Positions 1 to 64,000 of a DNA stretch of 64,000 bases are shown here, one piece after another. The first letter of the stretch is position 1; each line of letters begins with the position of its first letter. Under the pieces are notes generated by a model. It searched no databases, was not told the origin of the DNA, and saw only the letters and a list, made by a program, of their open reading frames with translations. The translations under genes and the position numbers were made by a program. This stretch comes from Amanita rubescens (Eukaryota > Basidiomycota > Agaricomycetes > Agaricales > Amanitaceae), in NCBI GenBank assembly GCA_015039365.1, contig WION01000092.1, positions 1 through 64,000 of the forward strand, written 5' to 3'.

Positions 1-195
1 CAAGACATTGAAGCCACCCTCAAGCACCTCGAATAACGCGGAATCAACCACTCTTATTACGACGAAGATGATGATGGCGAAAGCATAAGGCGATGCCATG
101 TCGACCACGGAAAAACCCTCCAACAACCGAAGAAGCGACGGGAGACGCGACGTGAAGGAGCCCTCTCCGCTGCCCCCTCGTCGCCTCAGTGGCAT
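1..195 (-). CDS. 5' end of unknown membrane protein gene (partial, runs off left edge)
   Basis: A reading frame of 65 codons starts at an ATG at 195 and stays open to the window edge. The first ~25 residues are basic and Gly/Ser-rich, beginning MPLRRRGGSGEG. A hydrophobic stretch follows around residues 36-47 (YAFAIIIFVVIRVV), which looks like a membrane anchor or signal anchor. No family is recognised. A competing frame from an ATG at 250 closes at 44 and has poorer character. The gene is truncated by the window, so its length and function cannot be judged. Confidence 0.35.
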   Translation of the reverse strand, partial: MPLRRRGGSGEGSFTSRLPSLLRLLEGFSVVDMASPYAFAIIIFVVIRVVDSALFEVLEGGFNVL

Positions 196-379
196 AATAG
201 AACATCCTTAATTCACGATAGTACTCCGGCAATATGAATTTGAAGGCCATGGCAGAGAAGCGAGAAAGACAGAAATGATATAATGCGAAAACAAGTTGAG
301 TCGGACTGAAAAGATAACGCGAAGAAAAAGATATGAGATGAGAATTGAAAGATAAGATCGCCCATGCTCCCGCGATTTT

Positions 380-665
380 GGGGGGTTGTGAGCGTCGTTT
401 GTGTTCTTCCGTACCACCAGTCTTTGCTAAGTACCATGGTCACGGTCAAGTTCACTATTGCGCCGCTATCGTTCATGGCCGAGGATGCGTGGTACAGCCT
501 GTAAATCGAGAGTCAGCAGAAGGAATGAAAGCATGACAAGAGAAGGCAAAGTATGATAAGAAAGTCATTCATGTCAGCGACCCTCACGAGAAAAATGGTG
601 GGGACGATTCGACTATGATGCGCTAAAGTGGGTTGAAAACAACGCTCATTACCAGTAAAGTTCTT
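380..665 (+). pseudogene. HsbA relic (internally deleted)
   Basis: The stretch from about 434 reads MVTVKFTIAPL, matching the start of the intact HsbA gene at 45846-46561 (MVKFTIAPLLL), with the same bases just upstream of the ATG. After about 20 codons the similarity ends. From about 545 the sequence instead matches the 3' flank of the HsbA family, including a stretch resembling GTCATTCATGTCAGCGACCC that is also found near 14.2, 24.2, 34.5 and 45.6 kb. The coding middle is missing, so this is a dead copy. Confidence 0.5.
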
Positions 666-986
666 GACCAAAAACCGTAATCCTGTTGCACAGACAAATA
701 ACAGACATTCAATTTCGAACTCGAAAGTCCCGCGCTCTATTTGTCTGGAAAAGCAAATTAGAATAGCAGATATAGAAAGAATTAAGCGAACGAAGTACGA
801 GTGTCCGTTTTTTGCAGGGTAACTCTAGCAAAGCTAAAAACGATAAAAAGATAAGATTATGTAAGTGATGAAGCTTGACAGATGGGATATGTGGTCAGGT
901 AACGGAGCGTAGCGTACAGTCTGTGATATCGAATGGTTAACGAAATGTGTTCTTTTTTGTGAAATGCTAACGGGACATAATACCAT

Positions 987-1386
987 CTAGCGGCTATTCC
1001 GTCTTTCGAGCCACGAGCCGAGTTCGGCGGCCTCGTGGGCTTCTTTTTCGATGATCGTCACCCAGTTGAAGCACATAGAGCAATTGACGGCTCCGTGAAG
1101 TATACACTCAAAAGACCTTGTGTATCGGGAATTGCTGTTGCCCCACGTGCATACACGTTAATGGTTGCGTTCCTAGGCGTTTGTCGTTTCAATGTTTGAA
1201 GCTCGATCAATGAAAAATTACGCGCACCTCGAGCCCGATTTCAAACACGTCCTCCAGATTACTCAGGTCATCCGCGACTTGTGCGTTGTTCGCCAGCCTA
1301 TGGTCAACCCCGCATGATTGACAATACTCGTCGCCGTGCCTCTCGCAAAACGTGAATGAATTCACTATGATCTGCGAGGTCGACAT
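987..1386 (-). CDS. small Cys/His-rich basidiomycete protein
   Basis: Three exons are proposed. Exon 1 (1386-1228) starts MSTSQIIVNSF and contains FCERHGDEYCQSCGVDH, a run of Cys and His spaced like a zinc site. A GTGCGC donor follows. A short middle exon encodes VYARGATAIPDTQ. The last exon encodes NCSMCFNWVTIIEKEAHEA and ends SWLERRNSR at a TAG at 987-989. The CxxC and Cys/His pairs suggest a small zinc-binding protein of a basidiomycete-specific family that I recall only as hypothetical. The phase between exons 1 and 2 is not fully resolved. No enzymatic role can be inferred. Confidence 0.5.
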
Positions 1387-2609
1387 GGGCACTTTGGGAA
1401 AGAGTGTGAGGAAATTTGGAAAGGAACGTGAATGCCAAGGTGTTGGACCTGAATTGCTGGCAAGGTGTATATAAATACCTAGGGGCGTCTCGACGCTGCG
1501 TGTGAAATTCAATTTAAATAAAAATGGTTCGAACATAAACTGAGCGCGCCCCTAGTACGTTTGTTTTAAGTGATCAACAGGCCATATGGCATATACTACC
1601 ACGATTTGCTCTCGAGAGTAAGGCACGTGTTGAAAGTAGGATTCGGACACCTGTGACGGGGGCGCGTGATGTTGAATGTGACAGGTACCATCGCTCCAAA
1701 AACGCTCACCAGTACACAGCCAACGCTGAAAATGTGAATACTCCTAAAGGTCAATCGCGTCCCAAGATATGTTACAACGAGCCTGGTTATCGCCACTGAA
1801 TGCTACGCCCACATGAGACAAGCAAAATTCTCGATGATGAAAGGTGTCAATCAGAAGTAAAAGTGACACTTTGAACGCTTTCTTTTGGACTCGCCTAAAG
1901 GATTTTCCTTGGGCGCTCGACTGGTGTTCAAATGAAGACATAATGCGCCCAAAACATATATAAACTGTTCCATGAAATGGACTACGACATAGCCCGGAAT
2001 GCCCCGCCGATTGGACGACGGTGCCAAACCAGACGTCTGACTCTTACGGTCACTGCGCCTGTGAATGCGGGATGAGCCATTCATGTGGAGATGTAAAGAT
2101 GTAACATGTGTGGGAGGCCAAAAATGGAGAAAACCGCGGTTGCTTTGGACATGGTATCCCACCATCGAACGAATTGCCCTTTTCCTCTATCTGGATTCAT
2201 TGATATCGGTCAATTGCAGGTACAAGCTTATCAATATCCTGCAAACACATTCAATTGAAAAGTCTTGCTTTTTCATTTAGTTTTCATTCTAATCCTTTCT
2301 GGTATAGTGAAACGCGTAGGTTGGTCAAAAATATCTTGTCAGGTACGATACTTGGATGACATGGTCGTCGGGTGTCGTACTTCCGGAGGTCGTGGTTCCC
2401 TCGACAAATTTGTCGCTTTGATCGGAATAATTCGACCCGACTTAAAATACGCAATCCATCGGATGTAGAGCGCCTCTGCCCTGACGGCGCAGCTTGCCCC
2501 ACCGCCTCTCGGAGTGCTTTCCAGCTTTTATTTATCTTCTCTTCCACGTCGTTCGTTCGTTCAACAGCCTTTCTTTTCAGCTCGCATCGACCCTTCTGTC
2601 TACGTGTAG
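1387..2609. other. intergenic, no gene recognised
   Basis: Short open frames occur on both strands, but most lack an ATG, a family signature or sensible splice sites. Promoter sequence of the DUF6534 gene that starts at 2610 must lie at the right end. I see no repeat or RNA gene here. Confidence 0.4.
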
Positions 2610-4513
2610 ATGGAGTCGTTCTTGGGAACGACTTTGGGTGCGTTACTCATAGGTGGATTGGGAACCGCCATGTACGGAATCAATATCTACCGGAGTTAAA
2701 GGGAGTGCGCTAAACGGTCATCCCGCAGACTCTACGGGTGTACTAATATCCATATACGTGTATTTCAGCAATTATCGGCAGGATCGGCTGATATTGAAAT
2801 CCACGGTAAGTACTAACGAGGATTCCGGGCAAACGGCTGACTCTTCACAAGGTCGTTTTTCTTTGGTATGAAAAAAACTAGGTACGGAAAGAATTCAGAA
2901 ATTGAAACATAGCAGGATCGTGGACTCGTTTCATATGGTTTTCACCATCATTATCCTCTGGCATTACTTGATTGAATCGTTCGGGGACTATCTGGCTTTG
3001 CTGACGACTCCTTGGTGCGTTTTACGTCTTGTGCTTCAACTCGTGTATCAATCTGTCATATAGGTCGGTTAAAGTACGCTGTTATTGTCTTAACGTGCAT
3101 GTATACTGACTTGGACACCTTTTTAAGTACAAACAGCGTGAACGTGAGTTGAACCCTTCCTGTTGACTGCGACTGACGCCTTTTGTCCACTAGGTCCTCG
3201 CAATCCTTGTTGTGCAAACGTGTTCATGGCCACCTTCGTATTCTAGTGATATATACTAATTCCACTCCTAGCCTCTACACTATGCGAATCTGGACATGTA
3301 AGGCGTCGAGATTCATTTTGCCCAGCAGGTTAAATATATATTCTCTTTATCAGTGAGCTCAAATCTTGATCACAAATGTTGGGCACGTGTTCTAGTGAGT
3401 CGAATCTTAAAGACATGTCGATTTAACTGGTGATTCTTTCTGCAGAGTATCGTCCTTGTAGCCGGTTACAGTAGGTCACTCGTTATATGCGCGTCGCGGT
3501 CACTCACCTATCCCGCCCAGTTAGCGGAATAAGTACGTTGAGATTCTTTATCTGTTTACACGCCTAACTCCTGCTTGCTCCAGTTCTTGTAGTGGAGATG
3601 TGAGTACGATCTCGAGAGCTTTTCTCCGAAAGATATGAAATACACAACTATTAGATGGCGTACGATAGAATATACGGAAGTTGCACAATACCGCGTATGT
3701 CTTCGAGTTCATTTTTTGTGCATGTGAACCTCGACTGCTAACATCGTTCATTCGTAGTGGGCGATTTACTTGTCACTCTCCATGTCCACGTTCAACGACT
3801 TTATGATAGCAGCTGCAATATGCCATTTGCTAGCTACCTGTGGGTCAACGCTATCAGAGTGAGTTTTTTATCTTGGGTTTCAACTTTCGCTCGCAATCCT
3901 AAAAACGGCTCTCAGGATGAAATCCAAAGTTTGGATCATTATGCGTTATGCCGTCATTTCAGGGACTTTAACAAGGTATGAAACGTTTACTACTTATCTC
4001 AACCTCGAGTTGACATGATTTCTTAGTTTCTTCTCGTTATCCGCGTTGATTTCGGTGATTAATTCTTTTTTATTTATCTTGACACGAATCAGAAACGTTT
4101 AACATGGACCCAGTTTTACATTATGCCTAGCAACCTCATCTACTTGGCACAGATTTTTTTAATCTCAAAACGTAAGCCAAGGCTCTACTTACGTTCAGAA
4201 TTCTGAAAATTGATTTCATTATTATTAGTGTATATTAACAGTTATCTCGCCATGTGAGTCTTCTTGTTCGAGTTTGCATTATATCTATACTGAGAGATTC
4301 GCGTATAGGTTGAACGCGAGGAATAGCTTGCGTGAATGCGGGTTGTTAAATTTATCCAGGATGGAGGCGTGTGTGGTAGATCCACGCCGCTCGGAGCATG
4401 TGATACCTGTGACTGATATGGAGATGAAACGCTCTACTCTGGCTGTAGACAATCATAGCATGTCAAGTGAAGAGTCGGATTCCGTGCATTTTATTCGAAC
4501 CGTGGCAAGATAG
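2610..4513 (+). CDS. DUF6534-type multi-pass membrane protein
   Basis: The gene starts MESFLGTTLGALLIGGLGTA, the characteristic N-terminus of the agaricomycete DUF6534 family of seven-helix membrane proteins. Later exons encode IVDSFHMVFTIIILWHYLIE, then VLAILVVQTLYTMRIW, then YLSLSMSTFNDFMIAAAICH, then MKSKVWIIMRYAVISGTLT, all in family order. The last exons read YINSYLAM joined to LNARNSLRE, the usual end of the membrane domain, followed by a hydrophilic tail ending FIRTVAR at a TAG at 4511-4513. There are about nine short exons. The segment between about 4020 and 4230 reads poorly and may include a mis-assigned intron or a lesion. The family's function is unknown. Confidence 0.75.
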
Positions 4514-4797
4514 ATAGGGTGGGATAGGTTCAAATTGATTGAACCAACAGATTTGACATCTCCGGTTCTTTGAAAGAAAAGAGTATTTATGGTGTATGTA
4601 AAATGAATCGTATTTAATTGTAGTTGTAGTACGGTTAGGGATGTGTAGAGATTAGGAATGAATAGTGGCACGCGATATGAGTTGTAAACATGTGGTCAAC
4701 ATGCAACATATGCGTGCAGGTTCCGCGAGCGCTGCCATCGCAAAAGCCGCTGCCCGGTCGGTCCATCGAATGCGTGAGCGATGGGTAAGAGCGCAAT

Positions 4798-5312
4798 TCA
4801 TGCTCGTCTCGCCTTTCCCCTCTTCTTTGGTTTTGTAACGGACTCGGGTAACCACTCATTCGCACTCAAATCTTTATCGGAGTCAACCGGTTTTTCCACT
4901 CTTTCCACTAGAGGTGGTCGGTCGAGTATGCTCGAACTGGTATCTTGGTTGGGATGCATTTTCTCCGCCCGTGCAGCTGCCTCTGCGATTTCTTCAGGGC
5001 TAACCTCCTCTCCTCTCCTTATCCGGGCTGCAATATCTGGTGTGATACGTATTTTCTTGACGTTCGTTTGAAAACCTGGTGCTGTAAAGCAAACACGTTA
5101 AGGTCAAGCTGAAACCAAATTTTCGTTTCGCACCGCCTTTTCCAATCCCATGTACTTTTAGACGCCAGGCGAGGTACCATTTGCGAGCAAAGTAACCTGC
5201 AGATAGCAGGACTGGAGGTATACTATTCCAACACTCGTTAGTTAGGGTAAGAATAATATATGCCTACGTACATTATCCACCACAACGAAGGGTATTGATC
5301 AGACTCTTGCAT
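4798..5312 (-). CDS. small single-pass membrane protein, unit 1
   Basis: Three exons encode about 140 residues. The protein starts MQESDQYPSLWWI. A 5' intron with a CTAAC branch site is removed, then a hydrophobic helix (IPPVLLTAGYFACKWYLAW-like) is followed by a basic LKKHGIGKGGAKREF segment. After a second intron comes APGFQTNVKKIRVIPDIAA, a helix around EEVSPEEIAEAAARAEKMRR, an acidic Ser/Asp-rich stretch and a basic tail KPKKRGKARRA before the TGA at 4798-4800. One TM segment with a basic cytosolic flank suggests an organelle or ER membrane protein. The family is not recognised. It is divergent from the FIST gene, with only about 40 bp between start codons, so a shared promoter is likely. 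Confidence 0.6.
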
Positions 5313-5353
5313 GATTGCGTGCCACGTGGCAAACGATCAACTCAAGTCAATCA

Positions 5354-6868
5354 ATGCCAGTTCTTCACCTCAGCACGATCATCTCTCGCAATTCAACTTC
5401 TCTCCTCTCACACATTTCTCGCCTCGCTAGATCATTCCCAAATCACCCACTCTTATTCACACTTTCGCACAACAGCACAACAGACTCTGCGGTTGATTTG
5501 TCTAGGATAGTCGGACAGTTGACCACTTTCTCTTCGCAGTCGATCGGGTGTCTCTCTGCACCGTTACCGGGGCCGCATTCGGGGTTTACAGCTTGCTCGT
5601 TGGCGATTTTTGACCCTCAAAATGTCGCGGCCGTGTTTCGTTCGACGGTTCCTGGAAGACAGCGGGCGCAGGTTGGGCGATGGAGGCCGGTTGGACAGAA
5701 AAAGGAACTTGGAGAGGATCCGCGGTTAGGCCAAGGTTGGTGGCAAGGAGAAAGCGTAAAAGATTGGGAAGACGTTTGGAATTCCAGTGTTGAAACTCAG
5801 GTGTTGCCGGAAGGATTGAAAGGCAAAGAGTCAGTGATTCCGTATAAGCTTAGAATCTGGCTTTTTGACTCGCGTTTCAGGGATATCTCATCTATCATAT
5901 ATCTGACGGACGATGCACCCGAAGGGTTGTCCAGTTCGCTGTTATCCAACTATTCCAATTCGTCGCAAGTTGGTCTCGTTGCTTCTTCGACGCCATTCGT
6001 AAACGGCAGACCGTTCACGCTCTTTCACAATAAACACGTGTACGACTTGGGCGCCGTTGGGATTGCTCTCAAAGGATCCACTGCGCGCGATTTTGCCTCT
6101 GGCGTCTCTTTCGTCGGTCTTTCGCCTGTATCGAAACCCATGAATGTAACACGGTATGCCTCGCTTTGCCTTCCCATTTTGGCAAAAGCTCATATATATA
6201 TGCGCATGTAGATGCGAAGGCAACATGGTCATCTCGTTGGACGACCAAAATCCAACTCAATTATTACTATCGTGTATTCGCGAATCTGGCCTTGCTGAGA
6301 CTCCTTCCAGCCTCAAAGATGACCTAGGATTCGTCCTAGGCGTTGTCGAAGACGGAGAGGTGACGTTTCGCATCAATGTATCAGACAATTGTTTCTCAAC
6401 TGGAGCTTAGCTTGTCCAGGTGCACAAGATAACCGCCGGTGACCCGTCCCGCGGGACCATCTCATTGGGTACCCAAAGTTCTCCTAAAGAGGGCGCTACC
6501 GTTCAGGTGCGAATTGTCTAACTACTTTATCCTATTTTTATCTCATTCGAACCTAGTTTTTCCACCGCGGGACAAATTCGCTACACGATCCTCTCACAGA
6601 ACAAGGCATACTTTTCGCACCATATGCATCGACTGGGGAGGAGCCATCATTCAAGCCGAAATCATTGAACTTTTTCTCAGTTACTGGAGACGACATGTTC
6701 AAGGCTCAAGCAAATAGCGAAGGCGCATATATCTTACAAGATACTTTTATAGCGGCGAGTGAGAATGGGTTTTTGTTCAGCCCAAAGCAGCGTGAGCTAA
6801 GGGAAAACTCGTGGACTTGCGCTGTCCCTGGGGCTTTCGCTACTTTGGAATGCGTCTATGGAGATTAG
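5354..6868 (+). CDS. FIST-domain protein, unit 1
   Basis: Four exons (5354-6153, 6212-6377, 6420-6506, 6557-6868) give 454 residues. The N-terminal half has GCLSAPLPGPHSGFTACSLA and VAAVFRSTVPGRQRAQVGRW, resembling FIST_N. The C-terminal half has NMVISLDDQNPTQLLLSCI, HKITAGDPSRGTISLG and a final NSWTCAVPGAFATLEC, typical of FIST_C. FIST domains are intracellular small-ligand sensing modules, and fungal versions have no assigned substrate. An in-frame TAG at 6408-6410 is removed if a 42-nt intron (GTATCA...TGTCCAG, 6378-6419) is spliced. That removal preserves frame in all three units. I chose the ATG at 5354 because the upstream frame lacks an ATG. Confidence 0.7.
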
Positions 6869-7534
6869 GGAGTATACTACTGACCGGGCGGCGTTTAATG
6901 TTAATGTTAAGTACTAAAGGAAGATACCCTGTGCTTATTCGGATTCCGAAGCCCGAAAGGACAAGGTTGCACGGTGTTAGCCAAATGAAAATGAGTAGCG
7001 TGATATGTATTTCAAGAGGCAGTCATCGTGATTGGCATAAATTTGACTTGTACCACCAATCTCCCTTTCTTTCTTTCCTTTATTTGCTCACCACACCACC
7101 TCATACACTGAGGCAAACACTAATGAAACTATATTGTCTTCATTTTCCTTGCTGCCATTCCTGATTGTTAAAACTTTCATTTGCCAATGGCCCTGAAGCT
7201 TGCCATTGAATCTATGTTCTCATGCAGTTTGTTGTCCACTGTGGTATCACCGTCTTTCATTAACATGTTGATGTTGAGCATATTAATGAATCTCCATCCT
7301 TGACTTTCATATTTCTTTAGAGCCAGTGAGTTGATTCTTTGTTGTCAGACCACATACAAGTGTTGATTCCATCACAAAATGTTGAAAACAGATATACAGT
7401 ACAGTAGTACAAAAGCAGAAAACTGAATGAGAAAGGCTGAAAGTACTATAGCTAATGAGTTAAACATGAGAGGATACTAGGGCAAGTGACATGCCATCAT
7501 TGAGTGGAGGTTTTACTAGGATGTGCTGAAGATA
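6869..7534. other. intergenic between convergent genes, unit 1
   Basis: Convergent 3' flanks of the FIST gene and the GTPase gene. It is AT-rich and, from about 7140 onward, almost free of CG dinucleotides. No coding frame here is convincing. Confidence 0.4.
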
Positions 7535-10500
7535 CTATATCAGCAATTCCAGCTCAAAGAAGACAGGGACTGAGTTACATAATAAATTGTTAAGAACTAT
7601 TTTTCTGCATTCAGCACACTCTTCATCAGATGGGTGATGTTTGATGGTGAACCAATCACTGATGTCCTTTGAACTCAAGTAGTGATCCACTTCTTGTTCA
7701 ACCAGTGCATGCTGGGTCTTCAGATAAAGTTTCCAGGCCTTGGTGAAGCCATCAGTGGAATTGCAGCCTTGCTGGACAATCCAAAAGGAATGTTCAAGAC
7801 AAATAAGGATGGCTGTCCATGTAATGGTAAGAAACTGCAAATATAGAAAGGGTAGGATTAATCAGACCAAAGAGACAGTGCAAAGAAGGTGCCTATGTAA
7901 TTGGGAATACTTGAGTGAAGGGAATGAAAGAAGGAAATATGACCTTACATTGAATTGAGTTTTCACAAGACCCTGAACATTCTTTACCTGTGAAATGTAG
8001 GCCTAGTATTAATGGAGTAGGGCAAGGAGAATGGATGGGAGAAGACAGGTACAAACTAAAGAAATGTTAGGAATTCAAATTGAGCTAGGAGGCACACAGT
8101 CACTCACAAGCTGGATGATATTTCATGGCAACATGTCAGCAATTCAAATTGAGCTAGGAGGCACACAGTCACTCACTCCCTGGATGAGATTTCATGGCAA
8201 CATGTCAGCAATTCAAATTGAGCTAGGAGGCACACAGTCACTCACTCCCTGGATGGGATTTCATGGCAACATGTCAGCAATTCAAATTGAGCTAGGAGGC
8301 ACACAGTCACTCACAAACTGGATGGGATTTCATGGCAACATGTCAGCAATTCAAATTGAGCTAGGAGGCACACAGTCACTCACAAACTGGATGGGATTTC
8401 ATGGCAACATGTCAGCAATTCAAATTGAGCTAGGAGGCACACAGTCACTCACTCCCTGGATGGGATTTCATGGCAACATGTCAGCAATTCAAATTGAGCT
8501 AGGAGGCACACAGTGACTCACTGCCTGGATGGGATTTCATGGCAACATGTCAGCAATTCAAATTGAGCTAGGAGGCACACAGTCACTCACTCGCTGGATA
8601 GGATTTCATGGCAACATGTCAGCAATTCAAATTGAGCTAGGAGGCACACAGTGACTCACTGCCTGGATGGGATTTCATGGCAACATGTCAGCAATTCAAA
8701 TTGAGCTAGGAGGCACACAGTCACTCACAAACTGGATGGGATTTCATGGCAACATGTCAGCAATTCAAATTGAGCTAGGAGGCACACAGTCACTCACTCC
8801 CTGGATGGGATTTCATGGCAACATGTCAGCAATTCAAATTGAGCTAGGAGGCACACAGTCACTCACTCGCTGGATGGGATTTCATGGCAACATGTCAGCA
8901 ATTCAAATTGAGCTAGGAGGCACACAGTCACTCACTCCCTGGATGAGATTTCATGGCAACATGTCAGCAATTCAAATTGAGCTAGGAGGCACACAGTCAC
9001 TCACTCCCTGGATGGGATTTCATGGCAACATGTCAGCAATTCAAATTGAGCTAGGAGGCACACAGTCACTCACTCGCTGGATAGGATTTCATGGCAACAT
9101 GTCAGCAATTCAAATTGAGCTAGGAGGCATACAGTCACTCACTCGCTGGATGGGATTTCATGGCAACATGTCAGCAATTTAAATTGAGCTAGGAGGCATA
9201 CAGTCACTCACTCGCTGGATGGCAACATGTCAGCAATTTAAATCAAGTGAAGGAGGCACACAGCAGCTCACCTTCTAGATATGAGGTGAATCATTTCTAT
9301 CAATTTGGAATTCTCCATGTAACTTGCTTATTACCTCCTATTCATGACATTCAGAAGTTACCTTCCTATCACTTTGAAATTCTCACATCATCCCCCTTAT
9401 CATTTGCATAATTAGTATATTGTCAAATGAGCTTAATGTCATACTCACATACTGAATACCCAGATTAAACTTTGTCACCAATATTTGGTCATGATACTTA
9501 CATCCTGAAACAACTGTCATCACCATCTTCCCTGGCTCAAGTAGAAGTGGACTCTCACATAATCCTTCTCAGTTTCAGTCATGGCTCAAGAAAATGCATT
9601 CAATTTGCATACCTGCTGATAGCAATGTCCAAACCAAGATGCAGCCTTGTAAATCAAGTTATCCTTTGTTTATTTGAGCACTCAAATCTCTACAATTGAA
9701 GAAAAAATGTACCACTGTTGAGGTATTCTCAAAGATAAACCTCATAGAGAGATAAGTTGAAGGAACAGCATATGAGTGGATGACAGACTGGTTCAATGCA
9801 TATTCAATGCAGACCTCTAGGTTATTCTGTTGGACAGTGACAAACAACATCTTCAGTGCCATGTCATCAATTGATGCCGCTGTCTGTTTGATTAGTTCCC
9901 CAACTTGTTCCTGATGATTACCTTCATCCTCCTGGATAGCTGGGCATGCTATAAGTCCCAAGATTGGTCACTAAATGTGAAGAGACATACATTCAAATCG
10001 CACATATGTGCAAGGTGGAAACTTGTAACCCTTAAGTGGCTTCTCAAATTTCTTCTCCAAGGCAGCACAAGCAACTTCTCTATTCTTCTCATCATCTTCA
10101 TTCCTATCATAGACCTGGGTGATGAGATCGTCGAATTTCGTGAAGATTGCCACAACTGGAACTGTCTGTGGTCAGCCACAGTGAAGAGTCTGGAGATTCT
10201 AAATGATCTTACCATTGCCACATTGTTGCTCATTGAAGAACCTCTGTTCCAATCCCAATAACGGGCGAGATATGTCCGGGGCAAAACAAAACCTGAACAC
10301 ATTGTCAGTTGCGCCACATAAAGGAAGGATAAAACTCACCATATTGCGTGTATTTGGTCCTTTACTTCATTTGCTTTTGCCTTCTCTTGTATGAAAGAGA
10401 CTACATCCTGAAGTTCCTGCTCGCCTCCTGCCTCAAAACCAGGAGAGTCATGGAAGATGAACTGTGGGTTGCTCTCGAATGAAAACTCGTCATGGACATT

Positions 10501-10974
10501 ATGAATCCCTCGCTACAGCATCAAAGTCAACAACCTGGTTCAACTAGAGAAATGCACAAGGATCACCTTCGAGGTCGGGTTAATCTGTCGGTGGAAGGGA
10601 TGATGAAAGTGAGGTATCAATTGAAGTGGATATCATACCTTGCTGTAAACTGGATCCTCCTTCGTATTGCAGACCCGCTTCAGCAGTGTCGTTTTACCGG
10701 CATTCGCCCTCCCGATAACGAGGATACGGAAGTGGGTGTACTTGGCCCGGAGTTTCGCAGCTTCTTCCGGGTCGGTCGTCATCGTTAATGCAGTTTTCGC
10801 AGCTTCTTCCAGGTCGGTCGTCATCGTTGATCCAGTTTTCGCAGCTTCTTCGGGGTCAGTCGTCATCGTTGATGCAGTGGGCGTGCTCTGCGATCCCCGT
10901 CCGAACATCTTCTTCAGGCGATTGGAAAGTCCTTTGGACCCTTTGGCAGTCTGTGGCGGGCGTTGGTCAGCCAT
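7535..10974 (-). CDS. P-loop GTPase (G-domain) protein with array-bearing 3' half, unit 1
   Basis: Exon 1 (10974-10639) starts MADQRPPQTAKG. It has three 14-residue repeats at residues 33-74, then the P-loop GRANAGKT at residues 89-96. Exons 2-5 (10512-10340, 10292-10213, 10161-9991, from 9948) encode HDSPGFEAGGEQEL (G3 box DSPG), NVPVVAIFTKFDDL (G4 box TKFD) and EQVGELIKQTAASIDDMALK. Family relatives are basidiomycete AIG1/septin-like G-domain proteins. The terminal exon encodes FLTITWTAILICLEHSFW and KAWKLYLKTQHAL, ending at a TAG at 7535-7537. The 3' exons between 9800 and 7840 are uncertain because this stretch contains the 69-bp array. The substrate is presumably GTP; the cellular role is unknown. 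Confidence 0.7.
8071..9278. repeat. 69-bp minisatellite, unit 1 (17 units plus flanks)
   Basis: A head-to-tail array with an exact 69-nt period, lying within the GTPase gene. On the minus strand (the gene's sense strand) each unit begins GTGAGTGACTG, contains TTGCTGACAT and ends CCATCCAG. Three variable bases then precede the next GTGAGT. The minus strand has stops in all three frames. The plus strand happens to be open apart from two TGA-bearing units. The right-hand terminal unit is shortened and preceded (in transcription order) by ATATCTAG and the triplet AAG. Confidence 0.95.
10753..10878 (-). repeat. three 42-bp repeats coding TMTTDPEEAAK motif, unit 1
   Basis: Three in-frame 14-residue copies in exon 1 of the GTPase: TASTMTTDPEEAAK, TGSTMTTDLEEAAK and TALTMTTDPEEAAK. 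They lie just before the G domain and look like a short linker expansion. They are also present in units 2 and 3. Confidence 0.85.
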
Positions 10975-11204
10975 ATCGATGACGGGAGGAGATAAGAGCT
11001 TTCGGTACCATCCACGAGGCTTCAAGTTCTCGTCACTTCAGTTCGGAACGCTACTTATGGAAGGCGACCGTTACAGAGTTCTCCCACGTCATCCTTTGCG
11101 AATAGGCCATAGGCTAAAGCACCGCAGAGCCTCATTGTTTCCGTAATATACTCTTTGGATAAGAGCCGTTTATCCCAAGTGGTTCATATCAAGGCGCCAT
11201 ATAA

Positions 11205-14003
11205 TCACAAAACCATGATCTTTTCCACAATATCCTCCATCGCAGGACGCCTCACCACTTCCTTCACCCAACATCGTTTAATTAATTTCCACGCCCTATC
11301 ACTCAAAGGCGGCTTTTCCAATCGAGGCGGACGCTTCCCCCTTGAAGAGACAAGCTTCACGATTTGAATCTCATTCGCACCCTGGAAAGGTATAGTATCG
11401 AACTGGATCTATGCAATTTACGCGTTGAGCGTCTAATTCGACCAACGCAGACTTGGCGCACTCTCACCTCGTAATAAAGGCAACCAAAAGCATAAACATC
11501 CGATTTTTGCGTTCTTGCGGTCAATTGCCCATCATCGTCTGATTCTGAGACATCTGCTTCCTCTTCATCCCAATTTCCGAGTAACTCAGGCGCCGCAAAG
11601 TTGTAATGTAGCGCTCCAGATTGCGTGACAGTAGCTTCTGAATGTCGAGTTAACCCAAAGTCGGCGATTTGAGCGTGGAAGTCACAGTCCAAAAGAACGT
11701 TGTCCTGCGATAGATATGTCAGTTATCTAACCAGGCAGGTTGAGGTGGACGTACGCCGCGGAGGTCGCCGTGAACTATGCCTTCTGAGTGGATGTATTGG
11801 ATGCCTTCGGCTACTTCTAAAATCTATAAAGATTGAGCTTTGAATATGAGCAGGTCAAGTGAACTCCGCACAAGTCTTTGGATCTCCAATGTCGAACGAC
11901 CAGTCTTCTTTCTCCACTGAGAAAGAGTACCGTTCTTCATGTACGGCGATACAAGGAACATGCGAGAAGCCGATTCATCTTCAAAGATCCCAAGAAATGG
12001 CAGAACGCGCTCGTGATTTAAAGATCGCCACATCAACGCTTCTCGACAGAAATCCTATCAAACAGCAATTGGTATATCCGTTCAAGATTAGTAAGCAAAA
12101 CGGCTTACATCGTCATGACGAGTTTTATATAACAATTTCAGCGCAACGGCAGCTCCCTTGAGTTCTCCCTTGAAAACGAATCCAAATCCTCCGCGACCTA
12201 CATAATCATAATCAACCTTGGCGTTAATCCCTTTGACGAACAAAGAGCTTGGTGTGACAGGCGTCTTTGTTATCATTTTCAGCATCAGTCGCCTCGCTCG
12301 GCGGTTCGCATCCGGTACTTCGGAACATGACAAATGGCCACTGCATAGCAGATGGAGCATAAAATCGAGCAAAAGCTCAGTGTCGGATTCACTAGTGAGT
12401 TGTAAAGCAACGTTGGCATAGTTCTTCGTTGTCAAGAGTGAGCGTGCAAGGTCGATTGTCGCTATATTGACGACAGAGCCGATAGGTGATCCTGGCTTAT
12501 CAAGTTTAGCGAAAAAAAGTAGATGCTGTTCAACTTGCTTATTTTATACCTTTTCCCCTCGTAAAATGGTGAGCAGCGATGAAAGTGGAGAAGCATATAC
12601 CTTCAAAGTAAGATTAAGCTTATATTCGACATCAGTCGTACTTTGATTTACCTTCGTATTGATATCTCCCGTCTGTATGCTCTTGTCAACTTTATTTGCT
12701 ACAGCGTCCTTGAGTCTGATTAGTCTAGCTGGCCAGGGAATATAGTGGCATGACGTACCCCTTGAGATCCAGGGTCAAACTGGGGCCCGTTTATTTCGTG
12801 ACGATCCTTCAAAAAAGTTTGGGAGGACGCTAGTTTTCGATCACGAACTATTGGGGGCACTTCAACACGGCGAAAACTCTCAATCAGGCCACTGACGACC
12901 GAAAAATCGATGTTTACATATTCGGTGTTCAGCTGCAGCTAAATCACGTTTAAGTGAAAAATGTTACAAATAGTATGGTACCATCTCACCCAGAGACGCT
13001 CCATGCACAATCCGAGTTTATCGATGGCGATTTTCTTTTGATACCTGGGCTGGAAAACGTAATCTATGCGATCTTTGTCAAGGAATCGCGCCTTTGGCTT
13101 AGAGACGTCGGCTTTCGCCCATTCGGACAGGCTCAAATATGGAGCAACAATGAACGAGACGTCAAAGTAATCATATAATCGGTGATCTGCTAATTCAGGT
13201 GGTTTGGTCTGTTCTGCCCATAGTCGTTCGAGGTCCGCGATAAGCACGTGTTGGACCCGGGACCCGGGTAAGTCAGAATGAGTTTGTGTGACAACGAAGA
13301 GAAGAAGCGTTTGATTGATGCTGGCATCCAAATTACGTGAGTCAGGTTTCGAACACAAAGAACTGATAACGTACACCCTTGGGGTCATCTTCGAAAAGAG
13401 GCCAATGGCAACTTCAAAGATGGGTTTAATGAAGCGCATCGCAAGCCAATAAGTTGTAATATGGAAGGTGAAGACGTCGGAGAAGATGATGGAGAGCAAG
13501 GCGCATTTGCGGACCATTGAGTACTACGTTGGTGAGTCCCTATAGCCCATTTCAAATGAACACTGATGCTTACCGACATCTTGCCGAACCCATCCTCGAC
13601 GTTCACAACCATCACGTTGGCAACATTCTTTGCCCCACACAACCAAACACCTGCACAAGTGCCAGCTTTCAGAGATATATTCGCCTCATATATGCATATG
13701 CTTATACCTTCGTTGCCATCCGTATTTTGGAAGTCTGTGCCAAAAACCAGGTTGAGAAAGGCAGCTAGTAGGAACTAGTTAGTACGTTCAGCCATGCGTC
13801 TTCTTAAGATCTGACTTACTTTTGACATTGAGGGTCGATCCAAAGGCGGTGACAACCTTATGTCCGTCACTCAAGCTCCATCGTTTAATCTCTGCATCGG
13901 GGTTTCGCCTATGGGAAAGGTATGAAGAAGCTGTAAAGGAAGAATAAACAATGGATACGAACTGGAACTCTCCTTGCTGATCGATGAGTTTGATGGCGGG
14001 CAT
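11205..14003 (-). CDS. Sey1/RHD3-like pseudo-GTPase fused to TKL-like protein kinase, unit 1
   Basis: The first ATG (14003) gives MPAIKLIDQQGEFQ. Later exons encode FGSTLNVKTAFLNLVFGTDF, which aligns with the Sey1/RHD3 P-loop region, but the second glycine of GxxxxGK is replaced (V). SMVRKCALLSIIFSD, KPIFEVAIGLFSK, LLLFVV, LIADLERLWAEQTKP, LYDYFDVSFIVAPY and FQPRYQKKIAIDKL continue the dynamin-like GTPase pattern. A 52-nt intron after MERLW (donor 12989) joins it in frame to a linker and a kinase: GRGGFGFVFKG, VALKLL, IVHGDLRG/DNVLL, ADFGL, AAPELL, then RRPAMEDIVEKIMVL before the TGA at 11205-11207. The domain pairing is seen in the sequence. That it is one transcript is inferred from phase-compatible splice sites; two adjacent genes remain possible. 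Confidence 0.65.
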
Positions 14004-14159
14004 GGTGGGACACGAAAGGGGAAAGGCATCACGATCGTGAGGGTACAGGAAAGGAAGGAACCCTAATACAGCCGTGGGAGTACCACCGGAGAACGCCGAA
14101 TAATTTAAATAAAGACTCAATCGCCCTTGAACGCAAAGTGAGTATTCAACACTCCTTCA

Positions 14160-14690
14160 GTTACATGACGAGTGTTGTTTTCAACTCTTAGTCGACTCGT
14201 CCCCACTTTAACTCGTGTGGGTCGCTGACATGAATGACTTTCTGACATTTTCCGCTTTTGTCTTTTTTTTTCATTCCTTTTTTTCTGACTCTCTGTTCAT
14301 AAGCTGGACTACTACTACGTATCTTCTCAACTCCTAATGATGGATTCACTTCGGCGCGACTAAGGTCTCGAATACCATGATTCGCAACGTCATCTACACC
14401 GAAAATCATCTAACCGGTAAACTTAAGACTAGTTGGCCATGAAGAGTCGGCTCCGTCATCTCCTCTCTGGCGAGTAATGGATGGCCGGGTGGTCGAATGC
14501 CGACCGGAAACCTAAAATGAAAATCCTATGGTCAGGTTCTGCGCTTGACTAGGGCGAACATCCGCGGATGCAGTCGTGGCCGCTGCAAGGATATTGTTTG
14601 CGCTAGCGAACAGCCTTGCTGGACGCCCGTTTCCGATGATGGCAACAGACGACGACGGTTCTGCAATATGCCCTTCTGTGCGCAATATTT
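14160..14690 (-). pseudogene. HsbA relic at unit 1/2 junction
   Basis: Minus-strand sequence from about 14640 to 14530 reads PARLFASANNILAAATTASA, a frameshifted version of the HsbA segment QARLSGLSDSANDFFTAART. The 3' flank (14160-14410) matches HsbA flanks elsewhere in the window. The N-terminal half is missing, because unit 2 begins where the coding remnant breaks off. Confidence 0.55.
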
Positions 14691-14749
14691 ATCGCACAAG
14701 CGCTGCCCGGTCGGTCCATTGAATGCGTGAGCGATGGGTAAGACGCAAC

Positions 14750-15266
14750 TTATGCCCTTCTCGCCTTTCCCCTCTTCTTTGGTTTTGTAACGGACTCGGG
14801 TAGCCACTCATTCGCACTCGAATCTTTATCGGAGTCAGCCAGTTTTTCCACTCTTTCCACTAGAGGCGGTCGGTCGAGTATGCTCGAACTGGTATCTTGG
14901 TCGCCGCGACGCATTTTCTCCGCCCGTGCAGCTGCCTCTGCGATTTCCTCAGGGCTAACCTCCTCTCCTCTCCTTATCCGGGCTGCAATATCTGGTATGA
15001 CACGTATTTTCTTGACGTTCGTTTGAAAACCTGGTGCTGTAAAGCAAACGCGTTAGTAAGGTCGAGTTGAAACCAAATTCTCGTTTCGCACCGCCTTTTC
15101 CAATCCCGTGTTTTTTTAGACGCCAAGCGAGGTACCATTTGCAAGCAAAGTAACCTGCAGTTAGCAGGACTGGAGGTATACTAGTATTCCAACACTCGTT
15201 AGTTAGGATGTATGCCTTGAGAAATACGCACATTATCCACCACAATGAAGGGTATTGATCAGACAT
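14750..15266 (-). CDS. small single-pass membrane protein, unit 2
   Basis: Same three-exon gene as at 4798-5312. The start here is ATG at 15266 (MSDQYPSLWWI, so the N-terminus differs slightly from unit 1) and the stop is TAA at 14750-14752. The first intron has a GTGCGT donor and a TCCTAACTAAC branch region. It is head-to-head with the FIST gene starting at 15305. Confidence 0.6.
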
Positions 15267-15304
15267 CACTTGCCACGTGGCAAAAGATCAACTCAAGTCA
15301 ATCA

Positions 15305-16819
15305 ATGCCAGTTCTTCACCTCAGCACGATCATCTCTCGCAATTCAACTTCTCTCCTCTCACACATTTCTCGCCTCGCTAGATCATTCCCAAACCACCCC
15401 CTCTTATTCACACTTTCGCACAACAGCACAACAGACTCTGCGGTTGATTTATCTAGGATAGTCGGACAGTTGACCACTTTCTCTTCGCAGTCGATCGGGT
15501 GTCTCTCTGCACCGTTACCGGGGCCGCATTCGGGGTTTACAGCTTGCTCGTTGGCGATTTTTGACCCTCAAAATGTCGCGGCCGTGTTTCGTTCGACGGT
15601 TCCTGGAAGACAGCGGGCGCAGGTTGGTCGATGGAGGCCAGTTGGACAGAAAAAGGAACTTGACAAGGATCTGCGATTAGGCCAAGGTTGGTGGCAAGGA
15701 GAAAGCGTAAAAGATTGGGAAAACGTTTGGAATTCCAGTGTTGAAACTCAGGTGTTGCCGGAAGGATTGAAAGGCAAAGAGTCAGTGATTCCGTATAAGC
15801 TTAGGGTCTGGCTTTTTGACTCGCGTTTCAGGGATATCTCATCTATCGTATACCTGACGGACGATGCACCCGAAGGGTTGTCCAGCTCGTTGTTATCCAA
15901 CTATTCCAATTCGTCACAAATTGGTCTCGTTGCTTCCTCAACGCCATTCGTAAACGGCAGACCGTTCACGCTCTTTCACAATAAACACGTGTACGACTTG
16001 GGCGCCGTTGGGATTGCTCTCAAAGGATCCTCTACGCGCGATTTTGCCTCTGGCGTCTCTTTCGTCGGTCTTTCGCCTGTATCGAAACCCATGAATGTAA
16101 CACGGTATGCCTCGCTTTGCCTTCACATTTTGGCAAAAGCTCATATATATATGCGCATGTAGATGCGAAGGCAACATGGTCATCTCATTGGACGACCAAA
16201 ATCCAACTCAATTATTACTATCGTGTATTCGCGAATCTAGCCTCGCTGAAACTCCTTCCAGCCTCAAAGATGACCTAGGATTCGTCCTAGGCGTTGTCGA
16301 AGACGGAGAGGTGACGTTTCGCATCAATGTATCAGACAATTGTTTCTCAACTGGAGCTTAGCTTGTCCAGGTGCACAAGATAACCGCCGGTGACCCGTCC
16401 CGCGGGACCATCTCATTGGGTACCCAAAGTTCTCCTAAAGAGGGCGCTACCGTTCAGGTGCGAATTGTCTAACTACTTTATCCTATTTTTATCTCATTCG
16501 AACCTAGTTTTTCCACCGCGGGACAAATTCGCTACACGATCCTCTCACAGAACAAGGCATACTTTTCGCACCATATGCATCGACTGGGGAGGAGCCATCA
16601 TTCAAGCCGAAATCATTGAACTTTTTCTCAGTTACTGGAGACGACATGTTCAAGGCTCAAGCAAATAGCGAAGGCGCATATATCTTACAAGATACTTTTA
16701 TAGCGGCGAGTGAGAATGGGTTTTTGTTCAGCCCGAAGCAGCGTGAGCTAAGGGAAAACTCGTGGACTTGCGCTGTCCCTGGGGCTTTCGCTACTTTGGA
16801 ATGCGTCTATGGAGATTAG
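15305..16819 (+). CDS. FIST-domain protein, unit 2
   Basis: Exons 15305-16104, 16163-16328, 16371-16457 and 16508-16819. It differs from the unit 1 protein at about a dozen residues, mostly conservative (for example VWLFDSRF for IWLFDSRF), and is nearly identical to unit 3. An upstream ATG at 15245 is in frame and would add 20 residues. I prefer 15305 because the equivalent upstream codons in unit 1 have no ATG and overlap the divergent gene's start. Confidence 0.7.
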
Positions 16820-17486
16820 GGAGTATACTACTGACCGGGCGGCGTTTAATGTTAATGTTAAGTACTAAAGGAAGATACCCTGTGCTTATTCGGATTCCGA
16901 AGCCCGAAAGGACAAGGTTGCACGGTGTTAGCCAAATGAAAATGAGTAGCGTGATATGTATTTCAAGAGGCAGTCATCGTGATTGGCATAAATTTGACTT
17001 GTACCACCAATCTCCCTTTCTTTCTTTCCTTTATTTGCTCACCACACCACCTCATACACTGAGGCAAACACTAATGAAACTATATTGTCTTCATTTTCCT
17101 TGCTGCCATTCCTGATTGTTAAAACTTTCATTTGCCAATGGCCCTGAAGCTTGCCATTGAATCTATGTTCTCATGCAGTTTGTTGTCCACTGTGGTATCA
17201 CCGTCTTTCATTAACATGTTGATGTTGAGCATATTAATGAATCTCCATCCTTGACTTTCATATTTCTTTAGAGCCAGTGAGTTGATTCTTTGTTGTCAGA
17301 CCACATACAAGTGTTGATTCCATCACAAAATGTTGAAAACAGATATACAGTACAGTAGTACAAAAGCAGAAAACTGAATGAGAAAGGCTGAAAGTACTAT
17401 AGCTAATGAGTTAAACATGAGAGGATACTAGGGCAAGTTGACATGCCATCATTGAGTGGAGGTTTTACTAGGATGTGCTGAAGATA

Positions 17487-20400
17487 CTATATCAGCAATT
17501 CCAGCTCAAAGAAGACAGGGACTGAGTTACATAATAAATTGTTAAGAACTATTTTTCTGCATTCAGCACACTCTTCATCAGATGGGTGATGTTTGATGGT
17601 GAACCAATCACTGATGTCCTTTGAACTCAAGTAGTGATCCACTTCTTGTTCAACCAGTGCATGCTGGGTCTTCAGATAAAGTTTCCAGGCCTTGGTGAAG
17701 CCATCAGTGGAATTGCAGCCTTGCTGGACAATCCAAAAGGAATGTTCAAGACAAATAAGGATGGCTGTCCATGTAATGGTAAGAAACTGCAAATATAGAA
17801 AGGGTAGGATTAATCAGACCAAAGAGACAGTGCAAAGAAGGTGCCTATGTAATTGGGAATACTTGAGTGAAGGGAATGAAAGAAGGAAATATGACCTTAC
17901 ATTGAATTGAGTTTTCACAAGACCCTGAACATTCTTTACCTGTGAAATGTAGGCCTAGTATTAATGGAGTAGGGCAAGGAGAATGGATGGGAGAAGACAG
18001 GTACAAACTAAAGAAATGTTAGGAATTCAAATTGAGCTAGGAGGCACACAGTCACTCACAAGCTGGATGATATTTCATGGCAACATGTCAGCAATTCAAA
18101 TTGAGCTAGGAGGCACACAGTCACTCACTCCCTGGATGAGATTTCATGGCAACATGTCAGCAATTCAAATTGAGCTAGGAGGCACACAGTCACTCACTCC
18201 CTGGATGGGATTTCATGGCAACATGTCAGCAATTCAAATTGAGCTAGGAGGCACACAGTCACTCACAAACTGGATGGGATTTCATGGCAACATGTCAGCA
18301 ATTCAAATTGAGCTAGGAGGCACACAGTCACTCACAAACTGGATGGGATTTCATGGCAACATGTCAGCAATTCAAATTGAGCTAGGAGGCACACAGTCAC
18401 TCACTCCCTGGATGGGATTTCATGGCAACATGTCAGCAATTCAAATTGAGCTAGGAGGCACACAGTGACTCACTGCCTGGATGGGATTTCATGGCAACAT
18501 GTCAGCAATTCAAATTGAGCTAGGAGGCACACAGTCACTCACTCGCTGGATAGGATTTCATGGCAACATGTCAGCAATTCAAATTGAGCTAGGAGGCACA
18601 CAGTGACTCACTGCCTGGATGGGATTTCATGGCAACATGTCAGCAATTCAAATTGAGCTAGGAGGCACACAGTCACTCACAAACTGGATGGGATTTCATG
18701 GCAACATGTCAGCAATTCAAATTGAGCTAGGAGGCACACAGTCACTCACTCCCTGGATGGGATTTCATGGCAACATGTCAGCAATTCAAATTGAGCTAGG
18801 AGGCACACAGTCACTCACTCGCTGGATGGGATTTCATGGCAACATGTCAGCAATTCAAATTGAGCTAGGAGGCACACAGTCACTCACTCCCTGGATGAGA
18901 TTTCATGGCAACATGTCAGCAATTCAAATTGAGCTAGGAGGCACACAGTCACTCACTCCCTGGATGGGATTTCATGGCAACATGTCAGCAATTCAAATTG
19001 AGCTAGGAGGCACACAGTCACTCACTCGCTGGATAGGATTTCATGGCAACATGTCAGCAATTCAAATTGAGCTAGGAGGCATACAGTCACTCACTCGCTG
19101 GATGGGATTTCATGGCAACATGTCAGCAATTTAAATTGAGCTAGGAGGCATACAGTCACTCACTCGCTGGATGGCAACATGTCAGCAATTTAAATCAAGT
19201 GAAGGAGGCACACAGCAGCTCACCTTCTAGATATGAGGTGAATCATTTCTATCAATTTGGAATTCTCCATGTAACTTGCTTATTACCTCCTATTCATGAC
19301 ATTCAGAAGTTACCTTCCTATCACTTTGAAATTCTCACATCATCCCCCTTATCATTTGCATAATTAGTATATTGTCAAATGAGCTTAATGTCATACTCAC
19401 ATACTGAATACCCAGATTAAACTTTGTCACCAATATTTGGTCATGATACTTACATCCTGAAACAACTGTCATCACCATCTTCCCTGGCTCAAGTAGAAGT
19501 GGACTCTCACATAATCCTTCTCAGTTTCAGTCATGGCTCAAGAAAATGCATTCAATTTGCATACCTGCTGATAGCAATGTCCAAACCAAGATGCAGCCTT
19601 GTAAATCAAGTTATCCTTTGTTTATTTGAGCACTCAAATCTCTACAATTGAAGAAAAAATGTACCACTGTTGAGGTATTCTCAAAGATAAACCTCATAGA
19701 GAGATAAGTTGAAGGAACAGCATATGAGTGGATGACAGACTGGTTCAATGCATATTCAATGCAGACCTCTAGGTTATTCTGTTGGACAGTGACAAACAAC
19801 ATCTTCAGTGCCATGTCATCAATTGATGCCGCTGTCTGTTTGATTAGTTCCCCAACTTGTTCCTGATGATTACCTTCATCCTCCTGGATAGCTGGGCATG
19901 CTATAAGTCCCAAGATTGGTCACTAAATGTGAAGAGACATACATTCAAATCGCACATATGTGCAAGGTGGAAACTTGTAACCCTTAAGTGGCTTCTCAAA
20001 TTTCTTCTCCAAGGCAGCACAAGCAACTTCTCTATTCTTCTCATCATCTTCATTCCTATCATAGACCTGGGTGATGAGATCGTCGAATTTCGTGAAGATT
20101 GCCACAACTGGAACTGTCTGTGGTCAGCCACAGTGAAGAGTCTGGAGATTCTAAATGATCTTACCATTGCCACATTGTTGCTCATTGAAGAACCTCTGTT
20201 CCAATCCCAATAACGGGCGAGATATGTCCGGGGCAAAACAAAACCTGAACACATTGTCAGTTGCGCCACATAAAGGAAGGATAAAACTCACCATATTGCG
20301 TGTATTTGGTCCTTTACTTCATTTGCTTTTGCCTTCTCTTGTATGAAAGAGACTACATCCTGAAGTTCCTGCTCGCCTCCTGCCTCAAAACCAGGAGAGT

Positions 20401-20926
20401 CATGGAAGATGAACTGTGGGTTGCTCTCGAATGAAAACTCGTCATGGACATTATGAATCCCTCGCTACAGCATCAAAGTCAACAACCTGGTTCAACTAGA
20501 GAAATGCACAAGGATCACCTTCGAGGTCGGGTTAATCTGTCGGTGGAAGGGATGATGAAAGTGAGGTATCAATTGAAGTGGATATCATACCTTGCTGTAA
20601 ACTGGATCCTCCTTCGTATTGCAGACCCGCTTCAGCAGTGTCGTTTTACCGGCATTCGCCCTCCCGATAACGAGGATACGGAAGTGGGTGTACTTGGCCC
20701 GGAGTTTCGCAGCTTCTTCCGGGTCGGTCGTCATCGTTAATGCAGTTTTCGCAGCTTCTTCCAGGTCGGTCGTCATCGTTGATCCAGTTTTCGCAGCTTC
20801 TTCGGGGTCAGTCGTCATCGTTGATGCAGTGGGCGTGCTCTGCGATCCCCGTCCGAACATCTTCTTCAGGCGATTGGAAAGTCCTTTGGACCCTTTGGCA
20901 GTCTGTGGCGGGCGTTGGTCAGCCAT
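17487..20926 (-). CDS. P-loop GTPase protein, unit 2
   Basis: As far as I can read, identical to the unit 1 gene (start ATG 20926, P-loop GRANAGKT, terminal exon ending 17487). The identity includes the intronic array, so this copy is very young. Every exon and splice site described for 7535-10974 is present 9,952 bp to the right. Confidence 0.7.
18023..19230. repeat. 69-bp minisatellite, unit 2
   Basis: Same number and order of units and triplets as the unit 1 array. Hypervariable arrays normally change length fast, so identity points to a very recent duplication of this segment. Confidence 0.95.
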
Positions 20927-21156
20927 ATCGATGACGGGAGGAGATAAGAGCTTTCGGTACCATCCACGAGGCTTCAAGTTCTCGTCACTTCAGTTCGGAA
21001 CGCTACTTATGGAAGGCGACCGTTACAGAGTTCTCCCACGTCATCCTTTGCGAATAGGCCATAGGCTAAAGCACCGCAGAGCCTCATTGTTTCCGTAATA
21101 TACTCTTTGGATAAGAGCCGTTTATCCCAAGTGGTTCATATCAAGGCGCCATATAA

Positions 21157-23955
21157 TCACAAAACCATGATCTTTTCCACAATATCCTCCATCGCAGGAC
21201 GCCTCACCACTTCCTTCACCCAACATCGTTTAATTAATTTCCACGCCCTATCACTCAAAGGCGGCTTTTCCAATCGAGGCGGACGCTTCCCCCTTGAAGA
21301 GACAAGCTTCACGATTTGAATCTCATTCGCACCCTGGAAAGGTATAGTATCGAACTGGATCTATGCAATTTACGCGTTGAGCGTCTAATTCGACCAACGC
21401 AGACTTGGCGCACTCTCACCTCGTAATAAAGGCAACCAAAAGCATAAACATCCGATTTTTGCGTTCTTGCGGTCAATTGCCCATCATCGTCTGATTCTGA
21501 GACATCTGCTTCCTCTTCATCCCAATTTCCGAGTAACTCAGGCGCCGCAAAGTTGTAATGTAGCGCTCCAGATTGCGTGACAGTAGCTTCTGAATGTCGA
21601 GTTAACCCAAAGTCGGCGATTTGAGCGTGGAAGTCACAGTCCAAAAGAACGTTGTCCTGCGATAGATATGTCAGTTATCTAACCAGGCAGGTTGAGGTGG
21701 ACGTACGCCGCGGAGGTCGCCGTGAACTATGCCTTCTGAGTGGATGTATTGGATGCCTTCGGCTACTTCTAAAATCTATAAAGATTGAGCTTTGAATATG
21801 AGCAGGTCAAGTGAACTCCGCACAAGTCTTTGGATCTCCAATGTCGAACGACCAGTCTTCTTTCTCCACTGAGAAAGAGTACCGTTCTTCATGTACGGCG
21901 ATACAAGGAACATGCGAGAAGCCGATTCATCTTCAAAGATCCCAAGAAATGGCAGAACGCGCTCGTGATTTAAAGATCGCCACATCAACGCTTCTCGACA
22001 GAAATCCTATCAAACAGCAATTGGTATATCCGTTCAAGATTAGTAAGCAAAACGGCTTACATCGTCATGACGAGTTTTATATAACAATTTCAGCGCAACG
22101 GCAGCTCCCTTGAGTTCTCCCTTGAAAACGAATCCAAATCCTCCGCGACCTACATAATCATAATCAACCTTGGCGTTAATCCCTTTGACGAACAAAGAGC
22201 TTGGTGTGACAGGCGTCTTTGTTATCATTTTCAGCATCAGTCGCCTCGCTCGGCGGTTCGCATCCGGTACTTCGGAACATGACAAATGGCCACTGCATAG
22301 CAGATGGAGCATAAAATCGAGCAAAAGCTCAGTGTCGGATTCACTAGTGAGTTGTAAAGCAACGTTGGCATAGTTCTTCGTTGTCAAGAGTGAGCGTGCA
22401 AGGTCGATTGTCGCTATATTGACGACAGAGCCGATAGGTGATCCTGGCTTATCAAGTTTAGCGAAAAAAAGTAGATGCTGTTCAACTTGCTTATTTTATA
22501 CCTTTTCCCCTCGTAAAATGGTGAGCAGCGATGAAAGTGGAGAAGCATATACCTTCAAAGTAAGATTAAGCTTATATTCGACATCAGTCGTACTTTGATT
22601 TACCTTCGTATTGATATCTCCCGTCTGTATGCTCTTGTCAACTTTATTTGCTACAGCGTCCTTGAGTCTGATTAGTCTAGCTGGCCAGGGAATATAGTGG
22701 CATGACGTACCCCTTGAGATCCAGGGTCAAACTGGGGCCCGTTTATTTCGTGACGATCCTTCAAAAAAGTTTGGGAGGACGCTAGTTTTCGATCACGAAC
22801 TATTGGGGGCACTTCAACACGGCGAAAACTCTCAATCAGGCCACTGACGACCGAAAAATCGATGTTTACATATTCGGTGTTCAGCTGCAGCTAAATCACG
22901 TTTAAGTGAAAAATGTTACAAATAGTATGGTACCATCTCACCCAGAGACGCTCCATGCACAATCCGAGTTTATCGATGGCGATTTTCTTTTGATACCTGG
23001 GCTGGAAAACGTAATCTATGCGATCTTTGTCAAGGAATCGCGCCTTTGGCTTAGAGACGTCGGCTTTCGCCCATTCGGACAGGCTCAAATATGGAGCAAC
23101 AATGAACGAGACGTCAAAGTAATCATATAATCGGTGATCTGCTAATTCAGGTGGTTTGGTCTGTTCTGCCCATAGTCGTTCGAGGTCCGCGATAAGCACG
23201 TGTTGGACCCGGGACCCGGGTAAGTCAGAATGAGTTTGTGTGACAACGAAGAGAAGAAGCGTTTGATTGATGCTGGCATCCAAATTACGTGAGTCAGGTT
23301 TCGAACACAAAGAACTGATAACGTACACCCTTGGGGTCATCTTCGAAAAGAGGCCAATGGCAACTTCAAAGATGGGTTTAATGAAGCGCATCGCAAGCCA
23401 ATAAGTTGTAATATGGAAGGTGAAGACGTCGGAGAAGATGATGGAGAGCAAGGCGCATTTGCGGACCATTGAGTACTACGTTGGTGAGTCCCTATAGCCC
23501 ATTTCAAATGAACACTGATGCTTACCGACATCTTGCCGAACCCATCCTCGACGTTCACAACCATCACGTTGGCAACATTCTTTGCCCCACACAACCAAAC
23601 ACCTGCACAAGTGCCAGCTTTCAGAGATATATTCGCCTCATATATGCATATGCTTATACCTTCGTTGCCATCCGTATTTTGGAAGTCTGTGCCAAAAACC
23701 AGGTTGAGAAAGGCAGCTAGTAGGAACTAGTTAGTACGTTCAGCCATGCGTCTTCTTAAGATCTGACTTACTTTTGACATTGAGGGTCGATCCAAAGGCG
23801 GTGACAACCTTATGTCCGTCACTCAAGCTCCATCGTTTAATCTCTGCATCGGGGTTTCGCCTATGGGAAAGGTATGAAGAAGCTGTAAAGGAAGAATAAA
23901 CAATGGATACGAACTGGAACTCTCCTTGCTGATCGATGAGTTTGATGGCGGGCAT
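21157..23955 (-). CDS. Sey1-like pseudo-GTPase/kinase fusion, unit 2
   Basis: Identical copy of the gene at 11205-14003, with intact frame through the HGDLRG, DFG and APE motifs. The start ATG is at 23955 and the stop at 21157. Together with unit 1 this gives two potentially functional kinase copies. Confidence 0.65.
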
Positions 23956-24111
23956 GGTGGGACACGAAAGGGGAAAGGCATCACGATCGTGAGGGTACAG
24001 GAAAGGAAGGAACCCTAATACAGCCGTGGGAGTACCACCGGAGAACGCCGAATAATTTAAATAAAGACTCAATCGCCCTTGAACGCAAAGTGAGTATTCA
24101 ACACTCCTTCA

Positions 24112-24642
24112 GTTACATGACGAGTGTTGTTTTCAACTCTTAGTCGACTCGTCCCCACTTTAACTCGTGTGGGTCGCTGACATGAATGACTTTCTGACAT
24201 TTTCCGCTTTTGTCTTTTTTTTTCATTCCTTTTTTTCTGACTCTCTGTTCATAAGCTGGACTACTACTACGTATCTTCTCAACTCCTAATGATGGATTCA
24301 CTTCGGCGCGACTAAGGTCTCGAATACCATGATTCGCAACGTCATCTACACCGAAAATCATCTAACCGGTAAACTTAAGACTAGTTGGCCATGAAGAGTC
24401 GGCTCCGTCATCTCCTCTCTGGCGAGTAATGGATGGCCGGGTGGTCGAATGCCGACCGGAAACCTAAAATGAAAATCCTATGGTCAGGTTCTGCGCTTGA
24501 CTAGGGCGAACATCCGCGGATGCAGTCGTGGCCGCTGCAAGGATATTGTTTGCGCTAGCGAACAGCCTTGCTGGACGCCCGTTTCCGATGATGGCAACAG
24601 ACGACGACGGTTCTGCAATATGCCCTTCTGTGCGCAATATTT
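24112..24642 (-). pseudogene. HsbA relic at unit 2/3 junction
   Basis: Same truncated HsbA remnant as at 14160-14690, with the same break point into the following unit. The two junctions therefore descend from one recombination event that was later copied. Confidence 0.55.
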
Positions 24643-24701
24643 ATCGCACAAGCGCTGCCCGGTCGGTCCATTGAATGCGTGAGCGATGGGTAAGACGCAA
24701 C

Positions 24702-25218
24702 TTATGCCCTTCTCGCCTTTCCCCTCTTCTTTGGTTTTGTAACGGACTCGGGTAGCCACTCATTCGCACTCGAATCTTTATCGGAGTCAGCCAGTTTTTC
24801 CACTCTTTCCACTAGAGGCGGTCGGTCGAGTATGCTCGAACTGGTATCTTGGTCGCCGCGACGCATTTTCTCCGCCCGTGCAGCTGCCTCTGCGATTTCC
24901 TCAGGGCTAACCTCCTCTCCTCTCCTTATCCGGGCTGCAATATCTGGTATGACACGTATTTTCTTGACGTTCGTTTGAAAACCTGGTGCTGTAAAGCAAA
25001 CGCGTTAGTAAGGTCGAGTTGAAACCAAATTCTCGTTTCGCACCGCCTTTTCCAATCCCGTGTTTTTTTAGACGCCAAGCGAGGTACCATTTGCGAGCAA
25101 AGTAACCTGCAGTTAGCAGGACTGGAGGTATACTAGTATTCCAACACTCGTTAGTTAGGATGTATGCCTTGAGAAATACGCACATTATCCACCACAATGA
25201 AGGGTATTGATCAGACAT
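24702..25218 (-). CDS. small single-pass membrane protein, unit 3
   Basis: Near-identical to the unit 2 copy. One noticed difference gives Arg for Cys in the hydrophobic/basic junction (GYFARKWYLAW). Start ATG 25218, stop TAA 24702-24704. Confidence 0.6.
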
Positions 25219-25256
25219 CACTTGCCACGTGGCAAAAGATCAACTCAAGTCAATCA

Positions 25257-26771
25257 ATGCCAGTTCTTCACCTCAGCACGATCATCTCTCGCAATTCAAC
25301 TTCTCTCCTCTCACACATTTCTCGCCTCGCTAGATCATTCCCAAACCACCCCCTCTTATTCACACTTTCGCACAACAGCACAACAGACTCTGCGGTTGAT
25401 TTATCTAGGATAGTCGGACAGTTGACCACTTTCTCTTCGCAGTCGATCGGGTGTCTCTCTGCACCGTTACCGGGGCCGCATTCGGGGTTTACAGCTTGCT
25501 CGTTGGCGATTTTTGACCCTCAAAATGTCGCGGCCGTGTTTCGTTCGACGGTTCCTGGAAGACAGCGGGCGCAGGTTGGTCGATGGAGGCCAGTTGGACA
25601 GAAAAAGGAACTTGACAAGGATCTGCGATTAGGCCAAGGTTGGTGGCAAGGAGAAAGCGTAAAAGATTGGGAAAACGTTTGGAATTCCAGTGTTGAAACT
25701 CAGGTGTTGCCGGAAGGATTGAAAGGCAAAGAGTCAGTGATTCCGTATAAGCTTAGGGTCTGGCTTTTTGACTCGCGTTTCAGGGATATCTCATCTATCG
25801 TATACCTGACGGACGATGCACCCGAAGGGTTGTCCAGCTCGTTGTTATCCAACTATTCCAATTCGTCACAAATTGGTCTCGTTGCTTCCTCAACGCCATT
25901 CGTAAACGGCAGACCGTTCACGCTCTTTCACAATAAACACGTGTACGACTTGGGCGCCGTTGGGATTGCTCTCAAAGGATCCTCTACGCGCGATTTTGCC
26001 TCTGGCGTCTCTTTCGTCGGTCTTTCGCCTGTATCGAAACCCATGAATGTAACACGGTATGCCTCGCTTTGCCTTCACATTTTGGCAAAAGCTCATATAT
26101 ATATGCGCATGTAGATGCGAAGGCAACATGGTCATCTCGTTGGACGACCAAAATCCAACTCAATTATTACTATCGTGTATTCGCGAATCTAGCCTCGCTG
26201 AAACTCCTTCCAGCCTCAAAGATGACCTAGGATTCGTCCTAGGCGTTGTCGAAGACGGAGAGGTGACGTTTCGCATCAATGTATCAGACAATTGTTTCTC
26301 AACTGGAGCTTAGCTTGTCCAGGTGCACAAGATAACCGCCGGTGACCCGTCCCGCGGGACCATCTCATTGGGTACCCAAAGTTCTCCTAAAGAGGGCGCT
26401 ACCGTTCAGGTGCGAATTGTCTAACTACTTTATCCTATTTTTATCTCATTCGAACCTAGTTTTTCCACCACGGGACAAATTCGCTACACGATCCTCTCAC
26501 AGAACAAGGCATACTTTTCGCACCATATGCATCGACTGGGGAGGAGCCATCATTCAAGCCGAAATCATTGAACTTTTTCTCAGTTACTGGAGACGACATG
26601 TTCAAGGCTCAAGCAAATAGCGAAGGCGCATATATCTTACAAGATACTTTTATAGCGGCGAGTGAGAATGGGTTTTTGTTCAGCCCGAAGCAGCGTGAGC
26701 TAAGGGAAAACTCGTGGACTTGCGCTGTCCCTGGGGCTTTCGCTACTTTGGAATGCGTCTATGGAGATTAG
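25257..26771 (+). CDS. FIST-domain protein, unit 3
   Basis: Exons 25257-26056, 26115-26280, 26323-26409 and 26460-26771. The protein matches unit 2, apart from a CCGCGGG to CCACGGG change near the start of the last exon (FFHHGTN instead of FFHRGTN). The 42-nt intron needed to skip the TAG is conserved. Confidence 0.7.
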
Positions 26772-27495
26772 GGAGTATACTACTGACCGGGTGGCGTTTA
26801 ATGTTAATGTTAAGTACTAAAGGAAGATACCCTGTGCTTATTCGGATTCCGAAGCCCGAAAGGACAAGGTTGCACGGTGTTAGCCAAATGAAAATGAGTA
26901 GCGTGATATGTATTTCAAGAGGCAGTCATCGTGATTGGCATAAATTTGACTTGTACCACCAATCTCCCTTTCTTTCTTTCCTTTATTTGCTCACCACACC
27001 ACCTCATACACTGAGGCAAACACTAATGAAACTATATTGTCTTCATTTTCCTTGCTGCCATTCCTGATTGTTAAAACTTTCATTTGCCAATGGCCCTGAA
27101 GCTTGCCATTGAATCTATGTTCTCATGCAGTTTGTTGTCCACTGTGGTATCCCTGTCTTTTGTTAACATGTCAATGTTGAGCATATTAATGAGTCTCCAT
27201 CCTTGACTTTCATATTTCTTTAGAGCCAGTGAGTTGATTCTTTGTTGTCAGACCACATACAAGTGTTGATTCCATCACAAAATGTTGAAAACAGATATAC
27301 AGTACAGTAGTACAAAAGCAGAAAACTGAATGAGAAAGGCTGAAAGTACTATAGCTAATGAGTTAAACATGAGCAGATACTAGGGCAAGTTGACATGCCA
27401 TTGAGTGGAGGTTTTACTAGGATGTGCTGAAGATACTAGGGGCAAGTTGACATGCCATCATTGAGTGGAGGTTTTACTAGGATGTGCTGAATATA

Positions 27496-30400
27496 CTATA
27501 TCAGCAATTCCAGCTCAAAGAAGACAGGGACTGAGTTACATAATAAATTGTTAAGGACTATTTTCCTGAATTCAGCACACTCTTCATCAGATGGGTGATG
27601 TTTGATGGTGAACCAATCACCGATGTCCTTTGACCTCAAGTAGTGATCCACTTCTTGTTCAGCCAGTGCATGCTGGGTCTTCAGATAAAGTTTCCAGGCC
27701 TTGGTGAAGCCATCAGTGGAATTGCAGCCTTGCTGGACAATCCAAAAGGAATGTTCAAGACAAATAAGGATGGCTGTCCATGTAATGGTAAGAAACTGCA
27801 AATATAGAAAGGGTAGGATTAATCAGACCAAAGAGACAGTGCAAAGAAGGTGCCTATGTAATTGGGAATACTTGAGTGAAGGGAATGAAAGAAGGAAATA
27901 TGACCTTACATTGAATTGAGTTTTCACAAGACCCTGAACATTCATTACCTGTGAAATGTAGGCCTAGTATTAATGGAGTAGGGCAAGGAGAATGGATGGG
28001 AGAAGACAGGTACAAACTAAACAAATGTTAGGAATTCAAATTGAGCTAGGAGGCACACAGTGACTCACTGCCTGGATGGGATTTCATGGCAACATGTCAG
28101 CAATTCAAATTGAGCTAGGAGGCACACAGTCACTCACAAGCTGGATGGGATTTCATGGCAACATGTCAGTAATTCAAATTGAGCTAGGAGGCACACAGTC
28201 ACTCACAAGCTGGATGATATTTCATGGCAACATGTCAGCAATTCAAATTGAGCTAGGAGGCACACAGTCACTCACAAACTGGATGGGATTTCATGGCAAC
28301 ATGTCAGCAATTCAAATTGAGTTAGGAGGCACACAGTCACTCACTCCCTGGATGATATTTCATGGCAACATGTCAGCAATTCAAATTGAGCTAGGAGGCA
28401 CACAGTCACTCACTCCCTGGATGGGATTTCATGGCAACATGTCAGCAATTCAAATTGAGCTAGGAGGCACACAGTCACTCACTCCCTGGATGGGATTTCA
28501 TGGCAACATGTCAGCAATTCAAATTGAGCTAGGAGGCACACAGTCACTCACTCGCTGGATGGGATTTCATGGCAACATGTCAGCAATTCAAATTGAGCTA
28601 GGAGGCACACAGTCACTCACAAGCTGGATGGGATTTCATGGCAACATGTCAGCAATTCAAATTGAGCTAGGAGGCACACAGTCACTCACAAACTGGATGG
28701 GATTTCATGGCAACATGTCAGCAATTCAAATTGAGCTAGGAGGCACACAGTCACTCACTCGCTGGATGGGATTTCATGGCAACATGTCAGCAATTCAAAT
28801 TGAGCTAGGAGGCACACAGTCACTCACTCGCTGGATAGGATTTCATGGCAACATGTCAGCAATTCAAATTGAGCTAGGAGGGACACAGTCACTCACTTGC
28901 TGGATGGGATTTCATGGCAACATGTCAGCAATTCAAATTGAGCTAGGAGGCACACAGTCACTCACTGCCTGGATGGGATTTCATGGCAACATGTCAGCAA
29001 TTCAAATTGAGCTAGGAGGCACACAGTCACTCACTGCCTGGATGGGATTTCATGGCAACATGTCAGCAATTCAAATTGAGCTAGGAGGCACACAGTCACT
29101 CACTCCCTGGATGGGATTTCATGGCAACATGTCAGCAATTCAAATTGAGCTAGGAGGCACACAGTCACTCACTCCCTGGATAGGATTTCATGGCAACATG
29201 TCAGCAATTCAAATTGAGCTAGGAGGCACACAGTCACTCACTCCCTGGATAGGATTTCATGGCAACATGTCAGCAATTCAAATTGAGCTAGGAGGCACAC
29301 AGTCACTCACTCCCTGGATGGGATTTCATGGCAACATGTCAGCAATTCAAATTGAGCTAGGACACACACAGTCACTCACTCCCTGGATGGGATTTCATGG
29401 CAACATGTCAGCAATTCAAATTGAGCTAGGACACACACAGTCACTCACTCCCTGGATGGGATTTCATGGCAACATGTCAGCAATTCAAATTGAGCTAGGA
29501 GGCATACAGTCACTCACTCGCTGGATGGCAACATGTCAGCAATTTAAATCAAGTGAAGGAGGCACACAGCAGCTCACCTTCTAGATATGAGGTGAATCAT
29601 TTCTATCAATTTGGAATTCTCCATGTAACTTGCTTATTACCTCCTATTCATGACATTCAGAAGTTACCTTCCTATCACTTTGAAATTCTCACATCATCCC
29701 CCTTATCATTTGCATAATTAGTATATTGTCAAATGAGCTTAATGTCATACTCACATACTGAATACCCAGATTAAACTTTGTCACCAATATTTGGTCATGA
29801 TACTTACATCCTGAAACAACTGTCATCACCATCTTCCCTGGCTCAAGTAGAAGTGGACTCTCACATAATCCTTCTCAGTTTCAGTCATGGCTCAAGAAAA
29901 TGCATTCAATTTGCATACCTGCTGATAGCAATGTCCAAACCAAGATGCAGCCTTGTAAATCAAGTTATCCTTTGTTTATTTGAGCACTCAAATCTCTACA
30001 ATTGAAGAAAAAATGTACCACTGTTGAGGTATTCTCAAAGATAAACCTCATAGAGAGATAAGTTGAAGGAACAGCATATGAGTGGATGACAGACTGGTTC
30101 AATGCATATTCAATGCAGACCCCTAGGTTATTCTGTTGGACAGTGACAAACAACATCTTCAGTGCCATGTCATCAATTGATGCCGCTGTCTGTTTGATTA
30201 GTTCCCCAACTTGTTCCTGATGATTACCTTCATCCTCCTGGATAGCTGGGCATGCTATAAGTCCCAAGATTGGTCACTAAATGTGGAGACATACATTCAA
30301 ATCGCACATATGTGCAAGGTGGAAACTTGTAACCCTTAAGTGGCTGCTCAAATTTCTTCTCCAAGGCAGCACAAGCAACTTCTCTATTCTTCTCATCATC

Positions 30401-31278
30401 TTCATTCCTATCATAGACCTGGGTGATGAGATCGTCGAATTTCGTGAAGATTGCCACAACCGGAACTGTCTGTGGTCAGCCACAGTCAAGAGTCTGGAGA
30501 TTCTAAATGATCTTACCATTGCCACATTGTTGCTCATTGAAGAACCTCTGTTCCAATCCCAATAACGGGCGAGATATGTCCGGGGCAAAACAAAACCTGA
30601 ACACATGGTCAGTTGCGCCACATAAAGGAAGGATAAAACTCACCATATTGCGTGTATTTGGTCCTTTACTTCATTCGCTTTTGCCTTCTCTTGTATGAAA
30701 GAGACTACGTCCTGAAGTTCCTGCTCGCCTCCTGCCTCAAAACCAGGAGAGTCATGGAAGATGAACTGTGGGTTGCTCTCGAATGAAAACTCGTCATGGA
30801 CATTATGAATCCCTCGCTACAGCATCAAAGTCAACAACCTGGTTCAACTAGAGAAATGCACAAGGAACACCTTCGAGGTCGGGTTAATCTGTCGGTGGAA
30901 GGGATGATGAAAGTGAGGTATCAATTGAAGTGGATATCATACCTTGCTGTAAACTGGATCCTCCTTCGTATTGCAGACCCGCTTCAGCAGCGTCGTTTTA
31001 CCGGCATTCGCCCTCCCGATAACGAGGATACGGAAGTGGGTGTACTTGGCCCGGAGTTTCGCAGCTTCTTCCGGGTCGGTCGTCATCGTTAATGCAGTTT
31101 TCGCAGCTTCTTCCAGGTCGGTCGTCATCGTTGATCCAGTTTTCGCAGCTTCTTCGGGGTCAGTCGTCATCGTTGATGCAGTGGGCGTGCTCTGCGATCC
31201 CCGTCCGAACATCTTCTTCAGGCGATTGGAAAGTCCTTTAGACCCTTTGGCAGTCTGTGGCGGGCGTTGGTCAGCCAT
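27496..31278 (-). CDS. P-loop GTPase protein, unit 3 (diverged copy)
   Basis: The same motifs are present (GRANAGKT, HDSPGF, TKFDDL, FLTITWTAILICLE), with a handful of substitutions: ALAEQEVDHYLRSKDIGDW for ALVEQEVDHYLSSKDISDW in the terminal exon, and LEKKFEQPLKG for LEKKFEKPLKG. Substitutions preserve frame. The gene is longer than in units 1 and 2 because its internal array has five more units. Confidence 0.65.
28031..29584. repeat. 69-bp minisatellite, unit 3 (22 units plus flanks)
   Basis: Same 69-nt unit as in units 1 and 2, with more copies and a different order of variable triplets, including one (CAA) not seen there. The plus strand is open for 502 codons because the TGA-bearing unit is now at the left end. 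The minus-strand landmarks (GTGAGT, CTGACAT, CCAG) are kept in all units. Confidence 0.95.
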
Positions 31279-31502
31279 ATCGATGAGGGGAGGAGATAAG
31301 AGTTTTCGGGTCCATCCACGAGGCTTCTCGTCACTTCAGTTCAGAACGCTCCTTATGGAAGGCGACCGTTACAGAGTTCTCCCACGTCATCCTTTGCGAA
31401 TAGGCCATAGGCTAAAGCACCGCAGAGCCTCATTGTTTCCGTAATATACTCTTTGGATAAGAGCCGTTTATCCCAAGTGGTTCATATCAAGGCGCCATAT
31501 AA

Positions 31503-34284
31503 TCACAAAACCATGATCTTTTCCACAATATCCTCCATCGCAGGACGCCTCACCACTTCCTTCACCCAACATCGTTTAATTAATTTCCACGCCCTATCAC
31601 TCAAAGGCGGCTTTTCCAACCGAGGCGGACGCTTCCCCCTTGAAGAGACAAGCTTCGCGATTTGAATCTCATTCGTACCCTGGAAAGGTATAGTATCGAA
31701 CTGGATCTATGCAATTTACGCGTTGAGCACCTAATTCGACCAACGATTTGGCGCACTCTCACCTCGTAATAAAGGCAACCAAAAGCATAAACATCCGATT
31801 TTTGCGTTCTTGCGGTCAATTGCCCATCATCGTCTGATTCTGAGACATCTGCTTCCTCTTCATCCCAATTTCCGAGTAACTCAGGTGCCGCAAAGTTGTA
31901 ATGTAGCGCTCCAGATTGCGTGACAGTAGCTTCTGAATGTCGAGTTAACCCAAAGTCGGCGATTTGAGCGTGAAGTCACAGTCCAAAAGAACGTTGTCCT
32001 GCGATAGATATGTCAGTTATCTAACCAGGCAGGTTGAGGTGGACGTACGCCGCGGAGGTCGCCGTGAACTATGCCTTCTGAGTGGATGTATTGGATGCCT
32101 TCGGCTACTTCTAAAATCTATAAAGATTGAGCTTTGAATATGAGCAGGTCAAGTGAACTCCGCACAAGTCTTTGGATCTCCAATGTCGAACGACCAGTCT
32201 TCTTTCTCCACTGAGAAAGAGTACCGTTCTTCATGTACGGCGATACAAGGAACATGCGAGAAGCCGATTCATCTTCAAAGATCCCAAGAAATGGCAGAAC
32301 GCGCTCATGATTTAAAGATCGCCACATCAACGCTTCTCGACAGAAATCCTATCAAACAGCAATTGGTATATCCGTTCAAGATTAGTAAGCAAAACGGCTT
32401 ACATCGTCATGACGAGTTTTATATAACAATTTCAGCGCAACGGCAGCTCCCTTGAGTTCTCCCTTGAAAACGAATCCAAATCCTCCGCGACCTACATAAT
32501 CATAATCAACCTTGGCGTTAATCCCTTTGACGAACAAAGAGCTTGGTGTGACAGGCGTCTTTGTTATCATTTTCAGCATCAGTCGCCTGGCTCGGCGGTT
32601 CGCATCCGGTACTTCGGAACATGACAAATGGCCACTGCATAGCAGACGGAGCATAAAATCGAGCAAAAGCTCAGTGTCGGATTCACTAGTGAGTTGTAAA
32701 GCAACGTTGGCATAGTTCTTCGTTGTCAAGAGTGAGCGTGCAAGGTCGATTGTCGCTATATTGACGACAGAGCCGATAGGTGATCCTGGCTTATCAAGTT
32801 TAGCGAAAAAAAGTAGATGCTGTTCAACTTGCTTATTTTATACCTTTTCCCCTCGTAAAATGGTGAGCAGCGATGAAAGTGGAGAAGCATATACCTTCAA
32901 AAGTAAGATTAAGTTTATATTCGATCTCGGTCGTACTTTGATTTACCTTCGTATTGACATCTCCCGTCTGTATGCTCTTGTCAACTTTATTTGCTACAGC
33001 GTCCTTGAGTCTGATTAGTCTAGCTGATCAGGGAATATAGTGGTATGACGTACCCCTTGAGATCCAGGGTCAAACTGGAGCCCGTTTATTTCGTGACGAT
33101 CCTTCAAAAAAGTTTGGGAGGACGCTAGTTTTCGATCACGAACTATTGGGGGCACTTCAACACGGCGAAAACTCTCAATCAGGCCACTGACGACCGAAAG
33201 ATCGATATTTTCATATTCGGTGTTCAGCTGCAGCTAAATCACGTTTAAGTGAAAAATGTTACAAATAGTATGGTACCATCTCACCCAGAGACGCTCCATA
33301 CACAATCCGAGTTTATCGATCGCGATTTTCTTTTGATACCTGGGCTTGAAAGCGTAATCCAAGCAATCTTTATCAAGGAATCGCGCCTTTAACCTAGAGA
33401 CCTCGGCCCCCGCCCATTCACGCATGCTCAAATATGGAGCAATAACGAACGAGACGTCAAAGTAATCATATAATCGGTGATCTGCTGGTTTGCTCTGTTC
33501 TGCCCATACTCGCTCGAGGTCTGCGATAAGCATGGTTTGGATCTGGGATATGGATAAAGAATGAGTTGGAATTGGTGTGACGACGAAGAGAAGAAGCGTT
33601 TGATCGATGCTGGCATCCAAACTACGTGAGTCGGGTTTCGAACACAAAGGACTGATAACGTACACCCTTGGGGTCATCTTCGAAAAGAGGCCAATGGCAA
33701 CTTCAAAGATGGGTTTAATCAAGTGTATCGGAAGCCCATGGCGGATGTTTGTAACATGAAAGATGAGGACGTCGGAGAAGATGATGGAGAGCAAGGCGCA
33801 TTTGCGGACCACTGAGTACTACGTTGGTGAGTCCCTACGGCCCATTTCAAATGAACACTGATGCTTACCGACATCTTGCTGTCCCTATTCTTGACGTTCA
33901 AAATTATCGCATTATTTGCCCCACACAACCATACACCTGCGCAAGTGCCAGCTTTCAGAGATATATTCGCCTCATATATGCATATGCTTATACTTTCGTT
34001 GTCATCCGTATTTTGGAAGTCTGTGCCGAAAACTAGGTTGAGAAAGGCATCTAGTAGGACACTAGTTAGTTCGTTCAGCCATGCGTCTTCTAAAGATCTG
34101 ACATACTTTTGTAATCGAAGGTCGATCCAAAGGCGGTGACAACCTTATGTCCGTCATTCAAGCTCCATCGTTTAATCTTTGCATCAAGGTTTCGCCTATG
34201 GGAATAAGCTATAGGGAAGGAATAAATAATAATAGGGACGAACTGGAGCTCTCCTTGCTGATTGATGAGTTTGATGGCGGGCAT
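31503..34284 (-). pseudogene. Sey1-like/kinase fusion, unit 3, frameshifted in kinase domain
   Basis: The N-terminal half is intact but diverged (GSTFDYKT at the P-loop position, LLLFVVTPIPTHSLSISQI, LIADLERVWAEQSKP). In the exon encoding DNVLLDCDFHAQIADFGL, one G of GCGTGGAAGTC is missing (GCGTGAAGTC at about 31,970). This shifts the frame just before the DFG motif and removes the activation segment. Substitutions in the Sey1-like part keep reading frame, suggesting the lesion is recent. The protein could still be made as a truncated form without kinase activity. Confidence 0.7.
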
Positions 34285-34479
34285 GGTGGGACACAAAAGG
34301 GGAAAGGCATCACGATCGTGAGCGTGCAGGCGAATCAATAAAGGAAGGAACCCTAATACGACCGTGGGAAGCATATAGACAGTACCACCGGAGAACGCCG
34401 AATATTTTAAATAAAGACTCGCGTCGTCAACCGCCCTTGAGCACAAATCCTCGTAAAGTGAGTATTCGACACTTCTTCG

Positions 34480-35180
34480 GGTTACATGACGAGTGTTGTT
34501 TTCAACCCATTGGCACCTCTTAGTCGACTCGTCTCCACTTTAACTTGTGTGGGTCGCTGACATGAATGACTTTCTGACTTTTTTACGCTTTTGCCTTTTT
34601 TTTCGTTCCTTTTTTTTCTGACTCTTGATTCATAGGCTGGACTACTACTACGCATCTTCTCAATTCCTGATGATGGATTCACTGCGGCGTGACGAAGGTC
34701 TCGAGTACTATGATCGCCACGTCATCAACACCGAAAATCATCTGACAAGTAAACTCAAGACGTAGGTGACAATGAAGAGTCGGTTCCGTGACATCAAGTC
34801 CTCTCTCTGGCAAATAATGGCCTGGTGGTCGAATGCTGACGATGGAAGCCTAAAATACAAATCCTATGATCAGATTCTGCGCTTGACTAGGACGAACATC
34901 CGCCGATGCAGTCGTGGCCGCTGCAAGGATGTTGTTTGCGTAGCGAACAGCTTTGCTGGACGCCTGTTTTCGATGATTGCAGTAAACGACGACGCCTCCG
35001 CGATGTGCGGGCATTCAGTTTACAATGGATTCTGCTCAGTTTCCCGGGATATCGTGTATGTTCTATTAGTATATTTTACCGATGCCACCTGCTAATTTCG
35101 CCATCCGCATAGAACAACTTGGCGCCATAATCAAAGTCACTCTGCGGCTGCGTAGTTGGAATATCTTCACCAACAAAGAT
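34480..35180 (-). pseudogene. HsbA relic right of unit 3
   Basis: The longest of the relics. The 3' flank (34,490-34,760), C-terminal coding remnant (34,880-35,050) and intron-like part (35,055-35,100, ATGTTCTATTAGTATATTTTA versus GTGTTCTATCAGTATATTCA in the intact gene) are all recognisable. Frameshifts and missing sequence exclude function. It probably shows what the junction looked like before the units were formed. Confidence 0.5.
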
Positions 35181-35199
35181 TCGGTGTACTACTACAATT

Positions 35200-35430
35200 T
35201 TGTAATATTTGAAGCGACGATGTCGCGGTTCCAACGTGTCAATATAACGATTGCTTGCCCATTTCACTGGTAGTCGCACCGTGGGGAAGCGCAGAGACAG
35301 TACCAGCGGAGAATGCCAAACCGCCCTGAACCTGTCAAAAAATTGAAACTGACAGTCGTTCCCGCAGCATTGAGCCAAGATGTTTAATTTCAACGAAGTA
35401 ACTCTTTGACCAATCATTCATACATAAAGC
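35200..35430 (-). other. possible relic of the 5' end of the fusion gene
   Basis: A short stretch (about 35,296-35,335, AGACAGTACCAGCGGAGAATG) resembles the 5' leader of the unit 3 fusion gene at about 34,375-34,440 (AGACAGTACCACCGGAGAACG). It could be the remains of a fourth, older unit. The similarity is short and could be fortuitous. Confidence 0.25.
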
Positions 35431-35496
35431 GGTAGACACCGAGGAAGTTACAAGTCCGCAGGGAGTAGAATTACATTCAACAACTAAAAATTAAAA

Positions 35497-36881
35497 TCAC
35501 ATCGAGAGATCTTTTACCTGCTCTTCCAACCACGTCCACAACTTTTCTCCCAACTCTGGATCTCGTGACGCGGGGGTCGATTCTCCAAGGCGCGCCCATG
35601 GATATAGATACTTGGATCGTCGCATGATTAGCCGGGATCATAAGAAGAATCAGTTGAACGTACTTTTCCATTATAATTAACCGCTTCTGGCATCGTCCCC
35701 GCATAGAGCTGTGTCAGGGCGCCATAGCTAACGTCGTAACATAGAGCGTTCTGCGAAAGTATCACAAACATTCTTGGTCGAGAACAAGGAATATGCCCGT
35801 ACCGTTAAAATCTTCTCCAATAATGAAAGATGGCGTTGAAGATCCGATTTGAGGTTCCCTGTACAGAAACTAAGATGGAAGCAACTGAAGGATGATAACT
35901 TGTTACTTACCTGGATTCAAGGATGTCGATACAATTCCCCGGTTGTAATATCGCTTGGCGAACTCGTTGGCTACAACCACATTGGCCTGTTGAAACATCG
36001 AGTCCATATGTAACTTGGCAATGCAGGGAATCCTTGACTGACCATTTTGCTTTGGAAATAAAGATTCCATGAGCCTGATCCTTGTCGAGCTGGACTGTCC
36101 TTCAACGTATCAAAGTTGATGGTTGAGACTAATTCGTGTGCACCGGACGATATGTTGACGACTCTGGAATGTCCGTCTGGCGAGTTTTTCGCGGCTTGTT
36201 CCAGGACGGGAAGAAGTAGCTTCGTGAAGTAAAAATGGCCTGAAAATAGATACTTCAGCTACTGGCTTTGTCTCGAAATACCGTTAACCATACCTAAGAC
36301 GTTTACTCCGAATTGTAGATCATATCCTTGAGCACTCAGGAGCTCGGTGGGGCACGCCATTACACCACTGTATAAAATTAGAGCCTTCCACTGGCCAAGA
36401 AATTGTCAAGCTTACCCGCTGTTAAATAGCACGTTTAATTCCTTTTCTTGGCTGTAAAAGATAAATGGTAAGAACGCCAATCAAAATCCCTTCAAGTGAC
36501 TTGAACCCGCCTCATGAAGATTTCAGCGGCAGCCTTGACAGAACGAAGGTCCGCCAAGTCAAGCGGCAAGAAAATACCCTCATTACCCGTCGCCTCCCTT
36601 AACTCCGCTATGGCTTCACGCGCCTTTGTTTCGTTTCGACACGCGAAGTATAACTTGGCGTTATGTGCCAACAGCGCCTAAAAACCGCATCATCATCTGA
36701 GGGCTGCAGAAGCTGAACGATAGAATGTACCCACCTTTGCAGTCTCTTTGCCTATACCCGTATTTGCACCCGTCACAATTATCACTTTCCCAGAGAGATC
36801 TGGTATGTCGTCCACTGCAAACAATGGCGCGGGAGGGAAGGATTGAGTGAAAAGTTGAGTGAAAGTCGAGATGAGCCTCAT
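35497..36881 (-). CDS. short-chain dehydrogenase/reductase (retinol dehydrogenase-like)
   Basis: The gene starts [17 protein letters not shown] at ATG 36881. The Rossmann motif [13 protein letters not shown] is near residue 40. Then come [32 protein letters not shown] (the usual NNAG is changed to NSGG), [27 protein letters not shown] and the catalytic Y-x-x-x-K as LYFQSKM, joined across an intron to [13 protein letters not shown] and [10 protein letters not shown]. It ends EEQVKDLSM at TGA 35497-35499, about 330 residues. The family oxidises or reduces alcohols, ketones or steroids with NAD(P)(H). The substrate cannot be told. About eight exons. Confidence 0.8.
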
Positions 36882-36949
36882 AACGTGTATTCTTTTTGGT
36901 GGAAAGGAGTGGGATTGATTCAAATTATGTTCACCGAGCGGTATTTGAG

Positions 36950-37960
36950 GCTTGGGACGTAAGCCGATGAAACCGCTCGAACTTCCATCTAGCCACCCGC
37001 GGATCCCCCTGCCGAGATGATTGCGTCAATTCGGATACATGACTGTTATTTCGCGTTCTGTTATTTTCCGCACGCATACGTCAGGCGGCTTGCCGATGAA
37101 TATCATCGCGGCCTGCAGTGAGACGTAAGCGTATATTGCAGCTGGAGATTGGTAAATAATACCTTCGCTTTACTATGTCAACAGTGTATTTCCCGCTTAC
37201 GCGTCCGATGAGGCCGAAACTGAACTGGGTGTCATATTCGCTGAATTTTGGGCGCCGGAGTTTCAAAAAATATTTTAGTGCTTGGCCGTCATCTGGCACA
37301 CCTACACAAGGAACCGTATATCTAAGCACGGCAGTCACAAGAGGTTGCAAGGGATTTCACGTGTAAAGACATGCTCATATTCGCTCGGTGGAGGTGATTC
37401 CAATGATCCCGGCCCGCATGTCCGCACGTACCGGGGTCCTCTCCCAATGCGATCGCAAACGGCACCCCAGCATCAGACTGCCGACGCTTGGATAAAAAGT
37501 CCATCTGTGTGGGCGATGAGATTTGTAAATATAAACCGAATGGTGATCACCTACCTGAACGCTTGCACCTAGGCTCACTACACTCCTTCAGCAGCTAACA
37601 CAACGCCATTATGCCTTTCACTCTTTCAGGCCACACCAGTGCGAATATGCTTTGCCCAAAAATACACGGTAATTGCGGCGCCTTTGTCTGTTTGAGAGGA
37701 TTCGCCAGTTGCGGCCTAACAAAAGTTTGTCGTATAGACTGCCGAAATACGGTTGTAACTTGTAGTAAACTAGATCGCGAGCTAATGACAAGTCAAAGAC
37801 AATGTCAGGACAGGGCGCGAGATATTTGCAGTAAACTCACTCTATTCTTAATCCGATAAGAAAGAGAATTACTTCGACTTGGCCAATGACACTGGACGTT
37901 TCAGCAAGCGAGGAATCGGTCAACAGCCGTGCCCAGAGTCATTTTCAGAACCAGATCGCG
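36950..37960. repeat. dispersed ~1 kb repeat, copy A
   Basis: Collinear with 44060-45240 in the same orientation but well diverged, with indels. Matching landmarks include GTAAGCCGATGAAACCG, CCGAGATGATTGCGTCAA, CATACGTCAGGCGGCTTGC, GCAAGGGATTTCACGTG and AAGAAAGAGAATTACTTCGAC. No terminal repeat or coding domain is recognised. Copy A is degenerate wherever copy B looks coding. Confidence 0.7.
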
Positions 37961-38301
37961 GTGAGTGGAACGGTATATGTTTTGACATATTTGGATCCAA
38001 CAATTAAGGAGCGGTGGACGCGACGCGTGTCACGGCTTCGGAAAAGTTAAAGTACAAAATTTAAAAGCCCAGAGGGTTACCTCACGTGGCCGGATCTGGT
38101 GATTTGATCAGGTCATAAAGACATGTCCGAGGAACAGGACTCGTATTGAAAACTACATAACAAAGGGTAGTGTTTTTGGCATATAGACAAGAGATCGTGG
38201 TAGACTCGTTTATGTTAGAATCCGAAGAAAAGGAGACTAAAATACACAAACTCTTCAGAAGTACAAATATACAAGTAGCGGGCGAACCGAAAAAATATCA
38301 C

Positions 38302-41300
38302 CTAGTTCTGTTTCGCCAGACGTTGAACAACAGGAAGGAGAATGGTACCAAAAGGCTGAAGATCAGAGTCAGAATCGAAGAAGCCATAAGGATCATCTTT
38401 CGAAACATCAGCAGCTTCCTTGGGAAAGAATAACAGCTTCATAAGCTGGACATCTGTTTCTTGCCCATATTCGAGGATGTAACTCAAGCGCGGAGCGGAC
38501 GACCCATAGCCGACAGGCTGCGATCCCCCATTTGCCTTCAAAAGCTGGCCAAGTTTAAACTGTCCACTGGGTGTTGAATCGTAGGTTGCTAGTAGCATAT
38601 GGGTCAGAAAGATGATATTAACATTAGTTATGCGTTGAACGCAGCTACTCACTTTGGTCGAACACACCAAAGTTAATGTGGTCAAAGGACAAGACTGCCA
38701 TGTACAAGTCGCATGTCGTGTTGTTGGTGACCCTCAAGCCGTAGTAATCTGAGAGTGTGTCCTCCTTCTCGATGACAACATCGATGACACCGTCGCGATA
38801 GAGATTTGGCATGATATTGATAGGGGTATCAAAAGGGTCGTCGACGTCGCCTGATAATTCTAGTCTCGTGAATTCGATTTGGATCTTCTCCAGATCAGAA
38901 TTCGGTGCTGACACCCCATTGAAGCAATTGTAAAACCGGAAGAATACGGCAGCATCCAACACCGCGCCGTAGACATCGGTAGCAGAAGATGGGTCGAGTT
39001 TATGATAAGTACGTGTCAGCTCGTATCGCGTGACGACAGGCTCCAATATATTGAAAACCAGTTTATTATTGTCCATGGTAATCCACTTTGCAAGTTTGTC
39101 CTTGGGAAGATTCTCCAGCATGGCTGAAGATCCTGCAGCGCGAAGATAGTGCACGATGAGAGTCAGATTGCAAGCAAAAGGTTGAAGAAACATACCCCGA
39201 GCAGCAATCTTACACAATAGCGACGCGCCAGCTTCTTTCACCTTTTCAGCCTCGCTCCCGAGCATCTTACAGACCAACTCGAGGTTGGGATCGGCATCGC
39301 TAATCGCTTCAGCTCCTTGGGCTAGAAATGTTAAGGAATGACGCTAACAGCAACCATGGAGCCGAACGTACAAAATGAAGCCATGAATTGCAGACGCCCG
39401 GTGAAGAAAGTGTCGTGAATATCGTTTTTGGCTAACTCAACAGTTATCGCTGCACCGCTTGAATAGTCGAAAAGGTCCATTTCCAATAGATGCTGAAGCC
39501 CATCCGCCCAATCAACGTTATCCTTTTGTCCCCTGCAAAGTATGTGTTCCCACTCTATTTCGGCCCCGCTTTTCAGAAGCGTTGCTTTCGGTTTATAGTT
39601 GCAATGTATGAAAGCGACGGAGGCATGGACCTTCTGGCCTGGCTTGATCTTACGAGCGCCAGCTAAATTGGGCCACCTGAAAGCTTCCGTTAAACAATCG
39701 TATCCATTCGCCACAATGATCTGCATTACCAGGTGTAGTGCGCCTTTTCAGTATAAGACAGCCGCTTGAACGGAAAAATTTCGAGAAAGCGCCATCCTAG
39801 AGTGAGTGATTCCTTGGGTTTACTACCCCGTAGTTTGTCCCAGTTCCATTCGAATTGGGTTGGGTGCAGCTTAAGACCAGCGATAAGAGCTTCATTTCCC
39901 ATCCAGAGGACTGGAACGGAGGCATTATTCAGCTCTGCATTGCTCTGGCCACCACCACCACTATGTATGGGCAAACGTCAGACACAACAATGGGATGATT
40001 AGAACTCAGGAACGAACATACATGTCGGAGTGGCACCCTGAAAACCAGACTTCTTTGACGCTGTCATGGTCTCTATCCCCTTTAGGGTCTTCTGATGGAG
40101 GTATGTATGACTCTCCACCAAGTACGTACTCGGGCAGAAACTTCACACGGCGCTCATCCAACGCAAGTGCATGTCGAAAATAACAGATACCGTCATTGAA
40201 CTCATCCGTCATTCGTAAGCTCTTTCCTCTAATCACGCCGATAGAGGAGACTGTGTCCCTGATAATGCTCGTAAGGCATAATAGGATTGAGTTTAGAGTT
40301 ATTTAGACACACCACACCCCAATGAAGTGGACTTTTACATCTGGACGAGAGAACGTTTTCTTGAAACGATCAGGAAGCTTGTCACCACAGCCCTTGTTCA
40401 GATCTGCATACAGTTCGAAGGCACTGACAACAATCTGAAAAACTGAGCACCGACAACAAACGACAAACATACAACGGGATCTGTTCTTCGTTGCCTGGCA
40501 AGATGAGTCCAACCTGGAGATGTCTCAGAGGTAAGCGCCATCAGGCGTAAGAAAATCTCACTTTGCTGATCATTCCCGCAAGCGCTCTGACCTGATATGC
40601 GCCTCGGGAAAACCCTTTGCAACGAGAACTTGTCAGCGTGTTCCCTGTTATATTGGGGAATACGCAACATACCAAAAAGAAAAATTCTATCACCAGGTTT
40701 ATATTTATCTGATAGCCAGCGGTAACCGGCAAGGATGACTTTCTCAAAGTTCCTAGAAGTGGTATTAAACGAGTTGTATGATAGCACATAGCTTGACTAT
40801 ACCATGCGATGGCGAGATCGATTTTGTTGCTCACAACCTGTTTCCAGTACCTAAGGGACGTAAACGATGGTCTTGCGTAGGTGCCAATGCCACTATTGTA
40901 GTATGTAAGTTGGGTCTCATCCTTGACAATACGGGCATAGAGCTCGATGACGTTCGTATTCTGTCATGGCATAGATTTAGTGAAAAAATGCAGAAATTGA
41001 TAGGAAGATAGGCAACATTTTCTCCGAACTTATTCGAGGTCCCGTCGAAACAAAGGATGAGATTGCGACCGTCTTTCTTTGCCTTGCAATGCTTGCAAGG
41101 GGATAGATCCTTTCCTTTATCGAATTTTATGCGATCCTTCTCTTTATCGTATATGGGATCCTTATCTTTATCGAGTATGCCATCCCTACAGAAAAGGGCT
41201 CCTTGTTTGAGCTCATGCCCGCGAGTGAGGGTCGGATGTGATGACGTACCTAGGAACATAAGGGGATGGGGCCCGGGAGCTTATGCCAACTTCTTGGTCG

Positions 41301-41619
41301 TATATGCGATCCTTATCTTTATCGAGTATGCCATCCCTACAGAAAAGGGCTCCTTGTTTGAGCTCATGCCCGCGAGTGGGGGTCGGATGTGATGACGTAC
41401 CTAGGAACATAAGGGGATGGGGACCGGGAGCTTATGCCAACTTCTTGGTCGTATATGCGATCCTTATCTTTATGAAGTACGCCATTCCTACAGACAAAGG
41501 CTCCTTGTTTGAGCTGATGCCCGTGAGTGGGTGTCGGATGTGGTGACGTACATAGGAAGATCAAGGGATGGAGCCCGAGAGCTTACGCCAACTTCTTGGC
41601 GTGGTGGGGAAGAAGACAT
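38302..41619 (-). CDS. DUF2235 (T6SS phospholipase Tle1-like) hydrolase with C-terminal beta-rich domain
   Basis: The start is ATG 41619 (MSSSPPRQEVGVSSRAPS). Two duplicated 29-residue exons follow. The hydrolase core has NLILCFDGTSNKFGE, the nucleophile elbow GFSRGAYQVRALAGMI, the acid in HFIGVWDTVSSIG (read across an intron) and the histidine in FSGCHSDMGGGG: an alpha/beta-hydrolase triad Ser-Asp-His. After the hydrolase comes KIKPGQKVHASVAF. The C-terminal ~250 residues include LRVTNNTTCDLYMAVLSFD and a glycine-rich VGYGSSAP, resembling the sandwich domain at the end of many basidiomycete caspase-like proteins. TAG at 38302. About eleven exons. It probably hydrolyses lipids or esters; the substrate is unknown. 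Confidence 0.8.
41150..41602. repeat. 151-bp tandem repeat spanning an exon and an intron (3 copies)
   Basis: Three consecutive copies with periods of 151 bp (landmark TATATGNGATCCTTATC at 41150, 41301 and 41452). Each unit contains one 87-nt exon and one 64-nt intron of the DUF2235 gene: exons 41487-41401 and 41336-41250, and the third copy beginning at 41185, which runs into the main catalytic exon. Donor GTACGTCA and acceptor TTCTGTAG or TGTCTGTAG are conserved. Confidence 0.9.
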
Positions 41620-41639
41620 GGCGAATGCAGGAGGTCACC

Positions 41640-42829
41640 TTCCTAAAACGTGGAAGGATGAAGGGAGGAAAGCACAATGTAAAATGGATGATCGACAGAA
41701 CAAGTTTCAGTGTAACTTCAAGTGAGTAGGTCACCGAAGTCGATGTCGGGATGGAGTCGAAGGTCCAGGGGTGAGATCGATAATCAAAGTTCCAATGCCG
41801 CTGAAGTTGCGCCCATGTGGTCATGAGCGTTGACACGGCCTGACCTGGCCCGCCCAAGGCTGTGGCTCGCAAGGTATCTTGTCATTGGTGTGTTTCTATA
41901 CCCTAAAAAAGTATGTCTAATCTGAGCAGCTTGCGGAGCGGGCGCCAAAGAACTTAAAATACTCGCTCGTGCTAACCCAGAAAGTGTGATAAGGTCTGGT
42001 GTGTGGGAGAGGAAGGTCAGTATTTGCAAGCTGGGAAGAAGAGAACAGACCTGGTGGGAGGAGAGTCCTGTATACCGTCGCGGGAGGTGTGCCAGTGAGC
42101 GACCGATATCGATGTGCGACATCAGGTGCTGAGCGGTGTTCTGTATTAGGTTGTATAAACTCACATCATCATCACTGATCGATGATCTCCCTTATTTAGA
42201 CTTGCTGATAACCAGGACGTCAGATCGCTGGACCTCTCCTCAAAAGGGGTGTGAGAGGTTCACTACTGGAAGGGTCAGTCTTGAGTCTATTCCCCCACAG
42301 CTTAATCCCACGGTACTGACCAATTGAGGGAGAGAGATGGATAGCAAGAAAGCGGCGCGCCCTGTGAATTAACGAGGTTTTCAATATTTTTTTCCGCTTT
42401 GACCACTTCCCGCTTGATCGCTCCCAATCCCATCTTCTCAGAGGCAGCGCTCTCTTCCATTACTTCAAACATACTCCAGCCCGCATGCGCTGGGTTATCA
42501 ACGCCATCACGCCATCACGCTCGCCTGTCATATCGTTCGCCGTCCCACAATGTCAATTATCACCCCCATTGTGCAGCAGGCACATGCCTGTCTTTTTGGG
42601 ACTCGAGCTCCCATGGATGAGTACCACCTGCGGTGGATCCAGTTAAGCGAAAAATAGCCCTCCACTATAAGCACCCGCTTCGTCGCGCTCGAAGAACGAG
42701 AAAAGAAAAACCGAGCCTCTGCAGAACAACGGTGGTATACGCGCACGTGAATGGCGCCAGGATGGAGAGGAATGCGAGGATTATCGAGTCACCAAGGGCT
42801 ACCGGATTGTGAACAACTCCGATGATTGT
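41640..42829. other. intergenic, no clear gene
   Basis: The left part must hold the promoter of the DUF2235 gene. Frames on both strands are short. A 35-codon plus-strand frame from an ATG at about 42,549 (MSIITPIVQQAHACLFG) has a plausible context but no recognised family, and I do not call it a gene. Confidence 0.35.
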
Positions 42830-42960
42830 GCCAGCCATGTGGATACGAGAGCAGATAAGAGCACAGGGATCAACAATAACCGCGCAATGATGAACTTTGA
42901 TCATAGTAGCTGGATGCTTGAACCGAACTTCGGATCTGTTTTTAAATTCACTCATGGGAG
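42830..42960 (-). pseudogene. HsbA 5' relic
   Basis: The minus strand reads CTATGATCAAAGTTCATC then GCGGTTATTGTTGATCCC. This corresponds to the first codons of the intact HsbA gene, with frame-changing differences and matching upstream bases (GGTTCAAG). Only about 130 bp is recognisable. Confidence 0.5.
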
Positions 42961-44059
42961 AGTATGTACTTGGATCTTACAATGTACATCACTGGCCCGG
43001 GAGTTGTACCAAAACCGTCGACATTATTAGTGTAGTTTATGTTTTTCGATACACGCGAGACGTAAATGCGCTGTCAAATGCTACTGTGGAACTCCTTATA
43101 CAATCTCTATTAGTGCACGGATACGTTATAATCATGTAGTAAAGACTAACCTCAAAATGCCCGCCTTTAGCCTGATCAGTGTTCATCTGCGTTAGGCTGA
43201 CACACACCCTGGTCCTTTTACCTGCCAAAGCCGTGTGCACGATCCCAGGATCAAAATTAGTTGATGCCAGGGTTGAGTTACCTTGCTAATGGTATGGCGG
43301 TCGCCGAACCAGATATCTCTTCATCTTCTGAATACACATGTTGAAATATACTTGATTGCCCATCGTACGCAACTTCCCCGTCGCCGCAGACCAGGAACTG
43401 GAGTGAAGGCATGGCCATTGTTGACAATGGCGCACCAGGAGAGGCGAAGGGTAACGGGGATGGAAAGGTCCATATATTGAGTCGAAAGACTTTTAGCTAT
43501 TTCGACGGGCGCAGCGCACAATGAAGCGCCGTTCACCGAACTCGGACTCCCGCGATTTCCAATAATGGCGCCCTCTGCTCGCATATTAGCAGCCGTACGT
43601 AAGCCTGCCCGATGCAGTATCCTTCTGTATCATTTATTGCGAACGTTCGAAATCGGGGCTGCGGGCCAAGTATAAAGTTATACTAGAATGAATCAGGGAG
43701 GCTTGGCACTATGGACACGTATAAGGACAAATTCGTATGGAACAGCTAGTATATGCGCACCGTCACGGTATTGAATCCTTCGCATCAAACCCGAACTGTG
43801 AAAACGGGTTGTATCTTGTACTGGTACGTAGATAGCTGATCCGTATCCTACATGCACGTCGCAATTCAGCTTATCGTGAAAGTCGAGAGGAAAACAGCTC
43901 ACATGAATTCAGCTGCGAAATTCGATTAGCCAACGATGGTTTGCCTGGGTAAGAGGACGAACTCGCTTGGACGGACTAGGCTTGATGAAAGACGAGTGCT
44001 GAGATTCCCAAGGGTGGATGCGGCAGAGTCAACCTGCAAATAAAAACGACGCAGAGCAT
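42961..44059. other. intergenic, nothing recognised
   Basis: No frame with family signatures or consistent splice sites on either strand, and no RNA gene or repeat that I can support. Confidence 0.35.
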
Positions 44060-45240
44060 GTGTAAGCCGATGAAACCGTCCGAATGTCCACCTAAACACC
44101 TGCAAATCCCTCTGCCGAGATGATTGCGTCAACTCGGATACATGACTGTGTGTGTTATTTCGTGTTCTGTTATTTCTCGCATGCATACGTCAGGCGGCTT
44201 GCTGATAAATAGAATTGCGACCTCAGGCAGTGAGACGTAAGCATATATTGCATCTGGAGATTGGTAAAGTACCTCACGATCAGGGCTCCCTCGCTTTATA
44301 TAAACCAACAGTGTATTTCCCGGAAATGACACCTTACGTGTCCGACGAGGCCGAAACGGAATAAATATGCCTCGGTTACATTTCAGCGCTTACTGTCCCG
44401 AATTCGGCCGTCATGCCACTCTGGCACGCCACAAGAAGCTACACCAGGAACCGTACGTCTCGAGGAACTAGACACGGCGATCATGAGTTGCAAGGGATTT
44501 CACGTGCGAAGTCATGCTCACATTCGCTCGACGATGTTTGGTAATGATTCCGGCCCGCAGTCTTGTTTATAATCCTCTCATTCTTGCAATCTAACAGCTT
44601 CTTGCTCCTCGGAAGTAACCAATGGATTCTCAACATCGTTCTCTCCCAATGCGATGGTAAACGGCACTTCGTCTCGCTCCCCGGCGGCGGACTGCTGCCG
44701 ATGCTTGGACAAAAAGTTCATCTGCATGGGCGATGAGGGCTGTGAAGATAAACCGAAAGGTGATCACTTACCTGAACCTAGGCCCACTATGCTCCTTCAG
44801 AGCCATATCCCCAGCAGCTAATACAACGCCATTGTATGCCCCTTATGCATTTCAGGCTACACCAATGCGAATACGCTTTGCCGCGGCGCCTTAGAGGATT
44901 CGCCAGTTGCGGGAACCGTAAACATAACAACGAGATTGTCATACTGACCACTGGGGGCGTCGGAGTGTATTCACCCAGCTCAGGCCTCAATTTTCTGTTG
45001 TTTTGAACTAGCCGACTGGCAAAGATGCGTTGGCGTGAAATTAGAACCGAAGCGAAAGTTTTTACAACCACTTGTAGTAAAAAACGTCAGGACGGGCGTG
45101 AGATATTTGCGGCAAACTTACTCTATTCTTAACTTGTTAAACATCTAAGAAAGAGAATTACTTCGACAATCCCTCCTTGGCCAATGGCGCTAGACGTTGC
45201 GGTAAACGAGGAATCAGTGCCCAAAGTAGAACAAGATCCG
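44060..45240. repeat. dispersed ~1 kb repeat, copy B
   Basis: Partner of 36950-37960, slightly longer because of insertions such as TGTGTG at about 44,147 and an insert at about 44,550-44,640. It is immediately followed by HsbA-type 3' flank sequence from about 45,490. Confidence 0.7.
44578..44739 (-). CDS. possible terminal exon of an unknown gene within repeat B
   Basis: After an acceptor CTTCACAG, 53 codons read without a stop to a TGA at 44578-44580, including MQMNFLSKHRQQSAAGERD and GENDVENPLVTSEEQE. The composition looks like real protein. The upstream exon (ending at a GTAAGT donor near 44,772) does not join in phase, and copy A has this region damaged. Upstream fragments at 45,260-45,480 with good splice sites may belong to the same gene or relic. 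Confidence 0.25.
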   Translation of the reverse strand, partial: PSSPMQMNFLSKHRQQSAAGERDEVPFTIALGENDVENPLVTSEEQEAVRLQE

Positions 45241-45845
45241 ATCGGACCGGCAGTGAGCGCTTACCTTTGCGCTTGACGTAGTACTCTCCAGTCTGGGATC
45301 CCATTTCCATCTGTCACATCCTTCTTGACTTCGGCACAAGATGATACCTTGAAAAAAGAAAAGAAAAACAAACAGAGCTGTACACTGAACCTATGCAACT
45401 CACCTTGTCCGCTATCGTTGTTTGTCACGCGTGACGAGGTAGCAACCACTCGCCTTTGATTTTCGCGCAAACCATCGCTAGGTGAGTACCTGAATGCTCG
45501 ACACTTCTTCGGTGATCTGATGAGCGTTGTTTTCAACCCACTTTGGCACCTCTTAGTCGATTCGTCCCCACCGTTTTTTCGTCCGGGTCGCTGACATAAA
45601 TGACTTTCTGACTATGTATACTTTACGTTCTTTCGTCGTGTTTTCATTCCTTCTGCTGACTCTCGATCCACAGGCTGTACCGCGCATCTTGATTTACCAA
45701 TGATGGATTTACTGCTGCACTACCAGTCGCTCATGATCACTACTATACATCAAATTGGGAATGACTAGGAAACTAACACCGTGAAAATCATTTGGCTAGT
45801 ATACATTCAGGCTATCGGTATGTATCATCGAGAATCCATTCGTCA

Positions 45846-46561
45846 TTAACTGCTGAAGCAAGCAATGGCCTTAGTGAATGCCACCGCGAAGGCGTTGTGG
45901 ACAACACTAAGTTGGTCGACGTTGGGAGCCTGAAACAAAGTCCTAGGATCAGATTCTGCGCGTAAATGCAAAGTAAAGGGACAAACATTGGCGAGTGCAG
46001 TCCGGGCTGCTGTAAAGAAGTCGTTTGCACTATCGGACAGCCCTGAAAGACGGGCCTGCGCAAGATTGTTCATATTAACAGGAAATCCCTGCAGAACAGT
46101 CTTTTTCGCGCAAACAACAGTCAGGATGTTCTCGACAGTTGACTGCGTGCCGGTGATCTCGTTAACGATGGACTCTGCTTCATCTGCTGGGATATTTTGA
46201 GTGTTCTATCAGTATATTCAGCGATGCCATTTTCTAATTTCGCTAGCTGCAGATTAACTCACCCCCATGGCAATAGCGCCATCGTTCAAGTCACGATGAG
46301 TAGCTTGGATACCTTTATTAAGTTCCTGTGACAGGATAATTCAAATTTTCGTCGAATCATTGCACAAATATGTTTTACCAAAGCATTGCCGAAGGTAAGA
46401 CCATTATTAATTGACGACGCGGCAGTATTAACGCCAGCGAGATCGGCAACAAGTTGTTGCACCACCGTCTCAACTCCTTGCCTCTTGACAGGGGTGGCCA
46501 AGACGACAGCGGAAAAGATGGCAGGGATCAACAATAGCGGCGCAATAGTGAACTTGACCAT
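45846..46561 (-). CDS. HsbA-type secreted protein (hydrophobic surface binding protein A family)
   Basis: Exon 1 starts MVKFTIAPLLLIPAIFSAVV, a clear signal peptide, followed by ATPVKRQGVETVVQQLVADL and NTAASSINNGLTFGNAL. Exon 2 encodes ELNKGIQATHRDLNDGAIAM. Later exons encode DEAESIVNEITGTQSTVENI, VVCAKKTVLQGFPVN and ARLSGLSDSANDFFTAART. It ends AVAFTKAIACFSS at TAA 45846-45848. Length (~190 residues) and heptad-like helices fit HsbA, a family of secreted fungal proteins that bind hydrophobic surfaces. This is the only intact copy in the window; at least five relics surround it. Confidence 0.8.
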
Positions 46562-46628
46562 GGTAGCAAAAACTGGTGATGCAGAAGACAAGCCACGAGT
46601 CTTGGTTCTTGAACCGAGCTTCAGCCTG

Positions 46629-46635
46629 CTTTATA
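46629..46635 (-). promoter_or_regulatory. TATA box of HsbA gene
   Basis: TATAAAG on the minus strand, about 70 bp upstream of the HsbA ATG and in a suitable position for a core promoter. Confidence 0.45.
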
Positions 46636-46639
46636 CTCG

Positions 46640-47639
46640 AGGCAGCATCGCAGGTATGAAAACTGTATATAATTATCAATCCATCGTGCTAAACTAGCGG
46701 ATTTGATTAGTTTAAAAGTTCGGACCGCATAGTGCACCACCAAGCCATTCCAGGAGAAGCGAATAAAGTACATTTGTATCGAAATCCACAAGTCCTTATG
46801 CATGCCCTCCTCGACGGTCGCAATCTCTTGTTTTGAAATTCTCGTGGTGGCTCCAGGCGATTACCGCCGGTCGGAATCAAAGCTATCAGCCGATATGGTT
46901 GCCGATCATCTGGTCACTTATCAATTGCTCTTTTCTATTCGGATCAGACCGTCTGATGACCCTTTTTTTTTAAGTGGAGGGGAAGTGGATATGTAGTCTG
47001 TCCAAAGCGCACTTGACATCTTCTAGTTCAGAATGAGTAAATGAAAGACCTAGAACAATGTCACAAGGCCTGTGGGCTAAGTACAGTATTGAATTATCAC
47101 AAAAGAGAATGTACGTACTTACGTTCGAGCTGTCGTACGGCCATGCCTAACCAAATTACGTTAGCCTTCCGAGACAAGATCTTCCGAATGGACATCTACC
47201 CTGCAGGGTCCAATGATAACTCCTTGTGAACGCAAAGTAGACCCTTGCCGTCGGTTGCATGCCTACCCACAATTTGCGCGTTTGATGCTATGATACACGC
47301 GCTATCTCATAGTCTGGCGTAAGCGTCAGCGCTTTCTGCGTCGCAGGGTGCCCTCAACAAACAAGGGCAACGTTAAACTTGTGATATTCAAGATGCCGTC
47401 CCCCATGGGAGAATTGTCAAATATAGCGCCCGTGGGACCAGGCGGTCAAAGCGGGTCGAAGATCGTGGAAGCAAACCTTGGCAAATATCATATTCATGTG
47501 TTCCGCGAGCTGATATGTCCGAAGGAAAACGGAAAACTCTCGTGAGTTCGCCCCGTTGGCATAACTCCATCACTCTCCGTAAGTTCACCGTCCAGCATAA
47601 TGGCAATGTCTTACTATCGATTGCAGTCGCTGGCCAATA
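46640..47639. other. intergenic, no gene recognised
   Basis: About 1 kb between the HsbA promoter and the octapeptide gene. Small frames only. A short overlapping frame starting at ATG 47600 is out of frame with the large gene and is probably chance. Confidence 0.4.
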
Positions 47640-50600
47640 ATGGGATGTCCAAGTCTTCCTCTGATCCGAAGTCCCTCGAAAAGGAAATCAGGCGCACTTC
47701 CGTCTGCCTTCAGACCCTCATTCGTTTCCCCGTCAGCGCGAGCTGTACCATATCGAATCTCATACCTATCCACCTCATCTTCGCGAGCAACAGCTCCTGT
47801 TCTGATAACTTTCGACGACTGGGATAGGGGCGGTATCTTTGACTGGTACAGAAGTCTCCATCGCACCGCCATCCACAGAATCGAACTCTGGAAGGAAAGG
47901 GACGACTTCAAGCACGAGTTTGTCGTAATCCATTTGGAAAGCGGGACCCTTTACCGCATTGACAGGAGGCCATTCGGAGGAGCGAATCCCGACGCCGTTA
48001 CTGTAAAAGGGTGCAAAGCCGAAGACAGTGTAACCCTCGTTGACAGGAAGCAACGAGAAACTATCGCATCGAAAGCAGACGTGCAGATTTCGGTGGACTT
48101 CAATGGACACAAGAAGCCCGATCTGTACACTGTTGTCGCTATCTGCGTCAGTGTTCAGATGGACGACCAAGCTAAAAACTATACGTTGCAGCAGTATAAC
48201 TGCTACTTCCTCGCACGCACCATTGTTGCTCTCCTAGTCCGTCATCACTTGCTCCAGCAGTTCGCGTCTCTAGAAGGCATCAGGTGGGACACCGTAGCTG
48301 CATCGACCTTCCCAAGGCACATTTTCGGCAATAACGGGGCTGTTTTGGATCGGGCCCAGAGATCCGCGTTAATTACAAGCCTTGAAAAGAGGCTTTGGCC
48401 GATTGTCAAAGCCGATGCGGAGACACTCGTTCGAAAGCAAAAACATTGGCATCAACTTCAATCGATCATGAAGGACGTCATCCGTGATACCACTTCAAGG
48501 TTGGAAAGCTTGGTTGTCGATTCGGTGAAAACTGGCGCGAACGAATGGGTTATGGCCGCGATACAAGCAACTTTATGGCATGGTAATCTCGAACGGAATT
48601 TGTCAGAGCCCCGTTACAGACGCAGCTATGAAGAATCAGTAGCAAACGTCTTGAAGAGAACTGTCAGCAAGGAACTCCAGAAGGAACTACCTCGGAGGAT
48701 GGTGTCCAGGCTCGGGGACATACTCCCGCAGCGTCTCTTCTCCAGGCTTCCGCCGTCGCTACTCGCAAATTTACCTCCAGAGCTTCTAACTCGACTTCCA
48801 GCGAGAGTCCTTGAAAAACTTCCACAGGATATTCTTGTCAATATGCCTCCGGAACTCCTATCACAATTACCTCCGGAACTTCTGGCGCGCATTCCAAAGA
48901 GTATTATCGAGAAACTCCCTGATGAACTGCTTGTCAATCTCCCGCCCGCGCTACTGGAAAATATGCCGCCGGAACTCTTATCGCGTATTCCGGTCAGCGT
49001 TATGGAAAGATTGCCGGACGATTTCTTCGCCCGATTACCACAATCTCTGCTGGAACGAATGCCTCCAGAGTTCATGGCGCGTATTCCTATTAGCGTAATG
49101 GAGAGGATACCTGGCGATCTTCTTCTCCGACTGCCGCACTCCCTACTTGAGGCTATACCGGCGGAAGTCCTGACTCGTATCCCCATTAGCGTTATTGAGA
49201 GGTTACCAGATGACCTTCTCGTTCGGCTGCCATGTTCTCTACTCGAACGGATGTCTCCGGAATTTATGGCGCGTCTTCCGGTCAGCGTAATAGAGAGGGT
49301 GCCAGACGATCTGCTTGTTCGACTACCACACTCCTTACTTGAAAAATTGCCTCCGGATCTCTTGGCCCGCATTCCCACCAGCGTCTTTGAAAGATTGTCG
49401 GATGACCTTCTCATCCGATTACCACATTCCTTGCTTGAAAAATTGCCTCCAGAGTGCTTGAAACGGATTCCAATCAGTGTACTGGAGAGGTTACCCGACG
49501 ATCTCCTTGTTCGGTTACCACGTTCTTTACTCGAGTCTATCCCTGTCGAACTCTTAACTCGTATCCCAGTCAGCGTCATAGAGAGGTTGCCTGCTGACCT
49601 GCTGGGCCAACTACCGAACTCCCTACTTGAGATTATTCCTCCAGAACTCTTAGCTCGTATTCCGGCGAGCGTCCTTGAGAAACTCCCAAGTAATCTCCTC
49701 GCGAGGTTACCAAATCACGTCCTAGAGAAGCTGCCGAATGATCTCCTTGGCCGGCTACCAGCCTCCCTCCTGGACAGTCTACCACCCGAGCTCTTGGCTC
49801 GAATTCCCATCGACGTCCTTGAGAGGTTGCCCGACCCCCTCCTTGCCGCTTTGTCTCCGTATCTCCTTGAAAAAATGCCTGCGGAACTGCTAGGACGTAT
49901 TCCGGTCAGTGTTCTCGAAAGGCTGCCGGACGAACTTCTCGTCCGATTACCATCGTCTCTATTGGAAAGGTTACCAGTCGGCTTATTAACTCGCATCCCA
50001 ACAACCTTGCTCGAGAGATTGCCGAACGACCTTCTCGTCAGATTACCACCTTCGTTCCTTGAACGACTTCCTGCCGAAGTCTTGGCACGTATCTCTTCTG
50101 CCGTGCTCGAGAGACTGCCCGAAGAACTCCTCGCTAGTCTTCCGCCCACTCTCCTTGAAAATCTTTCTGTTGAACTTTTAGCGCGCATGCTGAGCGTTCT
50201 CAACGACTTGATAGACGATCCACCTATTAAATTACCTGCTGATCGAGCCTCGATGTCACCAGAAGAATTCGTACAGTTACTCCATGACAATTTGGCTGCG
50301 CAACTTCCTAATGTCATTTCGTTCGTGCTGAAGGGAGATTTAGGTGGCAGTCCGCAGGGAAACCTTAGGATCGTATTGCAGGGAATGCGGGTCATGTTCA
50401 AGGACACGCCTGATCATCCAGATCAAGGATTACCCGAGGACTTGCCAAAACGCCTCCCAGACCAATCAAAAGAGCAATGTAATCAATGCGAAAGTGGATC
50501 CTCGGCGATGCCAATCGACTCTCAGAAATCGGTTTCTCCCGAGCCACCGGCTATCTCCACGGCCATGGCGCCAATCTTCGGGCCTGCTGTTTTAGAGGCG

Positions 50601-51395
50601 GAGGCCGAGAAATCCCCTGTTGAAAGGACGGCTACCGACCTATCGACGACTTCCATTGCAGAAGCTCAATTCAGCATCCTCGGACTGGCACTGACCGTCA
50701 CACCTCGCTTTGTCCTTGAACAGCTTCCATGCATGATTTCCTTATTCCCAATATCATGGTTGAAAACAATTCCGCCGAAAGCTCTTGGAAAGCTGCCGCC
50801 CAAGTGTATGGCCAGATTTCAAGCACAATGCCTCGAACGACTGCCTCAAGAGCTCCTTGCCAATCTACCTCCTTCGCTGTTGCAAAATTTGCCACGGGTG
50901 ACACTCGAGAGGCTCCCGACGACGCTTTTAGCAAGATTACCCGTATCAATCCTGAAGAATATCCCAGATTCATTGCTGGAAAATCTACCGGAAGATCTCT
51001 CTGATATGATATGCCAGGCTTTAGCGTCTGAAAACCTTATAAGTCAGGAGATGATGAATGAAATCGTTAAGAGCGTTGTGGAAGTCGTCAAGGAATCGTT
51101 GTTGACATCATCAGGCGATCTACCAGAATCCATTATCCGGGTTTCGGTCAAATCGCGGTCGAGGGCGAAGGCGTCAGGTAACCTGAAGACGTTAAAGAGG
51201 CATGAGGAGTTACAAAACCACATCCTTGACATGACCCGGAGACATAGCAAAACGGTCGCTCAAGTTTCTCGCTTTGGTCTTGGTGAAGAGGCGGTCTACA
51301 ATGGGTTGCGAGATAAAACAGAGGATGTATGGAGGACTATGCGTTCTCATGGAACCCCTCCCAAACGTTTTGGCCGGATGCTCGGCGGAAGTTGA
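47640..51395 (+). CDS. 1251-residue octapeptide-repeat protein with predicted papain-like N-terminal domain
   Basis: One uninterrupted frame from ATG 47640 to TGA 51393-51395, unusual here because most genes are intron-rich. Residues ~85-220 contain KHEFVVIHLESGTLYRID and QQYNCYFLARTIVALL, a His then Asn-Cys arrangement as in NlpC/P60-LRAT-like papain-fold proteins; this assignment is inferred. Residues 370-849 are sixty consecutive octads of type LPxxLLxR (for example LPDDLLVR, LPHSLLEK, IPVSVIER, LPPELLAR), often grouped in fours (32 residues). A second shorter block of similar octads lies at about residues 1030-1120. The tail has a basic KSRSRAKASG. No TM segment. Likely a scaffold or binding solenoid; function unknown. 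Confidence 0.85.
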   Translation: MGCPSLPLIRSPSKRKSGALPSAFRPSFVSPSARAVPYRISYLSTSSSRATAPVLITFDDWDRGGIFDWYRSLHRTAIHRIELWKERDDFKHEFVVIHLESGTLYRIDRRPFGGANPDAVTVKGCKAEDSVTLVDRKQRETIASKADVQISVDFNGHKKPDLYTVVAICVSVQMDDQAKNYTLQQYNCYFLARTIVALLVRHHLLQQFASLEGIRWDTVAASTFPRHIFGNNGAVLDRAQRSALITSLEKRLWPIVKADAETLVRKQKHWHQLQSIMKDVIRDTTSRLESLVVDSVKTGANEWVMAAIQATLWHGNLERNLSEPRYRRSYEESVANVLKRTVSKELQKELPRRMVSRLGDILPQRLFSRLPPSLLANLPPELLTRLPARVLEKLPQDILVNMPPELLSQLPPELLARIPKSIIEKLPDELLVNLPPALLENMPPELLSRIPVSVMERLPDDFFARLPQSLLERMPPEFMARIPISVMERIPGDLLLRLPHSLLEAIPAEVLTRIPISVIERLPDDLLVRLPCSLLERMSPEFMARLPVSVIERVPDDLLVRLPHSLLEKLPPDLLARIPTSVFERLSDDLLIRLPHSLLEKLPPECLKRIPISVLERLPDDLLVRLPRSLLESIPVELLTRIPVSVIERLPADLLGQLPNSLLEIIPPELLARIPASVLEKLPSNLLARLPNHVLEKLPNDLLGRLPASLLDSLPPELLARIPIDVLERLPDPLLAALSPYLLEKMPAELLGRIPVSVLERLPDELLVRLPSSLLERLPVGLLTRIPTTLLERLPNDLLVRLPPSFLERLPAEVLARISSAVLERLPEELLASLPPTLLENLSVELLARMLSVLNDLIDDPPIKLPADRASMSPEEFVQLLHDNLAAQLPNVISFVLKGDLGGSPQGNLRIVLQGMRVMFKDTPDHPDQGLPEDLPKRLPDQSKEQCNQCESGSSAMPIDSQKSVSPEPPAISTAMAPIFGPAVLEAEAEKSPVERTATDLSTTSIAEAQFSILGLALTVTPRFVLEQLPCMISLFPISWLKTIPPKALGKLPPKCMARFQAQCLERLPQELLANLPPSLLQNLPRVTLERLPTTLLARLPVSILKNIPDSLLENLPEDLSDMICQALASENLISQEMMNEIVKSVVEVVKESLLTSSGDLPESIIRVSVKSRSRAKASGNLKTLKRHEELQNHILDMTRRHSKTVAQVSRFGLGEEAVYNGLRDKTEDVWRTMRSHGTPPKRFGRMLGGS
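48747..50186 (+). repeat. sixty 24-bp units coding LPxxLLxR octapeptides
   Basis: Exactly 1,440 bp, sixty in-frame 24-nt units without a single indel. Base sequence varies widely at third positions while Leu/Pro/Leu-Leu/Arg positions hold, so the pattern is kept at protein level. A 96-bp higher order (four octads) is visible, with signatures ending LLVR, LLER, MAR/LAR and VIER. Confidence 0.9.
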
Positions 51396-52213
51396 TCCAA
51401 GCGCTCTAACATTCTACTTGTTGTATCTATTTGGTATGTCTGCGTAGCCATCAGGCCGTTGTTAATACTCACCTAAGCCTTGCAGGGTATAATACTTTAG
51501 CGTATAAAAGTCAGTTCAACAATCTGGCGTGGGTATTAGAATACCTTTGTTGATGGCGTGGTCCACCGGGCCTGCGGGAAAAGGGGATTCTTCAACGACA
51601 CATTTTCGGTCGCATCTTCTACCATAATCTGTGAAATATTGGGTTCTTTGTTGTATTTGATACCGTGTAACTTATTACCGTTGTATGTGATATTAGTTTA
51701 GCGCTTCAGAAAAAAAAAATGCTTACGATCGAACATATCAGAGTGGTTACAGGATGCTGAAGCGTAGAGTCTCATGAGCGCAAGTTATGGTGTCCTCTGA
51801 GGGACAGCCTCATCACGCCGCGTGGGGCAAACGCTGTGCAACGGTAGCCCGAAATATTTTTCCCACACCACTCTCAGAAGCTTCTTATCACAGTGCTGTA
51901 ACATGGTCCATATATGATGCTAATTTTGTGTGAGTAGGTATTCCTCAATAAACGTGGAACTTTGACATTACGAGATACTATCCGCCACGAACGTGGCCAG
52001 GAAGATTTAGAAATCATGGTAGAAGCGTTGGATAGATACGCGAAACGTTACATCCGCAGGAAAGCCTGCCTTCCATCAGGGATTCTGGCCGCTCTAGAAG
52101 CAACTGTCCCCTGAACCCCTGGCAGCCAGTTCTTATGCCGACAATAGAATGCATGCGATTGGAGTAGAGACGCCTGGAGTCGCTCATGACCACACTTCTT
52201 AACATAATTAGAC
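51396..52213. other. intergenic left of transposon
   Basis: The 3' flank of the octapeptide gene and what was, before insertion of the element at 52220, the upstream region of the nucleotidyltransferase gene at 57681. No gene recognised. Confidence 0.4.
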
Positions 52214-52219
52214 GGAGGG
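52214..52219. repeat. target site duplication, left
   Basis: GGAGGG directly abutting the left inverted repeat, repeated exactly at 57541-57546 in the same orientation. Confidence 0.85.
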
Positions 52220-52247
52220 TACCGTTGCCGACAAGGACATGGTCAAC
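52220..52247 (+). repeat. terminal inverted repeat, left (28 bp)
   Basis: Begins TACCGTTGCCGAC and ends GGTCAAC. It is a perfect 28/28 reverse complement of 57513-57540. Sequence similarity ends abruptly inside and outside. Confidence 0.95.
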
Positions 52248-52795
52248 ATATGGGCATTGATCCGCATTCCTACAGCAAGTCTTGGGGTCCTGGAACCCTT
52301 AGATCTTCCTGCTGTCACGCTCTACTGCAGGCAAATGTATATTGGGAATTTACGCTGTATGGCCGTCGCTTAGGTTTATGTCAACAGGTACAAATAGACT
52401 AGATCATTCCTCGTTTGGTTTAGGCCGTCCCTGGGCCAAAGAGAGCGTAAAGAGAAACGCAAAGAGAGCGCCAAAGAGACAACTCCCGACTTGCAGAAAT
52501 CGTTACACAATGTTTAGAAGAACACCGCGGATGAAATTTCCCACGTTCTATCTCCTCCACGGCGACGCGTGTTTGATCATGACTCAGTCGCCAGATTCTG
52601 TGTCGCCCTCTCACCTTCGAGTCATATTTGACTCTAGCAAGTGGCTGGGCCAACTCCGGGCAGTAGGTGTGCCAGATGAAGGCTATTTTGCCTTGACGAG
52701 CTTCGGGCGGCTGACGGAATTCTACAGGTTTTCTTCTAATACGTGTACGTCATTAAGTTTATTTGATTCCCCTCTCATCCTTGTAACACAGTGCC

Positions 52796-54588
52796 ATGGC
52801 ATCCTCAAGTTCGCACAACAGAAATCCTGAAGGGAAGAATCAATATGGACATGTCAGTGAGTTGAAACTTTCCAGTTACTTTATCGTTTATCCTCAGTGG
52901 CACATTATTCTAGTATCCGCCAATGATCCAGTCCTGCAAGAGGCTCTGAAAAAATATCATCAGGGATTGATCACGGATAACAACATAATCTCTGAACTAC
53001 TCCTCGCTGATTATGGGATTGAGATGAAGTAGGCATAACGAGTCTTGGACGTCGATATCTACTTATATATACTTTATTTCTTGCTAGGCCCAGGACCGTA
53101 AAAAAGCGCCGTGAGCAGCTTGGACTCGTGGCAAGCAGAAAGACTATGAAAATGCTTGACCCCATAGAAGCGGAACAAATCGTTTTGGACCAAATGGATG
53201 ATGACGCTGCGAGACATCAGGGTCCCAGAACGATACGACACAAGATCGCTATGAGAACAGGCAAACACCTTCCACGCGACTATATTTCAGACATCATGCA
53301 CACCCATGACTTTGAGGGCTTCGCCAAACGGGATCCCACGGCCAAACGCATTCACCGTGAGCCGAAGGTCCCACTTGGTATCAACGAACGGTGGTCAGCG
53401 GATGGACATGACAAGCTCAACGGAATTGGTTTTCCTGTATGGGCTATTGTCGATGATGCGGTTGGGAAGTGGTTGGGTGTCTGGGTAGTGCCTAGTAACC
53501 GCCTAGGCAACATTATTGCCTACCTATATCTCGAGGCCATTGAAAGTGCCGGCGGTATGTCTTTTACTAAGCGCAAAACTTGCTGACTGTCTTGACTTTG
53601 TGTAGGAATGCCGCTTCAAAGTACTACAGATTGTGGGTCAGAAACAACCCAGCTTCATGGTATCGCAAAAGCCTTACGGTGAGATTCATTTATGCTTAAT
53701 ATGGTTTATCATGTTTTTATTTCGGCGCTTTTGAAGCGATGCCTTTCACCCAGATGTCTGTGGCATAGAGACGCCCGCACATGTTTATGTCCGGAGCGTT
53801 CACAACATCTCTATTGAACGTGGCTGGCTGCGTTTACGCTTAGAGTTTGGTGACAGCGCGGTCATTGTTTTCAAGAAAGCTGAGGAGGATGGAATATATC
53901 TCCCTCATATTCCCGAGCATGCGTTCGTTCAATTCTAATTCTACCATTATCTTTGAACTAATAAACATGACTTTATCCAGCCAGCTGTGTCAATGGCTCT
54001 GGCCAAAGCTTTTGCGAAAGCTTGCTAAAGAGTTCATGGACAGTCGGAATGCATACCGGTCTCGCCGTGACCGCAGCAAACCTGGCCCTTCTGGCATGTC
54101 TCGCAATGAGGCATATAGTCTTCCTCACAAGTGGGGAGGCCGGCAGTGCCTTCTTGATGTTGATCTGGATACTGTCCGTGAGATTAAGGACTTCATCAGT
54201 AATGGCGAAGATTTGTTCCGCTTTCCGCTCGTCACTGCTGAATTTGAAAGGGAAGCTGAGGAAGTTTATCAGACCCTGCATATTCAGGACCTTGCGCTCT
54301 CAAACGTCTGGAATATCTTCCGTATGATGTTACCCCTTCTGTTTCCTTGAATGTATTGTCTCCTTCAGACACCGAAATTCAATTTAGACTTTGTTCCGCT
54401 TTTTTAAATGTATTCCTTAAGATCCTCCCGCTTTTGAGAACTCCAAGGCCAGGGAACACCCGCCTGTTCCATCTCACGTGGTTTTGCTCAAGGAAAAGGT
54501 GCGCTTTGTTGTATTTCTTTCCTCCTAGGCCAACGTGAACTCTAACGTGAACTCTTTAGCCACTTATGGCCGTTTGCGCTGGCTGTGA
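52796..54588 (+). CDS. integrase-core (DDE) transposase-like protein
   Basis: About seven exons. The start is ATG 52796 (MASSSSHNRNPEGK). The N-terminal part has ILVSANDPVLQEALKKY and RTVKKRREQLGL, a helix-turn-helix-like segment. The catalytic core reads GINERWSADGHDKLNGIGF (first Asp), VWAIVDDAVGKWLGVWVVPS, MPLQSTTDCGSETTQ (second Asp) and SVHNISIERGWLRL (Glu in IERxW), the rve integrase D-D-E pattern. The C-terminal part includes RSKPGPSGMSRNEAY and HPPVPSHVVLLKEK, ending GRLRWL at TGA 54586-54588. It is the presumed recombinase acting on the 28-bp ends. The frame is intact on my splice model. Confidence 0.8.
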
Positions 54589-57315
54589 ACAAAAATTTCC
54601 CCGGCTCAATGTTAACCGATGTAGCAAATGTCTTGCTCGGAAGCCTGGTCTTGGTCCTCCTGAGATAGAATCTCTGAACGTGAGTGACGTTCATGCCATA
54701 ATTTTGCATGGTGTTTAACAGTAAACCCTTTAGTCACGGCCACAATGTGCTGGATGTGGGCTTATGGGTAACAAAATTTCAGGACTATGTAATGGGTGTA
54801 TCACTTTTTACCGTAAGTTCGTTTATCTGAATTTGTCACGCCTCCATTGATGTTTTAATTCAGAGTCTGCCACTGCTATTCCTCGGGAGTTAATGGGAAA
54901 CTCCAAGATACTGGACCTACTTATCAATGCCGATGCCGCTAGCGACAGTACTTCTATTGTTGGAAATCTAAGCCCTACGACCAATTCTATTCTTGGGAAT
55001 GCAGTGATTCATCAGGAAAATGCATCCGAGTCCAGGATTGGGGTTCGGGTTCGTAGGGGGGTGGAAAAGCCAGAGACGGCAGGATTACCGCGCTTCAAAA
55101 GCCTTTCAAAGTTGGCAGGTAGTGGCGCAGTCAGTATTACAACTGAGAGAAAAATGAAGAAATCCGATTGGGTTCAACAACAATCAACTATGGGCCCAAA
55201 GTTTTCGATCGCACTTTGGAAATCTCAAGGTGTTCAAGACAAACCTAAACAGGTAGAGAGTGATTCATCTTGTATCATTGCTCTTCGTTTTTAAGCCCTA
55301 TATTTTAGGTCAACCAGATCCAGTTTTCACGTGTCTATGATGCATCTACACCAATGAGAAAGGTTCTTGATGATTTACTTGAGCGTCTGAATGCCGACTT
55401 CAAAAATTTGTTTCAAGTTGAATATGATATCCGCTGGTAAGGACTACTTGAGCCTGTTTCATGCTCTAACATTGTGAACTTAAAGGTCGCAAATCAAACT
55501 GTTTGCGCATGAAAGTGCTACCATTGCAGCATCTATAGAGTACCTTCGAGCTCCTGAAGCGATTGACTTAGAAACTGCGGGTGGCTGGCTGAAGGAGTTC
55601 CGAACTCAACGGCTATGTTCAAAGGCTTCGCTTGAGGCAGGAATCCTCAACATCCGTTTTGTAGTTGATGACGCATTAATTGTGAGTGTCAGCATCATAT
55701 TTTTTATTAGTACATGCCTAAAACCACAATTTTACCAGCCTGGCAACACCGAATCTCAGGATGAAGATGGCTTCTTGATGAGTCGACAGGCCGGAAAGTC
55801 AGTAAAGCCCTCAACAGCATTGCACTCAAAGCGAAAACGTGCCGATTCAGCACTAGCTCTTACTTCAAAGCGTCCGAATTCCCAAGCTTCAACTCAGGCA
55901 CAAAATATTTTACAGGATGCTGGACGCATGTTTCTTCAGCCTGGCCTCCCAGCAAGCGCTATGCAGCCCGTTACAGGAAGTTTAAATCGCCTCCCTTCAG
56001 TGCAAGTAAAGTCTACCAGTCAGCCGGGTGCGCGCACTCTTAAAAGTGCCTTTCGCCCTCCGCCTTCAGCCATTCAATGGTCTAGAGATGTTCCACTTGC
56101 CAACTACCAATTTACATGTTCAACAGCACAATATCAGCCTGATGGTGAAGTCAGAATCACAAGGGTTTCAGAGAAGCTGGAGGTTATTGCAATCGCCGAA
56201 GACTGGCTGAAAGGTGAAGAAATGTGGGAGAAGAGTGAACAGCATTACAAGACTGGATTTATTGGCCGTGGCTTTACGAAGCGTGGTATATATGTATGTC
56301 CAAAGTGTTTTCAAGCCTTAACTGACAATCAAGCTAATATCTGTCAAAGGCACGTTATAACAACAAAGAATACGTCATTACTCAGCCCTTTGATGAATAT
56401 ATGTCCCTTTCAGATGTTCGGGGCGTCTTGCTGGCTGAGCTTAAGCTCCTGGCGCAATGCAATGGTATAAAGAAGGAGTTTGACAGATTTATCAAAGAAG
56501 GCGACATCAAGGGGATCCCCGGTATGTAACCATATGTTTTAATGTCTATCTTTTAAACATACTGACCGGTTATGCCAGCCTTTTACTTTAACTTTCAGGA
56601 CACGTTTTATGGTGAAATCGAGCCACTGTCAGCATCCAGGCATCGTTCTATCCCTCATATTGGATTCCTTGCAACACCATTACTTCCATGTGGGCGTTTT
56701 GATGATCCGGTCAAGAAATTCACTGGAAGTGACAATCTCGGACCCGCAAATGACAGTATGACTCAGGCGGTACATGCCTTTGTCCATTTTGCGTGGATCT
56801 ATTCACGAGAACAACTCCTTTTTTGTGATATGCAAGGTTCGTAATCTTCCTCACAATGTTGTCCTGAATCCACTGATGTAATCAATGATAGGCACACGCG
56901 ACCGTACTGGAAAACTATGTCTAATTGATCCTCAGGCTCATACGTGTGTAATTTCAAGCTGCTAAATAGTGCTAATCAACTTATTCATCTCGTACTTAGA
57001 ATCGAGCCACGCACTGACAACACCATTTACTGGGATGGAGGAAAAAAGAAAATTGGGGCTTGGATGGAGCAGCATCTCCCCCAGGCCGACGATTCAACTT
57101 CTGGGCTCTCAACATCAGTAGACGTCAGCAGCCTTTGTGAGAACAATCGGATATGTAATGCTTTAGGGTTGCGCACCCTCAAGCTTGAAATGCCAGCCGC
57201 GGAGGACTTTGATGGCCCCAGAGAGTCGGAGAACCCTTCCCCTTCACAATCAACGGCAAAAAAGCCAAGTTTAGATTTTTTAGTTCATAAAAAAGATATA
57301 GATCCTAGGGCTTAA
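54566..57315 (+). CDS. alpha-type protein kinase (transposon cargo)
   Basis: ATG 54566 lies 23 nt inside the 3' end of the integrase gene. Exons 1-2 encode two Cys knots (MAVCAGCEQKF...CSKCLAR and QCAGCGLMGN...LCNGC), probably zinc-binding. A Ser/Lys-rich linker of ~350 residues follows. The kinase domain has GFTKRGIYARYNNKEYVITQ, LLAELKLLAQCNGI, DTFYGEIEPLSA, SMTQAVHAFVHFAWIYSREQ, FCDMQG and CLIDPQAHT, the order and motifs of basidiomycete alpha-kinases (MHCK/eEF2K superfamily). A last exon adds YWDGGKKKIGAWMEQHLP and ends KKDIDPRA at 57315. It phosphorylates Ser/Thr in helical contexts in known members; the target here is unknown. Confidence 0.8.
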
Positions 57316-57512
57316 ATGGCCTACATCCGAATGCTTAATACATGATGCAATATCATGCCAATATGTGTTTTGATGTGAAATTACTAAGCTCGACAGTGAA
57401 CACCGGCGGCGCAGCATTAAAATATTAAAATAGATGTGGTCACCTTGTGACGCCCAGTAACGAGGACCCCGGCAGACAAAAAAGGATATGAAATCGAAGA
57501 CTCAGGCTAAGG

Positions 57513-57540
57513 GTTGACCATGTCCTTGTCGGCAACGGTA
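57513..57540 (-). repeat. terminal inverted repeat, right (28 bp)
   Basis: Exact reverse complement of 52220-52247. It lies about 200 bp downstream of the alpha-kinase stop codon. Confidence 0.95.
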
Positions 57541-57546
57541 GGAGGG
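57541..57546. repeat. target site duplication, right
   Basis: GGAGGG immediately after the right inverted repeat, the same six bases as at 52214-52219. Confidence 0.85.
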
Positions 57547-57627
57547 TGACCCACGACAGAATCGGCTACTTCTCGAAGCCTTACTGGGTGCTTCCTTCTC
57601 CCAAATTTGATATGACAACGAGAGGGG

Positions 57628-57634
57628 TATAAAA
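57628..57634 (+). promoter_or_regulatory. TATA box of nucleotidyltransferase gene
   Basis: TATAAAA lies 47 bp upstream of the ATG at 57681 and 88 bp from the end of the transposon. The core promoter therefore survives, but all more distal promoter sequence has been displaced by 5.3 kb. Confidence 0.6.
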
Positions 57635-57680
57635 GCTCATAAGCTTTCGTCCCCCAGAGGAATTCCCTCACTACATATCA

Positions 57681-59331
57681 ATGTCGTCCGAGTTGATCAG
57701 GTCTGTCGATGTCACTGAACGCGCCAGAGATAGTAAGTGGGGCGACGCTGAAAAGTAGGTCAATCGCGAGCTGAACAACCCCGCGCTGACTATAATCCAT
57801 AGATATCTTCTCACCAAAAACACCATAAAATTTCTGGGTGTACTCGCTTTCCAGGAGGTTGACTATGCGCCGTTGGAAGCTACTTTGCGAGATATTGTCC
57901 AACTCCTGGATGAGCGTCTCTCCACGGCCAGCAATTACGTCGACCTCAAAGATGTGACTAAACCGGCTGTCGCCCTTCCACCCACCAAAGTAATCCTTCA
58001 ACCTCGCGGCTCCTTCGCATCGCGTACCGCCCTGCGTGGGCACGTCGATCTCGACTTAGACTTGTGTTTTCCGGAGAATTTCAAAATCCTGCTCAAGACC
58101 AGCAAAGCCCTGATACAGCGCTCCATCGGCCAGGTCTTGGGCGCCCCCGACTTTCTCGATAATCCAAAGGCCGATGGCCGTGATGCAAGCGGTAGCCAAC
58201 TCTTTACCAAGGATGGCCTGCGCTTCGTTATGCTTTATGTTTGGGGGAAGCTTGTCAGCGCTACTCCCGAGACTTTCGCCCTTGAGGAGAAGTACTTCCC
58301 TGGGAAAATAACCGACCAGACAACGATGGAAGTTAAAGTTACGAAGCCCCTTACTATGCGCATACACCCTGACAAAACTCTCTCGACACTCACGCGATCC
58401 ATCTCCGCCCAAATCACGAGCAATAAAACCTATCCCAATCTCGAAGTGGATTTTTTTGTCAAAGTCATCACGACTAGGTTTGCTGGCCAAGAGGTTCTGG
58501 TTGGCGTAGATAAAGATGGTCCGCTAGGAGTCAGGCAGTACCAGGTTACAACGTTCATTCCCAGTGGAAAAGAGTGGATCGGTAGTCTTCCCTTAGGACC
58601 AATCGACCGAGCTGCCATTTTGGCGCTCAAATGGTGGAAGAACAGTATCAAGGACGATAAAACAATTCCTATGTTTCCTGTAAGCAATGCATACACATCT
58701 CCAACTTAGATTAACGATTCTCTGTCAGGTTCGTGATCCAAGCCTGATGAAGACCCCCGACGACCCGACGGTTCCGATACGAGACAGAAAGCTGGAAGAT
58801 ATCAAGATCAAGTCCCATCATTTTCTCGCTGCCTTGAACACGTTGCACGAGCTTCCAGTGACGGACCCGCTGTATGTCCCCACTGTCTCTTCGCTTCCCT
58901 TCTCCCTTGTCAGAGTTATGGACGTTATGATCAAGATATTGACATTTCTTGATCGTGCATATTCCCCTCCTCAGCGTTTCGGCATCGTTTTGGACAATAA
59001 CTGGAGCAAAGACATACCTCCAAACGTAGTGGATCCAAAGACTGGCAAGGTCACGAAGTACAATGATAGGGTGATTTACCCCTTCCCAGTGGTAATTTTA
59101 TCTGTGTTGTGTTTGTAGAATTGGAGTAACGACATTTGAATCTTACAGGAATCGCTCGGCGTATTCGATATTATCTATCGGCAGGCTAGCTCAAACATTG
59201 CCGAATATGAGGCCATTATCAAAAGCAAAGTTATACCAAGCTTCGTGTCCAGGCTAAAGGATGCCCTGGATAAATTGGCAAAAAGTAAACCTGCATATAC
59301 CCCCTCTACCTACGCTTTCGAAGAACTTTAA
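57681..59331 (+). CDS. OAS/cGAS-like (CD-NTase fold) nucleotidyltransferase
   Basis: Exon 1 starts MSSELIRSVDVTERARD. Splicing (donor GTAGGT near 57752) joins it in phase to YLLTKNTIKFLGVLAF. The catalytic region is PRGSFASRTALRGHVDLDLD: a GS motif followed by a D-x-D pair, as in pol-beta-type OAS/CD-NTases. A third acidic site fits NLEVDFFVKV. The second domain has AAILALKWWKNSIKD and IKSHHFLAALNTLHELP, like the OAS1 C-terminal domain. It ends STYAFEEL at TAA 59329-59331, about 490 residues in four exons. Such enzymes join nucleotides, often into 2'-5' or cyclic signal molecules. Whether this one is an oligonucleotide-signal synthase or another pol-beta NTase is inference. Confidence 0.7.
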
Positions 59332-60549
59332 CTGATGGTATACGTGTGGTGATGCATATGTAGTTATTCTCCAATGCCGCCATACCTGTCGCTATTGTGG
59401 GCATCTTTCAATGTACGAACTAATCTGATCTTGATTACGCACATATGCATGCTGTCGATGTAAACATGGACCAATGGATGACTCCGTCAAGGACCCACGG
59501 TTAGCCAGGGCAAACACTATAACTTGTATGGGACATCGATGATGAACAGTGATCGACACAATCGTTGCCTCGGAGGCTTCATCGTCAATGAAACCTGGTC
59601 CTTGGACTCGGACGTTGTCTTCCAGATTTTTGTCCGGTAGGGCGTCGGAAACTCTCAACAGAACACAAGAATCGGCTTTTCTCCTCATTGGACACGAAAG
59701 GCTTACTCCTCGATTTCTAGTTTGAAGGTTGGTTCATCGCCGTGCAGATAAGTAGCAGAAGCTCAGTCTGTCGCGGCTGAGGCGGCTGAGGGACGCGCTA
59801 AAACTTTAAACCACACGTGATGTGAATCTGATGCCCAGACCACACTGGCTGTGACAGGTGCTGCGAAGTACTAACTGGATTAGACTCTGCATTATTGATG
59901 CCTCCCACACCAATGTGCCAGACATGCGGAGATAAGAAGACTGCACCTTCTGATATGTCCGCAACGGCCCCACTGTTGCGATTAAACTGCGCCGCGGCGG
60001 AAATGTTCAAATGTAAAATGGTTAACCTGTGATATAGATAAGCTGCTGACCGTGTTGCGCTTAGCTGGTCATGTGAAATTATATAAAATAGACATTCTGC
60101 GACGGTTACGACGTCCGACGATTCAGATTTATGTAACCTGTTTGACAGAAATCATGATCAGGGTCGTCGGGATGATATCGGCAACCAACGTATTGCACGA
60201 TTAACTGCACCATTGAAGCTTATAGGAGAATTTACTGCTACTTTGGCGCAAGCATTGTTAATCACAAGACAGTGCAAAGACAGTGTTCAAGCTCCTTATT
60301 GACCATAATCTTCGCTTTGACCTTCCTTCATGTTGGAGCCGAGCGACATAACAGGCACAATTTCTACAGAAATAGACGCTTACGGCAATCTTTAGGCTCT
60401 AGGGTTTAACTTACGTTAATGTCACTTCAAGCCTTTATGTCGTCGTGAGATCTCCCGCTCCAAGGCTCGTGTTCTGCGCCTGCGTAAACATGCGGCGAGA
60501 TAACAGTAGAACCAAGCGAAGTGCATCCGTCTCTCCAAATACTTAAACT
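59332..60549. other. intergenic, no supported gene
   Basis: A minus-strand ATG frame of 98 codons (59688-59392) has no recognised motif or splice partners. Otherwise no gene, repeat or RNA signal is seen between the nucleotidyltransferase and the four-TM gene. Confidence 0.35.
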
Positions 60550-61946
60550 ATGCACTTAACATCTTGTTTCAAGTCATCGAGATATTCAAAGCGTTTCTGC
60601 TGCCGACGGCGACCGAGCATTTCAAAGCAACTGAGGTATCATCCTATCCTTAGCGGTCAACCATTTGCTCATATTATGATGAGAGGGACGTGGCAAGCTG
60701 TTATAGCAATGATATTTGCACCTTGGAGAAACGACCGCGACACGTTGAAGTATCTGGTGATTACTTTACCTGCTGGGTGTATATCTCTCTTCTAACTTTA
60801 AGTTAGGTACTTGCATCGCGCTCAAAACGGACGGAAGTGCTGGATGAACTACGAAGTGGGCTACCTTGTGGTGCTGTCAGAAAAAGATATGGCAAGGAAA
60901 TACATGGCCCAGTTCGTGATTTTTTCTTTCTTTTTTTGACAACCTTCCCAATTTGTCATCTAGACCGTATCGGAAAGCTTACTATATGAAAGGGTTCAGC
61001 GTTTCTCAACGCTCGAGTCCGACGTAGAACCCCTCACGCCTGATCAAGAAGTTCTACTAAATACGTACCTGCACTATGTCAAGACGAGTCGTCTATTAAG
61101 AGAACATGTATGGTTCACACTGGATTTTTAAATATGCAATCTTACGGGAGCTACCTAAAAGCTGGAAGAGATTGATAAGACTTGGAAGAATTCAAGTATA
61201 CGGTCAAGACGCAAGCTGTTGCAGAGCTCACAAACTATCGCGGGATTAATGACTGGGGAGAGGTAAGATACATTCTACTTATAATCATTTGTTTGACACG
61301 GCTATCAGACGATGCGAGCCTATGTGAGCAACTATGCGAAGGGTTTGGGCGCACTTTCCATCGCGGGTGCCGGTTTAGTATATTCAACAATATTTACGTA
61401 AGTATGTCATTTTTTCATCGGCTCCTTGGGTTGAAGTGTGTCTCTAGCAAAACAGATAAGAGTGTGGGCCTCATGAGCATCACATTTCCGCTCTTTACGG
61501 TTGGGTTTCTCATTCCTGGCTTCGTATATATCGGGACATGTTGGGCCGCAAATGTACCCAAGGGATTGACTTTTGCAAGTCAGAGGTTTTGGACCGCAGC
61601 GATGGTGTAGGCCTCCATCGATGTCTCCACCTTAAAGGTACTGACATTCAATGTTAATGTTAGGTTTGCCCTTCTTGTCGCATCAATTATGGTTATTGGT
61701 GCAATTATCATCGTAAACGTAACCATTTTCAACCTCAATGCTGGCGCAAAAGATCATGGTTCCCTTACGCTTGTTGAAATTGCCGGTATTATATCATTGA
61801 TTTTTTCCGGGTCCATTATCTCTATGGCGGTCATAGCCCTCTTCCTCGGCCTACTCTCTCAAAAAATGAGGACTAGTATCAAGGAGTACTATCAGGCAAT
61901 TACCGAAAGGGAGCGTGATGCCCTCAACACCTACAACCACCTATGA
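60550..61946 (+). CDS. predicted four-TM membrane protein of unknown family
   Basis: From ATG 60550 (basic start MHLTSCFKSSRYSKRF), spliced exons give GTWQAVIAMIFAPWRN, VLASRSKRTEVLDELRSGL, TVSESLLYERVQRFS and LTPDQEVLLNTYLHYVKTSR. Then come four hydrophobic segments: GLGALSIAGAGLVYSTIF, ITFPLFTVGFLIPGFVYIG, FALLVASIMVIGAIIIVNV and IAGIISLIFSGSIISMAVIA. The tail is helical, SQKMRTSIKEYYQAITERER. Around 61,170-61,262 the frame does not join cleanly: only an implausible 29-nt intron or a frameshift reconciles it, so the gene may be damaged. The soluble front plus membrane bundle suggests a sensor or effector; no known family is recognised. Confidence 0.5.
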
Positions 61947-62218
61947 ATTTATTAATATTTTATCTCCATGATCAGTAGCATTCCAACATGTAACGGACAT
62001 CGCATATATACCATAGGATTATCCAATAGTAACAGATTGCGTCGATTCAGATTATAACTTATTCGTGACGCCCGACTCAGGTGGTGTCGCAGTTTCTATG
62101 CCTCGTAGCGAGTCGTCAGAAAGTTCATATTAGTTAACGAGACAAATTTCATATACATCTGCACGATCCCATTACTACTGGGGCACTTTGAGGCGTGGTA
62201 ATAGTGCATATAATATGT

Positions 62219-64000
62219 CTACTTCGAAAGATCGCGCACAAAATGGACAAAATCTACGCTTGAAGCATTAACGCCACATTTATAAATCTATTTTCAGACT
62301 ATTAGGAGAACAGCGTATAAGATCGAACAGAAACTTACAAATTGGGATGCTATCCAGCTCGAAAAGAGCGCCCGTTGATAAATGATTGGTAATCGCTCCA
62401 CAAGTACGTCCAAACCGACTTTCTCCAACAGGACTGCAGGTACTGCGCAGCTAATAGCTTTCTTTTTGGGGACCTCGTCGGCGAAAAGATCGGAGTTCTC
62501 CAATTCAGTTTGGAGACTACTGAGTTTCAATGATAGTTCATCGGAAATGATTGACCGCGGCTTCGCGCCTTGTAGACGAGCATATTCCTTCCAAATACAG
62601 TGAAACTCTGCGGTAGCGTTATCTGTGATCCTTGCTTGGATTTCCTTTACGTAGGTCTGGTAGAATTCCGATGGTCTGCCATCCTTGAAGACCATCAGAT
62701 TCATGTAATCCTCCGTCGGAAGTACTAGGCCAGCCAAAACTTCTAACGAGGAACTTGTTACGCCACCTGTGTCGCAGATGCGAACGTAAATCGAAACAGA
62801 AAGGGGGAATCTTACCTTTGTTTGCGCTGGAGTCCTTGAACAGAATGGCCTTACGCTTTTCCAGGTACAGACGAGCCTGTTGGGTGAAAAATAGGTTCGC
62901 TCCTTCAACGATGTATTTATAGTGGGGCTTGCCATTGGCATCGATTAGGCCAGCGACATTGGATATGTTCACAGCCTCTGGCCTTCCGAACGAGATTGTC
63001 AGAAAAGTTTTCGCACTGATGTCCCGTTGAACATACCTTCCACCGCATGGTACAAAGATGTCAGCCTTAAATCGAAAATGTGCGGAATTGCGGAAGTCAG
63101 TGCCATCAAGGACGATTTCGCCAGCTGTATAAACCCCGGTTTGAATCGAGCTTGCAGAAAGAGGGGGGTTACTCACATGGCAACTTAATATCTGTCTCTT
63201 CTACACGCACGAGATACCCGCCTTCACTTAGTTTAGATGTGTCGAAGCGTGATACTGGGACTCGCAGTTTTGCTAGCCTAATGAGTTCGGCTCTGTCAAT
63301 CCCATGGGGGTCAGCGAGAACTCCACTACGATCGATTACAGCGATTGTTTTGTCACTGGATAAAAGAATTTCGTCTGTTTTAATCAATTTCGAATGAATT
63401 GGGACGGGTAGATGGATCATCGTCACTTACTAGATCCCAAGTCACCGTCTTAACGAAGAGTAACGACCTCGATTAGCTCGAAATGTCCGGGAGTATAGTA
63501 CTGACGCACCCGGGCCGCCTGTCTGCACTTTCGTAATATCTCTTTCCCGAAGTCCGAGCTGCTTATAAATACCGAGCACGAATTGGCGCATGGATAATGA
63601 TGTCATCCCGTAGGTATCGTGCGGTACACCGCCCAGTATCTGCGCACTTTTGCCGGTGGTAAAGGATTTCCACCATTCGGCACCGCGAGATCGGGCATGA
63701 ACTATCAAGGTATCATGAGTGCTCGAGGCTGGAAGATGGGCAGAGAGGTCATACGCGCAGCCCAATCCATCATATCTGCTGTACCCTCTACCAAACAAAT
63801 AGTTATATCATTGCAAGCTCGTGGATGGTGGTTGCACGTACCATCCGGACCAAAGAATAGCAATTCTGGCTTCCCGTAATGGTCTATAAAGCGTTCTTTC
63901 AGGGCTGAAGTTTGATTGGGGATAAGCAGGTCGATCATAGCCTGGATACCTTGTTGAGAGAGAGGGTGGAGAAACACCGCTTTTACAAAGACGTACATCA
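62219..64000 (-). CDS. GDH2: NAD-dependent glutamate dehydrogenase, C-terminal part (partial)
   Basis: The minus strand from the right edge reads HYGKPELLFFGPDGT, GTADMMDWAA, RGAEWWKSFTTGKSAQILGG, HDTYGMTSLSMRQFVLGIYK, VQTGGP, ILLSSDKTIAVIDRSG, GTDFRNSAHFRFKADIFVP and GGRPEAVNISNVAGLID (across an intron). Then come YIVEGANLFFTQQARLYLEK and PIIYQRALFSSWIASQF, with a last exon IYKCGVNASSVDFVHFVRD and TAG at 62219-62221. This is the catalytic core and C-terminal domain of fungal NAD-GDH (EC 1.4.1.2, glutamate to 2-oxoglutarate plus ammonium). The substrate-binding GGPDGDLG-type segment falls at an exon join. Several short introns; the N-terminal two thirds lie outside the window. Confidence 0.9.

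Follow-up and report, generated by a model that had tools for sequence, protein, structure and literature searches.

Introduction

Elements of the IS3EU superfamily have been described as having TA..TA ends and duplications usually of 6 bp, together with a transposase in which the first catalytic aspartate lies 100–300 residues from the N-terminus, and the elements known as GingerRoot are placed in the same transposase lineage (PMC10045372). Among fungi, TET+ IS3EU elements, which have been reported in Tuber indicum as well as seven species of rust, hold transposase and alpha-kinase genes (Kojima, 2025; PMC12730594). In the rust set the ends read TAYGG..CCRTA and the end repeats are longer than 30 bp, features that are given for that set and not for the superfamily; in the part of the report drawn on here, IS3EU is not listed among the TET+ lineages of Agaricomycotina (PMC12730594). 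The use that a transposon might have for a protein kinase is a question left unanswered in these descriptions of IS3EU, as far as the portions used here extend (PMC10045372, PMC12730594).

The DNA analysed here is a stretch of 64,000 nucleotides from Amanita rubescens (contig WION01000092.1; hereafter the window). An initial annotation had described within it perfect 28-bp inverted ends, a 6-bp target duplication, and an integrase and an alpha-kinase gene between them. This structure is borne out by arms that are 100 % complementary, by GGAGGG on both sides and by Pfam matches to the genes. We conclude, with a probability of roughly 0.85, that this DNA transposon belongs to the IS3EU superfamily (IS3EU/GingerRoot lineage) and is complete, recently inserted and probably autonomous, so that an 'unknown transposon' is replaced by a named superfamily.

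Results

The element occupies 5321 bp (positions 52220–57540 of the window, on the contig named C779 in the genome comparison) and has the following features.

52214..52219, no strand: left target-site duplication GGAGGG (from the sequence; single copy in the joined empty-site query)
52220..52247, + strand: left terminal inverted repeat, 28 bp, begins TACCG (related ends elsewhere in the genome)
52796..54350, + strand: DDE integrase/transposase gene, 423 aa (splice model; Pfam rva_4 PF24764)
52796-52856, 52914-53028, 53088-53554, 53606-53678, 53737-53922, 53981-54350 (including stop), + strand: integrase exons (splice model)
54566..57315, + strand: alpha-kinase gene, 752 aa (splice model; Pfam Alpha_kinase PF02816)
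54566-54679, 54734-54812, 54864-55252, 55309-55436, 55486-55681, + strand: alpha-kinase exons 1–5 (splice model)
55739-56293, 56350-56521, 56579-56836, 56892-56943, 57000-57315 (including stop), + strand: alpha-kinase exons 6–10 (splice model)
57513..57540, - strand: right terminal inverted repeat, 28 bp, final letters CGGTA (arm comparison)
57541..57546, no strand: right target-site duplication GGAGGG (from the sequence, flank comparison and empty-site query)

The 28-mer end, with up to three mismatches allowed, occurs in the window at just these two positions and did not occur in 100 shuffles. Both genes of the element are intact, the spliced models of the DDE integrase and of the alpha-kinase that follows it being open from ATG through stop, and no third gene is evident among the open frames of at least 70 aa, which were listed without a family search of each. 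A single fused integrase–kinase gene, with an intron bridging 54351–54565, was considered and rejected: two related elements described below (C289 and C704) have the integrase stop at the homologous place, and their kinase models have an ATG of their own about 200 bp past it.

The integrase matches Pfam rva_4 (PF24764) at 30.9 bits, against a cut-off of 26, and its putative catalytic triad (D164, D223 and E266) lies within blocks conserved in three relatives. NCBIfam gave no match to this integrase and only two matches, far under cut-off, to that of C704, and no relatives of the C704 integrase were found in a scan of viral contigs. The kinase protein carries CxxC pairs at its N-terminus and an alpha-kinase domain towards its C-terminus (aa 491–673; Pfam PF02816, 47.4 bits, cut-off 21.3). 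The D-x-Q-G motif of alpha-kinases is catalytic. PDB chain 4kuj_A matches the predicted protein across aa 596–652, its CDIQG aligning with CDMQG of the window kinase.

That the element is mobile, as first proposed, is supported by empty sites, by the duplication and by elements with related ends in the genome. An empty site holding a single GGAGGG had been predicted, and a joined 201-bp query found four, all full-length, beyond the window's own flanks (C13 at 100 % identity; C303, C63 and C132 at 99 %); at the same four places the right flank carries on at 99 % for 1160 bp. Because these places hold the uninterrupted joined site at 99–100 % over 201 bp, insertion of the element is demonstrated. 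A direct duplication of 5–7 bp abuts the ends in 14 of the 14 insertions examined (nine of 6 bp, three of 7 bp and two of 5 bp), a count that includes C89 and C151, whose mirror-image flanks may represent one insertion. For C673:52233 and C673:171318, where one end is degraded or missing, a duplication was not established.

Three full elements of the lineage were found in the genome, the one in the window (C779) and two siblings:

C289:107293-115763: perfect end repeats of 32 bp; integrase and kinase collinear with those of the window element
C704:45405-51864: perfect end repeats of 29 bp; integrase and kinase likewise collinear

The right ends of both siblings were located with a looser end pattern. 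All three elements carry the integrase and the kinase in the same order and orientation, the two genes being co-oriented, between related ends, which supports the proposal that integrase and kinase travel together. Also conserved in each are the DDE triad of the integrase and the kinase motifs D-x-Q-G and DPQ. Identity between siblings and window element is 61–64 % for the integrase and 38 % for the kinase. Between C289 and C704, dN/dS is 0.125 for the integrase and 0.223 for the kinase, the latter from the first ten exons, with the last two left out as the automatic splice model of C704 overran into a third gene. The sibling kinase models contain in-frame stops (one in C289, two in C704) that may reflect either decay or errors in the models.

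The genome also holds eleven short paired-end copies with related ends. TACGG..CCGTA, which fits the pattern given for the rust set, was read in 12 of the 12 others examined, namely C289, C704 and ten short copies (the eleven pairs minus C668); perfect end repeats span 28–32 bp across the lineage (30 bp as read in the short copies), and the window element has TACCG and 28 bp. Copies that share the ends and never the kinase had been named as evidence against mobilization of the kinase; instead, kinase sequence is retained in the two siblings and in five copies with deletions, the eleven short copies lying outside this count. The five deletion copies retain it as a remnant only. On C246 there is a further integrase fragment, for which no kinase match was found. 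The initial annotation had also suggested that the expansions of integrase-core and alpha-kinase genes in agaricomycetes may be linked. Here the contigs matching PF24764 and the seven alpha-kinase contigs did not overlap, but this is weak evidence, since the PF24764 search did not pick up the integrase of any of the three full elements.

Beyond the kinase, C289 and C704 carry a third gene that is absent from the window element. We call it dioxygenase-like by its HxE motif alone (IHREQ in C704, IHKEE in C289), HxE being the printed hallmark of PE-type TET/JBP enzymes. Pfam gave no match to this gene and a PDB search chance-level matches only; elsewhere the genome has four Tet_JBP matches, all of them under the family cut-off and on other contigs.

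Discussion

The initial annotation knew of no named family with this pair of genes and this structure. That view is not supported, as IS3EU fits and an alpha-kinase is present in TET+ IS3EU elements as described (PMC10045372, PMC12730594). The window element has TA..TA ends (TACCG..CGGTA), a 6-bp duplication (GGAGGG) and an rva_4 transposase whose first putative catalytic aspartate is residue 164, and the alpha-kinase companion reported for TET+ families is present in three of three full elements. Shared with the TET+ elements, as far as these are described, are 6-bp duplications, TAYGG..CCRTA-like ends (those of the window are one base off), end repeats of about 30 bp and the pairing of transposase with alpha-kinase, and also a TET/JBP gene, recognized in our two siblings by motif only (PMC12730594). 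However, in the TET+ elements the transposase and alpha-kinase genes are opposed, with the TET/JBP gene between them (PMC12730594), whereas here they are co-oriented in all three elements, and the dioxygenase-like gene is placed past the kinase in C289 and C704 and is missing from the window element; the opposed arrangement does not define the superfamily. GingerRoot resembles the lineage in its 6-bp duplications and mostly TA..TA ends, but its description comes from a clubmoss, related elements being supposed to exist in animals, and the word 'kinase' is absent from the main text of that paper (PMC10045372). Intons, from what their meeting report outlines, are similarly fungal and IS3EU-derived with extra conserved proteins; compared by description, they have five to six (a figure given for Entons and Intons jointly) against two here (PMC3520738). 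The integrase/alpha-kinase pair in IS3EU is thus known already, and what is new is its compact form here, with just two genes in an unusual arrangement.

Membership of IS3EU is assigned here from the termini and the length of the duplication, from the type of domain and from gene content, through published descriptions rather than a tree. Pfam recognizes the rva_4 core alone in the window integrase, and IS3EU transposases were compared by description and not by sequence; together with a gene orientation unlike that of the described TET+ elements, this leaves some room for a new rve-type superfamily whose resemblance to IS3EU would stop at the ends, the length of the duplication and the presence of a kinase. 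We consider this improbable, given that agreement with described IS3EU extends from ends and duplication length to the class of enzyme and to so unusual a companion as an alpha-kinase. Polintons are large transposons with genes for a polymerase and for capsid-type proteins. A Polinton, a Ginger-type element or another rve-type eukaryotic transposon is the least probable reading, disfavoured already by ends and gene content: the window element has just 5.3 kb, two genes and TA..TA ends. Polintons, too, make 6-bp duplications, but those of Ginger1 are described as 4 bp and those of Ginger2 as 4 or 5 bp (PMC10045372).

Transposons capture host genes, and the kinase might accordingly be passive cargo taken up by chance. 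The in-frame stops of the sibling models would fit such an origin, as would the five deletion copies, which were amplified or duplicated with a kinase remnant only, so that an intact kinase is dispensable in cis. Yet the kinase is present in every full element found, despite 38 % identity between the window and either sibling, and its dN/dS disfavours neutral evolution; we regard chance capture as very unlikely. Both genes occur in the same order in the siblings between related ends, and the kinase is therefore a standing part of the lineage; the persistence of the pair through such divergence suggests that the kinase is useful to the element and probably does something for it.

Our working model for the IS3EU element is that the integrase-like DDE enzyme would bind the ends, excise the element and join it to target DNA at positions staggered by about 6 bp, repair of which would yield the duplication. 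The alpha-kinase would be a maintained accessory acting in trans, rather than host cargo; its most likely substrate would be the transposase or else a host protein of silencing or repair, whose phosphorylation would allow transposition to succeed. In the siblings the dioxygenase-like gene beside the kinase would counter methylation silencing, and the window element would be a compact form lacking it. It is tempting to speculate further, and here we are doubtful ourselves, that, from rusts to mushrooms, the alpha-kinase has been conserved as a functional accessory of IS3EU transposition in general, that transposons account for a sizeable part of the alpha-kinase expansions in these fungi, and that kinase and dioxygenase-like gene form a two-enzyme anti-silencing kit, pared down in the window element. 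Annotators should be aware that some of the alpha-kinase genes in fungi belong to transposons. The insertion is recent and its genes are intact, empty sites exist alongside it and short copies bear related ends, so that the lineage offers a tractable system for the role of a transposon kinase.

Structure of the element and its relatives

The element at 52220–57540 ends in perfect inverted repeats and contains a gene for an integrase and one for an alpha-kinase, and its anatomy supports well the view that a DDE transposase moves it by cut-and-paste. The terminal 28-mer had no further match in the window within three mismatches (0 of 100 shuffles), and both ends are bordered by GGAGGG. The splice models, each open from end to end, comprise 6 exons (423 aa) for the integrase and 10 exons (752 aa) for the kinase; the exons were reproduced by automatic splice alignment, which used the same proteins as queries and is thus not independent proof. 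Pfam searches identified an rva_4 integrase core in the former (30.9 bits, cut-off 26) and an Alpha_kinase domain in the latter (47.4 bits, cut-off 21.3). The window kinase has CxxC pairs at its N-terminus, and its sole PDB match is 4kuj_A, over aa 596–652; Pfam zinc-ribbon matches were weak in the kinase copy of contig C704, all falling under their cut-offs.

Full elements, and third genes of the two siblings
52220–57540 (window); 5,321 bp; element with 28-nt perfect inverted repeats as termini
C289:107293–115763; 8,471 bp; sibling element, from paired end matches
C704:45405–51864; 6,460 bp; sibling element, from paired end matches
C289:112370–113460; strand opposite the kinase; third gene, beyond the kinase
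C704:46100–47318; strand opposite the kinase; third gene, beyond the kinase

Across the whole genome, the integrase query matched the window contig (C779), C704, C289 and, as a short fragment, C246, a contig on which the kinase query found no match; the latter query matched, besides the deletion copies, contigs C779, C289 and C704. With a looser end pattern, the genome had 55 matches: 44 were perfect, one had a single mismatch, and ten had two or three. These ten weak ones may be due to chance, because the reversed control also gave 10. The good matches pair as the window element, the C289 and C704 elements, the 1.57-kb deletion copies and eleven pairs of about 1.0–1.6 kb; eight have no partner. 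Both siblings encode integrase then kinase on one strand. Amino acid identities to the window proteins are 61% (C289) and 64% (C704) for the integrase and 38% for both kinases, the siblings sharing 79 and 65%, respectively. Synonymous sites are saturated in comparisons involving the window element; between the siblings, dN/dS is 0.125 for the integrase (417 codons) and 0.223 for the kinase (624 codons, with stops excluded and the end of the C704 model dropped). The in-frame stops in the sibling kinase models (one in C289, two in C704) count against full function there.

Insertion sites and deletion copies

A 201-bp query, in which flanks of about 100 bp each were joined (the left one with a single GGAGGG), had six matches in the 75.7-Mb genome. 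Two are the flanks of the window element itself; the other four places matched from position 1 to 201 (C13 at 100%; C303, C63 and C132 at 99%). The empty site with a single GGAGGG foreseen in the initial annotation is present, then, at four places of the same genome, at 99–100% over 201 bp. The same four places match from the right flank onward (99% over 1,160 bp), three more matches reaching 75–77% only. The occupied site and the empty ones are thus near-identical versions of a single region, whether alleles, duplicates or repeat members, and we infer that insertion into the window copy was recent. An open frame adjoining the insertion (57759–58706), also found at the four other near-identical places, has no Pfam match; read by eye, one stretch resembles the GS..DxD motif of nucleotidyltransferases.

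Direct duplications abut the ends in all 14 insertions compared (6 bp in nine, 7 bp in three, 5 bp in two), these being the window element, one of three joint 1.57-kb copies, C289, C704 and ten of the eleven short pairs, examined by their ends alone. The C89 and C151 copies have mirror-image flanks and may represent one insertion.

Five deletion copies retain positions 1–635 of the window element, or a later part of this stretch, together with 4160–5321, and share one deletion joint. They may derive from as few as three independent insertions, because those on C311, C462 and C79 sit within one near-identical larger region (fetched stretches 99.55–99.70% alike over 3.28–3.57 kb, element included). 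Counting a single copy, L033, agreement with the window element is about 92% of aligned bases outside gaps, and the kinase remnant is interrupted by stops in the two of five copies modelled. On C673 an extra perfect end match (55576–55599) faces the end at 52233 from 3.37 kb away, past the point where the 1.57-kb copy there is truncated; it may reflect a nested or rearranged copy.

The third gene and the probable relationship to IS3EU

The third-gene proteins of C704 and C289 are related to each other and had no match in a Pfam search. Both contain H-x-E (IHREQ in C704, IHKEE in C289) and, further on, HGTSL. PE-type TET/JBP dioxygenases are marked, according to Kojima (2025; PMC12730594), by HxE in place of HxD; the third gene is a probable, not proven, dioxygenase gene and a candidate for a PE-type TET/JBP-like enzyme. 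It is absent from the window element, since only 225 bp remain between the kinase stop and the right end. The family, in which HxE is followed further on by an H, has 94 match rows in the genome, on many contigs and often several with equal score. It is multi-copy: besides the full elements on C289 and C704, it has members at many other places.

Published descriptions give IS3EU families TA..TA ends and duplications usually of 6 bp (PMC10045372). For TET+ IS3EU they give TAYGG..CCRTA ends in seven rust species and, in all members, oppositely oriented genes for transposase and alpha-kinase with a TET/JBP gene lying between them (PMC12730594). Two of the features compared depart from these descriptions, namely gene orientation and one terminal base of the window element; inverted-repeat length is borderline against TET+ IS3EU, and the rest agree. 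The view that no named family carries this gene pair is not supported, TET+ IS3EU having been described with transposase and alpha-kinase (PMC12730594). Among the papers found, this source, as excerpted, is the only one to place an alpha-kinase inside a transposon, and the pairing may be described elsewhere; a literature search combining alpha-kinase, transposon, integrase and Agaricomycetes found no paper. IS3EU is also mentioned in PMC10045372, PMC3520738, PMC5753468, PMC8955403 and PMC12411881, and is among the elements listed for Ganoderma and Phlebopus; alpha-kinases are described as highly expanded in rusts (PMC4469406) and appear in the enriched-domain table of a wheat-rust comparison (PMC5295586).

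Proposed kinase function and possibly linked expansions

The kinase would serve the element, as its persistence and the selection on it suggest; our best guess is that it would phosphorylate the transposase or a host silencing or repair factor. The initial annotation proposed that expansions of integrase-core and alpha-kinase genes might be linked, and for this lineage they are; in general they may be. Three of the seven alpha-kinase matches in the genome fall in the full elements described here. Searched exon by exon, the genome gave no contig common to the 47 PF24764 match rows and the seven alpha-kinase matches; the PF24764 rows include none of the integrases of the three full elements, so such a search misses genes like these.

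Other observations

Seven contigs without an alpha-kinase match in the genome profile search (C35, C42, C49, C135, C277, C318 and C719) have one rva_4 match each, all seven equal in score and frame, and probably harbour a further integrase-type element that was amplified recently. Alpha-kinase matches at C69:75613–76143 and C305:3525–4055 score equally; downstream of the former, an open frame resembles, by eye, retrotransposon gag. The DUF6533 family, which is expanded in Agaricomycetes, has 38 match rows in the genome. Within the window, near-identical open frames at 5315–6208, 15221–16159 and 25173–26111, spaced by about 10 kb, suggest a tandemly repeated block; the second has a FIST-domain match slightly under the cut-off. 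The open frame at 47601–51392 (1,264 codons) has many LPxxLLxRLP-type repeats and, in Pfam, matches Cornifin alone, at a score under the cut-off. That at 28064–29581 is built from a roughly 23-aa repeat unit and, among other matches, has a whole-protein DUF7212 match above the cut-off, with no single stretch passing.
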